This document shows, one piece after another, positions 1 to 46,195 of a stretch of DNA of 46,195 bases. Below the pieces are notes generated by a model that was given only the letters and a program-made list of their open reading frames with translations, searched no databases and was not told the origin of the DNA. The first letter of the stretch is position 1; each line of letters begins with the position of its first letter. This stretch comes from a virus, in the IMG/VR virus record IMGVR_UViG_3300046674_000233, positions 1 through 46,195 of that record. One strand, given 5' to 3'. Made by a program: the position numbers and the translations under genes.

Positions 1-127
1 ACTGGCCCTCATGCTGCGCAAGGCGCTTGCGTGGTGCCGCGAGCAGGTCGGCCCGGTTCCCGCATGGGTAGCCGAGGCTCGCGAACTGCTCGATCAGGTT
101 CGGCCCGAACCGCCCACACTGGCCGAG
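1..127. repeat. Left copy of 127-bp terminal direct repeat
   Basis: The first 127 bases are identical to the last 127 bases (46069-46195). An exact repeat of this length at both contig ends is the usual sign of a circular assembly graph closed with a k-mer of 127, not a packaged terminal repeat. An open reading frame passes through it without interruption. The unique genome is therefore about 46,068 bp. Confidence 0.95.
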
Positions 128-232
128 GTGTTGTCTCAGCTGCAGGCCGTGCACGACGCGAAGCACCCCGGCGACGAATTGATCCGCGTGCAGCTGCTGC
201 TCGAGCGTGCGCGCCGCGCGGGGCTGCTGTGA
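1..232 (+). CDS. Early protein of unknown function, 3' part (gene crosses the join)
   Basis: Continuation of the gene that starts at 45794; bases 1-127 duplicate the window end, so only 128-232 adds new codons. The segment is helical and rich in Arg, Glu and Leu, ending LLLERARRAGLL. An internal ATG at 11 has no ribosome binding site and lies mid-gene, so it is not the start. The stop TGA (230-232) overlaps the next start as TGATG, so the two genes are probably translationally coupled. Confidence 0.85.
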   Translation, partial: LALMLRKALAWCREQVGPVPAWVAEARELLDQVRPEPPTLAEVLSQLQAVHDAKHPGDELIRVQLLLERARRAGLL

Positions 233-561
233 TGTTGCGGCGCACGTGCGGAATGTACGTCAAGCGCGCGGCGGACCTGGTCGCCGGCGATGTGCTGGTG
301 ATCCCGCAGCGCGGCCTGCTGGCGCTGGAAAAGGTCGAGCCGCATGGCGCCTTTATGCGGTTGACGGCGCTGGGCGAAACGTTCGCCGAGCCCGCGCATG
401 GAATCGTCGAGGTCAGCCCGGCGCCGGATCTGCTGGAGCTGCTGCTCGTGGTGGACGGCGTGCAAAAAGCAATCGATGCGGACAGCCCGGCGCTTCTTAT
501 CGACGCGTTGCAGGAGGTGCGTAAAACGGTGGCAGCTTATCGTAAATCGGGGGTGCTATGA
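232..561 (+). CDS. Hypothetical early protein (109 aa)
   Basis: Starts at an ATG that overlaps the previous stop (TGATG) and ends by overlapping the next start (ATGA), so it sits in a coupled operon. An alternative start is residue 8 (MYVKRAADL). The N-terminal half looks like a small beta-barrel, with the phrase AGDVLVIPQRGLLALEKV, and the C-terminal half is helical. No family was recognised. The upstream neighbour also contains a short basic stretch followed by a GD turn, so both may share a small-domain fold; this is a weak inference. Confidence 0.8.
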   Translation: MLRRTCGMYVKRAADLVAGDVLVIPQRGLLALEKVEPHGAFMRLTALGETFAEPAHGIVEVSPAPDLLELLLVVDGVQKAIDADSPALLIDALQEVRKTVAAYRKSGVL

Positions 562-567
562 ACACGC
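548..567 (+). repeat. 20-bp direct repeat at a stop-start junction, copy 1
   Basis: The same 20 bases occur at 676-695. Each copy encodes the end of one protein (GVL) and the start of the next (MNT) around an ATGA overlap. This suggests one junction was copied when a small gene was inserted or duplicated. Confidence 0.85.
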
Positions 568-689
568 AATTGCAGGCAGCGCTGCGGCGCTTGGACCGGC
601 ACGACGAACTGGTCGCCCAGCGTGAGCGCCGGAAACCCTGGCACCTGCGCCTGGTGCTGCTCCTACTGCGCCGTGCGGGGGTGCTATGA
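558..689 (+). CDS. Small basic early protein (43 aa)
   Basis: A 43-aa protein between two ATGA overlaps, starting at the ATG at 558 and ending at the TGA at 687-689. It is rich in Arg and Leu and has a hydrophobic C-terminal stretch, LRLVLLLLRRAGVL. Its stop and start junctions are a perfect 20-bp repeat. No function is recognised. Support comes from the operon coupling rather than from homology. Confidence 0.6.
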   Translation: MNTQLQAALRRLDRHDELVAQRERRKPWHLRLVLLLLRRAGVL

Positions 690-695
690 ACACGC
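676..695 (+). repeat. 20-bp direct repeat at a stop-start junction, copy 2
   Basis: Second copy of the sequence at 548-567. It spans the stop of the 43-aa gene and the start of the 57-aa gene. Confidence 0.85.
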
Positions 696-859
696 GGCCG
701 CCTGACGCCCCCTGCCCATGCTGCGGCAAGTTGATGCCCCCAATGCTGCCGGACATGCCGAGCGACTGGCCGGGCGCAGACGAATACGATCATTACTGGT
801 GCGACGTCTGCGTCGAGGCGTACGACTTCGACGAGGTGCCGCCGCCCGATCAACCGTAA
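686..859 (+). CDS. Small putative zinc-binding protein (57 aa)
   Basis: Starts in an ATGA overlap with the 43-aa gene. It has two Cys clusters, CPCCGK near residue 10 and CDVC near residue 39, spaced as in a small zinc ribbon. The C-terminus is acidic. It is the last gene of the plus-strand cassette from 45718. Its end overlaps the end of the convergent minor head gene by 10 bp, and no terminator is visible. A role as a small host-factor-binding protein is possible but not shown. Confidence 0.7.
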   Translation: MNTRPPDAPCPCCGKLMPPMLPDMPSDWPGADEYDHYWCDVCVEAYDFDEVPPPDQP

Positions 860-1965
860 AGCTTCCGTAAATCCTTGAGCGACAGTTCGCGGCCGTGCTG
901 GTCGACGAGCTGCCGCAGCGTTATTTTCCCGTCGCGCCACAGCTGCGCGCGCCCAGGGCCGAGCAGATCGTCAACGAATGCCGGCCCTTTCTTTTCCTGA
1001 CGCTTGAGGAACGCACCGAACGACATGTCGGCCGCCACAGGGTCGCCGGTGGCGCTGCGGCTCGTGGTGCTGGGATCGAATTCGGGAATGTCGAGGCCCA
1101 GTTCCTTGAACGTCTTCGTAATCGGGATTTCTACGGAACGTTCATTCCAATGGCGGGGGAGCCCGCCGTTATAGGGCAAATTATTCGGGGCGATCGGCTT
1201 ATAGCCGGGGATTTCCCACGCCGCCTGGCTGTAGGCGATGCAAATTTTCGTTGTGTGCCCGTCGAGCGTGGAAATTTGCCGGATGCCTTTTACGACGTCG
1301 GCGTTCGCGAGCAGCGTTTCGCGCCGGGCGACGGCCTGCACTGTCGCGACGCTCGTTTGCACCAGGGCCGCGGCGTTCGCGCGCGTTACGTCCATCACGC
1401 CGCCGACGTAGTTGTAGACCCGTTCGCCATCGACGACCGTGTAGCCGGCCGCGCGCCCGCGAATGCGCCGGATGATCTGGTCGTTCGTCTCGGCCTGCGC
1501 GATACCCTGCGCCACCTGGTTCTTAAACCTGAACATGGTGTCGCCCGCCTGGCGCGCCCACCAGTCCGCCGACGGTGCGCCCTGTATCAGCGTCTTGCCG
1601 GCCAGCTGGCGCAGCACGGCGTCCGTCGGCAGGCTCGGCGTGATGGCGCCCCGGAACGCTGTCTCCAGGCTGGCCGCCGTGGTGCTGGCCTCGAGGCGCG
1701 CGAGCTGTCCGAGCTGGTCGTCGGCGCGGGAACTGGCCTGCGTGTAGTAATCGTCGATGACCGTTTGCACCTGGCGCAGCAGGCGCGCCTTGTCGTCGCG
1801 GCTGATATCGGTCAGCGCCCGCCCGCCCTTGGTGAGCATGTCGACAAGATCCTCCTCCATGTTGCGCAGCAGCGCCAGGATGACGGCGCGCTCGCTGGCC
1901 GTGTAGCGGAACAGCGTGATTTGCCGTGCGATCAGGTCGTCGGCGAGCGTGTCGTCTTTTAGCAT
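850..1965 (-). CDS. MuF-like minor head (head morphogenesis) protein
   Basis: The 371-aa product matches the phage Mu F / SPP1 gp7 family of minor head proteins, which sit near the portal and can be ejected with the DNA. The family signature is at about residues 230-280: a TLDGHTTKIC segment, then WEIPGYKPI and LPYNGGLPRHWNERS. The N-terminal two thirds is helical. The chosen start is the ATG at 1965, preceded by AGGA at suitable spacing; a TTG one codon upstream is less likely. In the late operon it follows the portal, but a plus-strand cassette (2037-3971) separates the two genes. Its ribosome binding site region overlaps the divergent class 1 promoter at 1976. Confidence 0.88.
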   Translation of the reverse strand: MLKDDTLADDLIARQITLFRYTASERAVILALLRNMEEDLVDMLTKGGRALTDISRDDKARLLRQVQTVIDDYYTQASSRADDQLGQLARLEASTTAASLETAFRGAITPSLPTDAVLRQLAGKTLIQGAPSADWWARQAGDTMFRFKNQVAQGIAQAETNDQIIRRIRGRAAGYTVVDGERVYNYVGGVMDVTRANAAALVQTSVATVQAVARRETLLANADVVKGIRQISTLDGHTTKICIAYSQAAWEIPGYKPIAPNNLPYNGGLPRHWNERSVEIPITKTFKELGLDIPEFDPSTTSRSATGDPVAADMSFGAFLKRQEKKGPAFVDDLLGPGRAQLWRDGKITLRQLVDQHGRELSLKDLRKLYG

Positions 1966-1975
1966 CAATATCCTG

Positions 1976-2004
1976 TTGACAGAGTTTATTTATTAAACTA
2001 TTCT
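1976..2004 (+). promoter_or_regulatory. Class 1 promoter with AGTTTA-N5-TAAACT operator
   Basis: TTGACA (1976-1981), a 17-bp spacer containing the AGTTTA-N5-TAAACT palindrome, and TATTCT (1999-2004). It drives the cassette 2037-3632. The 29-bp block matches the promoters at 25834 and 45718 except in the -10 box. This leader is short and lacks the hairpin seen in the other four. Confidence 0.85.
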
Positions 2005-2036
2005 TACATACATCATCAACGCAACCGGAGAAACTA

Positions 2037-2216
2037 ATGCATCAATACCGCGTACGCCTCACATGGATGACGTGGCTCACAGAGCCCGGATTTACGCCGA
2101 AGCATCACGACTGGCAAGGCGTTGTAGAAGCTGCGAACGTCGACGCCGCGCTCCGTGCGGCCAAGCTCCTAGCCGGCGCGCCAACTCGCGCAACGAGCGA
2201 AACCCAGCGTACCTAA
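2037..2216 (+). CDS. Small early protein (59 aa)
   Basis: The ATG at 2037 follows CCGGAGAAACTA, a good ribosome binding site, about 33 nt after the -10 box. The product begins MHQYRVRLTWMTWLTEPGFT, with several aromatic residues, and continues into a short Ala-rich helix. The N-terminal segment resembles an amphipathic beta strand followed by a helix. No family was recognised. It is the first gene of the 1976 cassette, and a hairpin after it (2228-2246) may trim the message before the next gene. Confidence 0.7.
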   Translation: MHQYRVRLTWMTWLTEPGFTPKHHDWQGVVEAANVDAALRAAKLLAGAPTRATSETQRT

Positions 2217-2227
2217 TTTTCACTCGC

Positions 2228-2246
2228 CGCCCGGACTTGCCGGGCG
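2228..2246 (+). terminator. Intergenic hairpin, possible attenuator
   Basis: The 7-bp stem CGCCCGG/CCGGGCG has a 5-nt loop and lies between the first and second genes of the cassette. It is followed by TATTCT rather than a run of T, so it is probably a weak terminator or an mRNA-stabilising hairpin rather than a full stop. Confidence 0.45.
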
Positions 2247-2288
2247 TATTCTAGCGTTTCTAACCGTAAATCCTAATTGGAGCCCATT

Positions 2289-2627
2289 ATGCCCAAGAAA
2301 GCCCCCGAGCAACAGCCGCAGTTGTCCCCCGCTACCGCCACGCAGTTTGAAGGGCGTATTTTGCGCACGATGAATATCGGCCCGTTCGAAGTGGACGCGC
2401 ATAGCGCGATCGACATCGACGAAGGCGTGCGCTCGTACCTGGTCTCCGTCGACGCCCAGCACGGTCCGGACGCCTACGCGATCCGCGAAACCGTGATGAC
2501 CGCCGCCGGCGAGGGCGCCCGCGCCTACCGCACCGTGCAGCGCATGGAACTGGCGACGCGCCTGCAGCTGCCCGCCGATTATGATCCCGCCGACCTGGTC
2601 GGCCGCACGTTCCTGGTGCCGGCATGA
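2289..2627 (+). CDS. Hypothetical early protein (112 aa)
   Basis: Starts at ATG 2289 with TTGGAG upstream. The product has a Lys/Pro/Gln-rich first 20 residues, then a compact alpha-beta region (GPFEVDAHSAIDIDEGVRSY) and ends with ADLVGRTFLVPA. No family was recognised. It ends in an ATGA overlap with the 48-aa membrane protein, so the two are coupled. Confidence 0.8.
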   Translation: MPKKAPEQQPQLSPATATQFEGRILRTMNIGPFEVDAHSAIDIDEGVRSYLVSVDAQHGPDAYAIRETVMTAAGEGARAYRTVQRMELATRLQLPADYDPADLVGRTFLVPA

Positions 2628-2770
2628 TGGGCCCCATGCTCGCGCTGTTCGGCGTGGCGTGCTGGGCGGTACTGGTCGCCTTCGGCGCCGCCTTGCTCGA
2701 CGCAACGCTGTACGCGGCGGCCACGGTGTTGGGCGTGGTGGCCGCGTTCCATGGCGGGCCGCGAAAATGA
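2624..2770 (+). CDS. Small two-helix membrane protein (48 aa)
   Basis: Starts and ends with ATGA overlaps (2624 and 2767), which strongly supports translation. Almost the whole sequence is hydrophobic and can form two membrane helices: about residues 5-22 (LALFGVACWAVLVAFGAALL) and 28-42 (TLYAAATVLGVVAAF), followed by a basic tail. It is probably an inner-membrane protein; a superinfection-exclusion role is possible given the early operon, but is only a guess. Confidence 0.7.
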   Translation: MMGPMLALFGVACWAVLVAFGAALLDATLYAAATVLGVVAAFHGGPRK

Positions 2771-3438
2771 CCGCCGCGCCGAGTTACTTTTCGGACGAGA
2801 CGCGGGCGGCCGTGCTGGACCTGATCGCGGGTAGCCCGGCGCCGCTAACCGTGCGCGCCATCGCGTTCGAATCCTGCATATCGATGACGCTGGCCTACTC
2901 CGTCATCGTGTCGCTGCACAGCGCCCGCGAGATCCGCATCGCCGCGTACGGGCCGCCATGCCAGGGACGACCGCCGCGCCTGTACGATACGCGGGTCGAA
3001 CTGGGCGACGCGCCAGAGCCTGCGTTAGCGCCGCAGCACAAGGCGCAGGGGCAACCGTCGCTTGATCGTGCGCGCGACTTCATGCTGGCCTTGGAGCCTG
3101 ACGAACTGGTGACGGTGCACCAAGTGGCCGCCGATACGCTCCAATCGCTCTCACGCGCCGCCAGGAACCTCCGTATCCTGCGCGGGCTGGGCGAGGTACG
3201 TGTCGCATGCTGGACGCCGCAGGCGGGCCGTGGCGGGCGCGCTACGCCATCGTACGACCGGCAGACGCACCTGGCCAGCGTGCCCGAGCCGACCGCCGCC
3301 ACACGCTCGCCGCCCACGCTGCTACAGCGCCAGTCAGCCAACGAGCAGAAGCGCATCAAGCGCGCCGAGCAGCCGGCACCGGTGGCGCGCCCCGCTTTCG
3401 ATCCTAAAACCGCCATCAACTGGAAAAGGGCCGCATGA
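2767..3438 (+). CDS. Tandem winged-helix-like early protein (223 aa)
   Basis: Starts in an ATGA overlap. Residues 1-75 and about 95-155 both look like winged-helix units: helix, turn, helix, then a beta hairpin ending in ARLYDT-like or TPSYDR-like sequences (PPRLYDTRVEL and ATPSYDRQTHL). This points to an internal duplication and DNA binding. The C-terminal 60 residues are basic, Pro/Gln-rich and probably disordered. It is the largest gene of the 1976 cassette and a candidate regulator. No exact family was identified. Confidence 0.75.
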   Translation: MTAAPSYFSDETRAAVLDLIAGSPAPLTVRAIAFESCISMTLAYSVIVSLHSAREIRIAAYGPPCQGRPPRLYDTRVELGDAPEPALAPQHKAQGQPSLDRARDFMLALEPDELVTVHQVAADTLQSLSRAARNLRILRGLGEVRVACWTPQAGRGGRATPSYDRQTHLASVPEPTAATRSPPTLLQRQSANEQKRIKRAEQPAPVARPAFDPKTAINWKRAA

Positions 3439-3632
3439 TGACAGCCGATCAAGAAAAACGTACGCGCCATTTCCTGCAACGCTACCGCGACCGCCTGGCC
3501 GCCGCGATCGTGCACGAAGGGTTGCGCGATGCGCGCGAATTCAAAGCCGTGTGCGACCTGCTGCTCGAGCTGCGGCCGGTGCAGGACGGGCCGCCGCCCG
3601 GCATGGTGGACAGGCGCAGGCTGCCGCGGTAG
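3435..3632 (+). CDS. Hypothetical early protein (65 aa)
   Basis: Starts at an ATG overlapping the previous stop (ATGATGA). It is highly charged and helical, beginning MMTADQEKRTRHFLQRYRDR, with a Pro/Arg-rich tail. No family was recognised. It closes the cassette and is followed six bases later by a strong intrinsic terminator. Confidence 0.75.
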   Translation: MMTADQEKRTRHFLQRYRDRLAAAIVHEGLRDAREFKAVCDLLLELRPVQDGPPPGMVDRRRLPR

Positions 3633-3637
3633 ATCGC

Positions 3638-3660
3638 TCGCCCTTCGGGGCGATTTTTTT
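3638..3660 (+). terminator. Intrinsic terminator of the 1976 cassette
   Basis: Perfect stem TCGCCC/GGGCGA with a TTCG tetraloop, followed by seven T. It ends the 2037-3632 operon just upstream of the next class 1 promoter. On the opposite strand the hairpin has no T tract, so late transcription can probably pass. Confidence 0.92.
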
Positions 3661-3671
3661 GTCGAAAGTAG

Positions 3672-3700
3672 TTGACAGAGTTTAGTAATTAAACTATTCT
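3672..3700 (+). promoter_or_regulatory. Class 1 promoter with AGTTTA-N5-TAAACT operator
   Basis: TTGACA (3672-3677), a 17-bp spacer, and TATTCT (3695-3700). The palindrome centre reads GTAAT, shared with the promoter at 10736, whereas the other three have TTTAT. It drives the single gene at 3753. Confidence 0.85.
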
Positions 3701-3717
3701 ACAACTCATGGACGCGA

Positions 3718-3728
3718 CGCACGGTGCG
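3718..3728 (+). promoter_or_regulatory. Leader-RNA hairpin of class 1 cassette
   Basis: CGCA-CGG-TGCG in the 5' leader, between the promoter and the AGGAGA site at 3740-3745. The leader shares CATGGACGCG-CGCACGG with the leader at 25870. Confidence 0.5.
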
Positions 3729-3752
3729 AAGCGCAAGACAGGAGAAATCAAA

Positions 3753-3971
3753 ATGGCAGACACTTCGCACTTGGTAGCAATTCAGCAGCGCTTGGCGAGC
3801 GAACGCGAACGCCTGGCGAACGCTACGACCGAAGCCGAAAAACAGCAGCGCGCGGTATGGGTCGCACAGGTTGAGCGCGAAGAAGTCGCCGAGCTGGAAT
3901 TCCTCGGCATGACCGGCGAGCCTCTGCCCGAAATGAGCGACGACGATCTGCTCGCCGCGCTCCTTGCTTAA
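3753..3971 (+). CDS. Small acidic early protein (72 aa)
   Basis: The start is the ATG at 3753, placed behind CAGGAGAAATCAAA. An in-frame ATG at 3708 would sit at the transcription start and is part of the conserved leader, so it is unlikely. The product is a long charged helix (about residues 5-50) with an acidic tail, MSDDDLLAALLA. No family was recognised. It may be a small inhibitor or adaptor, since it is the sole product of a strong early promoter. Its stop shares the four bases TTAA with the stop of the convergent portal gene. Confidence 0.8.
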   Translation: MADTSHLVAIQQRLASERERLANATTEAEKQQRAVWVAQVEREEVAELEFLGMTGEPLPEMSDDDLLAALLA

Positions 3972-5401
3972 CCCCCGCCAGCGCCGGCGCCCGCTGCGGC
4001 CGGCGTCGGGGCAACCAGGGATGGCGGGGCGTTCGCGATTTTCGTCTGCTCGTCTTCGAAGGTCGAGCCCTCGCTGACCACGCCGCCGCGCTGGAATTTC
4101 CCGAACAGTTCCTCATGGCTCATCGCTCCCGATTGCCAGGCGCCGACCAGCGCCGTAATTTCCTGCGCGCTCAAGGCGGTCGGCAGGAAGTCCTTGTTAA
4201 TCTGGTACTTGACCTCGCCGGATCCGCCCGCCCAGCTGTCGAACACGGATAGCGCCCCCTCCAGCTTGGCGGACAGCTCGCCCGCCTGTCGCTGCAGGAT
4301 GGACTGCTCGCCGGCGCGGTGCATGCCTGCCGTGTCCGCTGCCTCGACGCCCGATTTCTGCGCTTCCAGCATGCGCGCGCCCAGCACCGCCATTTGCTGC
4401 TCTTTGACCTTGAGGCGGTCCGACAGCGCGGATAGGCCTTGCCCGGTGTACTCCAGCATGCCGACCTGCGCGCCATGTGGGAACGTCCAGAGCACGCCGC
4501 CGCCGATGTACAGCGGTTCATCGATGGATTTGCCGTCGTCGTCCAGCCGCTGCGGAATGCCCGCGGCCCAGGGCTGCGGCAGCGCCGTCTGGTGCGCGCC
4601 GTGCTCGAGGTCCGCCGTGGTCTGGTAGTGCGACAGGTTGACGTCCATAAGCGCCTGCAGCGGCGGGCGGCCGTCGCCGATGATGTGCAGCGGGATCTCG
4701 GGGAGCGGCTTACCCGCGATCGTTGGCGTGACCGGCCCGCCCTCGCGCACCGGTTCGCCGCCGTCAACAGGGCGGCGCCACAGCTGTTGCACGTAGACGC
4801 CGCCAACTAAGCGCAGCTCGCGCCACTGGTCGACCTTGAGCGGCGCGAACGGGTCGTCGGGGTTGTCCTGGTAGGTGCATTCGGCCAGGACCGCCATGAC
4901 CAGCGCCGTTTTGTTGTTGACCCAGCCGTATTGCCAGTTAATCAAAGACTCGGCCGTGTAGCGGGCCAGGTGCGGGCGCACGTTCAGCGCCTCGACCTGC
5001 GCGCGCGTCATCGGCGTGGCCGGCGCTGGCGGGTGGTCGACCAGCACGGCGACCTTGCCGACCGTCTCCAGCTCCTCGGCGCACTTGGCGCCGAACGCGT
5101 CCATGCTTTCGCCGCTTTTCGTCACGTCGAGCAGCATGTCGGCCACGCCTGCCGACACACCGCATTCGGGCGCCGATCGGAACAGCATGCCGACCAGTCC
5201 CTCGATGGTGCGCTGGGTGGCGTTGAAAAACGACGCGCGGCACTTGCGCGCTTTGTAGCTGGCGTCCGGTTCCTCGACCAGGCGCGGCAGGTACTTCTCG
5301 CCGGCGGCGTGTACGGCGGCCTGGCCCTCGTAGAAATCGCGGGCCTGCTTCCATTGGTCGGCGCGGGCGGAATATTCGGGGTGTAGGTTGGTCACTGGCA
5401 T
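3968..5401 (-). CDS. Portal protein, DUF4055 family
   Basis: The 477-aa product resembles the DUF4055 portal family, the ring at the capsid vertex through which DNA passes. Supporting features are the N-terminal YEGQAAVHAAGEKYLPRLVEE segment, the YKARKCRASFFNATQRTIEGLVGMLFR block, and the C-terminal stem-like helix with SALSDRLKVKEQQMAVLGARML. The end is Ala/Gly/Pro-rich. It is immediately downstream of the large terminase (2-base gap), the canonical place for a portal. Its stop overlaps the antisense early gene at 3971, and the MuF-like gene continues only after that cassette. Confidence 0.88.
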   Translation of the reverse strand: MPVTNLHPEYSARADQWKQARDFYEGQAAVHAAGEKYLPRLVEEPDASYKARKCRASFFNATQRTIEGLVGMLFRSAPECGVSAGVADMLLDVTKSGESMDAFGAKCAEELETVGKVAVLVDHPPAPATPMTRAQVEALNVRPHLARYTAESLINWQYGWVNNKTALVMAVLAECTYQDNPDDPFAPLKVDQWRELRLVGGVYVQQLWRRPVDGGEPVREGGPVTPTIAGKPLPEIPLHIIGDGRPPLQALMDVNLSHYQTTADLEHGAHQTALPQPWAAGIPQRLDDDGKSIDEPLYIGGGVLWTFPHGAQVGMLEYTGQGLSALSDRLKVKEQQMAVLGARMLEAQKSGVEAADTAGMHRAGEQSILQRQAGELSAKLEGALSVFDSWAGGSGEVKYQINKDFLPTALSAQEITALVGAWQSGAMSHEELFGKFQRGGVVSEGSTFEDEQTKIANAPPSLVAPTPAAAGAGAGGG

Positions 5402-5403
5402 GG

Positions 5404-6672
5404 TTATCGGCCCTTGATTGGTACAGTCAAAATTCGGTTAAAGCTGACCGGGTACAGCTTGACAATGCAGTAGCCGCCGGCGTCGACGGCGTGGTCGAAT
5501 CCGCCCTTTTTGTCCGGCTCGCCCTTCTCGTCGTACGCCTGCTTTTCCAGCGCCTCGACGTAGTCCGGGCATTCCTCGGCGTTGACCCAGTAGCCCCGCT
5601 CGAGCGCCTGGTTCATCGACAGGATGCGGTCCTTGACGGCCGGGTTCGACGGGTTCACGACGACATTAAAATTCGCCTTGCGTAGCAGCGACAGGTCTGT
5701 TTCGCTCGCGTTGCTGGTCTTGCGGTTCTGCCCGCTCGCGTCAGGATACACGGAAATATTACGCCCCGGAAATCTCATTATGATCGCGTCGATCATATCG
5801 GGCGTGTCGAGGCGCTTCGTGATCTCGGCCAGCGCGTACGGGCGACCCTTGCGGATGACGTGCACGATCGCGGCCATTTTCCCGACGTTGAAGTCCATGC
5901 CGATATGCAGCGCCTCGCCCGGCTGGATACGCTCGGTGGTCAGGTTGAACGCGCGGTTAAAGCACCGGTACACGGTGCCGGTCGTCAGGTTCGTGAACTC
6001 GCCGTTGAGGTAGGCGCGGATCAGGTGCTCGGGATACGAGGCGAGCAGCGAGTCGATGTAGTCCTCGGGCAGATTCGCCTCGTTGTCGTACGTGGACGCC
6101 TGCACCAGGCCGTAGAAGTCGGCGACCTTGGGATTCTTCGCGACCTGGTCGACGAATTGATTGTAGGTAAATTTAAAACCCTCGGGAGTTGTCGTAACGT
6201 CAATCCCGTTTAGGAGCCCTGGCTTGACCACGCGCAGGCGGGCGATGATCTTGCGCCAGGCGCGCGTGGCCTTGTCCGTCTTCATGACGTCGACCTCGTC
6301 GACGGTCGCGCGACCGATCTTGAAGCCGATGATCGACTCCGGGTGCTCCATCGATCGGCAAATCGTCGTGCCGTAGTAGAAGCGCCCGCGGTAGAAGTGG
6401 ACCTCCTTGTTCGACTCGTTGACCTTGACGCGCATGCCGTACCAGCTCGCGACCTCGTCAACGGTCGGATAGAAGATGTCCCGAATGTGCGGGTACGTGG
6501 GCGCAAAGTAACCCTGCGGCACGCCCGGGTGCAGGTGGAACTGGTCGACCTGCGCCATACAGCCAACGGCGGTCTTGCCGGTGCCGAAGCCGCCCACGAA
6601 GGCGCGGAACTTGCGCTTGAGCTTCAGGAATTTGAGCTGCGGTACGTTGGGCTTGACGGTCAATACGGTCAT
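5404..6672 (-). CDS. terL: Terminase large subunit
   Basis: ATP-driven DNA packaging motor and nuclease, 422 aa. The Walker A motif GGFGTGKT is at residues 27-34 and a Walker B-like TVDEVDV near 123. The nuclease half has acidic clusters GMDFNVGK near 257, VYPDASG further on, and DHAVDAGGY near the C-terminus, as in RNase H-fold terminase nucleases. It starts in an ATGA overlap with the small subunit and ends just before the portal. The length and order are typical of siphophage packaging modules. Confidence 0.95.
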   Translation of the reverse strand: MTVLTVKPNVPQLKFLKLKRKFRAFVGGFGTGKTAVGCMAQVDQFHLHPGVPQGYFAPTYPHIRDIFYPTVDEVASWYGMRVKVNESNKEVHFYRGRFYYGTTICRSMEHPESIIGFKIGRATVDEVDVMKTDKATRAWRKIIARLRVVKPGLLNGIDVTTTPEGFKFTYNQFVDQVAKNPKVADFYGLVQASTYDNEANLPEDYIDSLLASYPEHLIRAYLNGEFTNLTTGTVYRCFNRAFNLTTERIQPGEALHIGMDFNVGKMAAIVHVIRKGRPYALAEITKRLDTPDMIDAIIMRFPGRNISVYPDASGQNRKTSNASETDLSLLRKANFNVVVNPSNPAVKDRILSMNQALERGYWVNAEECPDYVEALEKQAYDEKGEPDKKGGFDHAVDAGGYCIVKLYPVSFNRILTVPIKGR

Positions 6673-7400
6673 CGCTTGCGCCCCGGCTTGGCGGCGTCGG
6701 TGGCCTCGTACTGGATGACGGTCGGCGGCGGCGTGAGCGTGTCGGCGTCCTCGGGCTGGCGCGTCAATAGGTCGTGCATCTGCGCGGCCAGCTTCAACGC
6801 CCCGTCCTGGCTGCGCATCGTGATCTTGAGGCCGTCCTTGGTGCGGTGCAGGCCCGAGAACAGGCGTGCGGCCCCGTCAGGCCAGTCACGGCTGTCCTTG
6901 ATGACCTCGTAGACCTCGCCCAGGCCCGAGCACTCCGGGCAATCCGGGTGCGGCCGCGTGCGCAGGTTGAACCCGACGCCGCCCTCGTGGTCAAACGTGA
7001 GGCCGGCGCTATCCTCCGGATGGTCGGCCATGTGCTTTTGCCAAGCCTCGCGGAATTCGCGCGGCGTGCGGTGGTACAGGTGGCCGGCGCCGTGACAGTA
7101 GCGGCAGGCGCCGCGGATCACTTCGAACAGGGCGCGGGGGTCGGCCTTGGCCAGCAGCGTGATCTCGCGGACCGTCTCCTCGGCCGTGATGCCGCGGCGC
7201 TCGATGCGTTCGGCCTTAAGGCGCGCAAGCTCGGCGCTCACATCGGGCCGACGCAGAAGGCGCAGACCGGACAGAAGCGCATGCCCACCCTTCTGCGGCC
7301 CATAGATGCGCTCGTACGCCGGCCCCGGCTTCTCGTCGGGGTCTTCCAGGATCGCGGCCACGAAGGCGGCGTGTAGGGGGTTGAGCTTGCGGGCCGTCAT
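6669..7400 (-). CDS. terS: Terminase small subunit with zinc ribbon
   Basis: 243 aa. The N-terminal 100 residues have the helical terminase_2 layout (LNPLHAAFVAAIL, then AYERIYG, then RRPDVSAELARLKAERIERRGIT). A middle insertion carries two Cys pairs, CRYCHGAGH and CPECSGLG, forming a probable zinc ribbon. It recognises the packaging site and directs the large subunit. The ATG at 7400 is the only good start; its ribosome binding site is weak. It is the first gene of the late minus-strand operon, 125 nt downstream of the candidate late promoter at 7532-7559. Confidence 0.85.
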   Translation of the reverse strand: MTARKLNPLHAAFVAAILEDPDEKPGPAYERIYGPQKGGHALLSGLRLLRRPDVSAELARLKAERIERRGITAEETVREITLLAKADPRALFEVIRGACRYCHGAGHLYHRTPREFREAWQKHMADHPEDSAGLTFDHEGGVGFNLRTRPHPDCPECSGLGEVYEVIKDSRDWPDGAARLFSGLHRTKDGLKITMRSQDGALKLAAQMHDLLTRQPEDADTLTPPPTVIQYEATDAAKPGRKR

Positions 7401-7531
7401 AGGCGCGATTGTAGCCGGGAATCACTGTTACGCCACAGAAATTTACGCTAGGACTCTCGCCCGTCTATCGAGCGCGCCCTTTTCGTCCTGTAGATTCCCC
7501 ACATCGGCTAATAATCACGCCAATACACTGA

Positions 7532-7559
7532 ATTTTACTTAGTGTAACGTTGGTGTAAA
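7532..7559 (-). promoter_or_regulatory. Candidate late promoter for the terminase operon
   Basis: On the minus strand TTTACA (7559-7554) and TAAAAT (7537-7532) are 16 bp apart. Two direct TTACAC repeats with an 11-bp period overlap and follow the -35 box, which could be an activator site. It would give a leader of about 125 nt before the small terminase ATG. It lacks the class 1 and class 2 palindromes. Confidence 0.4.
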
Positions 7560-7771
7560 TTTTAGGTGTGCTCGTAAGTCCTTGATTTATATCTTTAATA
7601 TACTACTATACCCCTAATACCCCTAATAGATATATACCATACACTACATACATCATACGTTACGCTATTACTACATCATATAATAGTACATACGTTTCTA
7701 TATAGTGGTTTTAGCTATGTCGGTGTTAGCTGGTTTTGGGTAAATTAACGCTAAATTTCCGTAAATCACGG

Positions 7772-7800
7772 TTGACAGGCCGTAATTTTAATGTTTTCAT
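7772..7800 (+). promoter_or_regulatory. Possible promoter of the 7908 gene
   Basis: TTGACA at 7772-7777 with TTTCAT 17 bp further on (7795-7800). The -10 box is poor, so activity is uncertain. It lies 108 bp before the ATG at 7908 and carries no class 1 or class 2 palindrome. Confidence 0.3.
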
Positions 7801-7907
7801 ACGATCCAACGAGATTTATCGCTCGTACATGGCGGATCATAATGGAGCACGGCCAATCGTGGCCGAAACGCGAAATGTTGATCGATTTAAAAATTGGAGA
7901 ATTTACG

Positions 7908-8402
7908 ATGTCCTTCCCATCAACTCGCGCTCTCGCAGCCGAAATCAAGTCCACGAAATACTTTACGGGACAGCCTTGCAAGCACGGTCATTACGCTCCT
8001 CGATATACGCAGAGCGGAACGTGCCAAGATTGCATCGCCCAAAATCAAAAACAACACGCCCCCGTCAAGGACGACCGCCGCCAACAACTGCAGCCGACAA
8101 ACGTACGTGTGAGCGCCGAGAACTACCGCCGCGTGCTCGACCTGGCCTATAGCATGACGCGCATCCGGTTCCACCGCGCGAAGCCATCCGACATCGAGCG
8201 CAGGAAGGGCGGGCGTGACAGCCAGGGCGGCCTGCTGCTTTATACGCTCTACCTGCACCCCGAGGATGCCCACGTCGTGCGCTCCTACGCCGCCACGCTG
8301 GTCCCGGCCTTAGTCGACGTCCAGGCGGCGCGGGCGCGCATCTTCGGCGCGCTGCAGGCGCAGGCCGACCAGAAGGTATGCGAGCCCGAGTTCCGGCCAT
8401 AA
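7908..8402 (+). CDS. Small zinc-finger protein, HNH-associated type (164 aa)
   Basis: The ATG at 7908 follows TTGGAGA. An in-frame ATG at 7842 lacks such a site. Residues 20-42 carry GQPCKHGHYAPRYTQSGTC followed by QDC, the Cys-His cluster found at the start of many phage HNH endonucleases and related DNA-binding proteins. No full HNH catalytic core follows; the C-terminal 110 residues are helical and basic. It may be a degenerate HNH relative or a DNA-binding protein. It stands alone on the plus strand between the AT-rich region and a bidirectional terminator. Confidence 0.75.
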   Translation: MSFPSTRALAAEIKSTKYFTGQPCKHGHYAPRYTQSGTCQDCIAQNQKQHAPVKDDRRQQLQPTNVRVSAENYRRVLDLAYSMTRIRFHRAKPSDIERRKGGRDSQGGLLLYTLYLHPEDAHVVRSYAATLVPALVDVQAARARIFGALQAQADQKVCEPEFRP

Positions 8403-8584
8403 GCCCGGGGCGAGCTGCTGAACTGCGTAGGTGGGGGCGTGAGGCAGGCAAGGCGGGACGGTCCTTTAATAGCTGGCCGCTGACCTTGAACGTGTTGGAA
8501 GTATTGGAGTGGTACGCGGGCTGGTGTTGCGCCGCGCGATCATAGCGAGTAGTATTGGAACTGGGCGTTCGCGCCTATTCTCCT
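8403..8584. other. Intergenic stretch, no gene seen
   Basis: 182 bp between the zinc-finger gene and the shared terminator. It contains two similar segments, GTATTGGA at about 8500 and 8552, each followed by a TGG. No open frame with a ribosome binding site and no tRNA fold was found. A small RNA ending at the 8585-8618 terminator is possible. Confidence 0.35.
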
Positions 8585-8618
8585 AAAGCCCCGGTTCGTC
8601 GCCACGTTCCGGGGCTTT
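8585..8618. terminator. Bidirectional intrinsic terminator
   Basis: Perfect 10-bp inverted repeat AAAGCCCCGG/CCGGGGCTTT with a 14-nt loop. It serves the plus-strand 7908 unit (followed by TTTTC) and the minus-strand operon that ends at 8621 (followed by TTTAGG). Confidence 0.85.
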
Positions 8619-8620
8619 TC

Positions 8621-8794
8621 CTATTTGAGGAGCAGCGCGCTTGCCGCGCCTATGGCCACGCCCAGCACCAGCAGCGGCCAGCAGGGGCGCCGCCGCAACC
8701 TGCCGATCTTGCGTTTTCCATAATAAATGACGATCTCCCGTCCAACCTCGGCAACCGACACGTTTTCGGGGAACATCGTTACGCGCATTTTCAT
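8621..8794 (-). CDS. Small membrane protein (57 aa)
   Basis: Starts in an ATGA overlap with the HTH gene (8794) and ends just before the terminator. The first 38 residues are mixed and then basic (GKRKIGRLRRRP), followed by one clear membrane helix, about residues 39-56 (WPLLVLGVAIGAASALLL). The positive charges before the helix predict a cytoplasmic N-terminus. It is the last gene of the minus-strand small-gene operon. Function unknown. Confidence 0.7.
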   Translation of the reverse strand: MKMRVTMFPENVSVAEVGREIVIYYGKRKIGRLRRRPCWPLLVLGVAIGAASALLLK

Positions 8795-9009
8795 CTCATA
8801 TCCTTGAACACGGGCACGCGCAGGGGCGCGGGCGGTTCCGGCTGCCGGTCGAGCGGGCCGACGGACAGCACCAGCGTGCGATAATGCGCGCCGGTCCGGT
8901 CCGACACGCCCATCCGGCGACCCAGCTCGGCGCCGCGGATACGTGGATTCTCGCGCAGGATGGCGCGGGCCTGCAGGTAGCGGGCGATGACCTCCCTGTT
9001 ACTCGACAT
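8791..9009 (-). CDS. Small helix-turn-helix DNA-binding protein (72 aa)
   Basis: Starts at ATG 9009. Residues 5-45 form a helix-turn-helix (REVIARYLQARAIL, then GAELGRRMGVSDRTGAHYR), the form seen in phage regulators that scan DNA through a second helix of the GVSDRT type. The rest is a Pro-rich tail. It could bind one of the repeated operators in this phage, but nothing in the sequence says which. It overlaps the preceding gene by 11 bp. Confidence 0.75.
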   Translation of the reverse strand: MSSNREVIARYLQARAILRENPRIRGAELGRRMGVSDRTGAHYRTLVLSVGPLDRQPEPPAPLRVPVFKDMR

Positions 9010-9457
9010 CTTCGCCAGCGGCGCGCAAGGCGTCGACCAGGTAGTGCAGCAGCGGCTGCGGAGGGTTGTCCGGATCGTTCGCATCGCGTACCGTCACGCC
9101 CCGAATGTGGCGGCGATGGATCAGCGAGACGACCAGCTTGACGGCGTCCGCCAGCGCACGGTGCTGGACTTCGCGGTCCTGCTGCACCTGCTGCCGGCCC
9201 TGCGCCATGCCGACACGGATCGCATTGGCGCGCGCCGCATCCATCGCCGGCAGCAGCCATGCAAGGGCCGTCTCCTGGCTGACCGGCGCCATTGTGTCGG
9301 ACATCTGCGTTGCCCACGCTTCCGGGTCGTCCAGGCCAAGCAGCTCCTGCGGCGGCAGGTGCACATCGGCCAACAGGTGCAGCAGCTCGGCCGTCACTAC
9401 AGTGCCGGGTGCGGTCAGGAACTGGCGTACGGCCACTAGTTTTTGTCGAGGGGTCAT
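8999..9457 (-). CDS. Hypothetical protein (152 aa)
   Basis: ATG at 9457 behind AAAGGAGA, a strong ribosome binding site. It is largely helical, with a Leu-rich segment near residue 25 (ELLHLLADVHLPPQELLGL) and a basic helix around residue 110. No catalytic motif or family was recognised. It sits between the 29-aa gene and the HTH gene in the operon read from 10764. Confidence 0.75.
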   Translation of the reverse strand: MTPRQKLVAVRQFLTAPGTVVTAELLHLLADVHLPPQELLGLDDPEAWATQMSDTMAPVSQETALAWLLPAMDAARANAIRVGMAQGRQQVQQDREVQHRALADAVKLVVSLIHRRHIRGVTVRDANDPDNPPQPLLHYLVDALRAAGEDVE

Positions 9458-9490
9458 TCTATGGGTTCTCCTTTGGTTGGGTGGGCGGCG

Positions 9491-9580
9491 TTACCATTGG
9501 CTATCCTCCCATTTCAGATCTGTATCGCTGAACAGCCAGTCTCGGAATCTTGCAAGTAGGCGTTTCATTTGGTCAGCCAT
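9491..9580 (-). CDS. Very small protein (29 aa)
   Basis: A 29-aa frame starting at ATG 9580 with GGAG eight bases before it, overlapping the previous gene end by 8 bp. The sequence is an amphipathic helix, beginning MADQMKRLLARFRDWLF, with an acidic end. The position and ribosome binding site support it, but the size makes the call tentative. Confidence 0.5.
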   Translation of the reverse strand: MADQMKRLLARFRDWLFSDTDLKWEDSQW

Positions 9581-9827
9581 GGGGTTGCTCCGTATGTAAA
9601 AAATAAGTGTTCGGCTTCCAGCGGTACGGCTCGGGATCGTCTTTGCCGTAGGTTTCCGTAAGTTCCACACTGGCGACGACCGATTTGGGCCACACTTTGC
9701 CATTGCTGAAATCGTTCAGGTGCCGCTGCGGTGGCTCACTTATGCGGTATACATCCCCCGTGAGTGGTGCCGGATATGAGGCCACGAAGGCGTCGAACTC
9801 TTCTTTGGTAACTTGACGTCGGGCCAT
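9573..9827 (-). CDS. Hypothetical protein (84 aa)
   Basis: ATG at 9827, directly adjacent to the stop of the 286-aa gene. The product begins MARRQVTKEEFDAFVASYP and is rich in polar and aromatic residues, with the phrase YRISEPPQRHLNDFSNG. It looks like a small single-domain soluble protein. No family was recognised. Confidence 0.75.
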   Translation of the reverse strand: MARRQVTKEEFDAFVASYPAPLTGDVYRISEPPQRHLNDFSNGKVWPKSVVASVELTETYGKDDPEPYRWKPNTYFLHTEQPHG

Positions 9828-10688
9828 TTACTCGTCCTCCTGCTGGGTGGCGCGCATGGCTGCACCAGCAAGGTAGCCTTGGTAGAACGCTTTGCGCTCA
9901 TCGACTACGCGCAGTTTTACGGACGTGTGCGGGCTGTCTGACTCAGGGTACGCGGCAAAGGCCGCCTGACGTGCGGTAAGGGTGATGCTCGGCGCTGCCT
10001 CGGGAGTGCTGGCAGGGGAAGCGGCGAAATTGCGGGATACCTCATCGGCGATCAGCGTCACGCCGTCCGATGCCGTTTCGCCAGTCAGTCGGGCAAAAAT
10101 GCGCTTGCCTTCATCGGCGCCCTCGCCTGGCCGCGACGCCAGGATCTCGCGCAGCTGGTCGGACTGCTGCAGCTTGCAATCGGTCGCGATCTGTACGAGC
10201 AGGTGCTTTTCGGCGGCGCGTTTCGTCTCGCCGTCAAAGCCTTGCGCGTTTGACCAGCGGACCAAGGCGTCGCGCAGATACGCGGTCATTTCCAGGCGGG
10301 GCACCGCGCCCAACTCCTTTTGGATTTCAGCCGCCGCGATCTTGACGCCCGAGCGAAACAGCGCGTTCTTGCTCTTGTCGAGCACCTGATCGCGAATGCG
10401 GTCGATGTCGGCCGGGTTCAACGTCGCGATCGGATCCTCGCGGCCCAGCAGCACGGCGCCCAGCTCCGCAGCGTGGGCGCGACTCAGCACGATCGAGCCA
10501 TCGGCGCTATGCTGCACGCCGCCGCCAAATGCAATCGTCGTGCTGAACGCAATCTCGACGCTGTCGGCGGCGCCCAGGTAGAAGCGCACCGCTGCTGTCG
10601 GCTGCACCCAGCCCGCCACCTCGTGTTGCTGCTGGAACCCGACGCACTTGTCGCCCCATTCCAGCATCTTGCGTGCATGGTTGGTCAT
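9828..10688 (-). CDS. Hypothetical early protein (286 aa)
   Basis: ATG at 10688 behind GGAGAATAGGA, the same sequence as before the 45794 start. The N-terminal 90 residues are beta-rich (VRFYLGAADSVEIAFSTTIAF), the middle is a long helical region (residues 95-200), and the C-terminus ends with ERKAFYQGYLAGAAMRATQQ, resembling the C-terminal helix of many phage replication-accessory proteins. No family was identified. It is the first gene after the class 1 promoter at 10764, though read-through from the primase operon is possible. Confidence 0.8.
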   Translation of the reverse strand: MTNHARKMLEWGDKCVGFQQQHEVAGWVQPTAAVRFYLGAADSVEIAFSTTIAFGGGVQHSADGSIVLSRAHAAELGAVLLGREDPIATLNPADIDRIRDQVLDKSKNALFRSGVKIAAAEIQKELGAVPRLEMTAYLRDALVRWSNAQGFDGETKRAAEKHLLVQIATDCKLQQSDQLREILASRPGEGADEGKRIFARLTGETASDGVTLIADEVSRNFAASPASTPEAAPSITLTARQAAFAAYPESDSPHTSVKLRVVDERKAFYQGYLAGAAMRATQQEDE

Positions 10689-10709
10689 TCCTATTCTCCA
10701 GTATTCGCC

Positions 10710-10722
10710 GCGCCCGTTGCGC
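10710..10722 (-). promoter_or_regulatory. Leader-RNA hairpin of class 1 cassette
   Basis: The 4-bp stem GCGC/GCGC with loop AACGG lies in the leader between the promoter and the 10688 start. It corresponds to the elements at 3718, 25879 and 45757. Confidence 0.5.
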
Positions 10723-10735
10723 CGCGATGAATTGC

Positions 10736-10764
10736 ATAATAGTTTAATTACTAAACTTTGTCAA
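10736..10764 (-). promoter_or_regulatory. Class 1 promoter with AGTTTA-N5-TAAACT operator
   Basis: On the minus strand TTGACA (10764-10759), a 17-bp spacer and TATTAT (10741-10736). It is the only class 1 promoter on the minus strand. It drives the small-gene operon 10688 to 8621. Confidence 0.85.
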
Positions 10765-10769
10765 ATGCG

Positions 10770-10973
10770 CTATATCTTCTCCTCGGTGACGCGCTTGACT
10801 TCGAATTCCCAATAGGTGCCGGGGACTTTACGGTCGACGCGGTCGCGGTAGTAGCCCTGTAACTCCACGGTGAAACCGCGGCGCGCCAGTTCGTCGGCGA
10901 TGGACGAGAGTTCAGCCGCCAGCATGCGGCCGGCGTCGGCGAGTTCCTTGTCGGTCTGATTCTTGAGGGTCAT
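10770..10973 (-). CDS. Hypothetical protein (67 aa)
   Basis: ATG at 10973 behind CTGGAGAACGAT. The first 35 residues form a charged helix (LKNQTDKELADAGRMLAAEL), followed by a two-stranded beta region ending WEFEVKRVTEEKI. No family was recognised. It lies 13 bp after the primase-helicase gene, is probably its operon partner, and ends 6 bp before the class 1 promoter at 10764. Confidence 0.78.
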   Translation of the reverse strand: MTLKNQTDKELADAGRMLAAELSSIADELARRGFTVELQGYYRDRVDRKVPGTYWEFEVKRVTEEKI

Positions 10974-10986
10974 ATCGTTCTCCAGG

Positions 10987-13407
10987 TTATGCAGCTTGCG
11001 GGATGCCGACCAGCGCTGCCACCTGCGCCGAGGTGTAGGCGCCGGCGATCACGGTCGCGCCCTGCAGGTAGTAGGCGGGGGAGCCCTGGCGCACGTACAG
11101 CCGCGGCTTGGTGCCGTCGGGTTGGACGGTATTGTTGACGCGCCCCTCGGGCAATCCCGGGTGCTGCACGTAGCCGAGCGCACCGAGCGTTTCCTTGAAC
11201 TTGCGGTTCGACAGGTGCCGGCGCTTCTGCTCGAGCAAGCGGGTCAGGAACACAGAGCTGATCCAGTCGCCGGCGAAACCCTGCTGGCCCTGCGCCACGG
11301 CTTCCAGAATCTCCTGCTCGATGACGCCCATACTCGCCGTGATCGCCTCCTCGGTGCTGCTTGTCTCGGGCGCGCGCTGGCACAGGGCGCCGGCCGGGTT
11401 GAACTCCTCGGGAATCGGCCATGTGGCCAGCAGCTCGGCCACGATCGCGTACCCGCCGTGACGCAACCAGGCGTAGATATCGTTCATATAGCGCCCGGCC
11501 ATGCCGTCGCGCTTCAGGTCTTCGGGTTCCTGCTGGGCGGTATAGAACACGGCGTAGCGGCGGTCGCGCTTCGTCTTCGGCAGCGCGTCCTTGTGATTCG
11601 TGTTGAACATGAAGTTGCCGCAGACGTCCGCGCTGTACTGGTCGCGCCCTTTGTTCTCGATCTCCAGGCCGTCGCCGCCCGTAATCATGGGTTTTAATTC
11701 CTCGATGACGTCGCGTTTGTTCGGGCCGGATCCGCCGGTGTAGATGTCCTCGACCGCATAGAAGACCTTGCCGACCATCCAGCCGTTGAATTCCTTCGAC
11801 AGTTTCGACGCCTTCGGCCAGTGCACATACCGGCGCCCGACCGCGTGCGCAACGCAGCGGGTGAGAAGCGTCTTACCGTTACCCTCGACGCCTTGGATCA
11901 GCGGCGCCCACTGGAATTTAACGCCGACGTGCTGGACGCAGGCGGCCATATAGGACAGCAGGATTTGCTGGTCGCGCTCGTTCGGCAGAAGTTTGCGCAG
12001 GTGCTGCAGGAACGGGCCGGCGTCGCCCACGGTGCGCGGCACGTCGACCGGCCACCACGTATTGACCAGCACGCGCCCGCCGTCGTCGATTATTTCGCCC
12101 GGGGTGCGGTCCGGCTTGAAACAGGTGCTATCGGCGCGCGGCACGCGGAATGCCTGGTTCTGCGTGAACGCTTCCCAGGCGTCGCGGCTGGTGCGCTCGT
12201 TGGCGTTATCCATCGGGAAGCTAAAGCCGCCGAAGGTCACGCGGAACTGCTCGGGTTTGAGCATCACGCCGCCCGGCACCAGCGCCTGGTGCTGGTCGAC
12301 CACGTACACGCAGCCGGCAAACATTTCGATTTGCTGCTCGATGGTCAGGAACGTGGCGCCGGTCACGGGTTCCGGCCGAGGCGTCCCCCTGCGCTCGCCC
12401 GAGGGCGGCGCCTGGTGCGTCAGGCGCACGGGTTCGGGCAGCTTGTCCTGCAGCGGCTCGGTCAGCCGGGCGCAGGCGGCCATGATGGTGCGCGGTAGAT
12501 AGTCCTCGCGGTCCCACTTCTCGCGCGCAAGCTGACTGCGGCGCATCAGGCGCAAGATGCGCTCACAGTCGCCGCCGGTCCAGAACGCCAGGTGCGAGGC
12601 GAGCGCGCTGTCGGCCTCGCTGCCGCCGTAGGCGTCCGGGCTGCCGGTGTCGGCCGGGTAGGTGCGGGCCAGGGCGTCAACGTTGCGGCTCCACAGGTCG
12701 GCGAACGTGGCCTTGCCGCTGAACGCGCCGTCTTTCGATACGCTGCGCAGCGCCCGCGTCACGAGCTGGTCGTCATCCTCGGGGCCGCGCCAGTCCGCAC
12801 GCGGGCCGGTCGTCCATTCCGTCGCAGCGCCTGGCGCTTGCGCTGCGGTGTCGGGCTTAAACAGCTGGTCGACCAGCTGCGCCACCTGCACCGTGCAATC
12901 GAGGCCCGCATTGCCGCGCGCGTTGGTGCCGGTCAGGGCCACGAAGCGGCCGGACGTGTAGAACTCCAGGCCGTACGCCTTGTTCCGGGTGCCGTGCTGC
13001 GGGACGGTGCTGGCGGTGCCGAAGATGTGCAGGCCGGCGCCGCTGTTGCTCACCTCGACGGCCGCGTTCGGGAACAGGTTGCACAGCGCGGTTGCCACCT
13101 GCGACCACTGGCCGTTCGCATAGGCGCCGTCGATGTCGAGGAACCAAAAGGGGTCGTTCGCGGTGAACACGAAGCCGACGCCGAACGGGTACAGGCCGCC
13201 CTGCGCGTTCCAGTGCGCGCACCACGCAATCGCCGTGTTGACGTCGGTCCAGACTGCCGGATCGTGGGCGCTGACCACGCGGCCGGTGCGGAAGTCGCAT
13301 GGGAATTTGTTGGTCTTGCCGGGCTTCGTCGGGTGCGGTACGACCGTGTAGACGATGAACTGCGCGTACGCCGCCATCGGGGCCAGGGCTTCGGGTAGCG
13401 CGTGCAT
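10987..13407 (-). CDS. Primase-polymerase / SF3 helicase
   Basis: An 806-aa replication protein that makes primers and unwinds the fork. The N-terminal PrimPol domain (residues 1-190) has the acidic motif FLDIDG near residue 90 and the histidine motif SGAGLHIFG near 125. A middle domain leads to an SF3/D5-type helicase: Walker A GVEGNGKT near 506, an acidic Walker B-like segment VEDIY near 545, and a sensor Asn in FMFNTNHKDALP near 600. The start overlaps the TetR-like stop (TGATG) and has AAGGA upstream. It is expressed together with that regulator from the class 2 promoter at 13759. Confidence 0.92.
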   Translation of the reverse strand: MHALPEALAPMAAYAQFIVYTVVPHPTKPGKTNKFPCDFRTGRVVSAHDPAVWTDVNTAIAWCAHWNAQGGLYPFGVGFVFTANDPFWFLDIDGAYANGQWSQVATALCNLFPNAAVEVSNSGAGLHIFGTASTVPQHGTRNKAYGLEFYTSGRFVALTGTNARGNAGLDCTVQVAQLVDQLFKPDTAAQAPGAATEWTTGPRADWRGPEDDDQLVTRALRSVSKDGAFSGKATFADLWSRNVDALARTYPADTGSPDAYGGSEADSALASHLAFWTGGDCERILRLMRRSQLAREKWDREDYLPRTIMAACARLTEPLQDKLPEPVRLTHQAPPSGERRGTPRPEPVTGATFLTIEQQIEMFAGCVYVVDQHQALVPGGVMLKPEQFRVTFGGFSFPMDNANERTSRDAWEAFTQNQAFRVPRADSTCFKPDRTPGEIIDDGGRVLVNTWWPVDVPRTVGDAGPFLQHLRKLLPNERDQQILLSYMAACVQHVGVKFQWAPLIQGVEGNGKTLLTRCVAHAVGRRYVHWPKASKLSKEFNGWMVGKVFYAVEDIYTGGSGPNKRDVIEELKPMITGGDGLEIENKGRDQYSADVCGNFMFNTNHKDALPKTKRDRRYAVFYTAQQEPEDLKRDGMAGRYMNDIYAWLRHGGYAIVAELLATWPIPEEFNPAGALCQRAPETSSTEEAITASMGVIEQEILEAVAQGQQGFAGDWISSVFLTRLLEQKRRHLSNRKFKETLGALGYVQHPGLPEGRVNNTVQPDGTKPRLYVRQGSPAYYLQGATVIAGAYTSAQVAALVGIPQAA

Positions 13408-13724
13408 CAGGTTCCTTTCGGGCCGCAGGCAGCCAGCGCACGGGCGCGCAGTTCACGCGGTGCGCGCATGGCCACGGGGTGCTTGGCGATGATGCCCTGC
13501 GCGACCACGCGCAGGCGCTCCTGCTGCACGGCGTGGCGCATCACGGTACGGCGCAGCTCGTCCATCGTGCCGCAGTAGTGCGAGACCAGCCCCGGCGCGA
13601 TGTCCAGGTGATCCGCGATCATCTGCCGCGTGATGTTGGTATAGCCGTAGACCTCGGCCGAGCGCAATGCTTCGTCGAGGATCTGCTGTTGGCGCGCGTT
13701 GGCGGGTAGTCGGTCGGTAGTCAT
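13407..13724 (-). CDS. Short TetR-like transcriptional regulator
   Basis: 105 aa. Residues 10-60 match the DNA-binding half of TetR regulators: RQQQILDEALRSAEVYGY, then TRQMIADHLDIAPGLVSHYCGT, then MDELRRTVMRHAV. A full TetR protein has about 200 residues, so the ligand-binding domain is missing or reduced to a short helical tail; a dimeric minimal regulator is likely. The ATG lies about 7 bp after the -10 box, so the mRNA is probably leaderless. Its promoter carries the TTGACG-N4-CGTCAA operator, which suggests autoregulation and control of the other three class 2 regions. Confidence 0.82.
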   Translation of the reverse strand: MTTDRLPANARQQQILDEALRSAEVYGYTNITRQMIADHLDIAPGLVSHYCGTMDELRRTVMRHAVQQERLRVVAQGIIAKHPVAMRAPRELRARALAACGPKGT

Positions 13725-13730
13725 AATTGG

Positions 13731-13759
13731 ATCATAAGAGTTATTGACGAGTCCGTCAA
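13731..13759 (-). promoter_or_regulatory. Class 2 promoter with TTGACG-N4-CGTCAA operator
   Basis: On the minus strand TTGACG (13759-13754), 17 bp, TATGAT (13736-13731). The palindrome at 13744-13759 covers the -35 box. It overlaps the stop codon of the upstream Lar-like gene. The regulator ATG at 13724 is where transcription should begin. Confidence 0.82.
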
Positions 13760-14040
13760 CGATTTGCGATGAATGCCAACACTGCGGCTTTCGCCAGGTC
13801 TCGCGGCTCGCCGGGCGAAGCCATGCAGAAACGACGCATCAGCAGTTCAAGCTGCGGGAAGTCGGCTTCGGGTATCGTTGCGCGCGTATTCCAGACATCG
13901 CGATCTACGCTTTTAAAAGAAGCGAGGCACTCCCGGTTCGAACAGCGCACGGCGGTGATATCGAGGCTCCCATCCCACCAGCGGACGGCGTCCGCTTTGC
14001 TGCCGCAGAACGGGCAGGCCTTCGCTTTCGATTGAGTCAT
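13756..14040 (-). CDS. Lar-like zinc-ribbon protein
   Basis: 94 aa. It begins with a zinc ribbon, CPFCGSKADAVRW, followed by CSNRECLASF, the arrangement of the Lar family (restriction alleviation proteins of Rac prophage and many phages). The C-terminal half is helical. The start is an ATGA overlap with the methyltransferase-like gene. Lar modulates host type I restriction or enhances modification; that role is known for the family and inferred here. The gene next to two DNA methyltransferases supports an anti-restriction function. Confidence 0.7.
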   Translation of the reverse strand: MTQSKAKACPFCGSKADAVRWWDGSLDITAVRCSNRECLASFKSVDRDVWNTRATIPEADFPQLELLMRRFCMASPGEPRDLAKAAVLAFIANR

Positions 14041-14723
14041 GCGGCTCTCCTGTATCGGTAACGTTGCGCCAGTATGTGCGCAATCCATCGGTCGGCCATC
14101 GCCTCGGCAATGCCCGGATAAGTTTTGCTACGCAGGACGCTGCGGTCATCGGTGGGCGGCAGTTTGTTCTGGCCGCTGTCGGTCTGGTTATCCCAGCGTT
14201 CGACCATCCGACCGCTACCGCGCGGCCATTCGACGATGCGGCCAGGGCAGCGCTTGGCCGGGTCGATCTCGAGGGGCGGCAGGTTCTTTAGCCACAGGCC
14301 TGTTTTCTTGCTGGCGTCGTCGCCGAACTCGTATGGCTGGACAAACTGGTCGGCGGGGCGTATGCGGGTTCCGATGCAGCCCTGCGGATTCTCCAGCGCG
14401 ATGTGCTCGATCGGCGCGCCCAGCAGCAGGCGGACGAAATCGAGCGCCTCTTCGGTTTGCGTGCCGCCGTAGCGGACATTCCCCGGCCGCTTGTTCCAGT
14501 GCAGGCCGCTGCTTGACAGGTAGGTGCACGGCGGAAAACAGATCATCCCATCCCATCCCATCCCGAGCAGCGGCACAACGTCGCCCATGATGTGCAAATG
14601 GCGATTCGCGGTAGCCGATGACGGCAGCAGGTCGCACGACACGGCCATGTGGCCGCGCTGAATGATGGCGTCCCGCACGGCGCCGGATTCTTCGCACGCG
14701 ATCAGAAAGGACAGCTGCGTCAT
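14037..14723 (-). CDS. C5-cytosine methyltransferase-like protein
   Basis: 228 aa. The start is the ATG at 14723, which overlaps the previous stop; longer upstream frames lack a site. The N-terminus SFLIACEESGAVRDAIIQRGH resembles the cofactor-binding motif I region. CFPPCTYLSSSGL near residue 62 holds the PPC-type catalytic motif, and ALENPQG near 108 holds the ENP motif. At 228 aa it is shorter than bacterial C5 methyltransferases (over 300 aa), as is common for phage versions with a reduced target-recognition domain. It may modify phage DNA; activity is not certain. Confidence 0.8.
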   Translation of the reverse strand: MTQLSFLIACEESGAVRDAIIQRGHMAVSCDLLPSSATANRHLHIMGDVVPLLGMGWDGMICFPPCTYLSSSGLHWNKRPGNVRYGGTQTEEALDFVRLLLGAPIEHIALENPQGCIGTRIRPADQFVQPYEFGDDASKKTGLWLKNLPPLEIDPAKRCPGRIVEWPRGSGRMVERWDNQTDSGQNKLPPTDDRSVLRSKTYPGIAEAMADRWIAHILAQRYRYRRAA

Positions 14724-15028
14724 GTGAACATCGCCTCGAAAGCGGCCTTGCAACGCAGGCGCGCATCGTGCAGTTCGGCCGCCTGTTGCTGGCTGATGGC
14801 GAACATATCGTCGGCCTCGGCTTTCGAGTCGCATAAGGCGAGGACGCTGCCAACAGCGCAGTATTGCCCTTCGTCTTCGCCGTGTCGGTTCTTGAAGTAG
14901 ACGCGCTTTCCGGAACGGCGCACCACTTGGCGCGGCCCCGCACAGATCTGGTCAAGCATTATCGGCGTCTGCAGTATCCATTGACCCGGCAGGATTTCGG
15001 TCATCATAGTTATTTTTCGAATGCTCAT
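14720..15028 (-). CDS. Hypothetical protein (102 aa)
   Basis: Coupled to both neighbours by ATGA overlaps (15028 and 14723), so the ATG at 15028 is preferred over internal Met residues. A central beta segment (VVRRSGKRVYFKNRHGEDEG) leads to a C-terminal helix rich in Ala, Cys and Gln. It may be a small DNA- or RNA-associated protein. No family was recognised. Confidence 0.75.
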   Translation of the reverse strand: MSIRKITMMTEILPGQWILQTPIMLDQICAGPRQVVRRSGKRVYFKNRHGEDEGQYCAVGSVLALCDSKAEADDMFAISQQQAAELHDARLRCKAAFEAMFT

Positions 15029-15504
15029 AAAGTTCCCGTCCCAGTTGCAAAACCCGCATCGCCGCCGCACGAGGCCACCAGCAGCGCCCAGCGCCGTTGC
15101 GCCTCTTCGCGCTCGGTGCCGCTGTAGGTCCAGCCGGGTGCCTTCATTTCGCGCGAGACGAACTGTCCGATCGTGGCGCCGACGTGCAGCGGCGTGATGA
15201 CGATCGGGCGAATGCCGATCAGGTCGGCGGACTTGAGTACCTTGTTGACTGCAGCCGACTCGTTGGCCAGGCCGTACCGCACCGGAACGCCGCGCTCGTC
15301 GACCAGCGCGCCCACGTTGTTGCGCCACAGCCGCACGCCCTTTTGTGCCGCTTCCAGGCGTACGGCAGCTTGCGCCGCCCCCTCGCTCTCGCCGCGCAGG
15401 TCGTCCGGAATACTGCCGGCGCCGTCCTGGCCCAGCTCGCGCGCCAGGTCGTGCAGGGCGGCCATGCTCACGCCCCATTTGAGCGCCCAGGGAAATAAAT
15501 TCAC
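15025..15504 (-). CDS. VRR-NUC domain nuclease
   Basis: 159 aa with a GTG start in a GTGA overlap. Residues 45-125 fit the VRR-NUC fold of the PD-(D/E)XK superfamily: AAVRLEAAQKGVRLWRNNVG, then KSADLIGI with the catalytic Asp, then FVSREMKAPGW with the E-x-K pair. Stand-alone VRR-NUC proteins cut branched DNA, including Holliday junctions. In phages this one usually sits in the replication module beside a helicase, as it does here (helicase at 16286). Confidence 0.85.
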   Translation of the reverse strand: MNLFPWALKWGVSMAALHDLARELGQDGAGSIPDDLRGESEGAAQAAVRLEAAQKGVRLWRNNVGALVDERGVPVRYGLANESAAVNKVLKSADLIGIRPIVITPLHVGATIGQFVSREMKAPGWTYSGTEREEAQRRWALLVASCGGDAGFATGTGTL

Positions 15505-15824
15505 AGGGCGCCCCCGGTCAACGCGTTGAGGTCCGCCAGCGCCGCGCGCAGCTCGTTGCGGTCGATCTTGGCGCCCATGGCGCGCACCTTGTCGGCGAGC
15601 GTGTCCTCGCTCATGAGCATCTGCGTGCGCTTCGTGGTCGAGTCGTACACGCGGATAATCGGGAACTCGCCGCCGAAGAACTTGCGCGCCCAGGCGTTGA
15701 ACTCGGCGCGGTATTCAGGCGTGACCGGCACGTTCTCGGCCAGCTTGAAACGCGGCTTGTCGATTAGGTCCGAGCGCACCGTCACGACCGGCAGACCATA
15801 GAGGGCGTCGGCGATGCGTGTCAT
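15501..15824 (-). CDS. Hypothetical protein (107 aa)
   Basis: ATGA overlap at its start and GTGA overlap at its end. An N-terminal beta region (DALYGLPVVTVRSDLIDKP) is followed by helices with basic and acidic faces (EDTLADKVRAMGAKIDRNEL). No motif was recognised. It lies directly upstream of the nuclease and could be a partner. Confidence 0.75.
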   Translation of the reverse strand: MTRIADALYGLPVVTVRSDLIDKPRFKLAENVPVTPEYRAEFNAWARKFFGGEFPIIRVYDSTTKRTQMLMSEDTLADKVRAMGAKIDRNELRAALADLNALTGGAL

Positions 15825-16084
15825 TTCGGGCCTCGCAGATCAACCTTGTCCGGGTTCGCATTCGCGTATTCGTCAAGCGTGAACTCGCGCCCGACCATGC
15901 CGCCCTTGACGTGCGTATGCTGGGCTTTCAGTTTCGCCAGCTGCGCTACGGTAAATTGACGGGCGGTGCGCGGGTCGAACGTCCAGGTTACGAGCTTGCC
16001 CGAGCGAGTGACGGATTCAAGGTACGCGGGGTTCTCGCGGCTGGCAGGCTTCGCGATCGATTTGAGCAGGAAGCGGGGCATCAT
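15821..16084 (-). CDS. Hypothetical protein (87 aa)
   Basis: Overlaps both neighbours (ATGA). A second in-frame ATG at 16081 is an alternative start. The sequence is basic with a central TWTFDPRTARQFTVAQLAKL region that looks like a beta hairpin and helix. No family was recognised. Confidence 0.75.
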   Translation of the reverse strand: MMPRFLLKSIAKPASRENPAYLESVTRSGKLVTWTFDPRTARQFTVAQLAKLKAQHTHVKGGMVGREFTLDEYANANPDKVDLRGPK

Positions 16085-16272
16085 TCCGGCACCTTGCGCG
16101 CGCGGCGCACTTCCATGACAGGCTCGTAATGGCCCATCGCCGGCGGCATCAGCGGGCGCTGCCCAACCGTGACGACGAGGCCCAGTTCGTGCGCCTTGCG
16201 GACCCAGTAATAGGCGTTGTCGATGACGTGCGCCTCGTCGCTGCTGACGTCGATTTTTTGGATCAGCTCCAT
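16081..16272 (-). CDS. Hypothetical protein (63 aa)
   Basis: ATG at 16272 behind AGGAGTCATA, a good site, 31 bp after the -10 box of the class 2 promoter at 16303. The product begins MELIQKIDVSSDEAHVIDNA, with a helix and a short beta strand. It is the first gene of the nuclease and methyltransferase operon. No function is recognised. Confidence 0.78.
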   Translation of the reverse strand: MELIQKIDVSSDEAHVIDNAYYWVRKAHELGLVVTVGQRPLMPPAMGHYEPVMEVRRARKVPE

Positions 16273-16285
16273 TATGACTCCTAAA

Positions 16286-18073
16286 TTAGTTAAACTCGGG
16301 CAATACTACCCCGGCGTTGACGGTCCCGTCAACTCCATGTTTGGAAAGTTCCGCGATGATACGGCCGTGCAGGTCCAGCGCCGGCGCGCGGTCGAATGTC
16401 TGCATCGTCCAGGCGTCCACGCCGAATTTCAGATAGAAGCGTTTATGTGCCTCGGCGTCCGACAGGCCGCGCGCAGTGCAGAGGCCCGACCACCAGGCGG
16501 CGGCGTTCTTGAGGGCGGCAATGGCGCTCTTGTGTTCGCCGCGCAGCTTGTGCTGATAGCCCAGTGCCGCAGGCGGCGCGCTGGCCGGCAGGATGATCGG
16601 GGACTCCAGCTTGGCCGAGATGCCGCGGCGCAGCGCGTCGGCATAGGCGTCGTCGACCAGCAGCATGTTCCCTTCGACGTGTTCAGGGCTCGCGCGCACC
16701 GCCGGCGCGGCCTTCGCGAACCCGCAGTACGGGCAGCACGCGCGCCACTTCTCGTAAGGCTGGGCGCACGCGATGCCGGTCGCCGGGTCGTTCGGGTTCA
16801 AGCACATGACCAGCGGCTCGGCGTCGCTTTCCTTGCTGGCGCGCTTCTCGCGGCGGTCCAGCGTCCACATGCCGCGGCGCCAGGTCGCATCGGGCGGCCC
16901 CTTGTGGCGCAGGATATTGCCGACGTGGTCGATGATGATCGCGCGCGGCTTGGTGCTGGCCGCAATGGCGGCGCGGCGCTCTGCGTCGGTGAACGTGTCC
17001 CAGCGCGCGGCGACGGCCGGGTCGAGCATGAGGCGCAGGGCGCGGCCGAACTGCTGGACGAACAGGCCGAAGCTGTTTGTATGCCTTGCCATCGATACAA
17101 CTTCCACGGCGGGCAGGTCGAAGCCCTCGCCGATCAGGTCGACCGATACGAGCTGCAGGAACTCGCGGCGCCGGAACCTGGCGAAGATCGACGCGCGCAG
17201 GTCGTCGGGCGTCTTGCCGCTCACGACCTCGGCGCGCACGCCCGCGTCACGGTAGCCCTGCGCGATCTTGGTTGCCTCCTCGATGTCGACGGCGAACGTG
17301 ACGCCGAGCTTGTCCTTTGCGTAGGCCAGGTACGTGCGGACCACGTCGCCCACGATGCGCTTGGATTTGTGGTGCTCGTCGCGCAGGCGCTTTTGGTTAA
17401 AATCGCCATCTGCGCCGATCGGCACGTCCGACACGTTGACGTCCGACTCGGCCAGCACGAGCCGGTAGTCGGTCAGATAGCCCATGTCGATGATGTCGCG
17501 CATTTCAGGCGCGAGGATCAAATGGTCGGCCAGACCGTCAGCGTGGCGGCCCAACCCTTTGCCGTCGGCGCGGCTCGGGGTCGCGGTCGGGAACAGGCCG
17601 TACGCGCTTGGTAGCCTGGCCAGCGCGCGGCCCCACGAGTTTTCGCGCAAAATGTGGTGCGACTCGTCGACCACGACCATGCCGCACTGCGTCATCCAGG
17701 GTTCATCCGGGCGCCCGACGAAGGTCTGCACGCCGGCGGCGAAGCACTTCGCGCGCGGGTCGATGTAGCTGGCGCCGATCTCGTTAATGTGCGCCGACAC
17801 GATGCGCCGCACGACGTTGTCCGGCGCGATGACGCGGTGCTGCAGGCCGTAGCACGCCATTGTGAGCGATATCTGCCCGATGAGCTCCTGCCGGTGCACC
17901 AGCGCGCCGCGCACGCCCTGGTAGTCGTTGAGCATGTCGCAGAAAAACACGGTCTTGCCGGATCCGGTCGCGGCCACGGGCATCGCGTTCGACGGTCCCG
18001 ACATGCTGCCCCATGCGGCGTAGACGTCGTCCTTTAATTTGCGCTGGTAGGGGCGCAGCTGCGGACGGGTCAT
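16286..18073 (-). CDS. DEAD/H-box helicase, type III restriction-like
   Basis: 595 aa. The ATG at 18073 overlaps the methyltransferase stop; an 11-residue upstream extension is unlikely. Motif I AATGSGKT is near residue 38, motif II DESH with the following His near 134, and the helicase C domain contains LVSVDLIGEGFDLP and an arginine-rich motif VI region (FVQQFGRALRLML). A zinc-binding segment near 424-453 (CLNPNDP and CCPYCGF) precedes a helical C-terminus. It probably unwinds or remodels DNA in replication or recombination. The end of the gene contains the class 2 operator at 16317. Confidence 0.9.
   Translation of the reverse strand: MTRPQLRPYQRKLKDDVYAAWGSMSGPSNAMPVAATGSGKTVFFCDMLNDYQGVRGALVHRQELIGQISLTMACYGLQHRVIAPDNVVRRIVSAHINEIGASYIDPRAKCFAAGVQTFVGRPDEPWMTQCGMVVVDESHHILRENSWGRALARLPSAYGLFPTATPSRADGKGLGRHADGLADHLILAPEMRDIIDMGYLTDYRLVLAESDVNVSDVPIGADGDFNQKRLRDEHHKSKRIVGDVVRTYLAYAKDKLGVTFAVDIEEATKIAQGYRDAGVRAEVVSGKTPDDLRASIFARFRRREFLQLVSVDLIGEGFDLPAVEVVSMARHTNSFGLFVQQFGRALRLMLDPAVAARWDTFTDAERRAAIAASTKPRAIIIDHVGNILRHKGPPDATWRRGMWTLDRREKRASKESDAEPLVMCLNPNDPATGIACAQPYEKWRACCPYCGFAKAAPAVRASPEHVEGNMLLVDDAYADALRRGISAKLESPIILPASAPPAALGYQHKLRGEHKSAIAALKNAAAWWSGLCTARGLSDAEAHKRFYLKFGVDAWTMQTFDRAPALDLHGRIIAELSKHGVDGTVNAGVVLPEFN
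16303..16332 (-). promoter_or_regulatory. Class 2 promoter inside the helicase gene
   Basis: On the minus strand TTGACG (16332-16327), 18 bp, TAGTAT (16308-16303). The palindrome TTGACG-N4-CGTCAA (16317-16332) lies in the last codons of the helicase. It drives the operon 16272 to 13756. Confidence 0.78.
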
Positions 18074-19488
18074 GCGGCCTCCGCGCGGCGCTTGGCGATC
18101 TCGCAATAGTGCGGGTCGAGTTCGAAGCCGACGAACTGGAAGCCCTCGCGCTTGGCCGCCGCCCAGGTCGAGCCGCTACCGGTGAACGGGTCCAGCACCA
18201 GGCCGCCGGGCGGCGTGACGAGTCGGCACAGGTACTGCATGAGGGCGGCGGGTTTCACGGTCGGGTGATCGTCGAGACCTGCGTTTCGTTCCGCGCTGCT
18301 CGCTTTGGCCGCATAGAAGAACCGTGCGGCGCTCTTGTCGGCTTCGCGTCGCGGCTCGCTGGCGTGGCGCCGGTCCATGAGCCCATAGGCCACTTGATTC
18401 CCAGCCCCAGGGCTGGAGCTGGGTTCGTCGCCCGTAAGCGCGCCTTGCTGGCCGCCTGCGTCCGGGAACGCCGCGATCACTTCGTCGCTGCCGTCGTGGA
18501 TCAGGTTGGCGGGCCAGCGTCCGACAGCTTCGCGCGGTTCGGAATCCGCCGGCTGCGATGACGGGCGCCCGTGATTTAGGCAGTTCCCGCCGATACCGTT
18601 CGCCGCCGGCGCGTTGACTCGCACATCATCCCCGACCCGGCACCCGCCGATATTGAGCGCCCCCGTACCGTGCGCCAGGACGTTTGCGGCCACGGTGCCT
18701 ATGAGCGGCTTGCGCGCGACGCATATCGGCTCGTGCGCCGGCTTGAGGGCGGTTCCCCAGCCTTCCCACTGGCGGGCGGCGTCGGATAGTTCGCGGATCG
18801 AGGTGTCGACGACGTTAAACCGATGCTCGCCGAAGCCGGGCGTCTGCCCCGCATGCTCGCCGATAATTTCGGCGTTCTGGTACGTGTCGCCCGGCTGACC
18901 CTTGCGCCCGTTCAAGCGCCATACTTCGGCGTCAAGGTCGGCAGACAGCGGCAGCACGGCGCGCAGCGTTTGCCACTGCTCCCAGGTGCATAGCGCCGGC
19001 TGGCTGTCGGTATCGCGCGCCGCCCAGTGGTCAATCAGCCGCGGGTGGCAATCGCCGAACACTGGCGCCAAGTCGCGTGACTTCATTTTTACGGAGTCCA
19101 TCGCAGCACGAATCGCGCGGCAGATTACGCGCGTTGGCTCTTTGTCCTCGGTGCGCGACTTGTCGATAGCCTTCGATACGTCCAGCGACTTAGGGAATCC
19201 CGACCCGTAGACCCACATGATTTGATCGCGCACTTCGAACCCGGCGTCTTCGATAGCGCACGCCATGCGGTGATAGGTGCGCGAGCCCGAGAACGCGAGC
19301 AGGTGGCCGCCGGGTTTCAGCACGCGCAGCGCCTCGCGCCACATTTCGACGCTGTTAGCGATGCCGGACGCGTCCCACGCCTTGCCCATGAAGCCCAGTT
19401 CGTAGGGCGGATCGCATACGATGGCGTCGACGCTGTTGTCAGCCAGGCAAAGGCGCATTCCGGCGACGCAATCCATGTTAATAATCAT
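18070..19488 (-). CDS. DNA N4/N6 methyltransferase (beta class)
   Basis: 472 aa. Motif IV DPPY is near residue 26, ahead of motif I at the C-terminus, the order of beta-class DNA amino-methyltransferases; PFTGSGST near 430 is the AdoMet-binding loop, preceded by HPTVKPAALMQYL. The middle (about 110-330) is a large target-recognition region. The gene starts next to a divergent class 2 operator. A closer ATG at 19476 is a possible alternative start. It methylates adenine or cytosine amino groups and could protect phage DNA or alter its expression; no matching nuclease was found. Confidence 0.88.
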   Translation of the reverse strand: MIINMDCVAGMRLCLADNSVDAIVCDPPYELGFMGKAWDASGIANSVEMWREALRVLKPGGHLLAFSGSRTYHRMACAIEDAGFEVRDQIMWVYGSGFPKSLDVSKAIDKSRTEDKEPTRVICRAIRAAMDSVKMKSRDLAPVFGDCHPRLIDHWAARDTDSQPALCTWEQWQTLRAVLPLSADLDAEVWRLNGRKGQPGDTYQNAEIIGEHAGQTPGFGEHRFNVVDTSIRELSDAARQWEGWGTALKPAHEPICVARKPLIGTVAANVLAHGTGALNIGGCRVGDDVRVNAPAANGIGGNCLNHGRPSSQPADSEPREAVGRWPANLIHDGSDEVIAAFPDAGGQQGALTGDEPSSSPGAGNQVAYGLMDRRHASEPRREADKSAARFFYAAKASSAERNAGLDDHPTVKPAALMQYLCRLVTPPGGLVLDPFTGSGSTWAAAKREGFQFVGFELDPHYCEIAKRRAEAA

Positions 19489-19504
19489 ATCTTTTAAATT
19501 CTTG

Positions 19505-19534
19505 TTGACGGGAGCGTCAAGAATAATTTAGCAT
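19505..19534. promoter_or_regulatory. Divergent class 2 promoter with TTGACG-N4-CGTCAA operator
   Basis: The palindrome at 19505-19520 carries TTGACG on both strands. On the plus strand it is followed after 18 bp by TAGCAT (19529-19534) and serves the 19590 operon. On the minus strand it gives TTGACG with a weak TTAAAA 17 bp on (19497-19492), a possible promoter for the methyltransferase. One bound dimer could control both directions. Confidence 0.72.
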
Positions 19535-19589
19535 TTGCTCGCGGTCAAGTTCTTTATGACCCTTTCCCAAACCATAACGGAATCCTAAG

Positions 19590-20426
19590 ATGATCCAAAT
19601 TACTGTTACCGACCCGGCGAAGACCCCCCGCGCACAGCTCGCGATTGCAATCGCCGTACTGCAGGCGTTCCACGATGGCGAGCGCGCCGTCAACGAATTG
19701 GCCCAGCGCCTCACGGGTAGCGCCGCGCTACCCCCGGCAAGCATCGCCCCCGACGACCTGCCCGACGCCGGCGCCGGCCCCGACACGCCCCCGAACCCCG
19801 CGCAGGCATTCGGCAACGCTGGCGCGGCGGCGGCCTTCGGTGCCCCGGGAAACGTCCCGGCTGCTGGCAGCGCGGCTACTATCGACCCGAATACCGCGTT
19901 TTCGCCCCCTGCAGCCCCGAGCGCGCCGCCCGCTGCGGGTGCCGGTGCGACTGTCGAACTTGACACGGACGGCCTGCCGTGGGATGGCCGCATCCACGCC
20001 AGCACGAAGGGCAAGAACGCCGATGGCCGCTGGAAGGCGAAACGCGGCGTCGAGGCGGCACTCGTCGCCCAGGTGCAGGCCGAGCTGCGCGCCGTGATGG
20101 GCGCACCGAGCGTCCCAAACGCTCCGACGACTGGCGCCGCACCTACGCCGCCTATCGTGACCCCGCCGGCCCCACCAGCCCCGCCGATTTCCCCGGCTGG
20201 TATTGCGGCGCCTGCTCCGCCCACCATCCCAACCGCCCCGATTGGTGTCGACTTCCCGAGCCTGGCGAAGATGGTCGGCGAGCTGATCCCGGCGGGCCGC
20301 CTGACGAATGAAACGCTGTCGGCCATCGTGAGCAAGTACGGCCTGCCGGGCTTCGGCCTGCTGTTCAACCGTCCTGACCTGGTGCCGGCTATCCACGCCG
20401 ACATTATGGCCAGCGTGCAGGGCTGA
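19590..20426 (+). CDS. Proline/alanine-rich replication-associated protein (278 aa)
   Basis: First gene of the plus-strand replication operon. The N-terminal 45 residues form a helix. A conserved block, VELDTDGLPWDGRIHAS near residue 121, then RWKAKRGV, is common in phage proteins of replication modules. It is flanked on both sides by disordered Pro/Ala linkers. The C-terminal 60 residues are helical (DFPSLAKMVGELIPAGRL). Exact function is unknown; the position supports a replication or recombination accessory role. The ribosome binding site is weak. Confidence 0.75.
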   Translation: MIQITVTDPAKTPRAQLAIAIAVLQAFHDGERAVNELAQRLTGSAALPPASIAPDDLPDAGAGPDTPPNPAQAFGNAGAAAAFGAPGNVPAAGSAATIDPNTAFSPPAAPSAPPAAGAGATVELDTDGLPWDGRIHASTKGKNADGRWKAKRGVEAALVAQVQAELRAVMGAPSVPNAPTTGAAPTPPIVTPPAPPAPPISPAGIAAPAPPTIPTAPIGVDFPSLAKMVGELIPAGRLTNETLSAIVSKYGLPGFGLLFNRPDLVPAIHADIMASVQG

Positions 20427-20429
20427 GCC

Positions 20430-21218
20430 ATGAGCGCCCAGGACAAACAGACCGGGGCGCCTTCGGGCGCTCCAACACTGGACGATGCAGCCAACGCCGT
20501 AATTCTTGGCGCGCCACCGGGCGGGACTGTCGTGCAGTTCCTCGACCGCCTGCGCACGATGGCGCAAGGCCTCGACATTTCGCAGCCCGAATCGGATTAT
20601 TACGCGCTGGAACACGCCCTGCAGATCGGCGCGTTCCAGTCGATCGACGACGATGCGGGTCTGTACGCGATCAGCGCGCGCAAGCTTTCGGAATACGTCT
20701 GCTGGTGGCGGGCGTTCGTCGACGCCGAGCGTGCGGCGCCGCAAACCCTGTCGCTAAAAATCGACACGAGCGCCGTGCAAGCCGAGATCGACAAAGCCGT
20801 CGCCGAGTTCGAAGCGTACCGCGACGAGCACCGCCGCCTGGTGCGCGAGTTGGACGTCGCGCTCAATGGCGAAATGGGCGCCGCGCTGCAGGCGAGCTTG
20901 TGTGACCTCGTGGCCCAGGTGCGCAGCCAGCGGGGCGTGCAGGTGCTGAACATGGCCGATGGCATGCGGATCAACTTCCGCGCACCGGACGGGCGCCGCG
21001 CAACGCTGCACTTGGCGCGGTTGCTGACGCCGCACGCCATCATAGCGGATGACGAAGTGTTCGCGACCATGGAGGATGCGATCGCAGCGTACCCCGTGGC
21101 CGGTGAGCCGCTGCCCGAGTTGCACAGCGACGCGCACGACATGGCGCAGGTGCAGGCGCTGGGCGAGGGCTCGCAGGTGCATCCCGAAAGTGCGCTACCG
21201 TCGCGGGGGCAACCGTGA
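20430..21218 (+). CDS. Hypothetical replication-module protein (262 aa)
   Basis: Starts 3 bp after the previous stop and ends with a GTGA overlap to the DUF2800 gene. A Thr/Ala-rich N-terminus is followed by a helical region with a long charged coil (about residues 100-150, AEIDKAVAEFEAYRDEHRRL) and a beta region after residue 170. The coil suggests oligomerisation. No family was recognised. Confidence 0.75.
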   Translation: MSAQDKQTGAPSGAPTLDDAANAVILGAPPGGTVVQFLDRLRTMAQGLDISQPESDYYALEHALQIGAFQSIDDDAGLYAISARKLSEYVCWWRAFVDAERAAPQTLSLKIDTSAVQAEIDKAVAEFEAYRDEHRRLVRELDVALNGEMGAALQASLCDLVAQVRSQRGVQVLNMADGMRINFRAPDGRRATLHLARLLTPHAIIADDEVFATMEDAIAAYPVAGEPLPELHSDAHDMAQVQALGEGSQVHPESALPSRGQP

Positions 21219-22369
21219 GCGGCCAACACGCATTCTTGCCGCCATCCGGCGCCGGCGCATGGGTCAACTGTGCGGCCTGGCCGCTCATGAACGCCACGTA
21301 CCCGCAGGACGACACGGAGGCCAGCATGGAGGGCACCGCAGCGCACTGGGTGTGGGAGCCGGCACTGTCCCATGGTGCGAACCTGCCGGCGCTGGGCGCG
21401 GTCGCCCCGAACGGCGTACAGGTGACGGACGAAATGCTCGACGGCGCCGAGGAGTATATCGAGATCGTGACGAGCGCCGCGCGCGATGCTGGCCGCCCGC
21501 TGGACGAGCTGCACGTCGAGGAGCGAGTCTTCATGCCCGGCATCCACGCGCAGAACGACGGCACGCCCGATACCTGGTTCTACGATCCGCACCGGATGCT
21601 GATCCAGCTGTTCGATTACAAATTCGGTCACGACCCAGTCGACGCGTTCGAAAACTGGCAACTGATCGACTACGCGAACGGGATTATCGATCTGCTTGCG
21701 GCATGGCTCTCGCTTACGTGGGCCGCCGGGGCGGTGCTGCGCTGGCGCGAGACGGTGCGCGTGCGCTGCACGGTCGTCCAGCCGCGCAATTACCAGAGCG
21801 ACCGCGTGACGACGTGGGAAGTGTCGGGCGCCGATCTGGTCAACTTCTGGCTCGTGTTGAAAGCGGCTGCCGAAAACGCCATGCAATACCCGCCGCTGGC
21901 CACGCCGGGCGACCATTGCGAGCACTGCCCCGGGCGCCACGCCTGCGCGGCCGTCCAGCGCGCCGGCTACCAGGCGGGGAACTTCGCGCGCCAGGTGTTC
22001 CCGTCGCCGCTGCCAACCGAAGCTGTTGCGGCCGAGCTGGCGATCCTGCAGGACAGCCTCGTGATGCTCAAGGCGCGCATCAGCGGCTTGGAAGCGGACG
22101 CCGAGGCCAGGCTGCGGCGCGGCGAAGCGGTGCCGGGCTACGGGCTGGAATCGACGAAAGGGCGGGAGACGTGGCGCGTGCCGGTCGAGCAAGTCGCCGC
22201 GCTCGGCAAGGTGTTCGCGATCGCCGTCGAAAAGCCTGCGCTCATCACGCCGAACCAGGCGCGCAAAGCGGGCATGCCGGCCGATGTGGTCGCCACGCTG
22301 GCCGGCGCATCGAGCGGCGTGAAACTGACTCGTGTCGATCAACGCAAGCTCGCGAAGACGTTCGGCTAA
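21215..22369 (+). CDS. DUF2800 family PD-(D/E)XK nuclease
   Basis: 384 aa, GTG start in a GTGA overlap. The layout matches the DUF2800 family, a Cas4/RecB-like group in phage replication modules: an early SGAGAWVNCAAWP segment, an acidic GTPDTWFYD near 116, and FDYKFG near 134 carrying the D-x-K pair of the catalytic core. A Cys cluster, CEHCPGRHAC near 235, resembles the Cas4 iron-sulfur site and could hold metal. It probably processes DNA ends in replication or recombination. The next gene is the DUF2815-like protein, its usual neighbour. Confidence 0.85.
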   Translation: MSGQHAFLPPSGAGAWVNCAAWPLMNATYPQDDTEASMEGTAAHWVWEPALSHGANLPALGAVAPNGVQVTDEMLDGAEEYIEIVTSAARDAGRPLDELHVEERVFMPGIHAQNDGTPDTWFYDPHRMLIQLFDYKFGHDPVDAFENWQLIDYANGIIDLLAAWLSLTWAAGAVLRWRETVRVRCTVVQPRNYQSDRVTTWEVSGADLVNFWLVLKAAAENAMQYPPLATPGDHCEHCPGRHACAAVQRAGYQAGNFARQVFPSPLPTEAVAAELAILQDSLVMLKARISGLEADAEARLRRGEAVPGYGLESTKGRETWRVPVEQVAALGKVFAIAVEKPALITPNQARKAGMPADVVATLAGASSGVKLTRVDQRKLAKTFG

Positions 22370-22378
22370 AAATAGTTG

Positions 22379-22408
22379 TTGACGGCCTCGTCAATAGGAT
22401 CATAAAAT
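22379..22408 (+). promoter_or_regulatory. Class 2 promoter with TTGACG-N4-CGTCAA operator
   Basis: TTGACG (22379-22384) with the palindrome through 22394, then 18 bp and TAAAAT (22403-22408). It gives a separate start for the ssDNA-binding protein and polymerase inside the plus-strand operon. Confidence 0.78.
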
Positions 22409-22452
22409 CATTTCCGCAGTTTAATTTATCTCAACAAATACGGGAGCATCAA

Positions 22453-23556
22453 ATGGGTATGGAAATCAACATCACTTTGCCGCCTGGCCGTCTGGTTCGC
22501 GGTTCGCTGTACAAGCCGACCACGACGGATATGCAGGGCAATCCGCTCGTCGTGAAGAACGGCCAGAACGCCGGCCAACCGCGTGAAGACTGGTATTGCG
22601 AGATCGCGATCTCGAAAGCGGGCGAACAGCACTGGGCGCATACGACGTGGGGCAAAGATTTGTACCAGGTCGGCGCAACCGACTTCCCGCAGGCCGTGCA
22701 GCGTCAGGACTTCGCATGGAAAGTGATCGATGGCGATTCGACCGCCATGAACCAGGGCAACAAGGTCTACCGCGACATCCCCGGCTATGCCGGTTGCTGG
22801 GTCGTGCGCCTGTCCTCGGGCTACAAATCGCCGCTGTTCACGGGTCAGGCCGGCGCGTGGGTCCAGCAGCCGCAGGAGGATTTCGTCAAGCTGGGCGACT
22901 TCATCCAGGCCGCCGTAACGATCAAGGGTAACGGCCAGGCCCAAAAGCCGGGCGTCTACATCAATCACAGCATGTTCGCGTTCATTGGCTACGGTCAGCG
23001 CATCGTCAGCGGCCCGGACGCGAATAGCGCAGGCTTTGGCCAGGCGCCGCTGCCGCCGGGCGTGATGGCGACCCCGCCAGCCGGCGCGCCGATGCCTGCC
23101 GCACCGAGCACCCCGCCGATCCCAGGCATGCCGCCGGCACCAGGCGCGCCGGCCCCGATCATGCCGCCGCCTGCGGCCCCCGCACCTGCCGCCCCGCCGC
23201 TGCCCGCTGCAGCGCCTGCTGACCCGCTCGTCGGCGTGCCGGGCGCTGCTCACACGGTTGCAAGCCTGCGCGCTGCTGGCTGGACGGACGACCAAATCGT
23301 CGCCGGCGGCCATGCGACCCGCGCCGCCGCGCCGGTGCCGGCCCCTTTGCCCCCGGGTATTTCTGCGCCGGCGCCCGCCGCGCCCGTTGCCCCGGCTGCG
23401 CCTGCCGCGCCGGTGATGCCTAACCCGGCATTTGCGCAGATCCCCGCGGCGCCGCAGCTGACCCCGGCCGGCGTGGCCGCTGGCGGCACGTACGATGCGT
23501 TCCGTGCGCAGGGCTGGCAAGACGACCAGCTGCGCGCGCAGGGCTACATGGCTTAA
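22453..23556 (+). CDS. DUF2815-like single-stranded DNA-binding protein
   Basis: 367 aa, ATG at 22453 behind GGGAGCATCAA. Residues 1-190 form a beta-rich OB-like domain (GRLVRGSLYKP, WYCEIAISKAGEQHW) resembling the DUF2815 family of phage ssDNA-binding proteins. A long Pro/Ala-rich disordered linker follows, about 200-330. Two short repeats appear after it, LRAAGWTDDQIVAGGHA and FRAQGWQDDQLRAQGYM, sharing GW-x-DDQ-x3-GG or GY. The linker may bind partners, as ssDNA-binding tails do. It lies between DUF2800 and the polymerase and ends at two terminators. Confidence 0.8.
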   Translation: MGMEINITLPPGRLVRGSLYKPTTTDMQGNPLVVKNGQNAGQPREDWYCEIAISKAGEQHWAHTTWGKDLYQVGATDFPQAVQRQDFAWKVIDGDSTAMNQGNKVYRDIPGYAGCWVVRLSSGYKSPLFTGQAGAWVQQPQEDFVKLGDFIQAAVTIKGNGQAQKPGVYINHSMFAFIGYGQRIVSGPDANSAGFGQAPLPPGVMATPPAGAPMPAAPSTPPIPGMPPAPGAPAPIMPPPAAPAPAAPPLPAAAPADPLVGVPGAAHTVASLRAAGWTDDQIVAGGHATRAAAPVPAPLPPGISAPAPAAPVAPAAPAAPVMPNPAFAQIPAAPQLTPAGVAAGGTYDAFRAQGWQDDQLRAQGYMA

Positions 23557-23569
23557 CTGAGTCTCCCGG

Positions 23570-23586
23570 GCCGCTTGCGGCTTTTT
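23570..23586 (+). terminator. Intrinsic terminator after the ssDNA-binding protein gene
   Basis: Stem GCCGC/GCGGC with a TT loop, then TTTTT. The first of two back-to-back hairpins. It would limit polymerase mRNA relative to ssDNA-binding protein mRNA. Confidence 0.75.
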
Positions 23587-23618
23587 GCCTCGCCGCCTAC
23601 ACGGGGCGGGGCTTTTTT
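23587..23618 (+). terminator. Second intrinsic terminator
   Basis: 8-bp stem GCCTCGCC/GGCGGGGC (one T-G wobble pair), 10-nt loop, then six T. Together with the preceding hairpin it should reduce read-through into the polymerase gene. Confidence 0.75.
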
Positions 23619-23637
23619 AATTCTGGAGTATCGCAAT

Positions 23638-23694
23638 ATGGATGAACCGATCCGCAAGCGCCGCGAGGACGAGCAACACGAGGCCTCGGAATGA
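23638..23694 (+). CDS. Leader peptide of the DNA polymerase (18 aa)
   Basis: A short frame, MDEPIRKRREDEQHEASE, starts behind CTGGAG and ends as ATGA at the polymerase start, so polymerase translation may depend on it. It lies after two terminators and just before a run of 18 prolines. The sequence is charged and has no membrane part. A translational coupling or control role is inferred, not shown. Confidence 0.55.
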   Translation: MDEPIRKRREDEQHEASE

Positions 23695-25826
23695 TCGCAC
23701 CCCCACCGCCACCGCCACCGCCACCGCCACCGCCACCGCCACCGCCACCGCCAGGCGCCGCCCCGGTGCTGGTCATGCCCGGCCGCGAGCGCGTCGTCGT
23801 CGATACGGAGTGCTACGGCGACTACTGGCTGTTGATGGCCAAGCGCCTCAGCGACCGCGCTGTCGTGGCCGTGATCGAGTCGTTCCCCGGACAGCCAATC
23901 GACCGCCAGGCGCTGGCCGCGCTGCTGCAGCGCTCTACGATTATCACGTTCAACGGCAAGGGCTACGACGAGCCCATGATCGCAGCGGCGCTGGCCGGCT
24001 GGGATACGCGGCAGCTCAAATGGCTGTCGGACCGGATCATCGTGGGCGGCCTGCGACCGTGGGAAATCGAGCGCGAGTACAAACTCAAGCTGCCCGACTA
24101 CGCCGACGGCATCGACATCATGGAGGTCATGCCAGGACAGCACGGCCTCAAAATGTACATGGCGAAGATGCACAGCCGCCGCATTCAGGAACTGCCGATC
24201 GATCCGGCCGCCAGCATCACGCCCGAGATGCGGCCGAACATGCGCGAATATTGCGGGAACGACCTCGAGGGCAATATCGACGGCTACCTGCAGTTCGAAA
24301 AAGAGATCAAGCTGCGCGAGACGATGAGCCGCGAGTATGGCGTCGACCTGCGTAGCAAGTCGGACGCGCAGATTGCCGAGGTCGTCATCGTGCACGAGCT
24401 GGGCGGACCGCAGGCTGTGCCGCGGCCAGAATGGGTGACCGGGACGTATTTCCATTACGACCCACCGGCGTACCTGGCGTTCGAGACGCCGATGCTGCGA
24501 CAGCTGCTCGACATCGTGCGCGGCGCGCGCTTCGTGCTTGGCGACAAGGGGATCGAAATGCCGCCCGAGCTGGGCGACGCGAAGATTCGGATTGGCGCCG
24601 GCCTGTACACGCTGGGCATTGGCGGGTTGCACTCCAACGAAAAGAGCGCGCACCATATCGCCGACGGCATCGTCACGCTGCAGGACGTCGACGTGCGCAG
24701 CTTCTACCCAAAGCTAATGCTCAACAGCGGCGCCTATCCGGCGCATATGGGGCCGGCGTTTCTTCGCGTGTTCCAGGGCATTGTTGATCGTCGCCTTGGG
24801 AATAAAGATGGTTACGAGGCGCTTGAGCATCTGCACGGGTCGCGTAAAAAAATGGCGGGTGCTGTCGCCGATGCGTACGATGACTTCAAGAGCAACGCCG
24901 ACACGCTCAAGATCGTGATTAACGGCACGTTCGGGAAAACCCTGTCCAAGTACGGCCGTCTCGTCGCGCCGAAGATGGGCATTCAAACGACCATTACGGG
25001 CCAGCTGTCGCTGCTCATGCTGATCGAGCATCTGGAGGGCGCCGGGATCCCCGTCGTGAGCGCGAACACGGATGGCATCGTCATCAAGTGCCCGCGCGCG
25101 CTGACCTGGCTGCGCGACGACATTGTGCGGTGCTGGGAGCAGCGGTGCGGACTGGAAACCGAGGCGACCGATTACGCCGCAATCTACTCGCGCGACGTCA
25201 ACAACTATATCGCGATCAAGCCCTCGGGCGAGGTCAAGACGAAGGGCGAGTACGCGCCCACGAAGCCTGTCGGCGGGTCGTGGCCGAACCCTACCGGCTA
25301 TATCAGCGTCGAGGCGGTCATCGCCTACCTGCAGCACCGCACGCCGCTCGAGCAGACTGTGCGCGCCTGCCAGGATATCCGCAAGTTCGTGCACGTCCGC
25401 ACCGTCACCGGCGGCGGCGTCAAATTCTACGGCGACCAGATCGAGGCGGCCACGCGGCAAGGCGACATGCGCGCGCAGCTGGCGGCGGCAGGTTGGATCG
25501 AGTGCGAAACGAAGATGTTCGCGCAGGCCTACCCGAGCGGCGCCGCGCCAATCCCCATGAAGGATGCGCACAAGCTGGCCGTGCAGCAGCTGCGGGCCGA
25601 CAACCCGGTGCGGCGTGAATACCTCGGCAAGGTCGTGCGCTGGTATTACGGCGCCGGCGAAGTGGGGGCGATCCGCTACCAGAAAAACGGCAACCTGGTG
25701 CCGAAGACAGAGGGCGCGGTTCCCTGCATGGTGCTGCCGGACCAGCTACCGACGAACATCGATTACGCATGGTACGTGCGCGAGGCGAAAAGCATGCTGT
25801 CGGATTTGGGCGTCGCGGTTCTGTAA
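23691..25826 (+). CDS. Family B-like DNA polymerase with 3'-5' exonuclease
   Basis: 711 aa. The exonuclease has DTE near residue 37, NGKGYD near 88, and YCGND near 186. The polymerase motifs are DVRSFYPKL near 332 (motif A), KIVINGTFGKT near 407 (motif B), and NTDG near 459 (motif C). All fit family B and not family A. The N-terminus has 18 consecutive prolines at residues 4-21, encoded by the hexamer repeat at 23703. If the true start were Met29, the proline run would not be translated, but the ATGA overlap supports 23691. It is the replicative polymerase of the phage. Confidence 0.9.
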   Translation: MIAPPPPPPPPPPPPPPPPPPGAAPVLVMPGRERVVVDTECYGDYWLLMAKRLSDRAVVAVIESFPGQPIDRQALAALLQRSTIITFNGKGYDEPMIAAALAGWDTRQLKWLSDRIIVGGLRPWEIEREYKLKLPDYADGIDIMEVMPGQHGLKMYMAKMHSRRIQELPIDPAASITPEMRPNMREYCGNDLEGNIDGYLQFEKEIKLRETMSREYGVDLRSKSDAQIAEVVIVHELGGPQAVPRPEWVTGTYFHYDPPAYLAFETPMLRQLLDIVRGARFVLGDKGIEMPPELGDAKIRIGAGLYTLGIGGLHSNEKSAHHIADGIVTLQDVDVRSFYPKLMLNSGAYPAHMGPAFLRVFQGIVDRRLGNKDGYEALEHLHGSRKKMAGAVADAYDDFKSNADTLKIVINGTFGKTLSKYGRLVAPKMGIQTTITGQLSLLMLIEHLEGAGIPVVSANTDGIVIKCPRALTWLRDDIVRCWEQRCGLETEATDYAAIYSRDVNNYIAIKPSGEVKTKGEYAPTKPVGGSWPNPTGYISVEAVIAYLQHRTPLEQTVRACQDIRKFVHVRTVTGGGVKFYGDQIEAATRQGDMRAQLAAAGWIECETKMFAQAYPSGAAPIPMKDAHKLAVQQLRADNPVRREYLGKVVRWYYGAGEVGAIRYQKNGNLVPKTEGAVPCMVLPDQLPTNIDYAWYVREAKSMLSDLGVAVL
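23703..23753 (+). repeat. CCACCG hexanucleotide microsatellite (8.5 copies)
   Basis: Perfect 51-bp run of alternating CCA and CCG, preceded by one CCC codon, at the 5' end of the polymerase. Each unit adds two prolines, so copy-number change keeps the frame. The tract could vary between phage isolates and would stall ribosomes that lack EF-P. Confidence 0.95.
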
Positions 25827-25833
25827 ATAAGTG

Positions 25834-25862
25834 TTGACAGAGTTTATTTATTAAACTATTAT
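25834..25862 (+). promoter_or_regulatory. Class 1 promoter with AGTTTA-N5-TAAACT operator
   Basis: TTGACA (25834-25839), a 17-bp spacer and TATTAT (25857-25862), 8 bp after the polymerase stop. It starts the cassette 25914-27415. Confidence 0.85.
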
Positions 25863-25878
25863 TCAATACATGGACGCG

Positions 25879-25891
25879 GCGCACGGGGCGC
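25879..25891 (+). promoter_or_regulatory. Leader-RNA hairpin of class 1 cassette
   Basis: GCGC-ACGGG-GCGC in the leader, 22 bp before the ATG at 25914. The preceding CATGGACGCG matches the leader at 3707. Confidence 0.5.
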
Positions 25892-25913
25892 GGCGGCAAA
25901 CGGGAGAAACGAC

Positions 25914-26123
25914 ATGGCTGTATCGAATAAAACCTACGCCGAGGCAGTTGAGCAGCAATCCAAACTGGCGGCGCAACTGGCTCAAGCGCATGAACAAATC
26001 GAAAAGCTGACCGCTGCGCTGCGCGAAGCCGAGGGCGTGATTGCCGAGGTCTGCGTCGATCAGCACCCGGACAACGTTTGCTGCCACGTCCTGCGTCAGG
26101 TCCGCGAAGCCATCGACGCCTAA
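25914..26123 (+). CDS. Small coiled-coil early protein (69 aa)
   Basis: ATG at 25914 behind CGGGAGAAACGAC. Residues 8-45 make a heptad-type coil (EAVEQQSKLAAQLAQAHEQI, then EKLTAALREAEG). The C-terminus has three Cys (VCVDQHPDNVCCHVL). No family was recognised; a dimeric small regulator or anti-host factor is possible. It opens the third plus-strand cassette. Confidence 0.8.
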   Translation: MAVSNKTYAEAVEQQSKLAAQLAQAHEQIEKLTAALREAEGVIAEVCVDQHPDNVCCHVLRQVREAIDA

Positions 26124-26175
26124 CACAACCCACGTCCGGCCGCCGCGCCGGGCTCAACGTAAAGGGGGTGGCCCA

Positions 26176-26475
26176 GTGGCCCCGAAATTATCAGCAGAAA
26201 TGATCCGAGCGCGCGGCCTGCTGCGCGCCGGTTCCAGCGCCGCCGACGCGGCCCGCGCGACGGGCTTGACGAAGGGCGCGATCAGCAGCGATGCGGTCTG
26301 CTCGCAGATCGTCGCCGAGTACAAGAGCAAGAAAATGCGCCAGGTCGACAAGCTCGTCGGCCACGGTGTGACGGTCAAAGGGGCGTGCGCGGAATTCGAC
26401 GTGACGCCGAACAGCTACTACGTATGGAGGAAACGCAATGCTGCAAAAACTGAAACGGCGCCGGCTGCTGGCTGA
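26176..26475 (+). CDS. Tandem helix-turn-helix protein (99 aa)
   Basis: GTG start at 26176 behind AAAGGGGG. Two helix-turn-helix units are visible, near residues 18-40 (SSAADAARATGLTKGAISSD) and 62-90 (VTVKGACAEFDVTPNSYYVW). The second resembles the recognition half of transposase-like or phage regulator folds. A candidate transcription factor of the early genes. It overlaps the next gene by 38 bp. Confidence 0.72.
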   Translation: MAPKLSAEMIRARGLLRAGSSAADAARATGLTKGAISSDAVCSQIVAEYKSKKMRQVDKLVGHGVTVKGACAEFDVTPNSYYVWRKRNAAKTETAPAAG

Positions 26476-26638
26476 GCTGCGCCTCTGCATCAAACTGGGC
26501 GTGTGCGCCGCCGCTCGTGCGCGCGCCGTGCAGCGCGAGCTGCTGGCGATGGACCCGGCGCCGACCCTGGCCAACAAGGCGCGCCGCGTCATTCGCGACG
26601 ACCGTCTCGAACGCTTCGTCGAGACGGTGACGCCATGA
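26438..26638 (+). CDS. Small basic protein (66 aa)
   Basis: ATG at 26438 behind ATGGAGGAAACGC, one of the strongest sites in the window. It is very basic and helical, MLQKLKRRRLLAELRLC, and may bind nucleic acid. It overlaps the end of the HTH gene and couples to the next through ATGA. Confidence 0.7.
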   Translation: MLQKLKRRRLLAELRLCIKLGVCAAARARAVQRELLAMDPAPTLANKARRVIRDDRLERFVETVTP

Positions 26639-26772
26639 AGCGCCAGGCGAAAGAGGTCTATGGCTTCGTGCCGCCGTCCCATCTGCGCCGCTTCGGTGCG
26701 GCCGACTATGCCCGCCTGGCGCTGGCGATCGCAGTCGTGACGTTCGTCGGGGTGCTGACATGGCCGCGGTGA
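26635..26772 (+). CDS. Small membrane protein (45 aa)
   Basis: Starts in an ATGA overlap and itself overlaps the next start by 13 bp. A basic N-terminus (residues 1-20) is followed by one membrane helix, about 24-43 (ARLALAIAVVTFVGVLTW). The gene was supported by overlap on both sides. Function unknown. Confidence 0.6.
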   Translation: MKRQAKEVYGFVPPSHLRRFGAADYARLALAIAVVTFVGVLTWPR

Positions 26773-27125
26773 CGGACGAGCAGGTCTACGCCGCGCTGGA
26801 TGCGTTCGATCTGTCCTTGGCGATGCCGTACTACGGCAAACAGCTGGTCTCGCAACGCGCCCGGCGCCTGGCCGCGATGGAACTGGCGCTCAAGGCTGCC
26901 GACGCAGCCGCGACCGTCGAGCGCGCGTTCCTCGGCGGCGATGGCGTGCATATGCTGGCGCCGGCCTCGGTTGCGGTCCCGCCGATCGTCACGCGGTGCG
27001 GGGCGCAGCGCCAGGGCGACGAGATGTATTGCGCACGGTGTGGGCTGACCTGGTCGCCGGGTGATGAGGATCCGCCCGTTTGCAACCCGGTTGAACGCCG
27101 CATCACGATGGAGCGCCGGCGGTGA
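26760..27125 (+). CDS. Hypothetical protein with C-terminal zinc ribbon (121 aa)
   Basis: The N-terminal 55 residues are helical. A later CARCGLTWSPGDEDPPVC segment at about 91-108 holds three Cys and suggests a zinc ribbon, which also needs the Cys in TRCGAQRQ. It ends in a GTGA overlap with the last gene. No family was recognised. Confidence 0.75.
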   Translation: MAAVTDEQVYAALDAFDLSLAMPYYGKQLVSQRARRLAAMELALKAADAAATVERAFLGGDGVHMLAPASVAVPPIVTRCGAQRQGDEMYCARCGLTWSPGDEDPPVCNPVERRITMERRR

Positions 27126-27415
27126 GACGGCGGCTAAACCACATGACGTTCGCCGTGATATCGCGGGAGTTGCTGGGCGGGGCGACGTGCGAGCACCTGG
27201 TCGAGGCGACAGGGTTGCACATCGAGACGGTGCGCGCCCTGATCCGCGAGACGCGCGACCGGGGCGTGACGATTATCGGGAGTTGGATGCGGGATACCCG
27301 CGGCGCCTACACGGTCCGCGTGCACCGCTTCAAGCTGACGAAATTTGAGGTGGATGCGCCGCGCCCAGTATCGGACGCGACGCTCAGCCGGCGCCGGTAC
27401 GGGCGTCAGCCGTAA
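27122..27415 (+). CDS. Small winged-helix-like protein (97 aa)
   Basis: GTG start in a GTGA overlap; the internal ATG at 27143 is an alternative. Residues 8-75 look like a winged helix: helices at SRELLGG and HLVEATGLHIETVRALIRET, then a hairpin at GSWMRDTRGAYTVRVHRF. A DNA-binding regulator is likely. It is the last gene of the cassette and overlaps the convergent DUF1353 gene by 10 bp. Confidence 0.72.
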   Translation: MRRRLNHMTFAVISRELLGGATCEHLVEATGLHIETVRALIRETRDRGVTIIGSWMRDTRGAYTVRVHRFKLTKFEVDAPRPVSDATLSRRRYGRQP

Positions 27416-27792
27416 TGCGCGGCACCAAACATGCGCACGCCCGCCCACATAGCCCAGCTGCGGAACGAGTCCACGCCCTCGGCTTTCAGCGCCTCGCGGA
27501 ACACGGCGTCGCAGACCTTGCGAGGCGCCTTGGTGCCGCTGTATAGGAAGTCATGCACCGTGGCCGCCGCATCGCCGATGTCGCCGCCGAACAGCAGGTA
27601 CGCCAGCGGCAGGCGCGGTACGCTCGCGAAGTCGGTACGAAAGCCCTTCGGCACTTCGATCGTAGCGCCCAGCACGTCCGAGTAGTAGCGCAGCGGGCGG
27701 GTCAGCGCCCACATGCCGGCGTCAGGCGTGGCCTTGTCGAGCTTGCGCTCGGCGCGCACGACCTGCAGCGGGGTGAGAAAGCGCGCCGTCAT
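27406..27792 (-). CDS. DUF1353 family protein
   Basis: 128 aa; the ATG at 27792 overlaps the lipoprotein stop. It contains the family signatures PKGFRTDFASVPR (about residue 50) and ATVHDFLYSG (about 78). DUF1353 proteins are common in phages, often near lysis or tail genes, but their function is not established. Here it is the last gene of the late operon, after the lysis genes. Confidence 0.8.
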   Translation of the reverse strand: MTARFLTPLQVVRAERKLDKATPDAGMWALTRPLRYYSDVLGATIEVPKGFRTDFASVPRLPLAYLLFGGDIGDAAATVHDFLYSGTKAPRKVCDAVFREALKAEGVDSFRSWAMWAGVRMFGAAHYG

Positions 27793-28028
27793 TTCAGCAG
27801 CTCCCCGGCGCCGCACAGCGATTTGACGGCGGGCACCCATTCGGGATGACGCAGCAGCGCCGATACGGGGGTCGCGCAGATCGCCGCCTTGTTGGCCTCG
27901 AGCAGAGTGTCGTTCGCCGCCTTGGCGCCGGTCAGGGCCGCGCTGCCGTAGGCGTTCACGGCCTGGCTCACGCTGGCGCAGGCCGATACGCTCGATGCGA
28001 TGGCCGCCGCAATTACGATTCTTCGCAT
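27789..28028 (-). CDS. Small lipoprotein of the lysis cassette
   Basis: 79 aa with a lipoprotein signal: MRRIVIAAAIASSVSAC, with the acylated Cys at 17. The mature part is helical and Ala-rich, with two further Cys. It follows the endolysin directly and has GGGAGAAGTGAT upstream. The position suggests a spanin-like outer-membrane part of lysis, but no transmembrane partner overlaps it, so this is tentative. It ends in an ATGA overlap. Confidence 0.7.
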   Translation of the reverse strand: MRRIVIAAAIASSVSACASVSQAVNAYGSAALTGAKAANDTLLEANKAAICATPVSALLRHPEWVPAVKSLCGAGELLK

Positions 28029-28029
28029 A

Positions 28030-28587
28030 TCACTTCTCCCCGAAATTGACCGGGCCGCCGAAAGCCGGCAGCGCGCGTTGGTACAGCTTTAGGCGGCGGT
28101 CGTAGTGCGTGAGCCCGCCGTTGATCCGCCGCGTGATGAGTTCGAATTCGCCAGCGTCGGCCAACTTGTTGAGGCTGCGCCGCTTCCAGAATTCGCCCGC
28201 GCTGCGGCACGCCGCGACAGGCTCCTCCAGCAGTTCCGGATGGTCGAGCAGGCGCGCATCGCCGAACAGGGCTTGCGATGCGGCTGCGTACCCGGCGCGC
28301 CCGGTGACTTGGATCAGGCCGCGCCCTTTGAACTTGGCCCCGTCGCCCGGCTGCGTGTTGCCCAGGTCGGCGCGGCCCTCGTAGCCGAGTTGCTGCTGCG
28401 TCGGCCCCCAGCCTTCACGCAGCAGCGCGAAGCATGCCGACTCGTGGGCGCACTGCGCGACGAAGGCGGCCACGCGGGCGGGCGTGTTGATTTCGAATTC
28501 TTGGCAAGCACTGGACAGCGGCCCGACGAACAGGTCGGCCAGGCGCGGGCCGCACGGAACCGCGGCGAGGAGCTGGGAACGCATCAT
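28030..28587 (-). CDS. GH19-type endolysin
   Basis: 185 aa. A glycoside hydrolase family 19 (chitinase-like) domain spans most of the protein: the catalytic Glu is in AQCAHES near residue 50, followed by GDGAKFKGRGLIQVTGRAGY. It cuts glycan strands of peptidoglycan. The ATG at 28587 has AAGGA upstream and overlaps the holin stop. There is no signal peptide, so export depends on the holin. Confidence 0.9.
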   Translation of the reverse strand: MMRSQLLAAVPCGPRLADLFVGPLSSACQEFEINTPARVAAFVAQCAHESACFALLREGWGPTQQQLGYEGRADLGNTQPGDGAKFKGRGLIQVTGRAGYAAASQALFGDARLLDHPELLEEPVAACRSAGEFWKRRSLNKLADAGEFELITRRINGGLTHYDRRLKLYQRALPAFGGPVNFGEK

Positions 28588-28784
28588 TTGCGAGATCCTT
28601 TGCGGGGGGTGCTGCGGTCGCGGAGGACTTTGTCGCGGAACAGGATGAGCGCCTGTAACACGACGTATCCGATGGTGAGGTAGGTAAGCCATTTCTCGGC
28701 GGGGATTCCCGAAATGGCGTTCCACACGACGAGCGCCGCCGGCGGGGAGGACTTTGCGGCGGCTTCGGCGAGGGATTGGCGCAT
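28584..28784 (-). CDS. Putative holin (66 aa)
   Basis: One clear membrane helix, about residues 32-50 (EKWLTYLTIGYVVLQALILF), preceded by a moderately hydrophobic stretch and followed by a strongly basic tail (RSTPRKGSRK). The start ATG at 28784 lies in the 3' arm of an inverted repeat. It directly precedes the endolysin (ATGA overlap), the standard place for a holin. Length and topology fit small class II or III holins. Confidence 0.7.
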   Translation of the reverse strand: MRQSLAEAAAKSSPPAALVVWNAISGIPAEKWLTYLTIGYVVLQALILFRDKVLRDRSTPRKGSRK

Positions 28785-28828
28785 TAGGATGACCCGAGGA
28801 AAGTATTTCCCCCGAGTATATCCTAATA
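28783..28828 (-). promoter_or_regulatory. Hairpin over the holin start codon
   Basis: The inverted repeat ATTAGGAT/ATCCTAAT (28821-28828 and 28783-28790) spans the 47-bp gap and includes the A and U of the holin AUG. Inner bases can pair further (GGAAA/TTTCC). No classical Shine-Dalgarno site precedes the start. The structure could delay holin translation. Confidence 0.45.
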
Positions 28829-28830
28829 TT

Positions 28831-29322
28831 TTAGAGTTGCGGAACGCTTCGGCCCAGCGTTGGAGGCGGAAGGTCCAGCGCCGGCAACTCGGCGAACAGC
28901 TCCGCCAGGGTCGGGGCGGCACGTTCGCCCGTCTTGTACTGGGCCAGCACCTCGCGGCACGTTGCCCACGCGAGCGAGCGCCACGCGCGGAAGGCCTGCC
29001 CCTCTACTTGGAAGGCGGGGACTGCCGGTTCCTCGGCGTAGGTGATGGCCGATATGAGATTGTCGTATCCGTACAACCACGCCGTGCTGTCCAGGTGCTG
29101 CTGCACGCCCGATTCGTAGGCGGCCACGATTGCGGCTTCATCTGGCACGGCGGGCGGCAGCGGCTCGATGCCGTCGCGCGCTTCGTTGGCGCGGTAATTG
29201 ACCCAGGCTGACGCGAGGTCTTCGTCGATGACGATCATGCGCCCGACGTGGTCCTCGGGCGGGGTCTGCAGGTAGCAGCCGTCGAGGGTGCCATCGGCGA
29301 GGTAGGTGACGTAGCGTTTCAT
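28831..29322 (-). CDS. Tail fibre assembly chaperone-like protein
   Basis: 163 aa; the ATG at 29322 overlaps the fibre stop (TAATG). The N-terminus is a beta domain (MKRYVTYLADGTLDGCYLQT). The C-terminal region YDNLISAITYAEEPAVPAF, then AFRAWRSLAWATCREV, is typical of the small proteins encoded after phage tail fibres that help fold or assemble them. It is the last gene before the lysis cassette. Confidence 0.75.
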   Translation of the reverse strand: MKRYVTYLADGTLDGCYLQTPPEDHVGRMIVIDEDLASAWVNYRANEARDGIEPLPPAVPDEAAIVAAYESGVQQHLDSTAWLYGYDNLISAITYAEEPAVPAFQVEGQAFRAWRSLAWATCREVLAQYKTGERAAPTLAELFAELPALDLPPPTLGRSVPQL

Positions 29323-30302
29323 TATGCGACCTTCGTAAATACGGCTTCCGTGTAGCATTCGGCTTGCCCACTGTTGACGGGGGTACCCATGTTTTTACCG
29401 CCCACCTGGTGCCAGTGCCGAACCTCAAACACGGCTGCCGCGGCAAGCACGACGCGCCCCACGATGATCGAATCGGTAGACGTGTCGTCCGCCGTCGGGC
29501 TGTTTCCCGCAGATGATCCTACGATCCAATGCCCGTTGGCTGTCACGTTCCACAGGGAGGCTTGATGCTTGCCGCCGACAGCCGGTGCGCGAACATACAC
29601 ATCGTACGACCCGGCCGGCAGCGTTATCTGGTTACTCGCGAGGGCTGCCCCGGCGATGGTGCTGTAGACCGTCGTGTTAAGCGTTCGCGTAACGAAAGTG
29701 GCGGTGGTGCCGGTTTGCGGGCCAGTGTTGGTAGCCTTTTGATCGCGAACGCGCATGGTCGGCATCGTGTTGGCCGGACCGATGTCGCCCTTGTCGCCGT
29801 TGCGCGTGAATACCAGAACGACCGTATCGCCCGCCGTAAAGGGGTTCGCCGAGCTGGCCGCGATCGGGGTCACGGAGATGTTGCGGTAGCCGCTCGGGGC
29901 GGCGCGGGCCGTCACATCGTACACGGCCCATTTCGACAGGTCGCCTTGCTTGACGAGCCGGATGCTGCCCTTGATGCTGCTGGTGGACGCGTCGAAGCGG
30001 TCGAGGATGCCGGTCACGTCGCCCACGCCCGATCCGGTCAGGTCGAGGCGGAGCGTGGTCGCGGTGTTCTGCGTGGCGTTATCGAAGCGCAGCTTGCCGG
30101 CGCCCGGATCCCCGTCGGTCGTGACGCTGTCGAGAATGTACGGAATCGCGAACGCGCCGCCCGCCTGGTTGGCGCCGACGCCTGCGTAGATCGCCAGCAG
30201 GTCGGCGCCCCATTGCGGCAGCTTGCCAAAAAAGCTGTCCGCGTCGTCGTCGATGGTGTCGGGCCGGGTCAGGCGGTTCGGTACGGGGTTCAGGTCGATC
30301 AT
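29322..30302 (-). CDS. Tail fibre / receptor-binding protein
   Basis: 326 aa, mainly beta. A short collagen-like turn, GDKGDIGPANT, separates an N-terminal structural part (about 1-165) from a C-terminal domain that ends in aromatic and Gly-rich strands (VFEVRHWHQVGG). This architecture is typical of fibres that bind the host surface. It is followed by the chaperone-like gene and starts in an ATGA overlap. Confidence 0.72.
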   Translation of the reverse strand: MIDLNPVPNRLTRPDTIDDDADSFFGKLPQWGADLLAIYAGVGANQAGGAFAIPYILDSVTTDGDPGAGKLRFDNATQNTATTLRLDLTGSGVGDVTGILDRFDASTSSIKGSIRLVKQGDLSKWAVYDVTARAAPSGYRNISVTPIAASSANPFTAGDTVVLVFTRNGDKGDIGPANTMPTMRVRDQKATNTGPQTGTTATFVTRTLNTTVYSTIAGAALASNQITLPAGSYDVYVRAPAVGGKHQASLWNVTANGHWIVGSSAGNSPTADDTSTDSIIVGRVVLAAAAVFEVRHWHQVGGKNMGTPVNSGQAECYTEAVFTKVA

Positions 30303-31900
30303 GCGAAGCCTTCGATTTGTGCGTTATAGAGCGAGCCGGCAGGGCTTTCCAATACTAGCCGGAAATCTTGCACGAAGCCAAGAATAATTAGGACCGTCCA
30401 GCGGGCATCGCCGATGATGACGCAGGGTTGATCCGTGTACGTGTCGATCAGGCGGGTCGTGTCATCCACGAGGGCGTTATCAATCGACACGTCGACGGTC
30501 AGCAGCTTCGACTTGCGGCGCTTCGTGAACGTGAGGTTGCCGAACCCGTCATCGGTGATGATCGAGCGGCGCTTGCTGCGGATCTCGGGCGCCCATTGCG
30601 TTTCGCCCAGGTACTCGAGGCGGCCGGCGACGATGTCGGCAACCTGCGCGGTGCTGCCCGGCTTCGTGACGGTCACGCAAATGAGCGCGTTCTTAAAGGG
30701 GGGCAAGTCGTCGAACACTTCGTCGCGGCGCCGGCTGATCGGCTTGAAAAGATAGTCGGTCAAGCTGCGGCAATTCTTGATCCGCAGGTTCTTCGTTTTG
30801 CGGTAGACCTGCGCGCCGCTGGCGGCGTCGACGACCGATACACGCACGTCGTTCCCGTCCAGGCCCAGCACGCCGGCAGCGGTCGCTACGGCGCCGGGGC
30901 GCAGCAAATACGTGACGACTTCCGCCGCGCCGGCGGTGGTGCTGTACTTGTTGTCGAACACGGCGAAACGCTTCGTCGGCCCGACGTCCTGCCAGATGGG
31001 CGTGGCGCCCGTGGTGTTCGTCTCGGGCGTCTTGTTCGTGCTGGCCTGCAGCGCGAGATACGTGCGATGGTTCGGGCGGCGCACCTTGGCATTGACCGCG
31101 TACGCCGTGGCAGCGGACCACGTGGCGCCGTCGTCCGTATCGTTCTCGGCCACGTTCGACCACAGCAGCCCATTGCCGACTGCGGGGTTCAGAATGTCAG
31201 CGGCGCGGGCGCCTACGGTATAGCTGGACAGCGCCCCTACCTCGATTTGATCGCCCCAAACATCGAAAGGAAACCCCCCGCTGTACAGGTAGAAAATGAC
31301 CGTGCTGTTGCCGCTTGTGTCCGCCGTAAGAGTGGTGGAGAGGCGATACCAACCGTTGGCGCAGGGGCTCACTTTACCCACTGCGTTTCCCGAGGTGCCC
31401 GCTACGGTCATCGTGGACATGTCGAATAGCGCGTAGTTATTTGGGGACTCAACGCCCAGCCGCATAACCATGCTTCCGCTACCTACGGGGCGGACAAAAA
31501 CACTCATCGTGTACTGCGCCCCGTTCGTCATAACAGGCATCCCATTGGTGCCGTTCACGCGGGCGTACTTGCGGTAGCCGGATGTCCAGCGTGACGCGTG
31601 ATTACCGCCGGTGGGGTCCGGGTATTTGTCCTCGTCATATACTCCCGATCCAGACGCATCGAACCAAACGCCCGTCAGCGGACCGGGGGCGGGGATTACA
31701 TTCGTGGCCGCCGGCTCGATCAGCAGGTACGGCGCCGCGCTGAGGTCCGCCGGGTCGTAGGTGATGCGCGGCGTATCGGCGGCGGCCGTCTGCAGCACGC
31801 CATTCCGGTCCCAGTAGGTGGCGTTCGCGCTGGAGCGCAGTACGGGGGCGCCGATGGCCGCTGCGTCACTCGTGATCGCGATAGGGGCGATGATTTCCAT
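30299..31900 (-). CDS. Tail tip protein with N-terminal lectin-like domain
   Basis: 533 aa. The first 240 residues contain LLIEPAATN and a jelly-roll pattern with WTSGYRKYARVNGT, common in carbohydrate-binding domains of phage adsorption proteins. The C-terminal 280 residues include YLGETQWAPEIRSKRR, FGNLTFTKRRKSKL and VDVSID, a segment found in tail-associated proteins of other phages. It probably connects to the tail tip. The start is a TAATG overlap with the tape-measure stop. Confidence 0.65.
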   Translation of the reverse strand: MEIIAPIAITSDAAAIGAPVLRSSANATYWDRNGVLQTAAADTPRITYDPADLSAAPYLLIEPAATNVIPAPGPLTGVWFDASGSGVYDEDKYPDPTGGNHASRWTSGYRKYARVNGTNGMPVMTNGAQYTMSVFVRPVGSGSMVMRLGVESPNNYALFDMSTMTVAGTSGNAVGKVSPCANGWYRLSTTLTADTSGNSTVIFYLYSGGFPFDVWGDQIEVGALSSYTVGARAADILNPAVGNGLLWSNVAENDTDDGATWSAATAYAVNAKVRRPNHRTYLALQASTNKTPETNTTGATPIWQDVGPTKRFAVFDNKYSTTAGAAEVVTYLLRPGAVATAAGVLGLDGNDVRVSVVDAASGAQVYRKTKNLRIKNCRSLTDYLFKPISRRRDEVFDDLPPFKNALICVTVTKPGSTAQVADIVAGRLEYLGETQWAPEIRSKRRSIITDDGFGNLTFTKRRKSKLLTVDVSIDNALVDDTTRLIDTYTDQPCVIIGDARWTVLIILGFVQDFRLVLESPAGSLYNAQIEGFA

Positions 31901-34900
31901 TATGCGTCCTGTTCTGCTTCGACAATGCCGAGGTGGTCCTCGGCGGCCACGGCGGCGCGCTGCGTAAAGCTGGCGATCTTGTTGAGGGGCACGCCCAGCG
32001 CGTCGGCGACGATCTTCTGGAAGTCCGGGGCGCTCGTCGTGTTGATCGTGCTGGCGCTCGCGGTGCTGGTCGGTGCGCTGGTGATGTGCGCCAGGTACTC
32101 ATCGGACGAGCGCAGATAGCCCGCGATCGTGTCCAGACTGGCACCGTTGGCCAGCTGCTGCTGGTAGTAGGCCACGCCGCCGGCGTCACCGTGGCGTCCG
32201 AGGATCGACTCGTACAGCGACTCGATTTTGCTGGTCGCCTCGCTGCTGCCCGCGATCGCCTTCGTGATGTTCTCCAAGCTGGTGCCGTTGCTGGCCTGCT
32301 GCTGCCAGTAGGCGAGGCCGGCGCTATCCGGCGCACGGCCCAGGCTCGACCCGTAGGCGCCCACGATGCCTGCCGTGGTGTTGCCGCCGAATAGGGACTG
32401 CAGGGCGCCCAGTGCCGCGCCGACCGACTGCACCGACACATCAACGCCTTTGATCGCGTCAATCTGGCGCTGCGCGGTGCTCAAGATGCCATCGAGGCGC
32501 GCGACCTCGGCAGCGTAGCCGGCGTCCAGCGCGGTTTTCGTCGCTTCCAACGTGGCGAGCTGGCGCTCGGCGGCGCTCAGCTGGTTGTCGCTGACGCCGG
32601 CCAGGTCCGACAGTGCAATCGCGCTCATGTAGCGGTCGCGCTGGTAGGCCTCGGCGGTGCTATAGCCGCTGCTGTCGTCCTTTGAGACGGCGGCGATCGC
32701 GTCTTTCAGGCCGTCAGCGGTCGGCAGCGGGCCGCCAGCGCGCGCAATGGCCAGCGCCGCCTGTATCTGCGCCTGGCCCTCGGCGCGGCTCATGTCCACG
32801 CCTGCGGCGCGGCTGACGGCGTCGTGCAGGGTCTTGGACAGGTTCGTGAGGTCCGACACGCTACCCTTGATACTGTCGATCGCGGTCGTCAGCTGCTTGA
32901 CCGCCGAATCGTAGCCGGCCTGCAGGGTCGCCTTTTGCGCGGCAACCGCGCGTTCCAGCACCGAGTAGGCGGCGTCCATCTTGGCGTTGAGGTCGTCCTG
33001 CGCGGCCTTCGCGGCGGCGTCGGCGCTGGTGTGCACCTGATAGAAGGCGTCCGACAGCTGGAGCAGCGACACGAGCAGTTTTGCGCTCGCCTCATCGGTC
33101 GGCTTGATCGACTCGACCAGGGCCGCGAATTGCGCGTTCGTCTTCGGGATCGTGGACAGGCCCAGCGAGCCGAGCGCGGCGTCGAGCGCCTTCGATACCG
33201 GCGCCATGCGCTCGGCGTCGGTCAGGAAGTTTTGCGCAAAGCTGCTGGTGAGCGACACGAGCGTACTGGTGCCCCCGGCCAGCGCGACGAGGCGGTCGCG
33301 CGCTGCGGCCGAGTCCATGCCGACGCTACCGAACAGATCCGCCGCGGTCTTGCCGAGGTTCTGCGCCGCGGCGGTCGTTGCTTGGAACTCGCCGGCCAGG
33401 CGCTCGAGCGTAGCGGCGGCAGTCTCGCCGCTGCGGCTGAACTGGTCGAGCGTCGGGACCAGCATTTTTGCCAGCTCGTCGCCCACGCCGTTGAAGAAAT
33501 CGGCGATCGCTTTTTGGTTCGCTGCGGCGTCGCTGGTGAACGTGATATCAAACGCCTTGCTGTAGCCGGCCAGCGCGTCGGCCCCGAGGCCCAGCGTGGT
33601 CGCGAAACCGCCAGAGGCGTCCTTGATGGCTTGGAATGCCTGCGTGAGTTGGGCGGACATGGCCGTCGTGAGCGCCTGCGTATCGGTCCAGTTCTTATCG
33701 CTGCGGAACCATCCGCCGTCCTGGTGCATCGTCTGGTACGTCTGCCCCGTAGCGCCGTCAGCGCCCAGCGTGCCGCGCAGGCCCGATGCTTTCAGCTCAG
33801 TCGGGCCCATGCCGAACGCGCGGTTCACGAGGCCCGAGATTGCGCCGGCAACCGCGCCGCCGATCGGGCCGCCGAACCACGAGGCGACAGCGGTTGCAAC
33901 CTTCTCCACCTTCATGACGCCCGACCCGGTTTCGTACTTGCCCGAGATGGCCGAATTGAGGGTCGAGCCGATCATATAGCCGGCCACGGTGCCGCCAATC
34001 TGTCCGACGTAAGACCCGACCTGCTGGCCGAGCCCCGACATGCCGCCGAGCGAGCCGTCGGCGCCGAAGCCCTGCATGCCCTTGCCGAACGTGGTCAAGG
34101 CCTCGCTGCCGAACTGCTGGCCCAGTGACGTGACGCCCGAACCTATGCTCGATGCGATGCCGTCGCCGATGCCCGACAGGCCGTTGCTGACCGACTTGTA
34201 CAAGTTCGACGCGGCGCCCACGGCTTGGATTAGCGGGTTGCTGCTGGCGCTGGCCGCGCTCGCGAACACGTCACCCGTGCCGCCGGTAAGGGCCGGCGCG
34301 CCGCCCGTCATCTGCGCGCGCACGTCGATGATCCATTTTTTCAGGGTCATCTGATACAGCCAGTCGAACAGCACGTTTTTAAGCGTATCGCGCAGGCGCT
34401 GCGCCATGTTCTTACCGCCGTCCATGATCGAAATGAACGTGTCGTGCGCGGTCTGCTCGATGCTGTCCCACATGGCGATCCATGCGTCGAGCTGCGGCTT
34501 GATCTGTTGGTTCTGCAGCCAAGTCCCATACTCGGCTTCCAGCCGCTCGCGCGCCCCGGTGCCCTCCTCGGCCAGGCTGATACGCGATTGCCACATCGCC
34601 TTATCGATGGCGAGCTGCGCCGCGGCCTTGGCCTTCGCGTCGGGCAGGTAGTCGATGGCGAATTGCTGGTTCTGCTGGCGCAGCTGGTCGGCGTAGGCGA
34701 GCGCCTTCGACTGCGACATGATCGAGCGCTCGACCAGCGTACGCGCGTCACGTTCGGCGAGCAGCTGGTTGCGCACCTGGTCGGTGATGTCCTTGCCGTC
34801 GGCTTGCAGCGCCTGCAGCTTGCGCTGCATATCGTATTCAGCCTTGACCGCGATCATGTCGAGTTCGCGGGCGTCGCTGATCTTGCCGTAATTGGCGTAC

Positions 34901-37140
34901 TCGACGGACAGGCCGGCGGCGGCCTCGGCGCGTGCGAGCGTGGCCTCGGCAATCTCGCGGGTGACGTCGCGCTGCGTGGTGGCGATCGCGTTGACCTTCT
35001 CGGTTGCTGCGAACTGGTCCAGCAGCCCCTGCACGACAGCGCGTTGCGCCGGCGCCAATTTCAGCTTACCGGCGTGCAGTTCCTCGTCAAATTTGATCTG
35101 CTGCTTTTGCGCTTCGGTGGCGTTGCGGCCGACCGCCAGCTCGATCTGCTGTTCGTCGATCTTGCCGCGGATCGCGGCGACAAGTTCCTGATAGGCGCTC
35201 TTGGCCTTGTCGACGTCTTGCTTGTTGAAACTGGCGCGGATCATAGCGTCAACCTTGGCCTGATTTGGGCCGTACGCATCCCCAAGATCCTTCTTGGCCT
35301 CGGCGATGGCGGCCGTTACCTTGCCGGCCTTGTCCAGGTACTCGGTATGCTTTTGCATCCAGCTTGCCAGCTTTTCGGCGTTAGATTGACCGTCCACCGC
35401 TTTCTGCGCGCTGGCGGCGCGTTCCATCGCGACCGTCGTCTCGTTGTACTGGGCGCCCAGTACTCGCAAAATCTCGGTGCGCGCCAGGTCGGTGAGGTTG
35501 GCGTCCTTGCTTACGTCGGCCATCTGCGCCAGGATGCGGCGCTGATCGTCAGCTCCCGGGCCGGCACCTTTTGCGACATCGGGCGCGATCTTCATCAACC
35601 GCGCGCGCTCCTCCAACTTGGCGATTTGCTTGTCAAGCTGGTCCATGACCCCGGCGTGCATTTCGGCCATCGATTTTTCGGCCTTGGCGGTCGACTCCTC
35701 GGCCTTGTTGCCCCATAGCGCCCACGCTGTGGCGCCGAGGCCGAGCGCAAGCGTGATGGCTCCGATCGGCCCGCCCAGTAGGCCCAGGGCGCGAGCGCCC
35801 CAGCTGGCCACGGTGGCGCCTGCACCTTGCGCCGCAGTGAGGGCGACTTGCGAGACAGCCACGGCTTCGTTGGCGGCGACCATGCGCGCTTGCGCGGCGA
35901 TCTTCGCGTTATCCAGGGCAGTCGATTCGGTCAGGAAGGCGGCGCGTTTGACCTCGGCGAGTGCGACCTCATTGGTGGCATCGCGTACGAGGCGTAGCGC
36001 CGTGCTGAGCGCGCCTGCGGACGACGCAGCAGCATACTGCGCCTCGGCGGCGGCCAGGTCGGCATTGGCTGCGCGTAGCTGGGCGACGACGCGCTCCTGC
36101 GTGACGACAAGCGCAGCGCGATCCGCAACGGCGCGGGCGGCAGCGGCTTCGGCTGCGACGACTTCGGCTGCCGCAGTGCGCACGGCGGCGGCGCGCTGGG
36201 CTTCGTCGGCGATGATGGCCGCATCAATGGCCGCGATTTTCTTATAGACCCCCGTTATCACGTCGGTAAGCCAGTTCACAAGCTTGACACTGGCCAATCC
36301 GGCGGCGATGGTAACGAGAGTGCCCATGTTCTCGGCCAGGCCGCTGAGCGTGTGCGCCAGGCTGCCCGACAGCCTGTTCGATTGGTCGAACACGCCGATC
36401 GTGCGCAGCAGCGCGTTTTGCATCTGAGTGAGGGCTTGACCAACAGTGGTCGGCAGCGCCGCAAACTCGGTATCGATCTTGTTGGCCTGGCGCGACAGCG
36501 ACGAGAACAACACTTCGCTGGTCAACTTGCCGTCAGCGGCCAGTGCGCGCAGTTGGCCGGTGGTCTTACCCATGCCCTCGGCGATGGCCTGCGCGAGCCG
36601 CGGCATCCCCTCCAGCACGGAGTTAAATTCTTCGCCCCGCAGCGCGCCGGCGCCGAACGCCTGGCCCAGCTGCAGGAGCGAACCGGCGGCGGCTTCCTGG
36701 CTGGTGCCGCTGATGATGAGGGTTTTATTGATCGTTTCGGTGAGGCGCAGGCGTTCGGCGTCCGTCTTGTTGAGATCCTGCGTACTTCGGGAAATCTTCC
36801 CGTACAGGTCCGCCGTGGCGACGAGCCCCTGGCGCGTGCGCTGGGCCAGCGAGAACAGGGCGTCGGTGGTCTGCGCGAGGCGCTGCTGCCCGTCAGCGAC
36901 GAGCGACAGGCGGCCTTGCAGGTTGGCCCAGGCGTCGGCCATCTTGACGATTTCGGCGACGGACAGCGCCGCGGCCACGCGGGCCATTACGCGCTCCATG
37001 CGCTGCGCCGCGGCGTTGACGCCGTCGATGCGCTGCTCGGTGTTGCGGCCGGTTTGTGCGAGGTGGTCGAGCGCGCCGTCGGCTTCACGTACCTGCCGGG
37101 CGTCTATCCGGATGCCTAGAGTTGCAATATCAGCCGTCAT
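31900..37140 (-). CDS. Tape measure protein with C-terminal DUF4214 repeats
   Basis: 1746 aa, ATG at 37140 with AAGGA upstream. The N-terminal tape-measure domain (about 60-260) includes LVADGQQRLAQTTDALFSLA and LLQLGQAFGAGALRGEEFNS. Long Ala-rich helices, hydrophobic segments (GLLGGPIGAITLALGLGATA near 465) and Gly-rich parts follow. Near 1590-1690 are two DUF4214 units, YGSSLGRAPDSAGLAYWQ and YESILGRHGDAGGVAYYQ. Tape measures set tail length and can help DNA cross the envelope. By the usual correlation of about 1.5 angstroms per residue the tail would be some 250 nm. Confidence 0.92.
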   Translation of the reverse strand: MTADIATLGIRIDARQVREADGALDHLAQTGRNTEQRIDGVNAAAQRMERVMARVAAALSVAEIVKMADAWANLQGRLSLVADGQQRLAQTTDALFSLAQRTRQGLVATADLYGKISRSTQDLNKTDAERLRLTETINKTLIISGTSQEAAAGSLLQLGQAFGAGALRGEEFNSVLEGMPRLAQAIAEGMGKTTGQLRALAADGKLTSEVLFSSLSRQANKIDTEFAALPTTVGQALTQMQNALLRTIGVFDQSNRLSGSLAHTLSGLAENMGTLVTIAAGLASVKLVNWLTDVITGVYKKIAAIDAAIIADEAQRAAAVRTAAAEVVAAEAAAARAVADRAALVVTQERVVAQLRAANADLAAAEAQYAAASSAGALSTALRLVRDATNEVALAEVKRAAFLTESTALDNAKIAAQARMVAANEAVAVSQVALTAAQGAGATVASWGARALGLLGGPIGAITLALGLGATAWALWGNKAEESTAKAEKSMAEMHAGVMDQLDKQIAKLEERARLMKIAPDVAKGAGPGADDQRRILAQMADVSKDANLTDLARTEILRVLGAQYNETTVAMERAASAQKAVDGQSNAEKLASWMQKHTEYLDKAGKVTAAIAEAKKDLGDAYGPNQAKVDAMIRASFNKQDVDKAKSAYQELVAAIRGKIDEQQIELAVGRNATEAQKQQIKFDEELHAGKLKLAPAQRAVVQGLLDQFAATEKVNAIATTQRDVTREIAEATLARAEAAAGLSVEYANYGKISDARELDMIAVKAEYDMQRKLQALQADGKDITDQVRNQLLAERDARTLVERSIMSQSKALAYADQLRQQNQQFAIDYLPDAKAKAAAQLAIDKAMWQSRISLAEEGTGARERLEAEYGTWLQNQQIKPQLDAWIAMWDSIEQTAHDTFISIMDGGKNMAQRLRDTLKNVLFDWLYQMTLKKWIIDVRAQMTGGAPALTGGTGDVFASAASASSNPLIQAVGAASNLYKSVSNGLSGIGDGIASSIGSGVTSLGQQFGSEALTTFGKGMQGFGADGSLGGMSGLGQQVGSYVGQIGGTVAGYMIGSTLNSAISGKYETGSGVMKVEKVATAVASWFGGPIGGAVAGAISGLVNRAFGMGPTELKASGLRGTLGADGATGQTYQTMHQDGGWFRSDKNWTDTQALTTAMSAQLTQAFQAIKDASGGFATTLGLGADALAGYSKAFDITFTSDAAANQKAIADFFNGVGDELAKMLVPTLDQFSRSGETAAATLERLAGEFQATTAAAQNLGKTAADLFGSVGMDSAAARDRLVALAGGTSTLVSLTSSFAQNFLTDAERMAPVSKALDAALGSLGLSTIPKTNAQFAALVESIKPTDEASAKLLVSLLQLSDAFYQVHTSADAAAKAAQDDLNAKMDAAYSVLERAVAAQKATLQAGYDSAVKQLTTAIDSIKGSVSDLTNLSKTLHDAVSRAAGVDMSRAEGQAQIQAALAIARAGGPLPTADGLKDAIAAVSKDDSSGYSTAEAYQRDRYMSAIALSDLAGVSDNQLSAAERQLATLEATKTALDAGYAAEVARLDGILSTAQRQIDAIKGVDVSVQSVGAALGALQSLFGGNTTAGIVGAYGSSLGRAPDSAGLAYWQQQASNGTSLENITKAIAGSSEATSKIESLYESILGRHGDAGGVAYYQQQLANGASLDTIAGYLRSSDEYLAHITSAPTSTASASTINTTSAPDFQKIVADALGVPLNKIASFTQRAAVAAEDHLGIVEAEQDA

Positions 37141-37148
37141 GCGCATCC

Positions 37149-38032
37149 TTACTCGGTGGTTAAATCTTCCAGCAGGTCCGCCAGCCTGCACAACGGGTCG
37201 CGGGATTTGCCAAGCGCGCCCAGGAACTCGCGCGACAGGGTAATGATGGCGCCGGCTCGGAACGGGTCCAGGTCCACGCACATTCGATCCGCCCAGCGAT
37301 CAAGCTCGGTCCAGGTAACGGCCTGGTCGCCGGTCGTGGGGCCGACTTCGAACAGATAGTCGACGATATGCTGGAAGGCGCCGAGGTCGCACGGCGGCTC
37401 AAGGTAGACGTGTTCCGATTTCGCCTTCGACTCGAGGATCTGCTCCCCGCGCGTCCTGGTGTCCGGCTTGCGCCGGTCCCCGTCTTCCTGCGGCCGCTGC
37501 GGCGTGGCCGACAACCACGCCCGCCAGCGGACATACTTTTTTAGCTCGACGAGCCCGTCGGCGTAAAATTTGCGTGGTCGTGCTGCTCTTGCAGAACCTG
37601 GTCACGGAACGCCACGAACTGGCCGTCGTCGAAGAACGCCGAGGCGATACGCACGCGGGCGGTAACGTCGGTTTCCGCGGTCACGGTTTCGCCTTCGTAG
37701 TCGAAGTTCACGAAGGCCAGGGTCGTGCGCGCCAGCTTGTAGGTGGCGTCCGCGCGTTGGCTCGCGCCGGTCAGCGCCTTCTTACCGGCCTTGATTGCAT
37801 CGCTCACGGTCTTGTCTTCGGCGCGGCGGTACTCGGCCGAACCGGGGCCGTAGACCTTGACGCCGATCGGCAGTTTCTGACCGTCCTTGCGCGCGTAGCC
37901 GTCCTCGTGGGAGGTGGCGCCGAACTTGGCGGCGTCGTCGTTGGTCACGAACAGCAGCGAGTTATCTGCAGGGTTCTTGAACTGCACGAAGGCGGTTGCG
38001 GCGACGGCGACGGCCAGGAGCGATTTCATCAT
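37149..38032 (-). CDS. Tail assembly chaperone GT fusion, by -1 frameshift
   Basis: The upstream frame (from 38032) continues into the second frame, which is open from the slippery site A AAT TTT to its stop at 37149, giving a product of about 294 aa. In the -1 frame the codons from the slip run without a stop through KFYADGLVELKKYV into the second reading frame, which has no good start of its own. This is the G/GT organisation of lambda and most siphophages, made in limited amounts to guide tail-tube assembly around the tape measure. It lies directly between the tube and tape-measure genes, as expected. Confidence 0.85.
37541..38032 (-). CDS. Tail assembly chaperone, zero-frame product (G-like)
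   Basis: 163 aa, starting MMKSLLAVAVAATAFVQF. Two adjacent ATGs are possible; the first has GAGG upstream. It has an alpha-beta body with FVNFDYEGETVTAETDV and a polar tail. The name rests mainly on position and the frameshift. The N-terminus is hydrophobic but lies in a soluble-protein context, so a signal peptide is unlikely. Confidence 0.8.
   Translation of the reverse strand: MMKSLLAVAVAATAFVQFKNPADNSLLFVTNDDAAKFGATSHEDGYARKDGQKLPIGVKVYGPGSAEYRRAEDKTVSDAIKAGKKALTGASQRADATYKLARTTLAFVNFDYEGETVTAETDVTARVRIASAFFDDGQFVAFRDQVLQEQHDHANFTPTGSSS
37565..37571 (-). promoter_or_regulatory. -1 ribosomal frameshift slippery site A AAT TTT
   Basis: On the minus strand the zero-frame codons GCA AAT TTT ACG allow tRNAs to re-pair on AAA TTT. 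The zero-frame stop comes eight codons later. The -1 frame is open and leads into the GT extension. No obvious downstream pseudoknot was examined. Confidence 0.8.
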
Positions 38033-38068
38033 TTTAGGTAAGCCTCGAGGGGTAGTAGTGGTTTAAGA

Positions 38069-38088
38069 GCCGACCCGTGAGGGCCGGC
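38069..38088 (-). terminator. Hairpin after the tail-tube gene, possible attenuator
   Basis: 8-bp stem GCCGGCCC/GGGTCGGC with a 4-nt loop, followed by TCTTAAACC rather than a T run. It may lower transcription after the highly expressed tail-tube gene or protect its mRNA. Confidence 0.5.
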
Positions 38089-38102
38089 GCAGGGTAAAAC
38101 GG

Positions 38103-38570
38103 TTAGACCGGGTAGACGGTGACGATCGGGGTCTTGATCTCGATCTTGCTCGTGAACTTCACGAAGTCGCCCGACGCGCCCGGGGTGCGCTTGTAGCCCA
38201 TGACCAGGGCGGTGCAGTAGTCGAGCGTGCCATCCGACAGCTGGATCTTGACGGCCACGGCGCCGGCGGTCGGCGCGCTCGCCGCGATCAGGGCGGCTTG
38301 ACCCACGTCGCCAGGCGCATACGCACCGTCGAGCGAGAACGAGCCGTAGTCGGTCATGCCCTTTTGCTTGTCCTTGACGCCGGTCTTGATCGGGGCGCGG
38401 GTGATGGTGTCGGTTTCCGGGCCGTACTCGGGGATCGTGTCGACCTCGCCGACTTCCTTCCAGACCGGAGTTGCGCCGCCGAAGCCGGCCGCGTCCAGGG
38501 TGGCCGGGATGGTCGCCGAAATGAAGATGGTGGAACCGACGGATTGCATTGCTTTAGTAGCTGCGGGCAT
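38103..38570 (-). CDS. Major tail tube protein
   Basis: 155 aa with ATG after AGGAGCTATC. The pattern SVGSTIFISATIPATLDAAG, then WKEVGEVDTIPEYGPETDTI and DYGSFSLDGAYAPGD, and a C-terminus with VMGYKRTPGASGDFVKF, matches siphophage tail-tube subunits. It polymerises to form the tail tube. The position before the chaperones and tape measure agrees. Confidence 0.88.
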   Translation of the reverse strand: MPAATKAMQSVGSTIFISATIPATLDAAGFGGATPVWKEVGEVDTIPEYGPETDTITRAPIKTGVKDKQKGMTDYGSFSLDGAYAPGDVGQAALIAASAPTAGAVAVKIQLSDGTLDYCTALVMGYKRTPGASGDFVKFTSKIEIKTPIVTVYPV

Positions 38571-38579
38571 GATAGCTCC

Positions 38580-38987
38580 TTAGATTATTGATTCGTAGCG
38601 AATCGAAACGGGCACGGTGTAAGGGCTCACGGCCACAGGGGCGGCAATGTTCGGCTTACCCCGTACCCGGACCTTTACGCCGTCGGCGATGAGTTCCCGA
38701 CCGGCATAAAATGCTGACTGCAGGGCTACCGCGCGTTGGTCCGCTTCCGTCGTTCCGCGTGTTCCCGAAGGGTAACATAAATTCACTTGGAAAATACCCT
38801 TATGACGGGTAGTTTTTTCCTGCAATCCTAATGTCTCGTTTTCGGCAGGCAACAGAAACGCCTTTTGGTGCGCCTGCGACTGGTCGAACCCGGGCGGCGT
38901 GTCGCGCCCCTGGTACACGGTCGGCAGGCCGGTGCTGATCGCGCCGAGCGCTTGCTCAAAGGCCAGCTTGATACTTGGTTCGCTCAT
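38580..38987 (-). CDS. Tail terminator, DUF4128-like
   Basis: 135 aa; the ATG at 38987 overlaps the connector stop. It has an alpha-beta fold with a helix at SIKLAFEQALGAI and the block FQVNLCYPSGTRG, and ends with VSIRYESII, as in phage tail terminators of the DUF4128 group. It caps the tail and joins it to the head. Order before the tube gene supports this. Confidence 0.82.
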   Translation of the reverse strand: MSEPSIKLAFEQALGAISTGLPTVYQGRDTPPGFDQSQAHQKAFLLPAENETLGLQEKTTRHKGIFQVNLCYPSGTRGTTEADQRAVALQSAFYAGRELIADGVKVRVRGKPNIAAPVAVSPYTVPVSIRYESII

Positions 38988-39439
38988 GGTAGGTTCCGGA
39001 CTGCGTCGTTGATGAAGCGTTGGAATTCCTCGACGGTGATCCGCACCATGCCGTTGGGCGCCTGCGTGGACCAGCCGTCATATTCAAGGCGCCGCATGTA
39101 TGGCACCGTCGAGGTGATGTAGTGCTCGCACGCGGCGTCGCCCGTCTCCACGCCGGCGCGCACGCGGTTGATCGACGCTTGGCCGGTCGGATCCACGCCG
39201 CCCGGCTCCTGCTCGAGCGGCGCCCCTTGTGCGTACTGCCACGACCCGCGCGCACGGCCGCCGACGTAGCCAGGCGGCGCCGGATCCTTCCAGGTGCTCG
39301 GGTCGCCCACGGGTGTTTTGATGACGATCGAGCTGCTGACGTCGAGCACGACCTTTTTGACGACGAGCCGAGTGTTGCCGCCTGCGCCGGCGACCTTGCG
39401 CGCGAAGCGGGTCAAGTCGAGCGAAAACGAGCCGGCCAC
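38984..39439 (-). CDS. HK97 gp10-like head-tail connector / tail completion protein
   Basis: 151 aa. The start is a GTG at 39439, two bases after the previous stop; longer frames have no site. The features RFARKVAGAGG, IVIKTPVGDPS, RGSWQYAQG and YMRRLEYDGWSTQAPNGMVR are those of the gp10 family, involved in joining tails to heads. Neighbours on both sides are of the same module. Confidence 0.82.
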   Translation of the reverse strand: MAGSFSLDLTRFARKVAGAGGNTRLVVKKVVLDVSSSIVIKTPVGDPSTWKDPAPPGYVGGRARGSWQYAQGAPLEQEPGGVDPTGQASINRVRAGVETGDAACEHYITSTVPYMRRLEYDGWSTQAPNGMVRITVEEFQRFINDAVRNLP

Positions 39440-39441
39440 GG

Positions 39442-39825
39442 TCAGCGCCTCGCCGTGATGTCGTAGAGGACCGTCTCGGCGGCCGGGCGCAGCGCCTCGC
39501 ACGCGGCAACGCGCCACTTCTCGCCGTTGGCCGCGGTGATCGTGGCGCCTGGTGGCGGTTCGGGTAGCGCTGCGCCGGCCGCGTCCAGGGCGGCGAGCAA
39601 CAGGTTACGGTCGCCGGCGCGGATCAGGCTGTCGGGCTGCGTGCCGATCTTGTGCGCCGCGTACGGCACGAACACGCCGTGCGTCGTGATGCTGGCCGGG
39701 GTCGGGTCGACGATAGGCGCGTTCGGGTCGTAGGCCTGCGTGACTTCCCACGCCAGCGTGACGGGCGCGCCGGCGGACTTGAGCGCGGACAGGGCGGCGC
39801 GTGCGGTCTTGGCGTAATCGATCAT
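39442..39825 (-). CDS. Head closure (stopper) protein-like
   Basis: 127 aa; the ATG at 39825 overlaps the ParB-like stop. The pattern THGVFVPYAAHKIG, IRAGDRNLLLAALD and NGEKWRVAACEAL, with LYDITARR at the end, fits siphophage stopper proteins that close the connector after packaging. It is in the expected position between adaptor and gp10-like genes, except that a ParB-like gene precedes it. Confidence 0.72.
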   Translation of the reverse strand: MIDYAKTARAALSALKSAGAPVTLAWEVTQAYDPNAPIVDPTPASITTHGVFVPYAAHKIGTQPDSLIRAGDRNLLLAALDAAGAALPEPPPGATITAANGEKWRVAACEALRPAAETVLYDITARR

Positions 39826-40202
39826 GCGGCCGCCGGTCGAATGTAGTCGTGCGGCGCCGTCTCGTCGAAACGGACAGCCTTGATCGTGGCCTTGCCATCG
39901 ACGAGGGCGCGCGTGACGCGGTGCCATCCGTCCATGATGAACCCCTCTTGATCCAGAATGACCGGGTGCGACGTGTCGACGTCCAGCACGCGGCGCATGT
40001 GTTGCGCAAATTCGTATGGCGATTCGATAGCGCCCCATACCTTTGCGCCAACGAACAGCGCCGCTATGGGCAAATCGAACGGCGGCAGGCCTTTCGCGCG
40101 CTCGACAAGATTGGCGACCGTCCAGACCCGATCGCCGCATACGTGCGAATTTTCCGCCATCGTCACGCCGTTGATCTTTACGGTAGGAGGTGCGGTTTTC
40201 AT
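39822..40202 (-). CDS. ParB/sulfiredoxin-fold protein in the neck cluster
   Basis: 126 aa, coupled on both sides through ATGA. Residues 78-110 carry PVILDQEGFIMDGWHRVTRA, the ParB/Srx nucleotide-binding signature (G-x-I-x-DG-x-HR), followed by KATIKAVRF. The usual C-terminal DNA-binding part of ParB is absent. Such small domains can be nucleases or nucleotide-binding proteins. Its place between adaptor and stopper genes is unusual, so it is either a virion component or a gained gene. Confidence 0.75.
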   Translation of the reverse strand: MKTAPPTVKINGVTMAENSHVCGDRVWTVANLVERAKGLPPFDLPIAALFVGAKVWGAIESPYEFAQHMRRVLDVDTSHPVILDQEGFIMDGWHRVTRALVDGKATIKAVRFDETAPHDYIRPAAA

Positions 40203-40654
40203 GCGCGCCTCAGCGGGATCGAGTACGGGTTACTCGTGGCCAGGTAAGGCGCCATGAGGCGCGCCACGTCCGGAAACTGGCGGCCGGCGTTGGCGTCGAC
40301 CTGCGCGAACTTGGTCTTGATCGGGCCGACGTCCTGCTCGAGCACTTGCGGCGTTACCTCGGGATCGAGCGGGCCGTCAAGCGCGTACAGGGCCAGCAGG
40401 GCGCACGCGTCGCGCGCGCCGCGCATGACGATGTCAGGGACGCCCGCCGCGGTGCCGAATACCTCGCCCGCCGGCCAGCGTGCCCAGTAGCGGCCGTACA
40501 GCCAGTCGTAGGCCTGGCGCAGCAGCTGTTCTTTACGCGTGGTTTCCAGCGGCGCCCACGCCGCTACGTTGCCGCGCAACTCGTGGTAGGTGTTCGCGTC
40601 GGTCACACTGCAAAGCGATTCGCAGTCATCGCCCGGGGTAGTGGTTAGCGCCAT
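40199..40654 (-). CDS. Head-tail adaptor, DnaT-like domain
   Basis: 151 aa. The pattern DANTYHELRGNVAAWAPLE, then RKEQLLRQAYDWLYGRYW, then ARDACALLALYALDG matches the small helical proteins annotated as DnaT-like domain proteins in head-tail clusters, equivalent to gp6 or gp15 adaptors. It binds under the portal. The start has GAGGA upstream. Confidence 0.75.
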   Translation of the reverse strand: MALTTTPGDDCESLCSVTDANTYHELRGNVAAWAPLETTRKEQLLRQAYDWLYGRYWARWPAGEVFGTAAGVPDIVMRGARDACALLALYALDGPLDPEVTPQVLEQDVGPIKTKFAQVDANAGRQFPDVARLMAPYLATSNPYSIPLRRA

Positions 40655-40656
40655 GA

Positions 40657-43092
40657 TTAACGGTCCTCGATCTGCAGGTAGACGGTGCGTTCTTCTTCGC
40701 GCGGCGGCGTGCTGGCGGTGACGATATGGCAGGTTGCCGCGACTTTGGCGCCCCGCGTTCCCGCCTTGATAAACAGCGTGGACAACGCGCCGTCTGCGCT
40801 ATCGGCAACCTTGACGGCGCCGTTATCCACGGTCCACGAGAATGCGGCCGGCGCGTCCTGAATATCGGCCAGCCAGTCGGACCAGTCGAGCGAGATATCG
40901 ATCGTGCTGTCCGGATCCTTGAGCCCGTACGGTTGCTTCGGGTTCGTGAGGTTCCAGAAGCCCCCGGCGAGGGTGAAGGCAAGCGAGGCGGCTTGCACCT
41001 TGATCGTGCGGGCCGCGGAAGGATAAAACGCAGCAGTGGCCGCGAGAATGCTATAGCCGAACGCGAAATCGGCGTTGACGCTGGCGCGGACGCTGTAGCC
41101 GAACGCGAAATCGGCGTTGACGGACGTAACCCCTGCTGCGCTCGCGCCGATTGGCGACGTCGGATATTCAAGCGGCAGGGCCAGCGCGGAGTTATCTTTT
41201 ACCGCGCTGGTGATTGTCGGCGCCGAGCCGAACAGATACGAAAAATTCGGTAGGCCAACCGGCGCCGAGGCCAGGGTCAAACGAATGCGATTTGCTGCCG
41301 CACGCACGGCGGCCGATACTGCGATAACAGCGTTGCTTGCGCCCGGATCGGTGGCGCTGAAACCAGTAATGCCGGTCGTCGGCGTGAAGTCCGAGCCGCT
41401 GGCATGGGTGAGCGTCAGGTCAAAATCGACGCTCGACACTTTGACCGCTGACGCGATGCTCGGCCCGCGGTACTGGGCGATCAGGCCAAGCGCGGCTTTC
41501 ATCGCATTGGCGCAGCGGGTGCCAAGACTGGTAAAGCCGGTTGGCGTCTGGTGGATGTTGTCCGACGAAACCGGCAAGTCGAGACGGTCCACGCGGTAGA
41601 TGTTCGCGTCGGCGCACTTTTGCGCCTGCGCCAGCTTGATAGCCTCGCTGTTGGCGTCCGCGACCAGCCCGTCGAGCCGGCGGCCCAGCGTGACCAGGAC
41701 GACAGGTAGCGATGGCGCGCTGACGTCGGTACGCAGCTGGGCGAAAAGGGTTCCCAGCCCTCCGTAATAGTCCGATTGCGTCACGAGCTGCTTTGCGTCG
41801 GACTCGCCTTGCGCCCACACGGCGCTTTCGATCTTGCCGCCGAGGGCCGTGACGGCGGTTTTGAACGCCGTGTAGGCATTCCCGGACGCCGGAATACCGC
41901 TGACGGGGAGCCAGCTCGCGCCGTTCAAGTAGACCGTCAGGCCCGATCCGTCGACGCCGTAGTCCAACAGACCGACCGGGACGCCGAGCGCGGCAACCAT
42001 CGCATTGCCGAAGGCGATCGCGCCGTTCATGGTTGCCGCAGCCCCCGTGATCCAGGCGCCGATATTGCCGTACATGCGTAGTTTCGGATCCGGCGTCAGC
42101 GTCGAGTCGCCAATGGTGAACCATTTCATGGCTGGAGATTGGCCGATGACGGCGATCAGCGCGCCGACGCCAAGCTTGCCGACAGTGACGACTGCCCCCG
42201 GGGCCGCGCTGTCGCGAACCTGCAGCTCGTACAAGCCGCCCTGCGGCACGTTCGCGAAGCTGAACGCCGCGGATGCACCCGACGGGCTTGCTACTTTGGT
42301 CTGCCAGTCAAAGCCGGTTACAGCAGTGCTGGTGCCGTCCTGTACGAGACGCGCCTCGATGCTGGCCGGCGTGCCGGTGAAACTGAGCGACACGGCCACG
42401 GTGCCGACGACGCCGGCCCGCTGGAAGATGCGCCCGGTTGCCGGCGCCACGATAGTGATCGCCGAGCCTGCCTGTGCTGCAGCAGTCGCCCCGGTGATCG
42501 ACGTGACGTGAATTCCGGTGGTGTCGGTGGAGTTGCTATTGAAAAGCAAACCGACCGAACCCGGGGCGATCAGGCGCCCGGCGCTCGTGTCGTCTGCCGA
42601 ACAGAGATCAACCCCATCATACGTGACCGCGATATGCGCAGTGGCGCCGGTGCCCGTAACCGCGATTCTGGCCGTATGCGAGCCGACGGTAAGCACTTTC
42701 GCCGCCGATTGCTGCCCGTTCGTGAGGGTCAGCTGCGTGAGGACCGAGCCGTTGAGGCGGAAAATACGGCAAATGCCGCCGCCGAAGTGCGCAATGTAGG
42801 CAGTTGCCGCGCTGGCTCGGGCGGCCACGCCGAAAGAGTCGATGTTGGTGACGACGTCGAACGCAGCATCCGCATACTCGCCATCAGCGGCGGAAACCGC
42901 GCTTGCGAAGATATAGCAGTTGGCCGCGACGGCGCCCATGGCCCGGCCGCCAGTGCCGTCGATAACTGGCGGCGTGGCCGCGCCGTAGCTCGATCCTCGC
43001 GTCCAGGTGGCGCCGGTTTCGCCAACGTGTGCGGTGACGGCAGTCCCGGCGGGGCCGGTAAAGCTATCACTTGTGAATACGGTATCGGCCAT
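40657..43092 (-). CDS. Virion SGNH/SASA-type carbohydrate esterase (811 aa)
   Basis: ATG at 43092. Residues 1-205 are a lectin-like beta domain with SYGAATPPVIDGTGG and YDGVDLCSADDTSAGRLI. The central SGNH/sialate-O-acetylesterase domain has GQSPAMKWF near 315 (catalytic Ser), WAQGESDA near 424, and SSDNIHQTPTGF near 510 (Asp-His pair). The C-terminal 270 residues are Ig-like beta domains with a 14-residue tandem duplication. It probably deacetylates surface polysaccharide, but it is encoded among head genes and not with the tail fibres. Confidence 0.82.
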   Translation of the reverse strand: MADTVFTSDSFTGPAGTAVTAHVGETGATWTRGSSYGAATPPVIDGTGGRAMGAVAANCYIFASAVSAADGEYADAAFDVVTNIDSFGVAARASAATAYIAHFGGGICRIFRLNGSVLTQLTLTNGQQSAAKVLTVGSHTARIAVTGTGATAHIAVTYDGVDLCSADDTSAGRLIAPGSVGLLFNSNSTDTTGIHVTSITGATAAAQAGSAITIVAPATGRIFQRAGVVGTVAVSLSFTGTPASIEARLVQDGTSTAVTGFDWQTKVASPSGASAAFSFANVPQGGLYELQVRDSAAPGAVVTVGKLGVGALIAVIGQSPAMKWFTIGDSTLTPDPKLRMYGNIGAWITGAAATMNGAIAFGNAMVAALGVPVGLLDYGVDGSGLTVYLNGASWLPVSGIPASGNAYTAFKTAVTALGGKIESAVWAQGESDAKQLVTQSDYYGGLGTLFAQLRTDVSAPSLPVVLVTLGRRLDGLVADANSEAIKLAQAQKCADANIYRVDRLDLPVSSDNIHQTPTGFTSLGTRCANAMKAALGLIAQYRGPSIASAVKVSSVDFDLTLTHASGSDFTPTTGITGFSATDPGASNAVIAVSAAVRAAANRIRLTLASAPVGLPNFSYLFGSAPTITSAVKDNSALALPLEYPTSPIGASAAGVTSVNADFAFGYSVRASVNADFAFGYSILAATAAFYPSAARTIKVQAASLAFTLAGGFWNLTNPKQPYGLKDPDSTIDISLDWSDWLADIQDAPAAFSWTVDNGAVKVADSADGALSTLFIKAGTRGAKVAATCHIVTASTPPREEERTVYLQIEDR
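41051..41122 (-). repeat. 42-bp tandem duplication in the esterase gene
   Basis: A 30-bp segment at 41051-41080 recurs at 41093-41122 with one base change, a period of 42 bp or 14 codons. It encodes SVNADFAFGYS twice. A recent in-frame duplication in a beta-rich C-terminal region. Confidence 0.9.
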
Positions 43093-43128
43093 TATTCGAG
43101 ATTCCTACGGGTTCGCGGTTAGGGGCGT

Positions 43129-43623
43129 TTACTGGGTGTCGCCCGTGACGCGCACAGAGAACGTGTCGGCGGCTATGGCTGCCGCGCCGGCGCTCACGGT
43201 GCGGCGCAGCCAGATCGCGCGCGACTGGCCGGGCGCCAGGTCGCCGAGGGTAACGGCAGTAGCGAGGGTCAGGGCGGCGGCGAAGGTCACGCCGGCGGGC
43301 GCAGTCGTCTCGTTGGCGACGCTCTGCTCGGTGGCGTTGATGGCGGACGTACCGACGCCAATCTCGACAACAGTGCCCGGGCTGGGCGTGTTAGCCGGCA
43401 GCCAGGCTTTAGCCCCGGTCAGTGTCAGCGTGGCGTGGTCGTTCTGCGCGTAGAGACAGCGAAATTCAACGCTGCCAGCGGTCGCCTCGGTGCTGCTGAC
43501 GTTGTCGAACACGCCGGACGGCGGTGCGGTCGAGGACTTCACGCCGCCCAGGCTGGCCGCAGCAGTCGCATTGGCTGCACCGCCGGAGAGGTGCAGCGAG
43601 ATATCGGTCGAGGTGATCGACAT
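43129..43623 (-). CDS. Putative head decoration / virion structural protein (164 aa)
   Basis: A beta-rich, Ala/Thr-rich protein with LHLSGGAANATAAASLGG, then SVEFRCLYAQNDHATLTLTG and IWLRRTVSAGAAA. It looks like one or two Ig-like domains. It is in the head cluster two genes after the capsid protein. A decoration role is inferred from fold and position. It starts 3 bp after the 76-aa gene stop. Confidence 0.65.
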   Translation of the reverse strand: MSITSTDISLHLSGGAANATAAASLGGVKSSTAPPSGVFDNVSSTEATAGSVEFRCLYAQNDHATLTLTGAKAWLPANTPSPGTVVEIGVGTSAINATEQSVANETTAPAGVTFAAALTLATAVTLGDLAPGQSRAIWLRRTVSAGAAAIAADTFSVRVTGDTQ

Positions 43624-43626
43624 CGC

Positions 43627-43857
43627 TTACAGGCCCAGGATGGCGGCCACGGTTTGCGGATCCGCAGCGGCCGGGTCGGTGATGCCGGCGGCGGTCAGAA
43701 TTTCCAGCTGTTCGGCGGTGTACTCGGCCTTGGCCGCGGCCTTCTTACCGGCCTTGGCGGGCTTCGGCGCGTCGGCCTTGTCGAAACCGTGCGTATCGGG
43801 CAGCATCGCGGCGAACAGGTGTTGGTTCAGCTCGTGCAGGGTAGGTACTTTGGACAT
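43627..43857 (-). CDS. Small head-cluster protein (76 aa)
   Basis: ATG at 43857 behind CTGGAGATACGA. It has a short N-terminal helix (VPTLHELNQHLFAAML), a Lys/Ala/Pro linker and a C-terminal helical part (TAEQLEILTAAGITDPAAAD) like a small tail of a virion protein. No family was recognised. It follows the major capsid gene. Confidence 0.75.
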   Translation of the reverse strand: MSKVPTLHELNQHLFAAMLPDTHGFDKADAPKPAKAGKKAAAKAEYTAEQLEILTAAGITDPAAADPQTVAAILGL

Positions 43858-43874
43858 TCGTATCTCCAGGTGGC

Positions 43875-43898
43875 CGGGACGCCCGCGAAGGCGCCCCG
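43875..43898 (-). terminator. Hairpin after the capsid gene, possible attenuator
   Basis: 9-bp stem CGGGGCGCC/GGCGTCCCG with a 6-nt loop containing TTCG. No T run follows. Located just after the major capsid gene, it could reduce read-through or protect the capsid mRNA. Confidence 0.5.
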
Positions 43899-43909
43899 GT
43901 GCGCGGGTA

Positions 43910-44929
43910 TTAGCCGTGCGACTTGATCGCGACGAAACGCACGTTCTTGCGGTCGTACACGCGGGACCAGTTGTCGGCGCGGATCATCTCCGCATCGCTC
44001 GGGGTCACGCCGGTCACGGTGGTTTCGGTCCACTTGACGCCGCGCGGGTGCAGGATGAAATGCTTACGGTTGTAAAGCACTTCCTCGCCTTCGCCGTTAC
44101 CGCTCGACTCGTCACGGGTCACGGCGGTCGGCACTTTCGGGTTGCCTTCGCCGTAGCCCAGCGCGCCGGCGCCGAACAGGTAGGAGGTGTAGACCGGGCG
44201 CGACTGGCCGTCCAGCACGACCGGGCAGCCGTCGTCCACGATGACGGTGTAGCCCAGGTACGTACCCCAGCCGATATCCTGCGCGTTGGTCGGCTGGAAC
44301 GAGATCAGGTTCTGCTTTTGCAGGTTGGTATGCAACACCGAGTGCATGCAGATTGCGGTCAGCTTGGCCGCAGCGTCGCCCATGGTTTGCTTGGCGCCGA
44401 GGACCACGTCCGAACCGATCTTGTTCGACGCGCCTGGCACGCCGGGGGTGCCGGTGGCGATGGTGACGTCGAGGACCATGTCGCCGCTGTTGGCTGCGAT
44501 GTTCGCAGCGATCACGCCGTTCAGCTGCAGGATTGCGGTGGTCTGCATGTCCGCGGCCCAGTAATCGCCCAGCTGGTTACCGATCGCGGCGGCCGGATCC
44601 GAGCCGGCCAGCAGGCCGGTAAGGTCCATGGTCGACCACGACTTGTTGCGGAAGTGCTTGCGCGCCTGGTCCTTGCCCGAGCCGATTTTCGCCGGCGAGG
44701 ACTTGGTCGCAGGATCATCGCTGCCCAGGTTCGAACGGCCCGAGCTGGACAGGTCCGACCAGTAGGGCATCGAATACAGGGTATTGGCGCCCTTGGCCAG
44801 CGCCTGCATTTCTGCGTCGGTGCTGATGATGCCCGAGCGGAACAGCGCCGACTGCTGCACGGTACGGTTGATAACGTAGGCGTTGAAGATCGCCGGGACG
44901 ATGACGTCCGAAATACGGGTCGTGGACAT
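43910..44929 (-). CDS. Major capsid protein
   Basis: 339 aa, ATG behind AAAAGGATAAGCT. It begins MSTTRISDVIVPAIFNAYV, typical of HK97-fold coat proteins of the type that follows a separate scaffold. A central domain contains AKLTAICMHSVLHTNLQKQN, then LGYTVIVDDGCPV, and the C-terminus has HPRGVKWTETTVTG. It forms the icosahedral shell. The scaffold gene is 11 bp upstream and a strong hairpin follows. Confidence 0.88.
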   Translation of the reverse strand: MSTTRISDVIVPAIFNAYVINRTVQQSALFRSGIISTDAEMQALAKGANTLYSMPYWSDLSSSGRSNLGSDDPATKSSPAKIGSGKDQARKHFRNKSWSTMDLTGLLAGSDPAAAIGNQLGDYWAADMQTTAILQLNGVIAANIAANSGDMVLDVTIATGTPGVPGASNKIGSDVVLGAKQTMGDAAAKLTAICMHSVLHTNLQKQNLISFQPTNAQDIGWGTYLGYTVIVDDGCPVVLDGQSRPVYTSYLFGAGALGYGEGNPKVPTAVTRDESSGNGEGEEVLYNRKHFILHPRGVKWTETTVTGVTPSDAEMIRADNWSRVYDRKNVRFVAIKSHG

Positions 44930-44940
44930 AGCTTATCCTT

Positions 44941-45597
44941 TTACAGGGTGACGCCGTGCTCAGCCGCCAGGCTTTTTGCGAGCGTCGGGTTTTCGTTGTA
45001 GAGCTTGCCTTGCTCCGTCATGTTGAAAGTGTCTTTCGCCCACGGGTTGACCTTGCCGCCGCCCCCGCCCGAGCCGCCAGCACCGCCGCCGCCGTTGTTC
45101 GGCGCCGACGCGAAGGCCTTGCCCTCGTCGCCTGCCGCCCACGCCTTGACGTGGTCGCCGAGCAGCTTGTCGCCGATCTTCGCGACGCGGGTTTCGCCAT
45201 CGACCGCGATCTCGATCTTCTCGCCGCGCAGTAGTGCAGTTGCGGCTTTCAGCATGATCGGGTTCGTGACGCCGGCCTCGGTCAACGCGGCGGTCAGGCC
45301 GTTGTCGATCAGCAGGCGCTGCGTTGCGGCTTGTTCGGACGTCAGCGCCTTTTCGGCAGTCTCGGCGCGCTTCGCAGCGTCCTTGACGGCTTTTTGCGCA
45401 TCGGACAATTGGCCCTTGACCTCGTCAAGCTCCGATTCCAGGCGGTCGTAATCCTTCGGGTCGATCTCGCCCTTCTTGCGTGCCGCGCGCAGCTCGGCAA
45501 TCAGTTCGTCGCGTTTCGATTCCAGCTTCCCGGTAGCTTCCGCAATCGCGTCGGCTAAAATCTTTTTGTCAGCTGGGTCGTTCGGGTCAAATGCCAT
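44941..45597 (-). CDS. Capsid scaffolding protein
   Basis: 218 aa; the start is the ATG at 45597 with GAGGAAACCC upstream, and a longer frame is unlikely. Residues 10-95 form a long charged coiled coil (DDAIAEATG-like helix, then LESELDEVKGQLSDAQKAV and AAKRAETAEKALT). A Gly/Ser linker of about 15 residues near 170 leads to a C-terminal capsid-binding helix (MTEQGKLYNENPTLAKSLA). It templates capsid assembly and precedes the capsid gene, the classical arrangement. Confidence 0.82.
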   Translation of the reverse strand: MAFDPNDPADKKILADAIAEATGKLESKRDELIAELRAARKKGEIDPKDYDRLESELDEVKGQLSDAQKAVKDAAKRAETAEKALTSEQAATQRLLIDNGLTAALTEAGVTNPIMLKAATALLRGEKIEIAVDGETRVAKIGDKLLGDHVKAWAAGDEGKAFASAPNNGGGGAGGSGGGGGKVNPWAKDTFNMTEQGKLYNENPTLAKSLAAEHGVTL

Positions 45598-45672
45598 GGG
45601 TTTCCTCGCAGAGGTAGTTGCGCGGCGCAGCCGCAAAAATCATAATCCGGCGCAGCCAGATATTGCCGCCAT

Positions 45673-45701
45673 TCTATAACACAACTTAATGCAATTGAGA
45701 A
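45673..45701 (-). promoter_or_regulatory. Candidate late promoter for the head operon
   Basis: On the minus strand an extended -10, TGTTATAGA (TATAGA at 45678-45673), with a weak TTCTCA -35 17 bp upstream. It would give a 70-nt leader before the scaffold ATG. It lies back-to-back with the class 1 promoter at 45718. Confidence 0.4.
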
Positions 45702-45717
45702 ATTTTGATTAGGATGG

Positions 45718-45746
45718 TTGACAGAGTTTATTTATTAAACTAATAT
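45718..45746 (+). promoter_or_regulatory. Class 1 promoter with AGTTTA-N5-TAAACT operator
   Basis: The -35 box TTGACA (45718-45723) and -10 box TAATAT (45741-45746) are 17 bp apart. The spacer holds the palindrome AGTTTA-N5-TAAACT. It drives the cassette that starts at 45794 and runs across the genome join to 859. Four other promoters in the genome share this design. A repressor bound between the boxes would block RNA polymerase; the protein is not identified. Confidence 0.85.
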
Positions 45747-45756
45747 TGATCTCAGC

Positions 45757-45773
45757 GGTCGCACGGTGCGGCC
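45757..45773 (+). promoter_or_regulatory. Leader-RNA hairpin of class 1 cassette
   Basis: The stem CGCA/TGCG with loop CGG is extended by three outer pairs, one of them G-U. It lies just downstream of the expected transcription start and 20 nt before the ATG at 45794. A similar GCGCACGG-GCG element sits in the leaders at 3718, 10710 and 25879. Confidence 0.5.
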
Positions 45774-45793
45774 CTCAACAGGAGAATAGGAAA

Positions 45794-46195
45794 ATGGCAC
45801 TTATCAAAAAGCGGGCTGACGAGCTGCGAATCGGCGACATTACCAAGCTGTCGCGATACCCTGGCGACGCGACCAGAAGGGAAATTTGTGTGCTAGACGT
45901 GTACCCGGCGCCGGCAGGCGTGCGAATTATCTGCGGTACGGCCGGCAATGTGGCCTGCGCGCCAGCAGTGCCGCCGAGTGATCGTGTTTGGGTTAGCGAA
46001 ATCGGCGGCGCACACGAGGTCGACGTCGAGGTTCCGGACCTGACGCCCGCCCAGCAGCACGCCGAGGAACTGGCCCTCATGCTGCGCAAGGCGCTTGCGT
46101 GGTGCCGCGAGCAGGTCGGCCCGGTTCCCGCATGGGTAGCCGAGGCTCGCGAACTGCTCGATCAGGTTCGGCCCGAACCGCCCACACTGGCCGAG
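45794..46195 (+). CDS. Early protein of unknown function, 5' part (gene crosses the join)
   Basis: First 134 codons of a 168-aa protein. The remaining 34 codons and the stop are at 128-232. The ATG follows a strong AGGAGA ribosome binding site and the class 1 promoter at 45718. The N-terminal part (about residues 1-85) looks like a small beta-rich domain, beginning MALIKKRADELRIGDITKL. The C-terminal part is helical and charged. No catalytic motif or known family was recognised. It is the first gene of an early cassette transcribed against the flanking head genes, which makes a host-takeover or regulatory role plausible but unproven. Confidence 0.85.
   Translation, partial: MALIKKRADELRIGDITKLSRYPGDATRREICVLDVYPAPAGVRIICGTAGNVACAPAVPPSDRVWVSEIGGAHEVDVEVPDLTPAQQHAEELALMLRKALAWCREQVGPVPAWVAEARELLDQVRPEPPTLAE
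46069..46195. repeat. Right copy of 127-bp terminal direct repeat
   Basis: Exact second copy of bases 1-127. It lies inside the gene that starts at 45794 and continues in the left copy, so the two ends join seamlessly. Confidence 0.95.

What the first reader, a model, noticed from the sequence alone, without database searches (positions are those of the whole stretch)
13744..22394. Second operator family TTGACG-N4-CGTCAA over the -35 box of replication genes
The 16-bp palindrome occurs at 13744, 16317, 19505 and 22379. In each case the left or right arm is the -35 hexamer of a credible promoter with a 17-18 bp spacer. The sites precede the TetR-like gene, the nuclease/methyltransferase operon, a divergent methyltransferase and replication operon, and the ssDNA-binding protein and polymerase. 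One dimer at each site would block all replication transcription. One site controls the TetR-like gene itself, so autoregulation is the natural hypothesis.
Basis: partly seen in the sequence, partly recalled or inferred. Interest (0 to 1): 0.85.

Follow-up and report, generated by a model that had tools for sequence, protein, structure and literature searches.

The report
Phage mini-TetR repressor and its operators
This phage carries four copies of a perfect 16-letter mirror-image DNA site on the start signals of its replication genes and of a small DNA-binding protein, and comparison with about a hundred related phages indicates that this protein binds the sites and switches those genes, and itself, off.

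Summary
TTGACG-N4-CGTCAA occurs exactly four times in this circularly mapping 46,068-bp phage genome (0.02 expected, no one-mismatch copies). Each site contains the -35 box of a sigma70-like promoter with a 17-18 bp spacer.

Relatives support the interpretation. Phages of Klebsiella, Edwardsiella, Vibrio and Iodobacter, and many metagenomic phages, share the replication helicase and, in 93 of 100 non-redundant loci, encode a TetR_N-domain protein of about 100 aa nearby. There this palindrome is the commonest of all 6-mer palindromes with spacers 0-12, and sites with at most one mismatch are about 40 times commoner than permuted motifs. They sit upstream of the TetR-like gene far more often than chance (25/85 against 2.4%), carry a -10 box at 16-19 bp, and recur at the same places. 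In reverse, 25 of 49 viral contigs picked only by operator plus -10 encode the protein, against 0 of 42 for a control palindrome.

Most likely the 105-aa protein, whose predicted structure lacks a TetR ligand domain, is an autoregulated repressor that shuts off early/replication promoters. Binding and timing are inferred. The PHROG family has no function; I found no earlier report of its operator.

The parts
13744..13759 (.). Operator 1, TTGACGAGTCCGTCAA; 20 bp upstream of the TetR-like gene; its minus-strand left arm is the -35 box
13731..13759 (-). Promoter of TetR-like gene and primase: -35 TTGACG (13759-13754), 17 bp, -10 TATGAT (13736-13731); ATG follows 6 nt after the -10, so the transcript may be leaderless (inference)
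13407..13724 (-). 105-aa TetR_N-domain protein, predicted repressor of all four operators and of itself; phrog_8723 (unknown function)
16317..16332 (.). Operator 2, TTGACGGTCCCGTCAA, inside the 3' end of the helicase gene, 45 bp upstream of the 63-aa ORF; same position conserved in KpV79, KsaM-C1 and CP-T1
16303..16332 (-). Promoter of the small-ORF / methyltransferase / Lar operon: TTGACG-18-TAGTAT
19505..19520 (.). Operator 3, TTGACGGGAGCGTCAA, in the divergent promoter between the methyltransferase-helicase operon (-) and the 278-aa/262-aa/exonuclease operon (+)
19505..19534 (+). Rightward promoter TTGACG-18-TAGCAT
19520..19548 (-). Alternative leftward promoter TTGACC-17-TATTCT, whose start would fall inside operator 3 (the other candidate is TTGACG-16-TTTAAA)
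22379..22394 (.). Operator 4, TTGACGGCCTCGTCAA, 59 bp upstream of the ssDNA-binding protein gene
22379..22408 (+). Promoter of SSB and DNA polymerase: TTGACG-18-TAAAAT
10987..13407 (-). DNA primase (downstream of the TetR-like gene)
14037..14834 (-). DNA methyltransferase (phrog_757), downstream of operator 2
13756..14088 (-). Lar-like restriction alleviation protein; its stop codon falls in operator 1
   Evidence: sequence
16286..18106 (-). Superfamily 2 helicase (phrog_16)
18070..19488 (-). N6/N4 DNA methyltransferase
21215..22369 (+). DUF2800 exonuclease (phrog_69)
22453..23556 (+). Gp2.5-like ssDNA-binding protein
23691..25826 (+). DNA polymerase

Best explanation
The four palindromes are operators for the 105-aa TetR_N-domain protein encoded at 13407-13724 (-). 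A dimer binds each 16-bp site, one recognition helix per TTGAC(G) half, centred at about -27.5. There it excludes host sigma70 RNA polymerase from the -35 box and spacer. At the start of infection these near-consensus promoters are fully open and drive helicase, methylases, exonuclease, SSB, polymerase, primase and the repressor. As repressor accumulates it turns all of them, itself included, down: an autoregulated early/replication shut-off with the logic of lambda Cro. The predicted protein has only the TetR DNA-binding domain plus two short helices and no ligand-binding domain, so no small-molecule inducer is expected. Shown by computation: the sites, the promoters, the conserved linkage and the conserved positions. 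Inferred: binding, dimerisation, repression and timing.
For: Exactly four sites where 0.02 are expected, all on sigma70-like promoters. 93 of 100 non-redundant helicase loci carry the small TetR-like protein within the fetched stretch. In the 99 loci other than the window, TTGACG-N4-CGTCAA is the most frequent of all 6-mer palindromes with spacers 0-12: 35 exact copies in 20 loci; GC-matched N4 words average 0.21. Sites with at most one mismatch: 190 in 2.0 Mb, against a mean of 4.4 (sd 3.3, max 14) for 40 permuted half-sites; bacterial contigs hold 5 per Mb against 95 per Mb. Within 300 bp upstream of the TetR-like gene, 25 of 85 loci have such a site against 2.4% of random pieces of the same loci (Fisher p 5e-18). 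A -10 match of at least 4/6 occurs at 74-75% of sites when the spacer is 16-19, against roughly 15-45% at most other spacings. The downstream arm, which has no promoter role, is nearly as well conserved as the -35 arm. The positions recur in KpV79, KsaM-C1, MSW-3 and CP-T1. Reverse search: 25 of 49 viral contigs chosen by operator plus -10 encode the protein, 0 of 42 for a control palindrome (p 5e-9). Structure prediction: mean pLDDT 92.8, TetR-type DNA-binding domain.
Against: No binding, footprint or expression data. The window protein itself scores just below Pfam's TetR_N cut-off (22.3 against 24 bits). 24 of the 49 contigs found by the operator pattern lack a detectable TetR-like protein, so fragments, chance or other regulators also yield such sites; L239 has two copies of a related, longer palindrome and no TetR-like protein in the 44-kb contig. 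Several phages with a clear TetR-like homologue have no TTGACG sites, so the operator must differ between lineages. Residue-by-residue covariation of the recognition helix with the operator is weak.
Confidence: 0.82

Rival explanations
1. The sites bind a different protein, either a host regulator or another phage protein, and the TetR-like gene is only a passenger in the same conserved replication block.
For: No binding data. About half of the contigs found by the operator pattern have no detectable TetR-like protein. Some phages with the protein lack the site.
Against: The motif recurs in phages of Klebsiella, Edwardsiella, Vibrio and Iodobacter, which share no obvious single host regulator. 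The site is strongly enriched just upstream of the TetR-like gene itself. No other DNA-binding domain above threshold was found among the other window proteins scanned. The window's other palindrome family is absent from TetR loci (1 one-mismatch hit), so being a promoter palindrome is not enough to give the association.
Confidence: 0.1
2. The TetR-like protein binds the sites but activates these promoters, or acts as both activator and repressor.
For: A few TetR-type proteins such as Vibrio LuxR/HapR both activate and repress, and LuxR-DNA structures are the top structural matches.
Against: The palindrome is centred inside the core promoter (about -27.5) and takes up the -35 box. The promoters have near-consensus boxes and optimal 17-18 bp spacers, so they need no activator. 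An engineered TetR-family operator placed in the 17-bp spacer, partly overlapping -35, gives repression (EilR, PMC6127294).
Confidence: 0.06
3. The palindromes are only strong promoters whose -35 hexamer happens to be mirrored, without a bound regulator.
For: Each site does contain a -35 box.
Against: The second arm lies in the spacer, where sigma70 needs no sequence, yet it is about 87% conserved across relatives. Exact mirror symmetry occurs 35 times where GC-matched words average 0.2.
Confidence: 0.02

Closest known systems
TetR family repressors (TetR_N, Pfam PF00440), e.g. EilR from Enterobacter lignolyticus
   Same: Same three-helix DNA-binding domain. EilR is a single homodimer on a palindrome, can repress from a spacer/-35 position, and its base-contacting His47 aligns with His49 here (PMC6127294).
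   Different: No C-terminal ligand-binding and dimerisation domain: 105 aa against about 190-220. Operator TTGACG-N4-CGTCAA against a 24-bp eilO. Multi-site phage regulon rather than an adjacent efflux pump gene.
Lambda Cro (from general knowledge)
   Same: Small autoregulated repressor that would turn down early/replication promoters, including its own.
   Different: Unrelated fold class; no CI partner or lysogeny switch seen here; operators are single and dispersed at four promoters instead of clustered triplets.
Anti-CRISPR-associated (Aca) autorepressors
   Same: Small helix-turn-helix proteins that bind an inverted repeat inside the core promoter of a strong early phage promoter and repress it (PMC9410906).
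   Different: Aca proteins control acr operons; here the targets are replication operons. The fold families differ, and no acr was sought.
T7 Gp5.7
   Different: 7 kDa winged-helix-like protein that also binds RNAP; not a TetR fold; no palindromic operator is described in its abstract.
tetR-like genes of phages PLPE, CP-T1 and 138 (Comeau et al. 2012, PMC3391216)
   Same: Same protein family; the authors noted the genes as tetR-like cellular regulators.
   Different: No operator or regulon was described in the passages found; they suggested co-option of an osmotic-stress regulator.

Membership tests
TetR family (TetR_N) | N-terminal TetR_N helix-turn-helix domain | tested here: met
   Window protein 22.3 bits, E 1e-4, just under the 24-bit cut-off; 48 of 55 relatives match TetR_N; AlphaFold model superposes on the TetR-type DNA-binding domain, Foldseek probability 1.0.
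TetR family (TetR_N) | C-terminal helical ligand-binding and dimerisation domain | tested here: not met
   105 aa with only two short helices after helix 4; relatives are also about 100 aa. It is therefore filed as a TetR_N-domain protein, not a canonical TetR family member.
TetR family (TetR_N) | Binds a palindromic operator as a dimer | not testable with these tools
   Palindrome with half-sites one helical turn apart is consistent with this; binding not measured.
Autoregulated phage early repressor (Cro/Aca-like function) | Operator overlapping the promoter of its own gene | tested here: met
   Operator 1 over the TetR promoter; enriched upstream of homologues, 25/85 against 2.4%.
Autoregulated phage early repressor (Cro/Aca-like function) | Represses early promoters during infection | not testable with these tools
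   Needs a transcript time course.
Lambda-type lysogeny repressor (CI) | Integrase/lysogeny module beside the repressor | tested here: inconclusive
   No integrase or CI matched among the window proteins scanned, but not every small ORF was scanned.
Aca family | Operon with an anti-CRISPR gene | not tested
   Acr genes were not sought.

The most novel reading that the evidence does not exclude
A widespread, so far function-less family of ligand-free, single-domain TetR proteins is the early/replication shut-off switch of a large group of largely virulent phages (dwarf myoviruses and relatives with the helicase/DUF2800/gp2.5/PolA module). It works through one shared operator placed on the -35 box of every early promoter. 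The operator sequence has been swapped in some lineages (for example TTGACA-N4-TGTCA in Acinetobacter phage Scuro) while the operator positions stayed the same.
Probability: 0.5. Interest if true: 0.75.

Novelty: new variant of a known kind. Interest (0 to 1): 0.62.

Why it matters
It gives a function, a target sequence and a regulon to a phage protein family that PHROGs lists as unknown, and predicts how many phages without CI or their own RNA polymerase turn their replication genes down. The prediction is concrete enough to test with one purified protein, one 16-bp site and an E. coli reporter. The pair could also serve as an inducer-free repressor part.

Tried and rejected
Direct search of viral contigs with the 105-aa protein found nothing; the mixed TetR alignment was too diverse to scan with, so the helicase was used as anchor. 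The idea that any promoter palindrome would correlate was rejected: the window's other family AGTTTA-N5-TAAACT has only one one-mismatch hit in the 89 other TetR loci. Position-by-position covariation of the recognition helix with site density gave only weak signals (best p 5e-3 uncorrected). In complete genomes phages with Gly45 have more sites (mean 5.9 against 0.6, p 0.002), but phylogeny confounds this, so it is a lead only. The idea that tandem-domain proteins use asymmetric operators was dropped: the arm asymmetry is also present in single-domain loci. A generic intergenic palindrome finder gave noisy results outside the TTGACG phages. The literature searches held no paper on this operator.
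Full report
OBSERVATION. The pattern TTGACG-N4-CGTCAA occurs exactly four times, at 13744, 16317, 19505 and 22379; shuffled sequence gives 0.02. There is no copy with exactly one mismatch. The window has a 127-bp exact end repeat, so it is a complete, circularly mapping phage genome of 46,068 bp, and the four copies are all there are. A promoter scan that knew nothing of the palindrome found 10 sigma70-like promoters in 13400-23700 (1.9 expected), and all four sites are among them. Each site is followed by a -10 box after 17 or 18 bp in at least one direction: TATGAT, TAGTAT, TAGCAT, TAAAAT.

ANATOMY. Operator 1 precedes the 105-aa TetR-like gene and the primase. Operator 2 lies in the 3' end of the helicase gene and faces a run of small ORFs, a methyltransferase and a Lar-like protein. 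Operator 3 sits between two divergent operons, methyltransferase-helicase to the left and two unknown genes plus a DUF2800 exonuclease to the right. Operator 4 precedes a gp2.5-like ssDNA-binding protein and a DNA polymerase. At operator 3 the leftward promoter is either TTGACG-16-TTTAAA or TTGACC-17-TATTCT; in the second case the operator covers the start site.

THE PROTEIN. The 105-aa protein matches TetR_N just below Pfam's cut-off and phrog_8723, a family of unknown function. tblastn finds 41 annotated phage records with homologues at roughly 26-43% identity. AlphaFold with 55 relatives gives a confident model (mean pLDDT 92.8): TetR-type helices 1-3, helix 4 and two short helices, with no ligand-binding domain. 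Foldseek matches the DNA-binding half of TetR proteins such as LuxR, HapR and EilR.

COMPARATIVE TEST 1, unbiased. In whole genomes of relatives fetched by their TetR-like protein, a search over all 6-mer palindromes and spacers singled out the same word in Klebsiella phage KpV79 and in KsaM-C1, and the same core (TTGAC-N6-GTCAA) in Edwardsiella phage MSW-3 and Vibrio phage CP-T1. Sites with at most one mismatch number 12, 13, 7 and 9 against 0.0-0.4 expected. Using the conserved helicase as anchor, 80 viral and several genomic loci were added. Of 100 non-redundant loci, 93 carry the small TetR-like protein. In the 99 loci other than the window the palindrome is the most frequent of all 6-mer palindromes with spacers 0-12 (35 exact copies in 20 loci; GC-matched words average 0.21). 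With one mismatch allowed there are 190 sites in 2.0 Mb; 40 permuted half-sites give a mean of 4.4 and a maximum of 14; bacterial contigs hold 5 per Mb against 95 per Mb.

COMPARATIVE TEST 2, autoregulation. Within 300 bp upstream of the TetR-like domain, 25 of 85 loci have a site with at most one mismatch, against 2.4% of random pieces of the same loci (Fisher p 5e-18). The sites cluster at about 80 bp before the domain.

COMPARATIVE TEST 3, promoter register. Among 195 sites, a -10 match of at least 4/6 is found in 74-75% at spacings 16-19, and in roughly 15-45% at most other spacings. The -35 arm is the better conserved, but the arm in the spacer, where sigma70 needs no sequence, is also kept (0.48 and 0.78 mismatches of 6). 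A bound protein explains this; a promoter alone does not.

COMPARATIVE TEST 4, position. KpV79 and KsaM-C1 have operators at all four places found here: before TetR, in the 3' end of the helicase gene, in the divergent promoter, and before SSB. MSW-3 and CP-T1 keep three each: MSW-3 lacks the helicase-end site, and CP-T1 has no site with at most one mismatch before its TetR gene. KpV79, KsaM-C1 and CP-T1 also have them before small early-type cassettes inserted among the structural genes, in KpV79 at about 49-60 bp from the start codon.

COMPARATIVE TEST 5, reverse. Of 49 contigs of 16 kb or more, 25 encode the TetR-like protein (24 of them at E below 1e-27, one at 3e-7). For a control palindrome of the same design, 0 of 42 do (p 5e-9). 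The 24 without it show that other explanations exist for single sites; L239 is an example with a longer palindrome.

MECHANISM. The palindrome is centred near -27.5, inside the core promoter, on promoters that need no activator; this is a repressor position. A TetR-family operator engineered into a 17-bp spacer overlapping -35 represses (EilR, PMC6127294), as do Aca proteins bound inside core promoters (PMC9410906). I therefore propose an autoregulated shut-off of early and replication promoters. Binding, dimerisation, repression and timing are inferred.

LIMITS. Not all relatives use TTGACG. Scuro has TTGACA-N4-TGTCA at five places, including before its TetR-like gene, in the divergent promoter and in front of the gene that by position corresponds to SSB. 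VP16T, CKB-S1 and Vibrio phage 1.009 have other repeats at the same places. This suggests operator replacement at fixed positions, but helix-to-operator covariation is weak.

KNOWN OR NEW. Comeau et al. 2012 noted tetR-like genes in phages PLPE, CP-T1 and 138 and suggested osmotic stress regulation; no operator is described in the passages found. No paper found in the library searched describes this operator. I class it as a new variant of a known kind: a phage early repressor built from a minimal, ligand-free TetR domain.

Noticed in passing
1974-2013, 3670-3709, 10720-10764 (-), 25832-25871, 45716-45755: A second promoter family, TTGACA-17-TATTCT-like, with the palindrome AGTTTA-N5-TAAACT filling the spacer (5 copies). 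It drives other small genes; its regulator is unknown and it is not linked to the TetR-like protein in relatives.
   Followed up: partly
L007, L015, L037, L038, L039, L050, L052, L066, L079, L107: In these loci the TetR-like protein is about 166-180 aa with a second, divergent TetR_N-like domain at its N-terminus (E 5e-7 to 5e-4 against the family profile): a tandem-domain variant.
   Followed up: partly
L015:21960, 22970, 26266, 28351, 33394: Acinetobacter phage Scuro has five copies of TTGACA-N4-TGTCA at the equivalent promoters, a likely variant operator.
   Followed up: partly
L012, L016, L021 divergent promoter and region before the TetR gene: Repeats of the type GCTAGATTAGCGCTAGATTAG / TAATCTAATGCTAATCTAA at the positions where TTGACG palindromes lie in other phages, possibly the operator of that lineage.
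   Followed up: no
13724-13736: The ATG of the TetR-like gene follows its -10 box by 6 nt, so its message may be leaderless.
   Followed up: no
L239:4042 and 5153: Two copies of TTGACGTATACGTCAA within a longer ACTTGACGTATACGTCAAG(C) repeat in a 44-kb viral contig without the TetR-like protein: a different regulator or repeat.
   Followed up: partly
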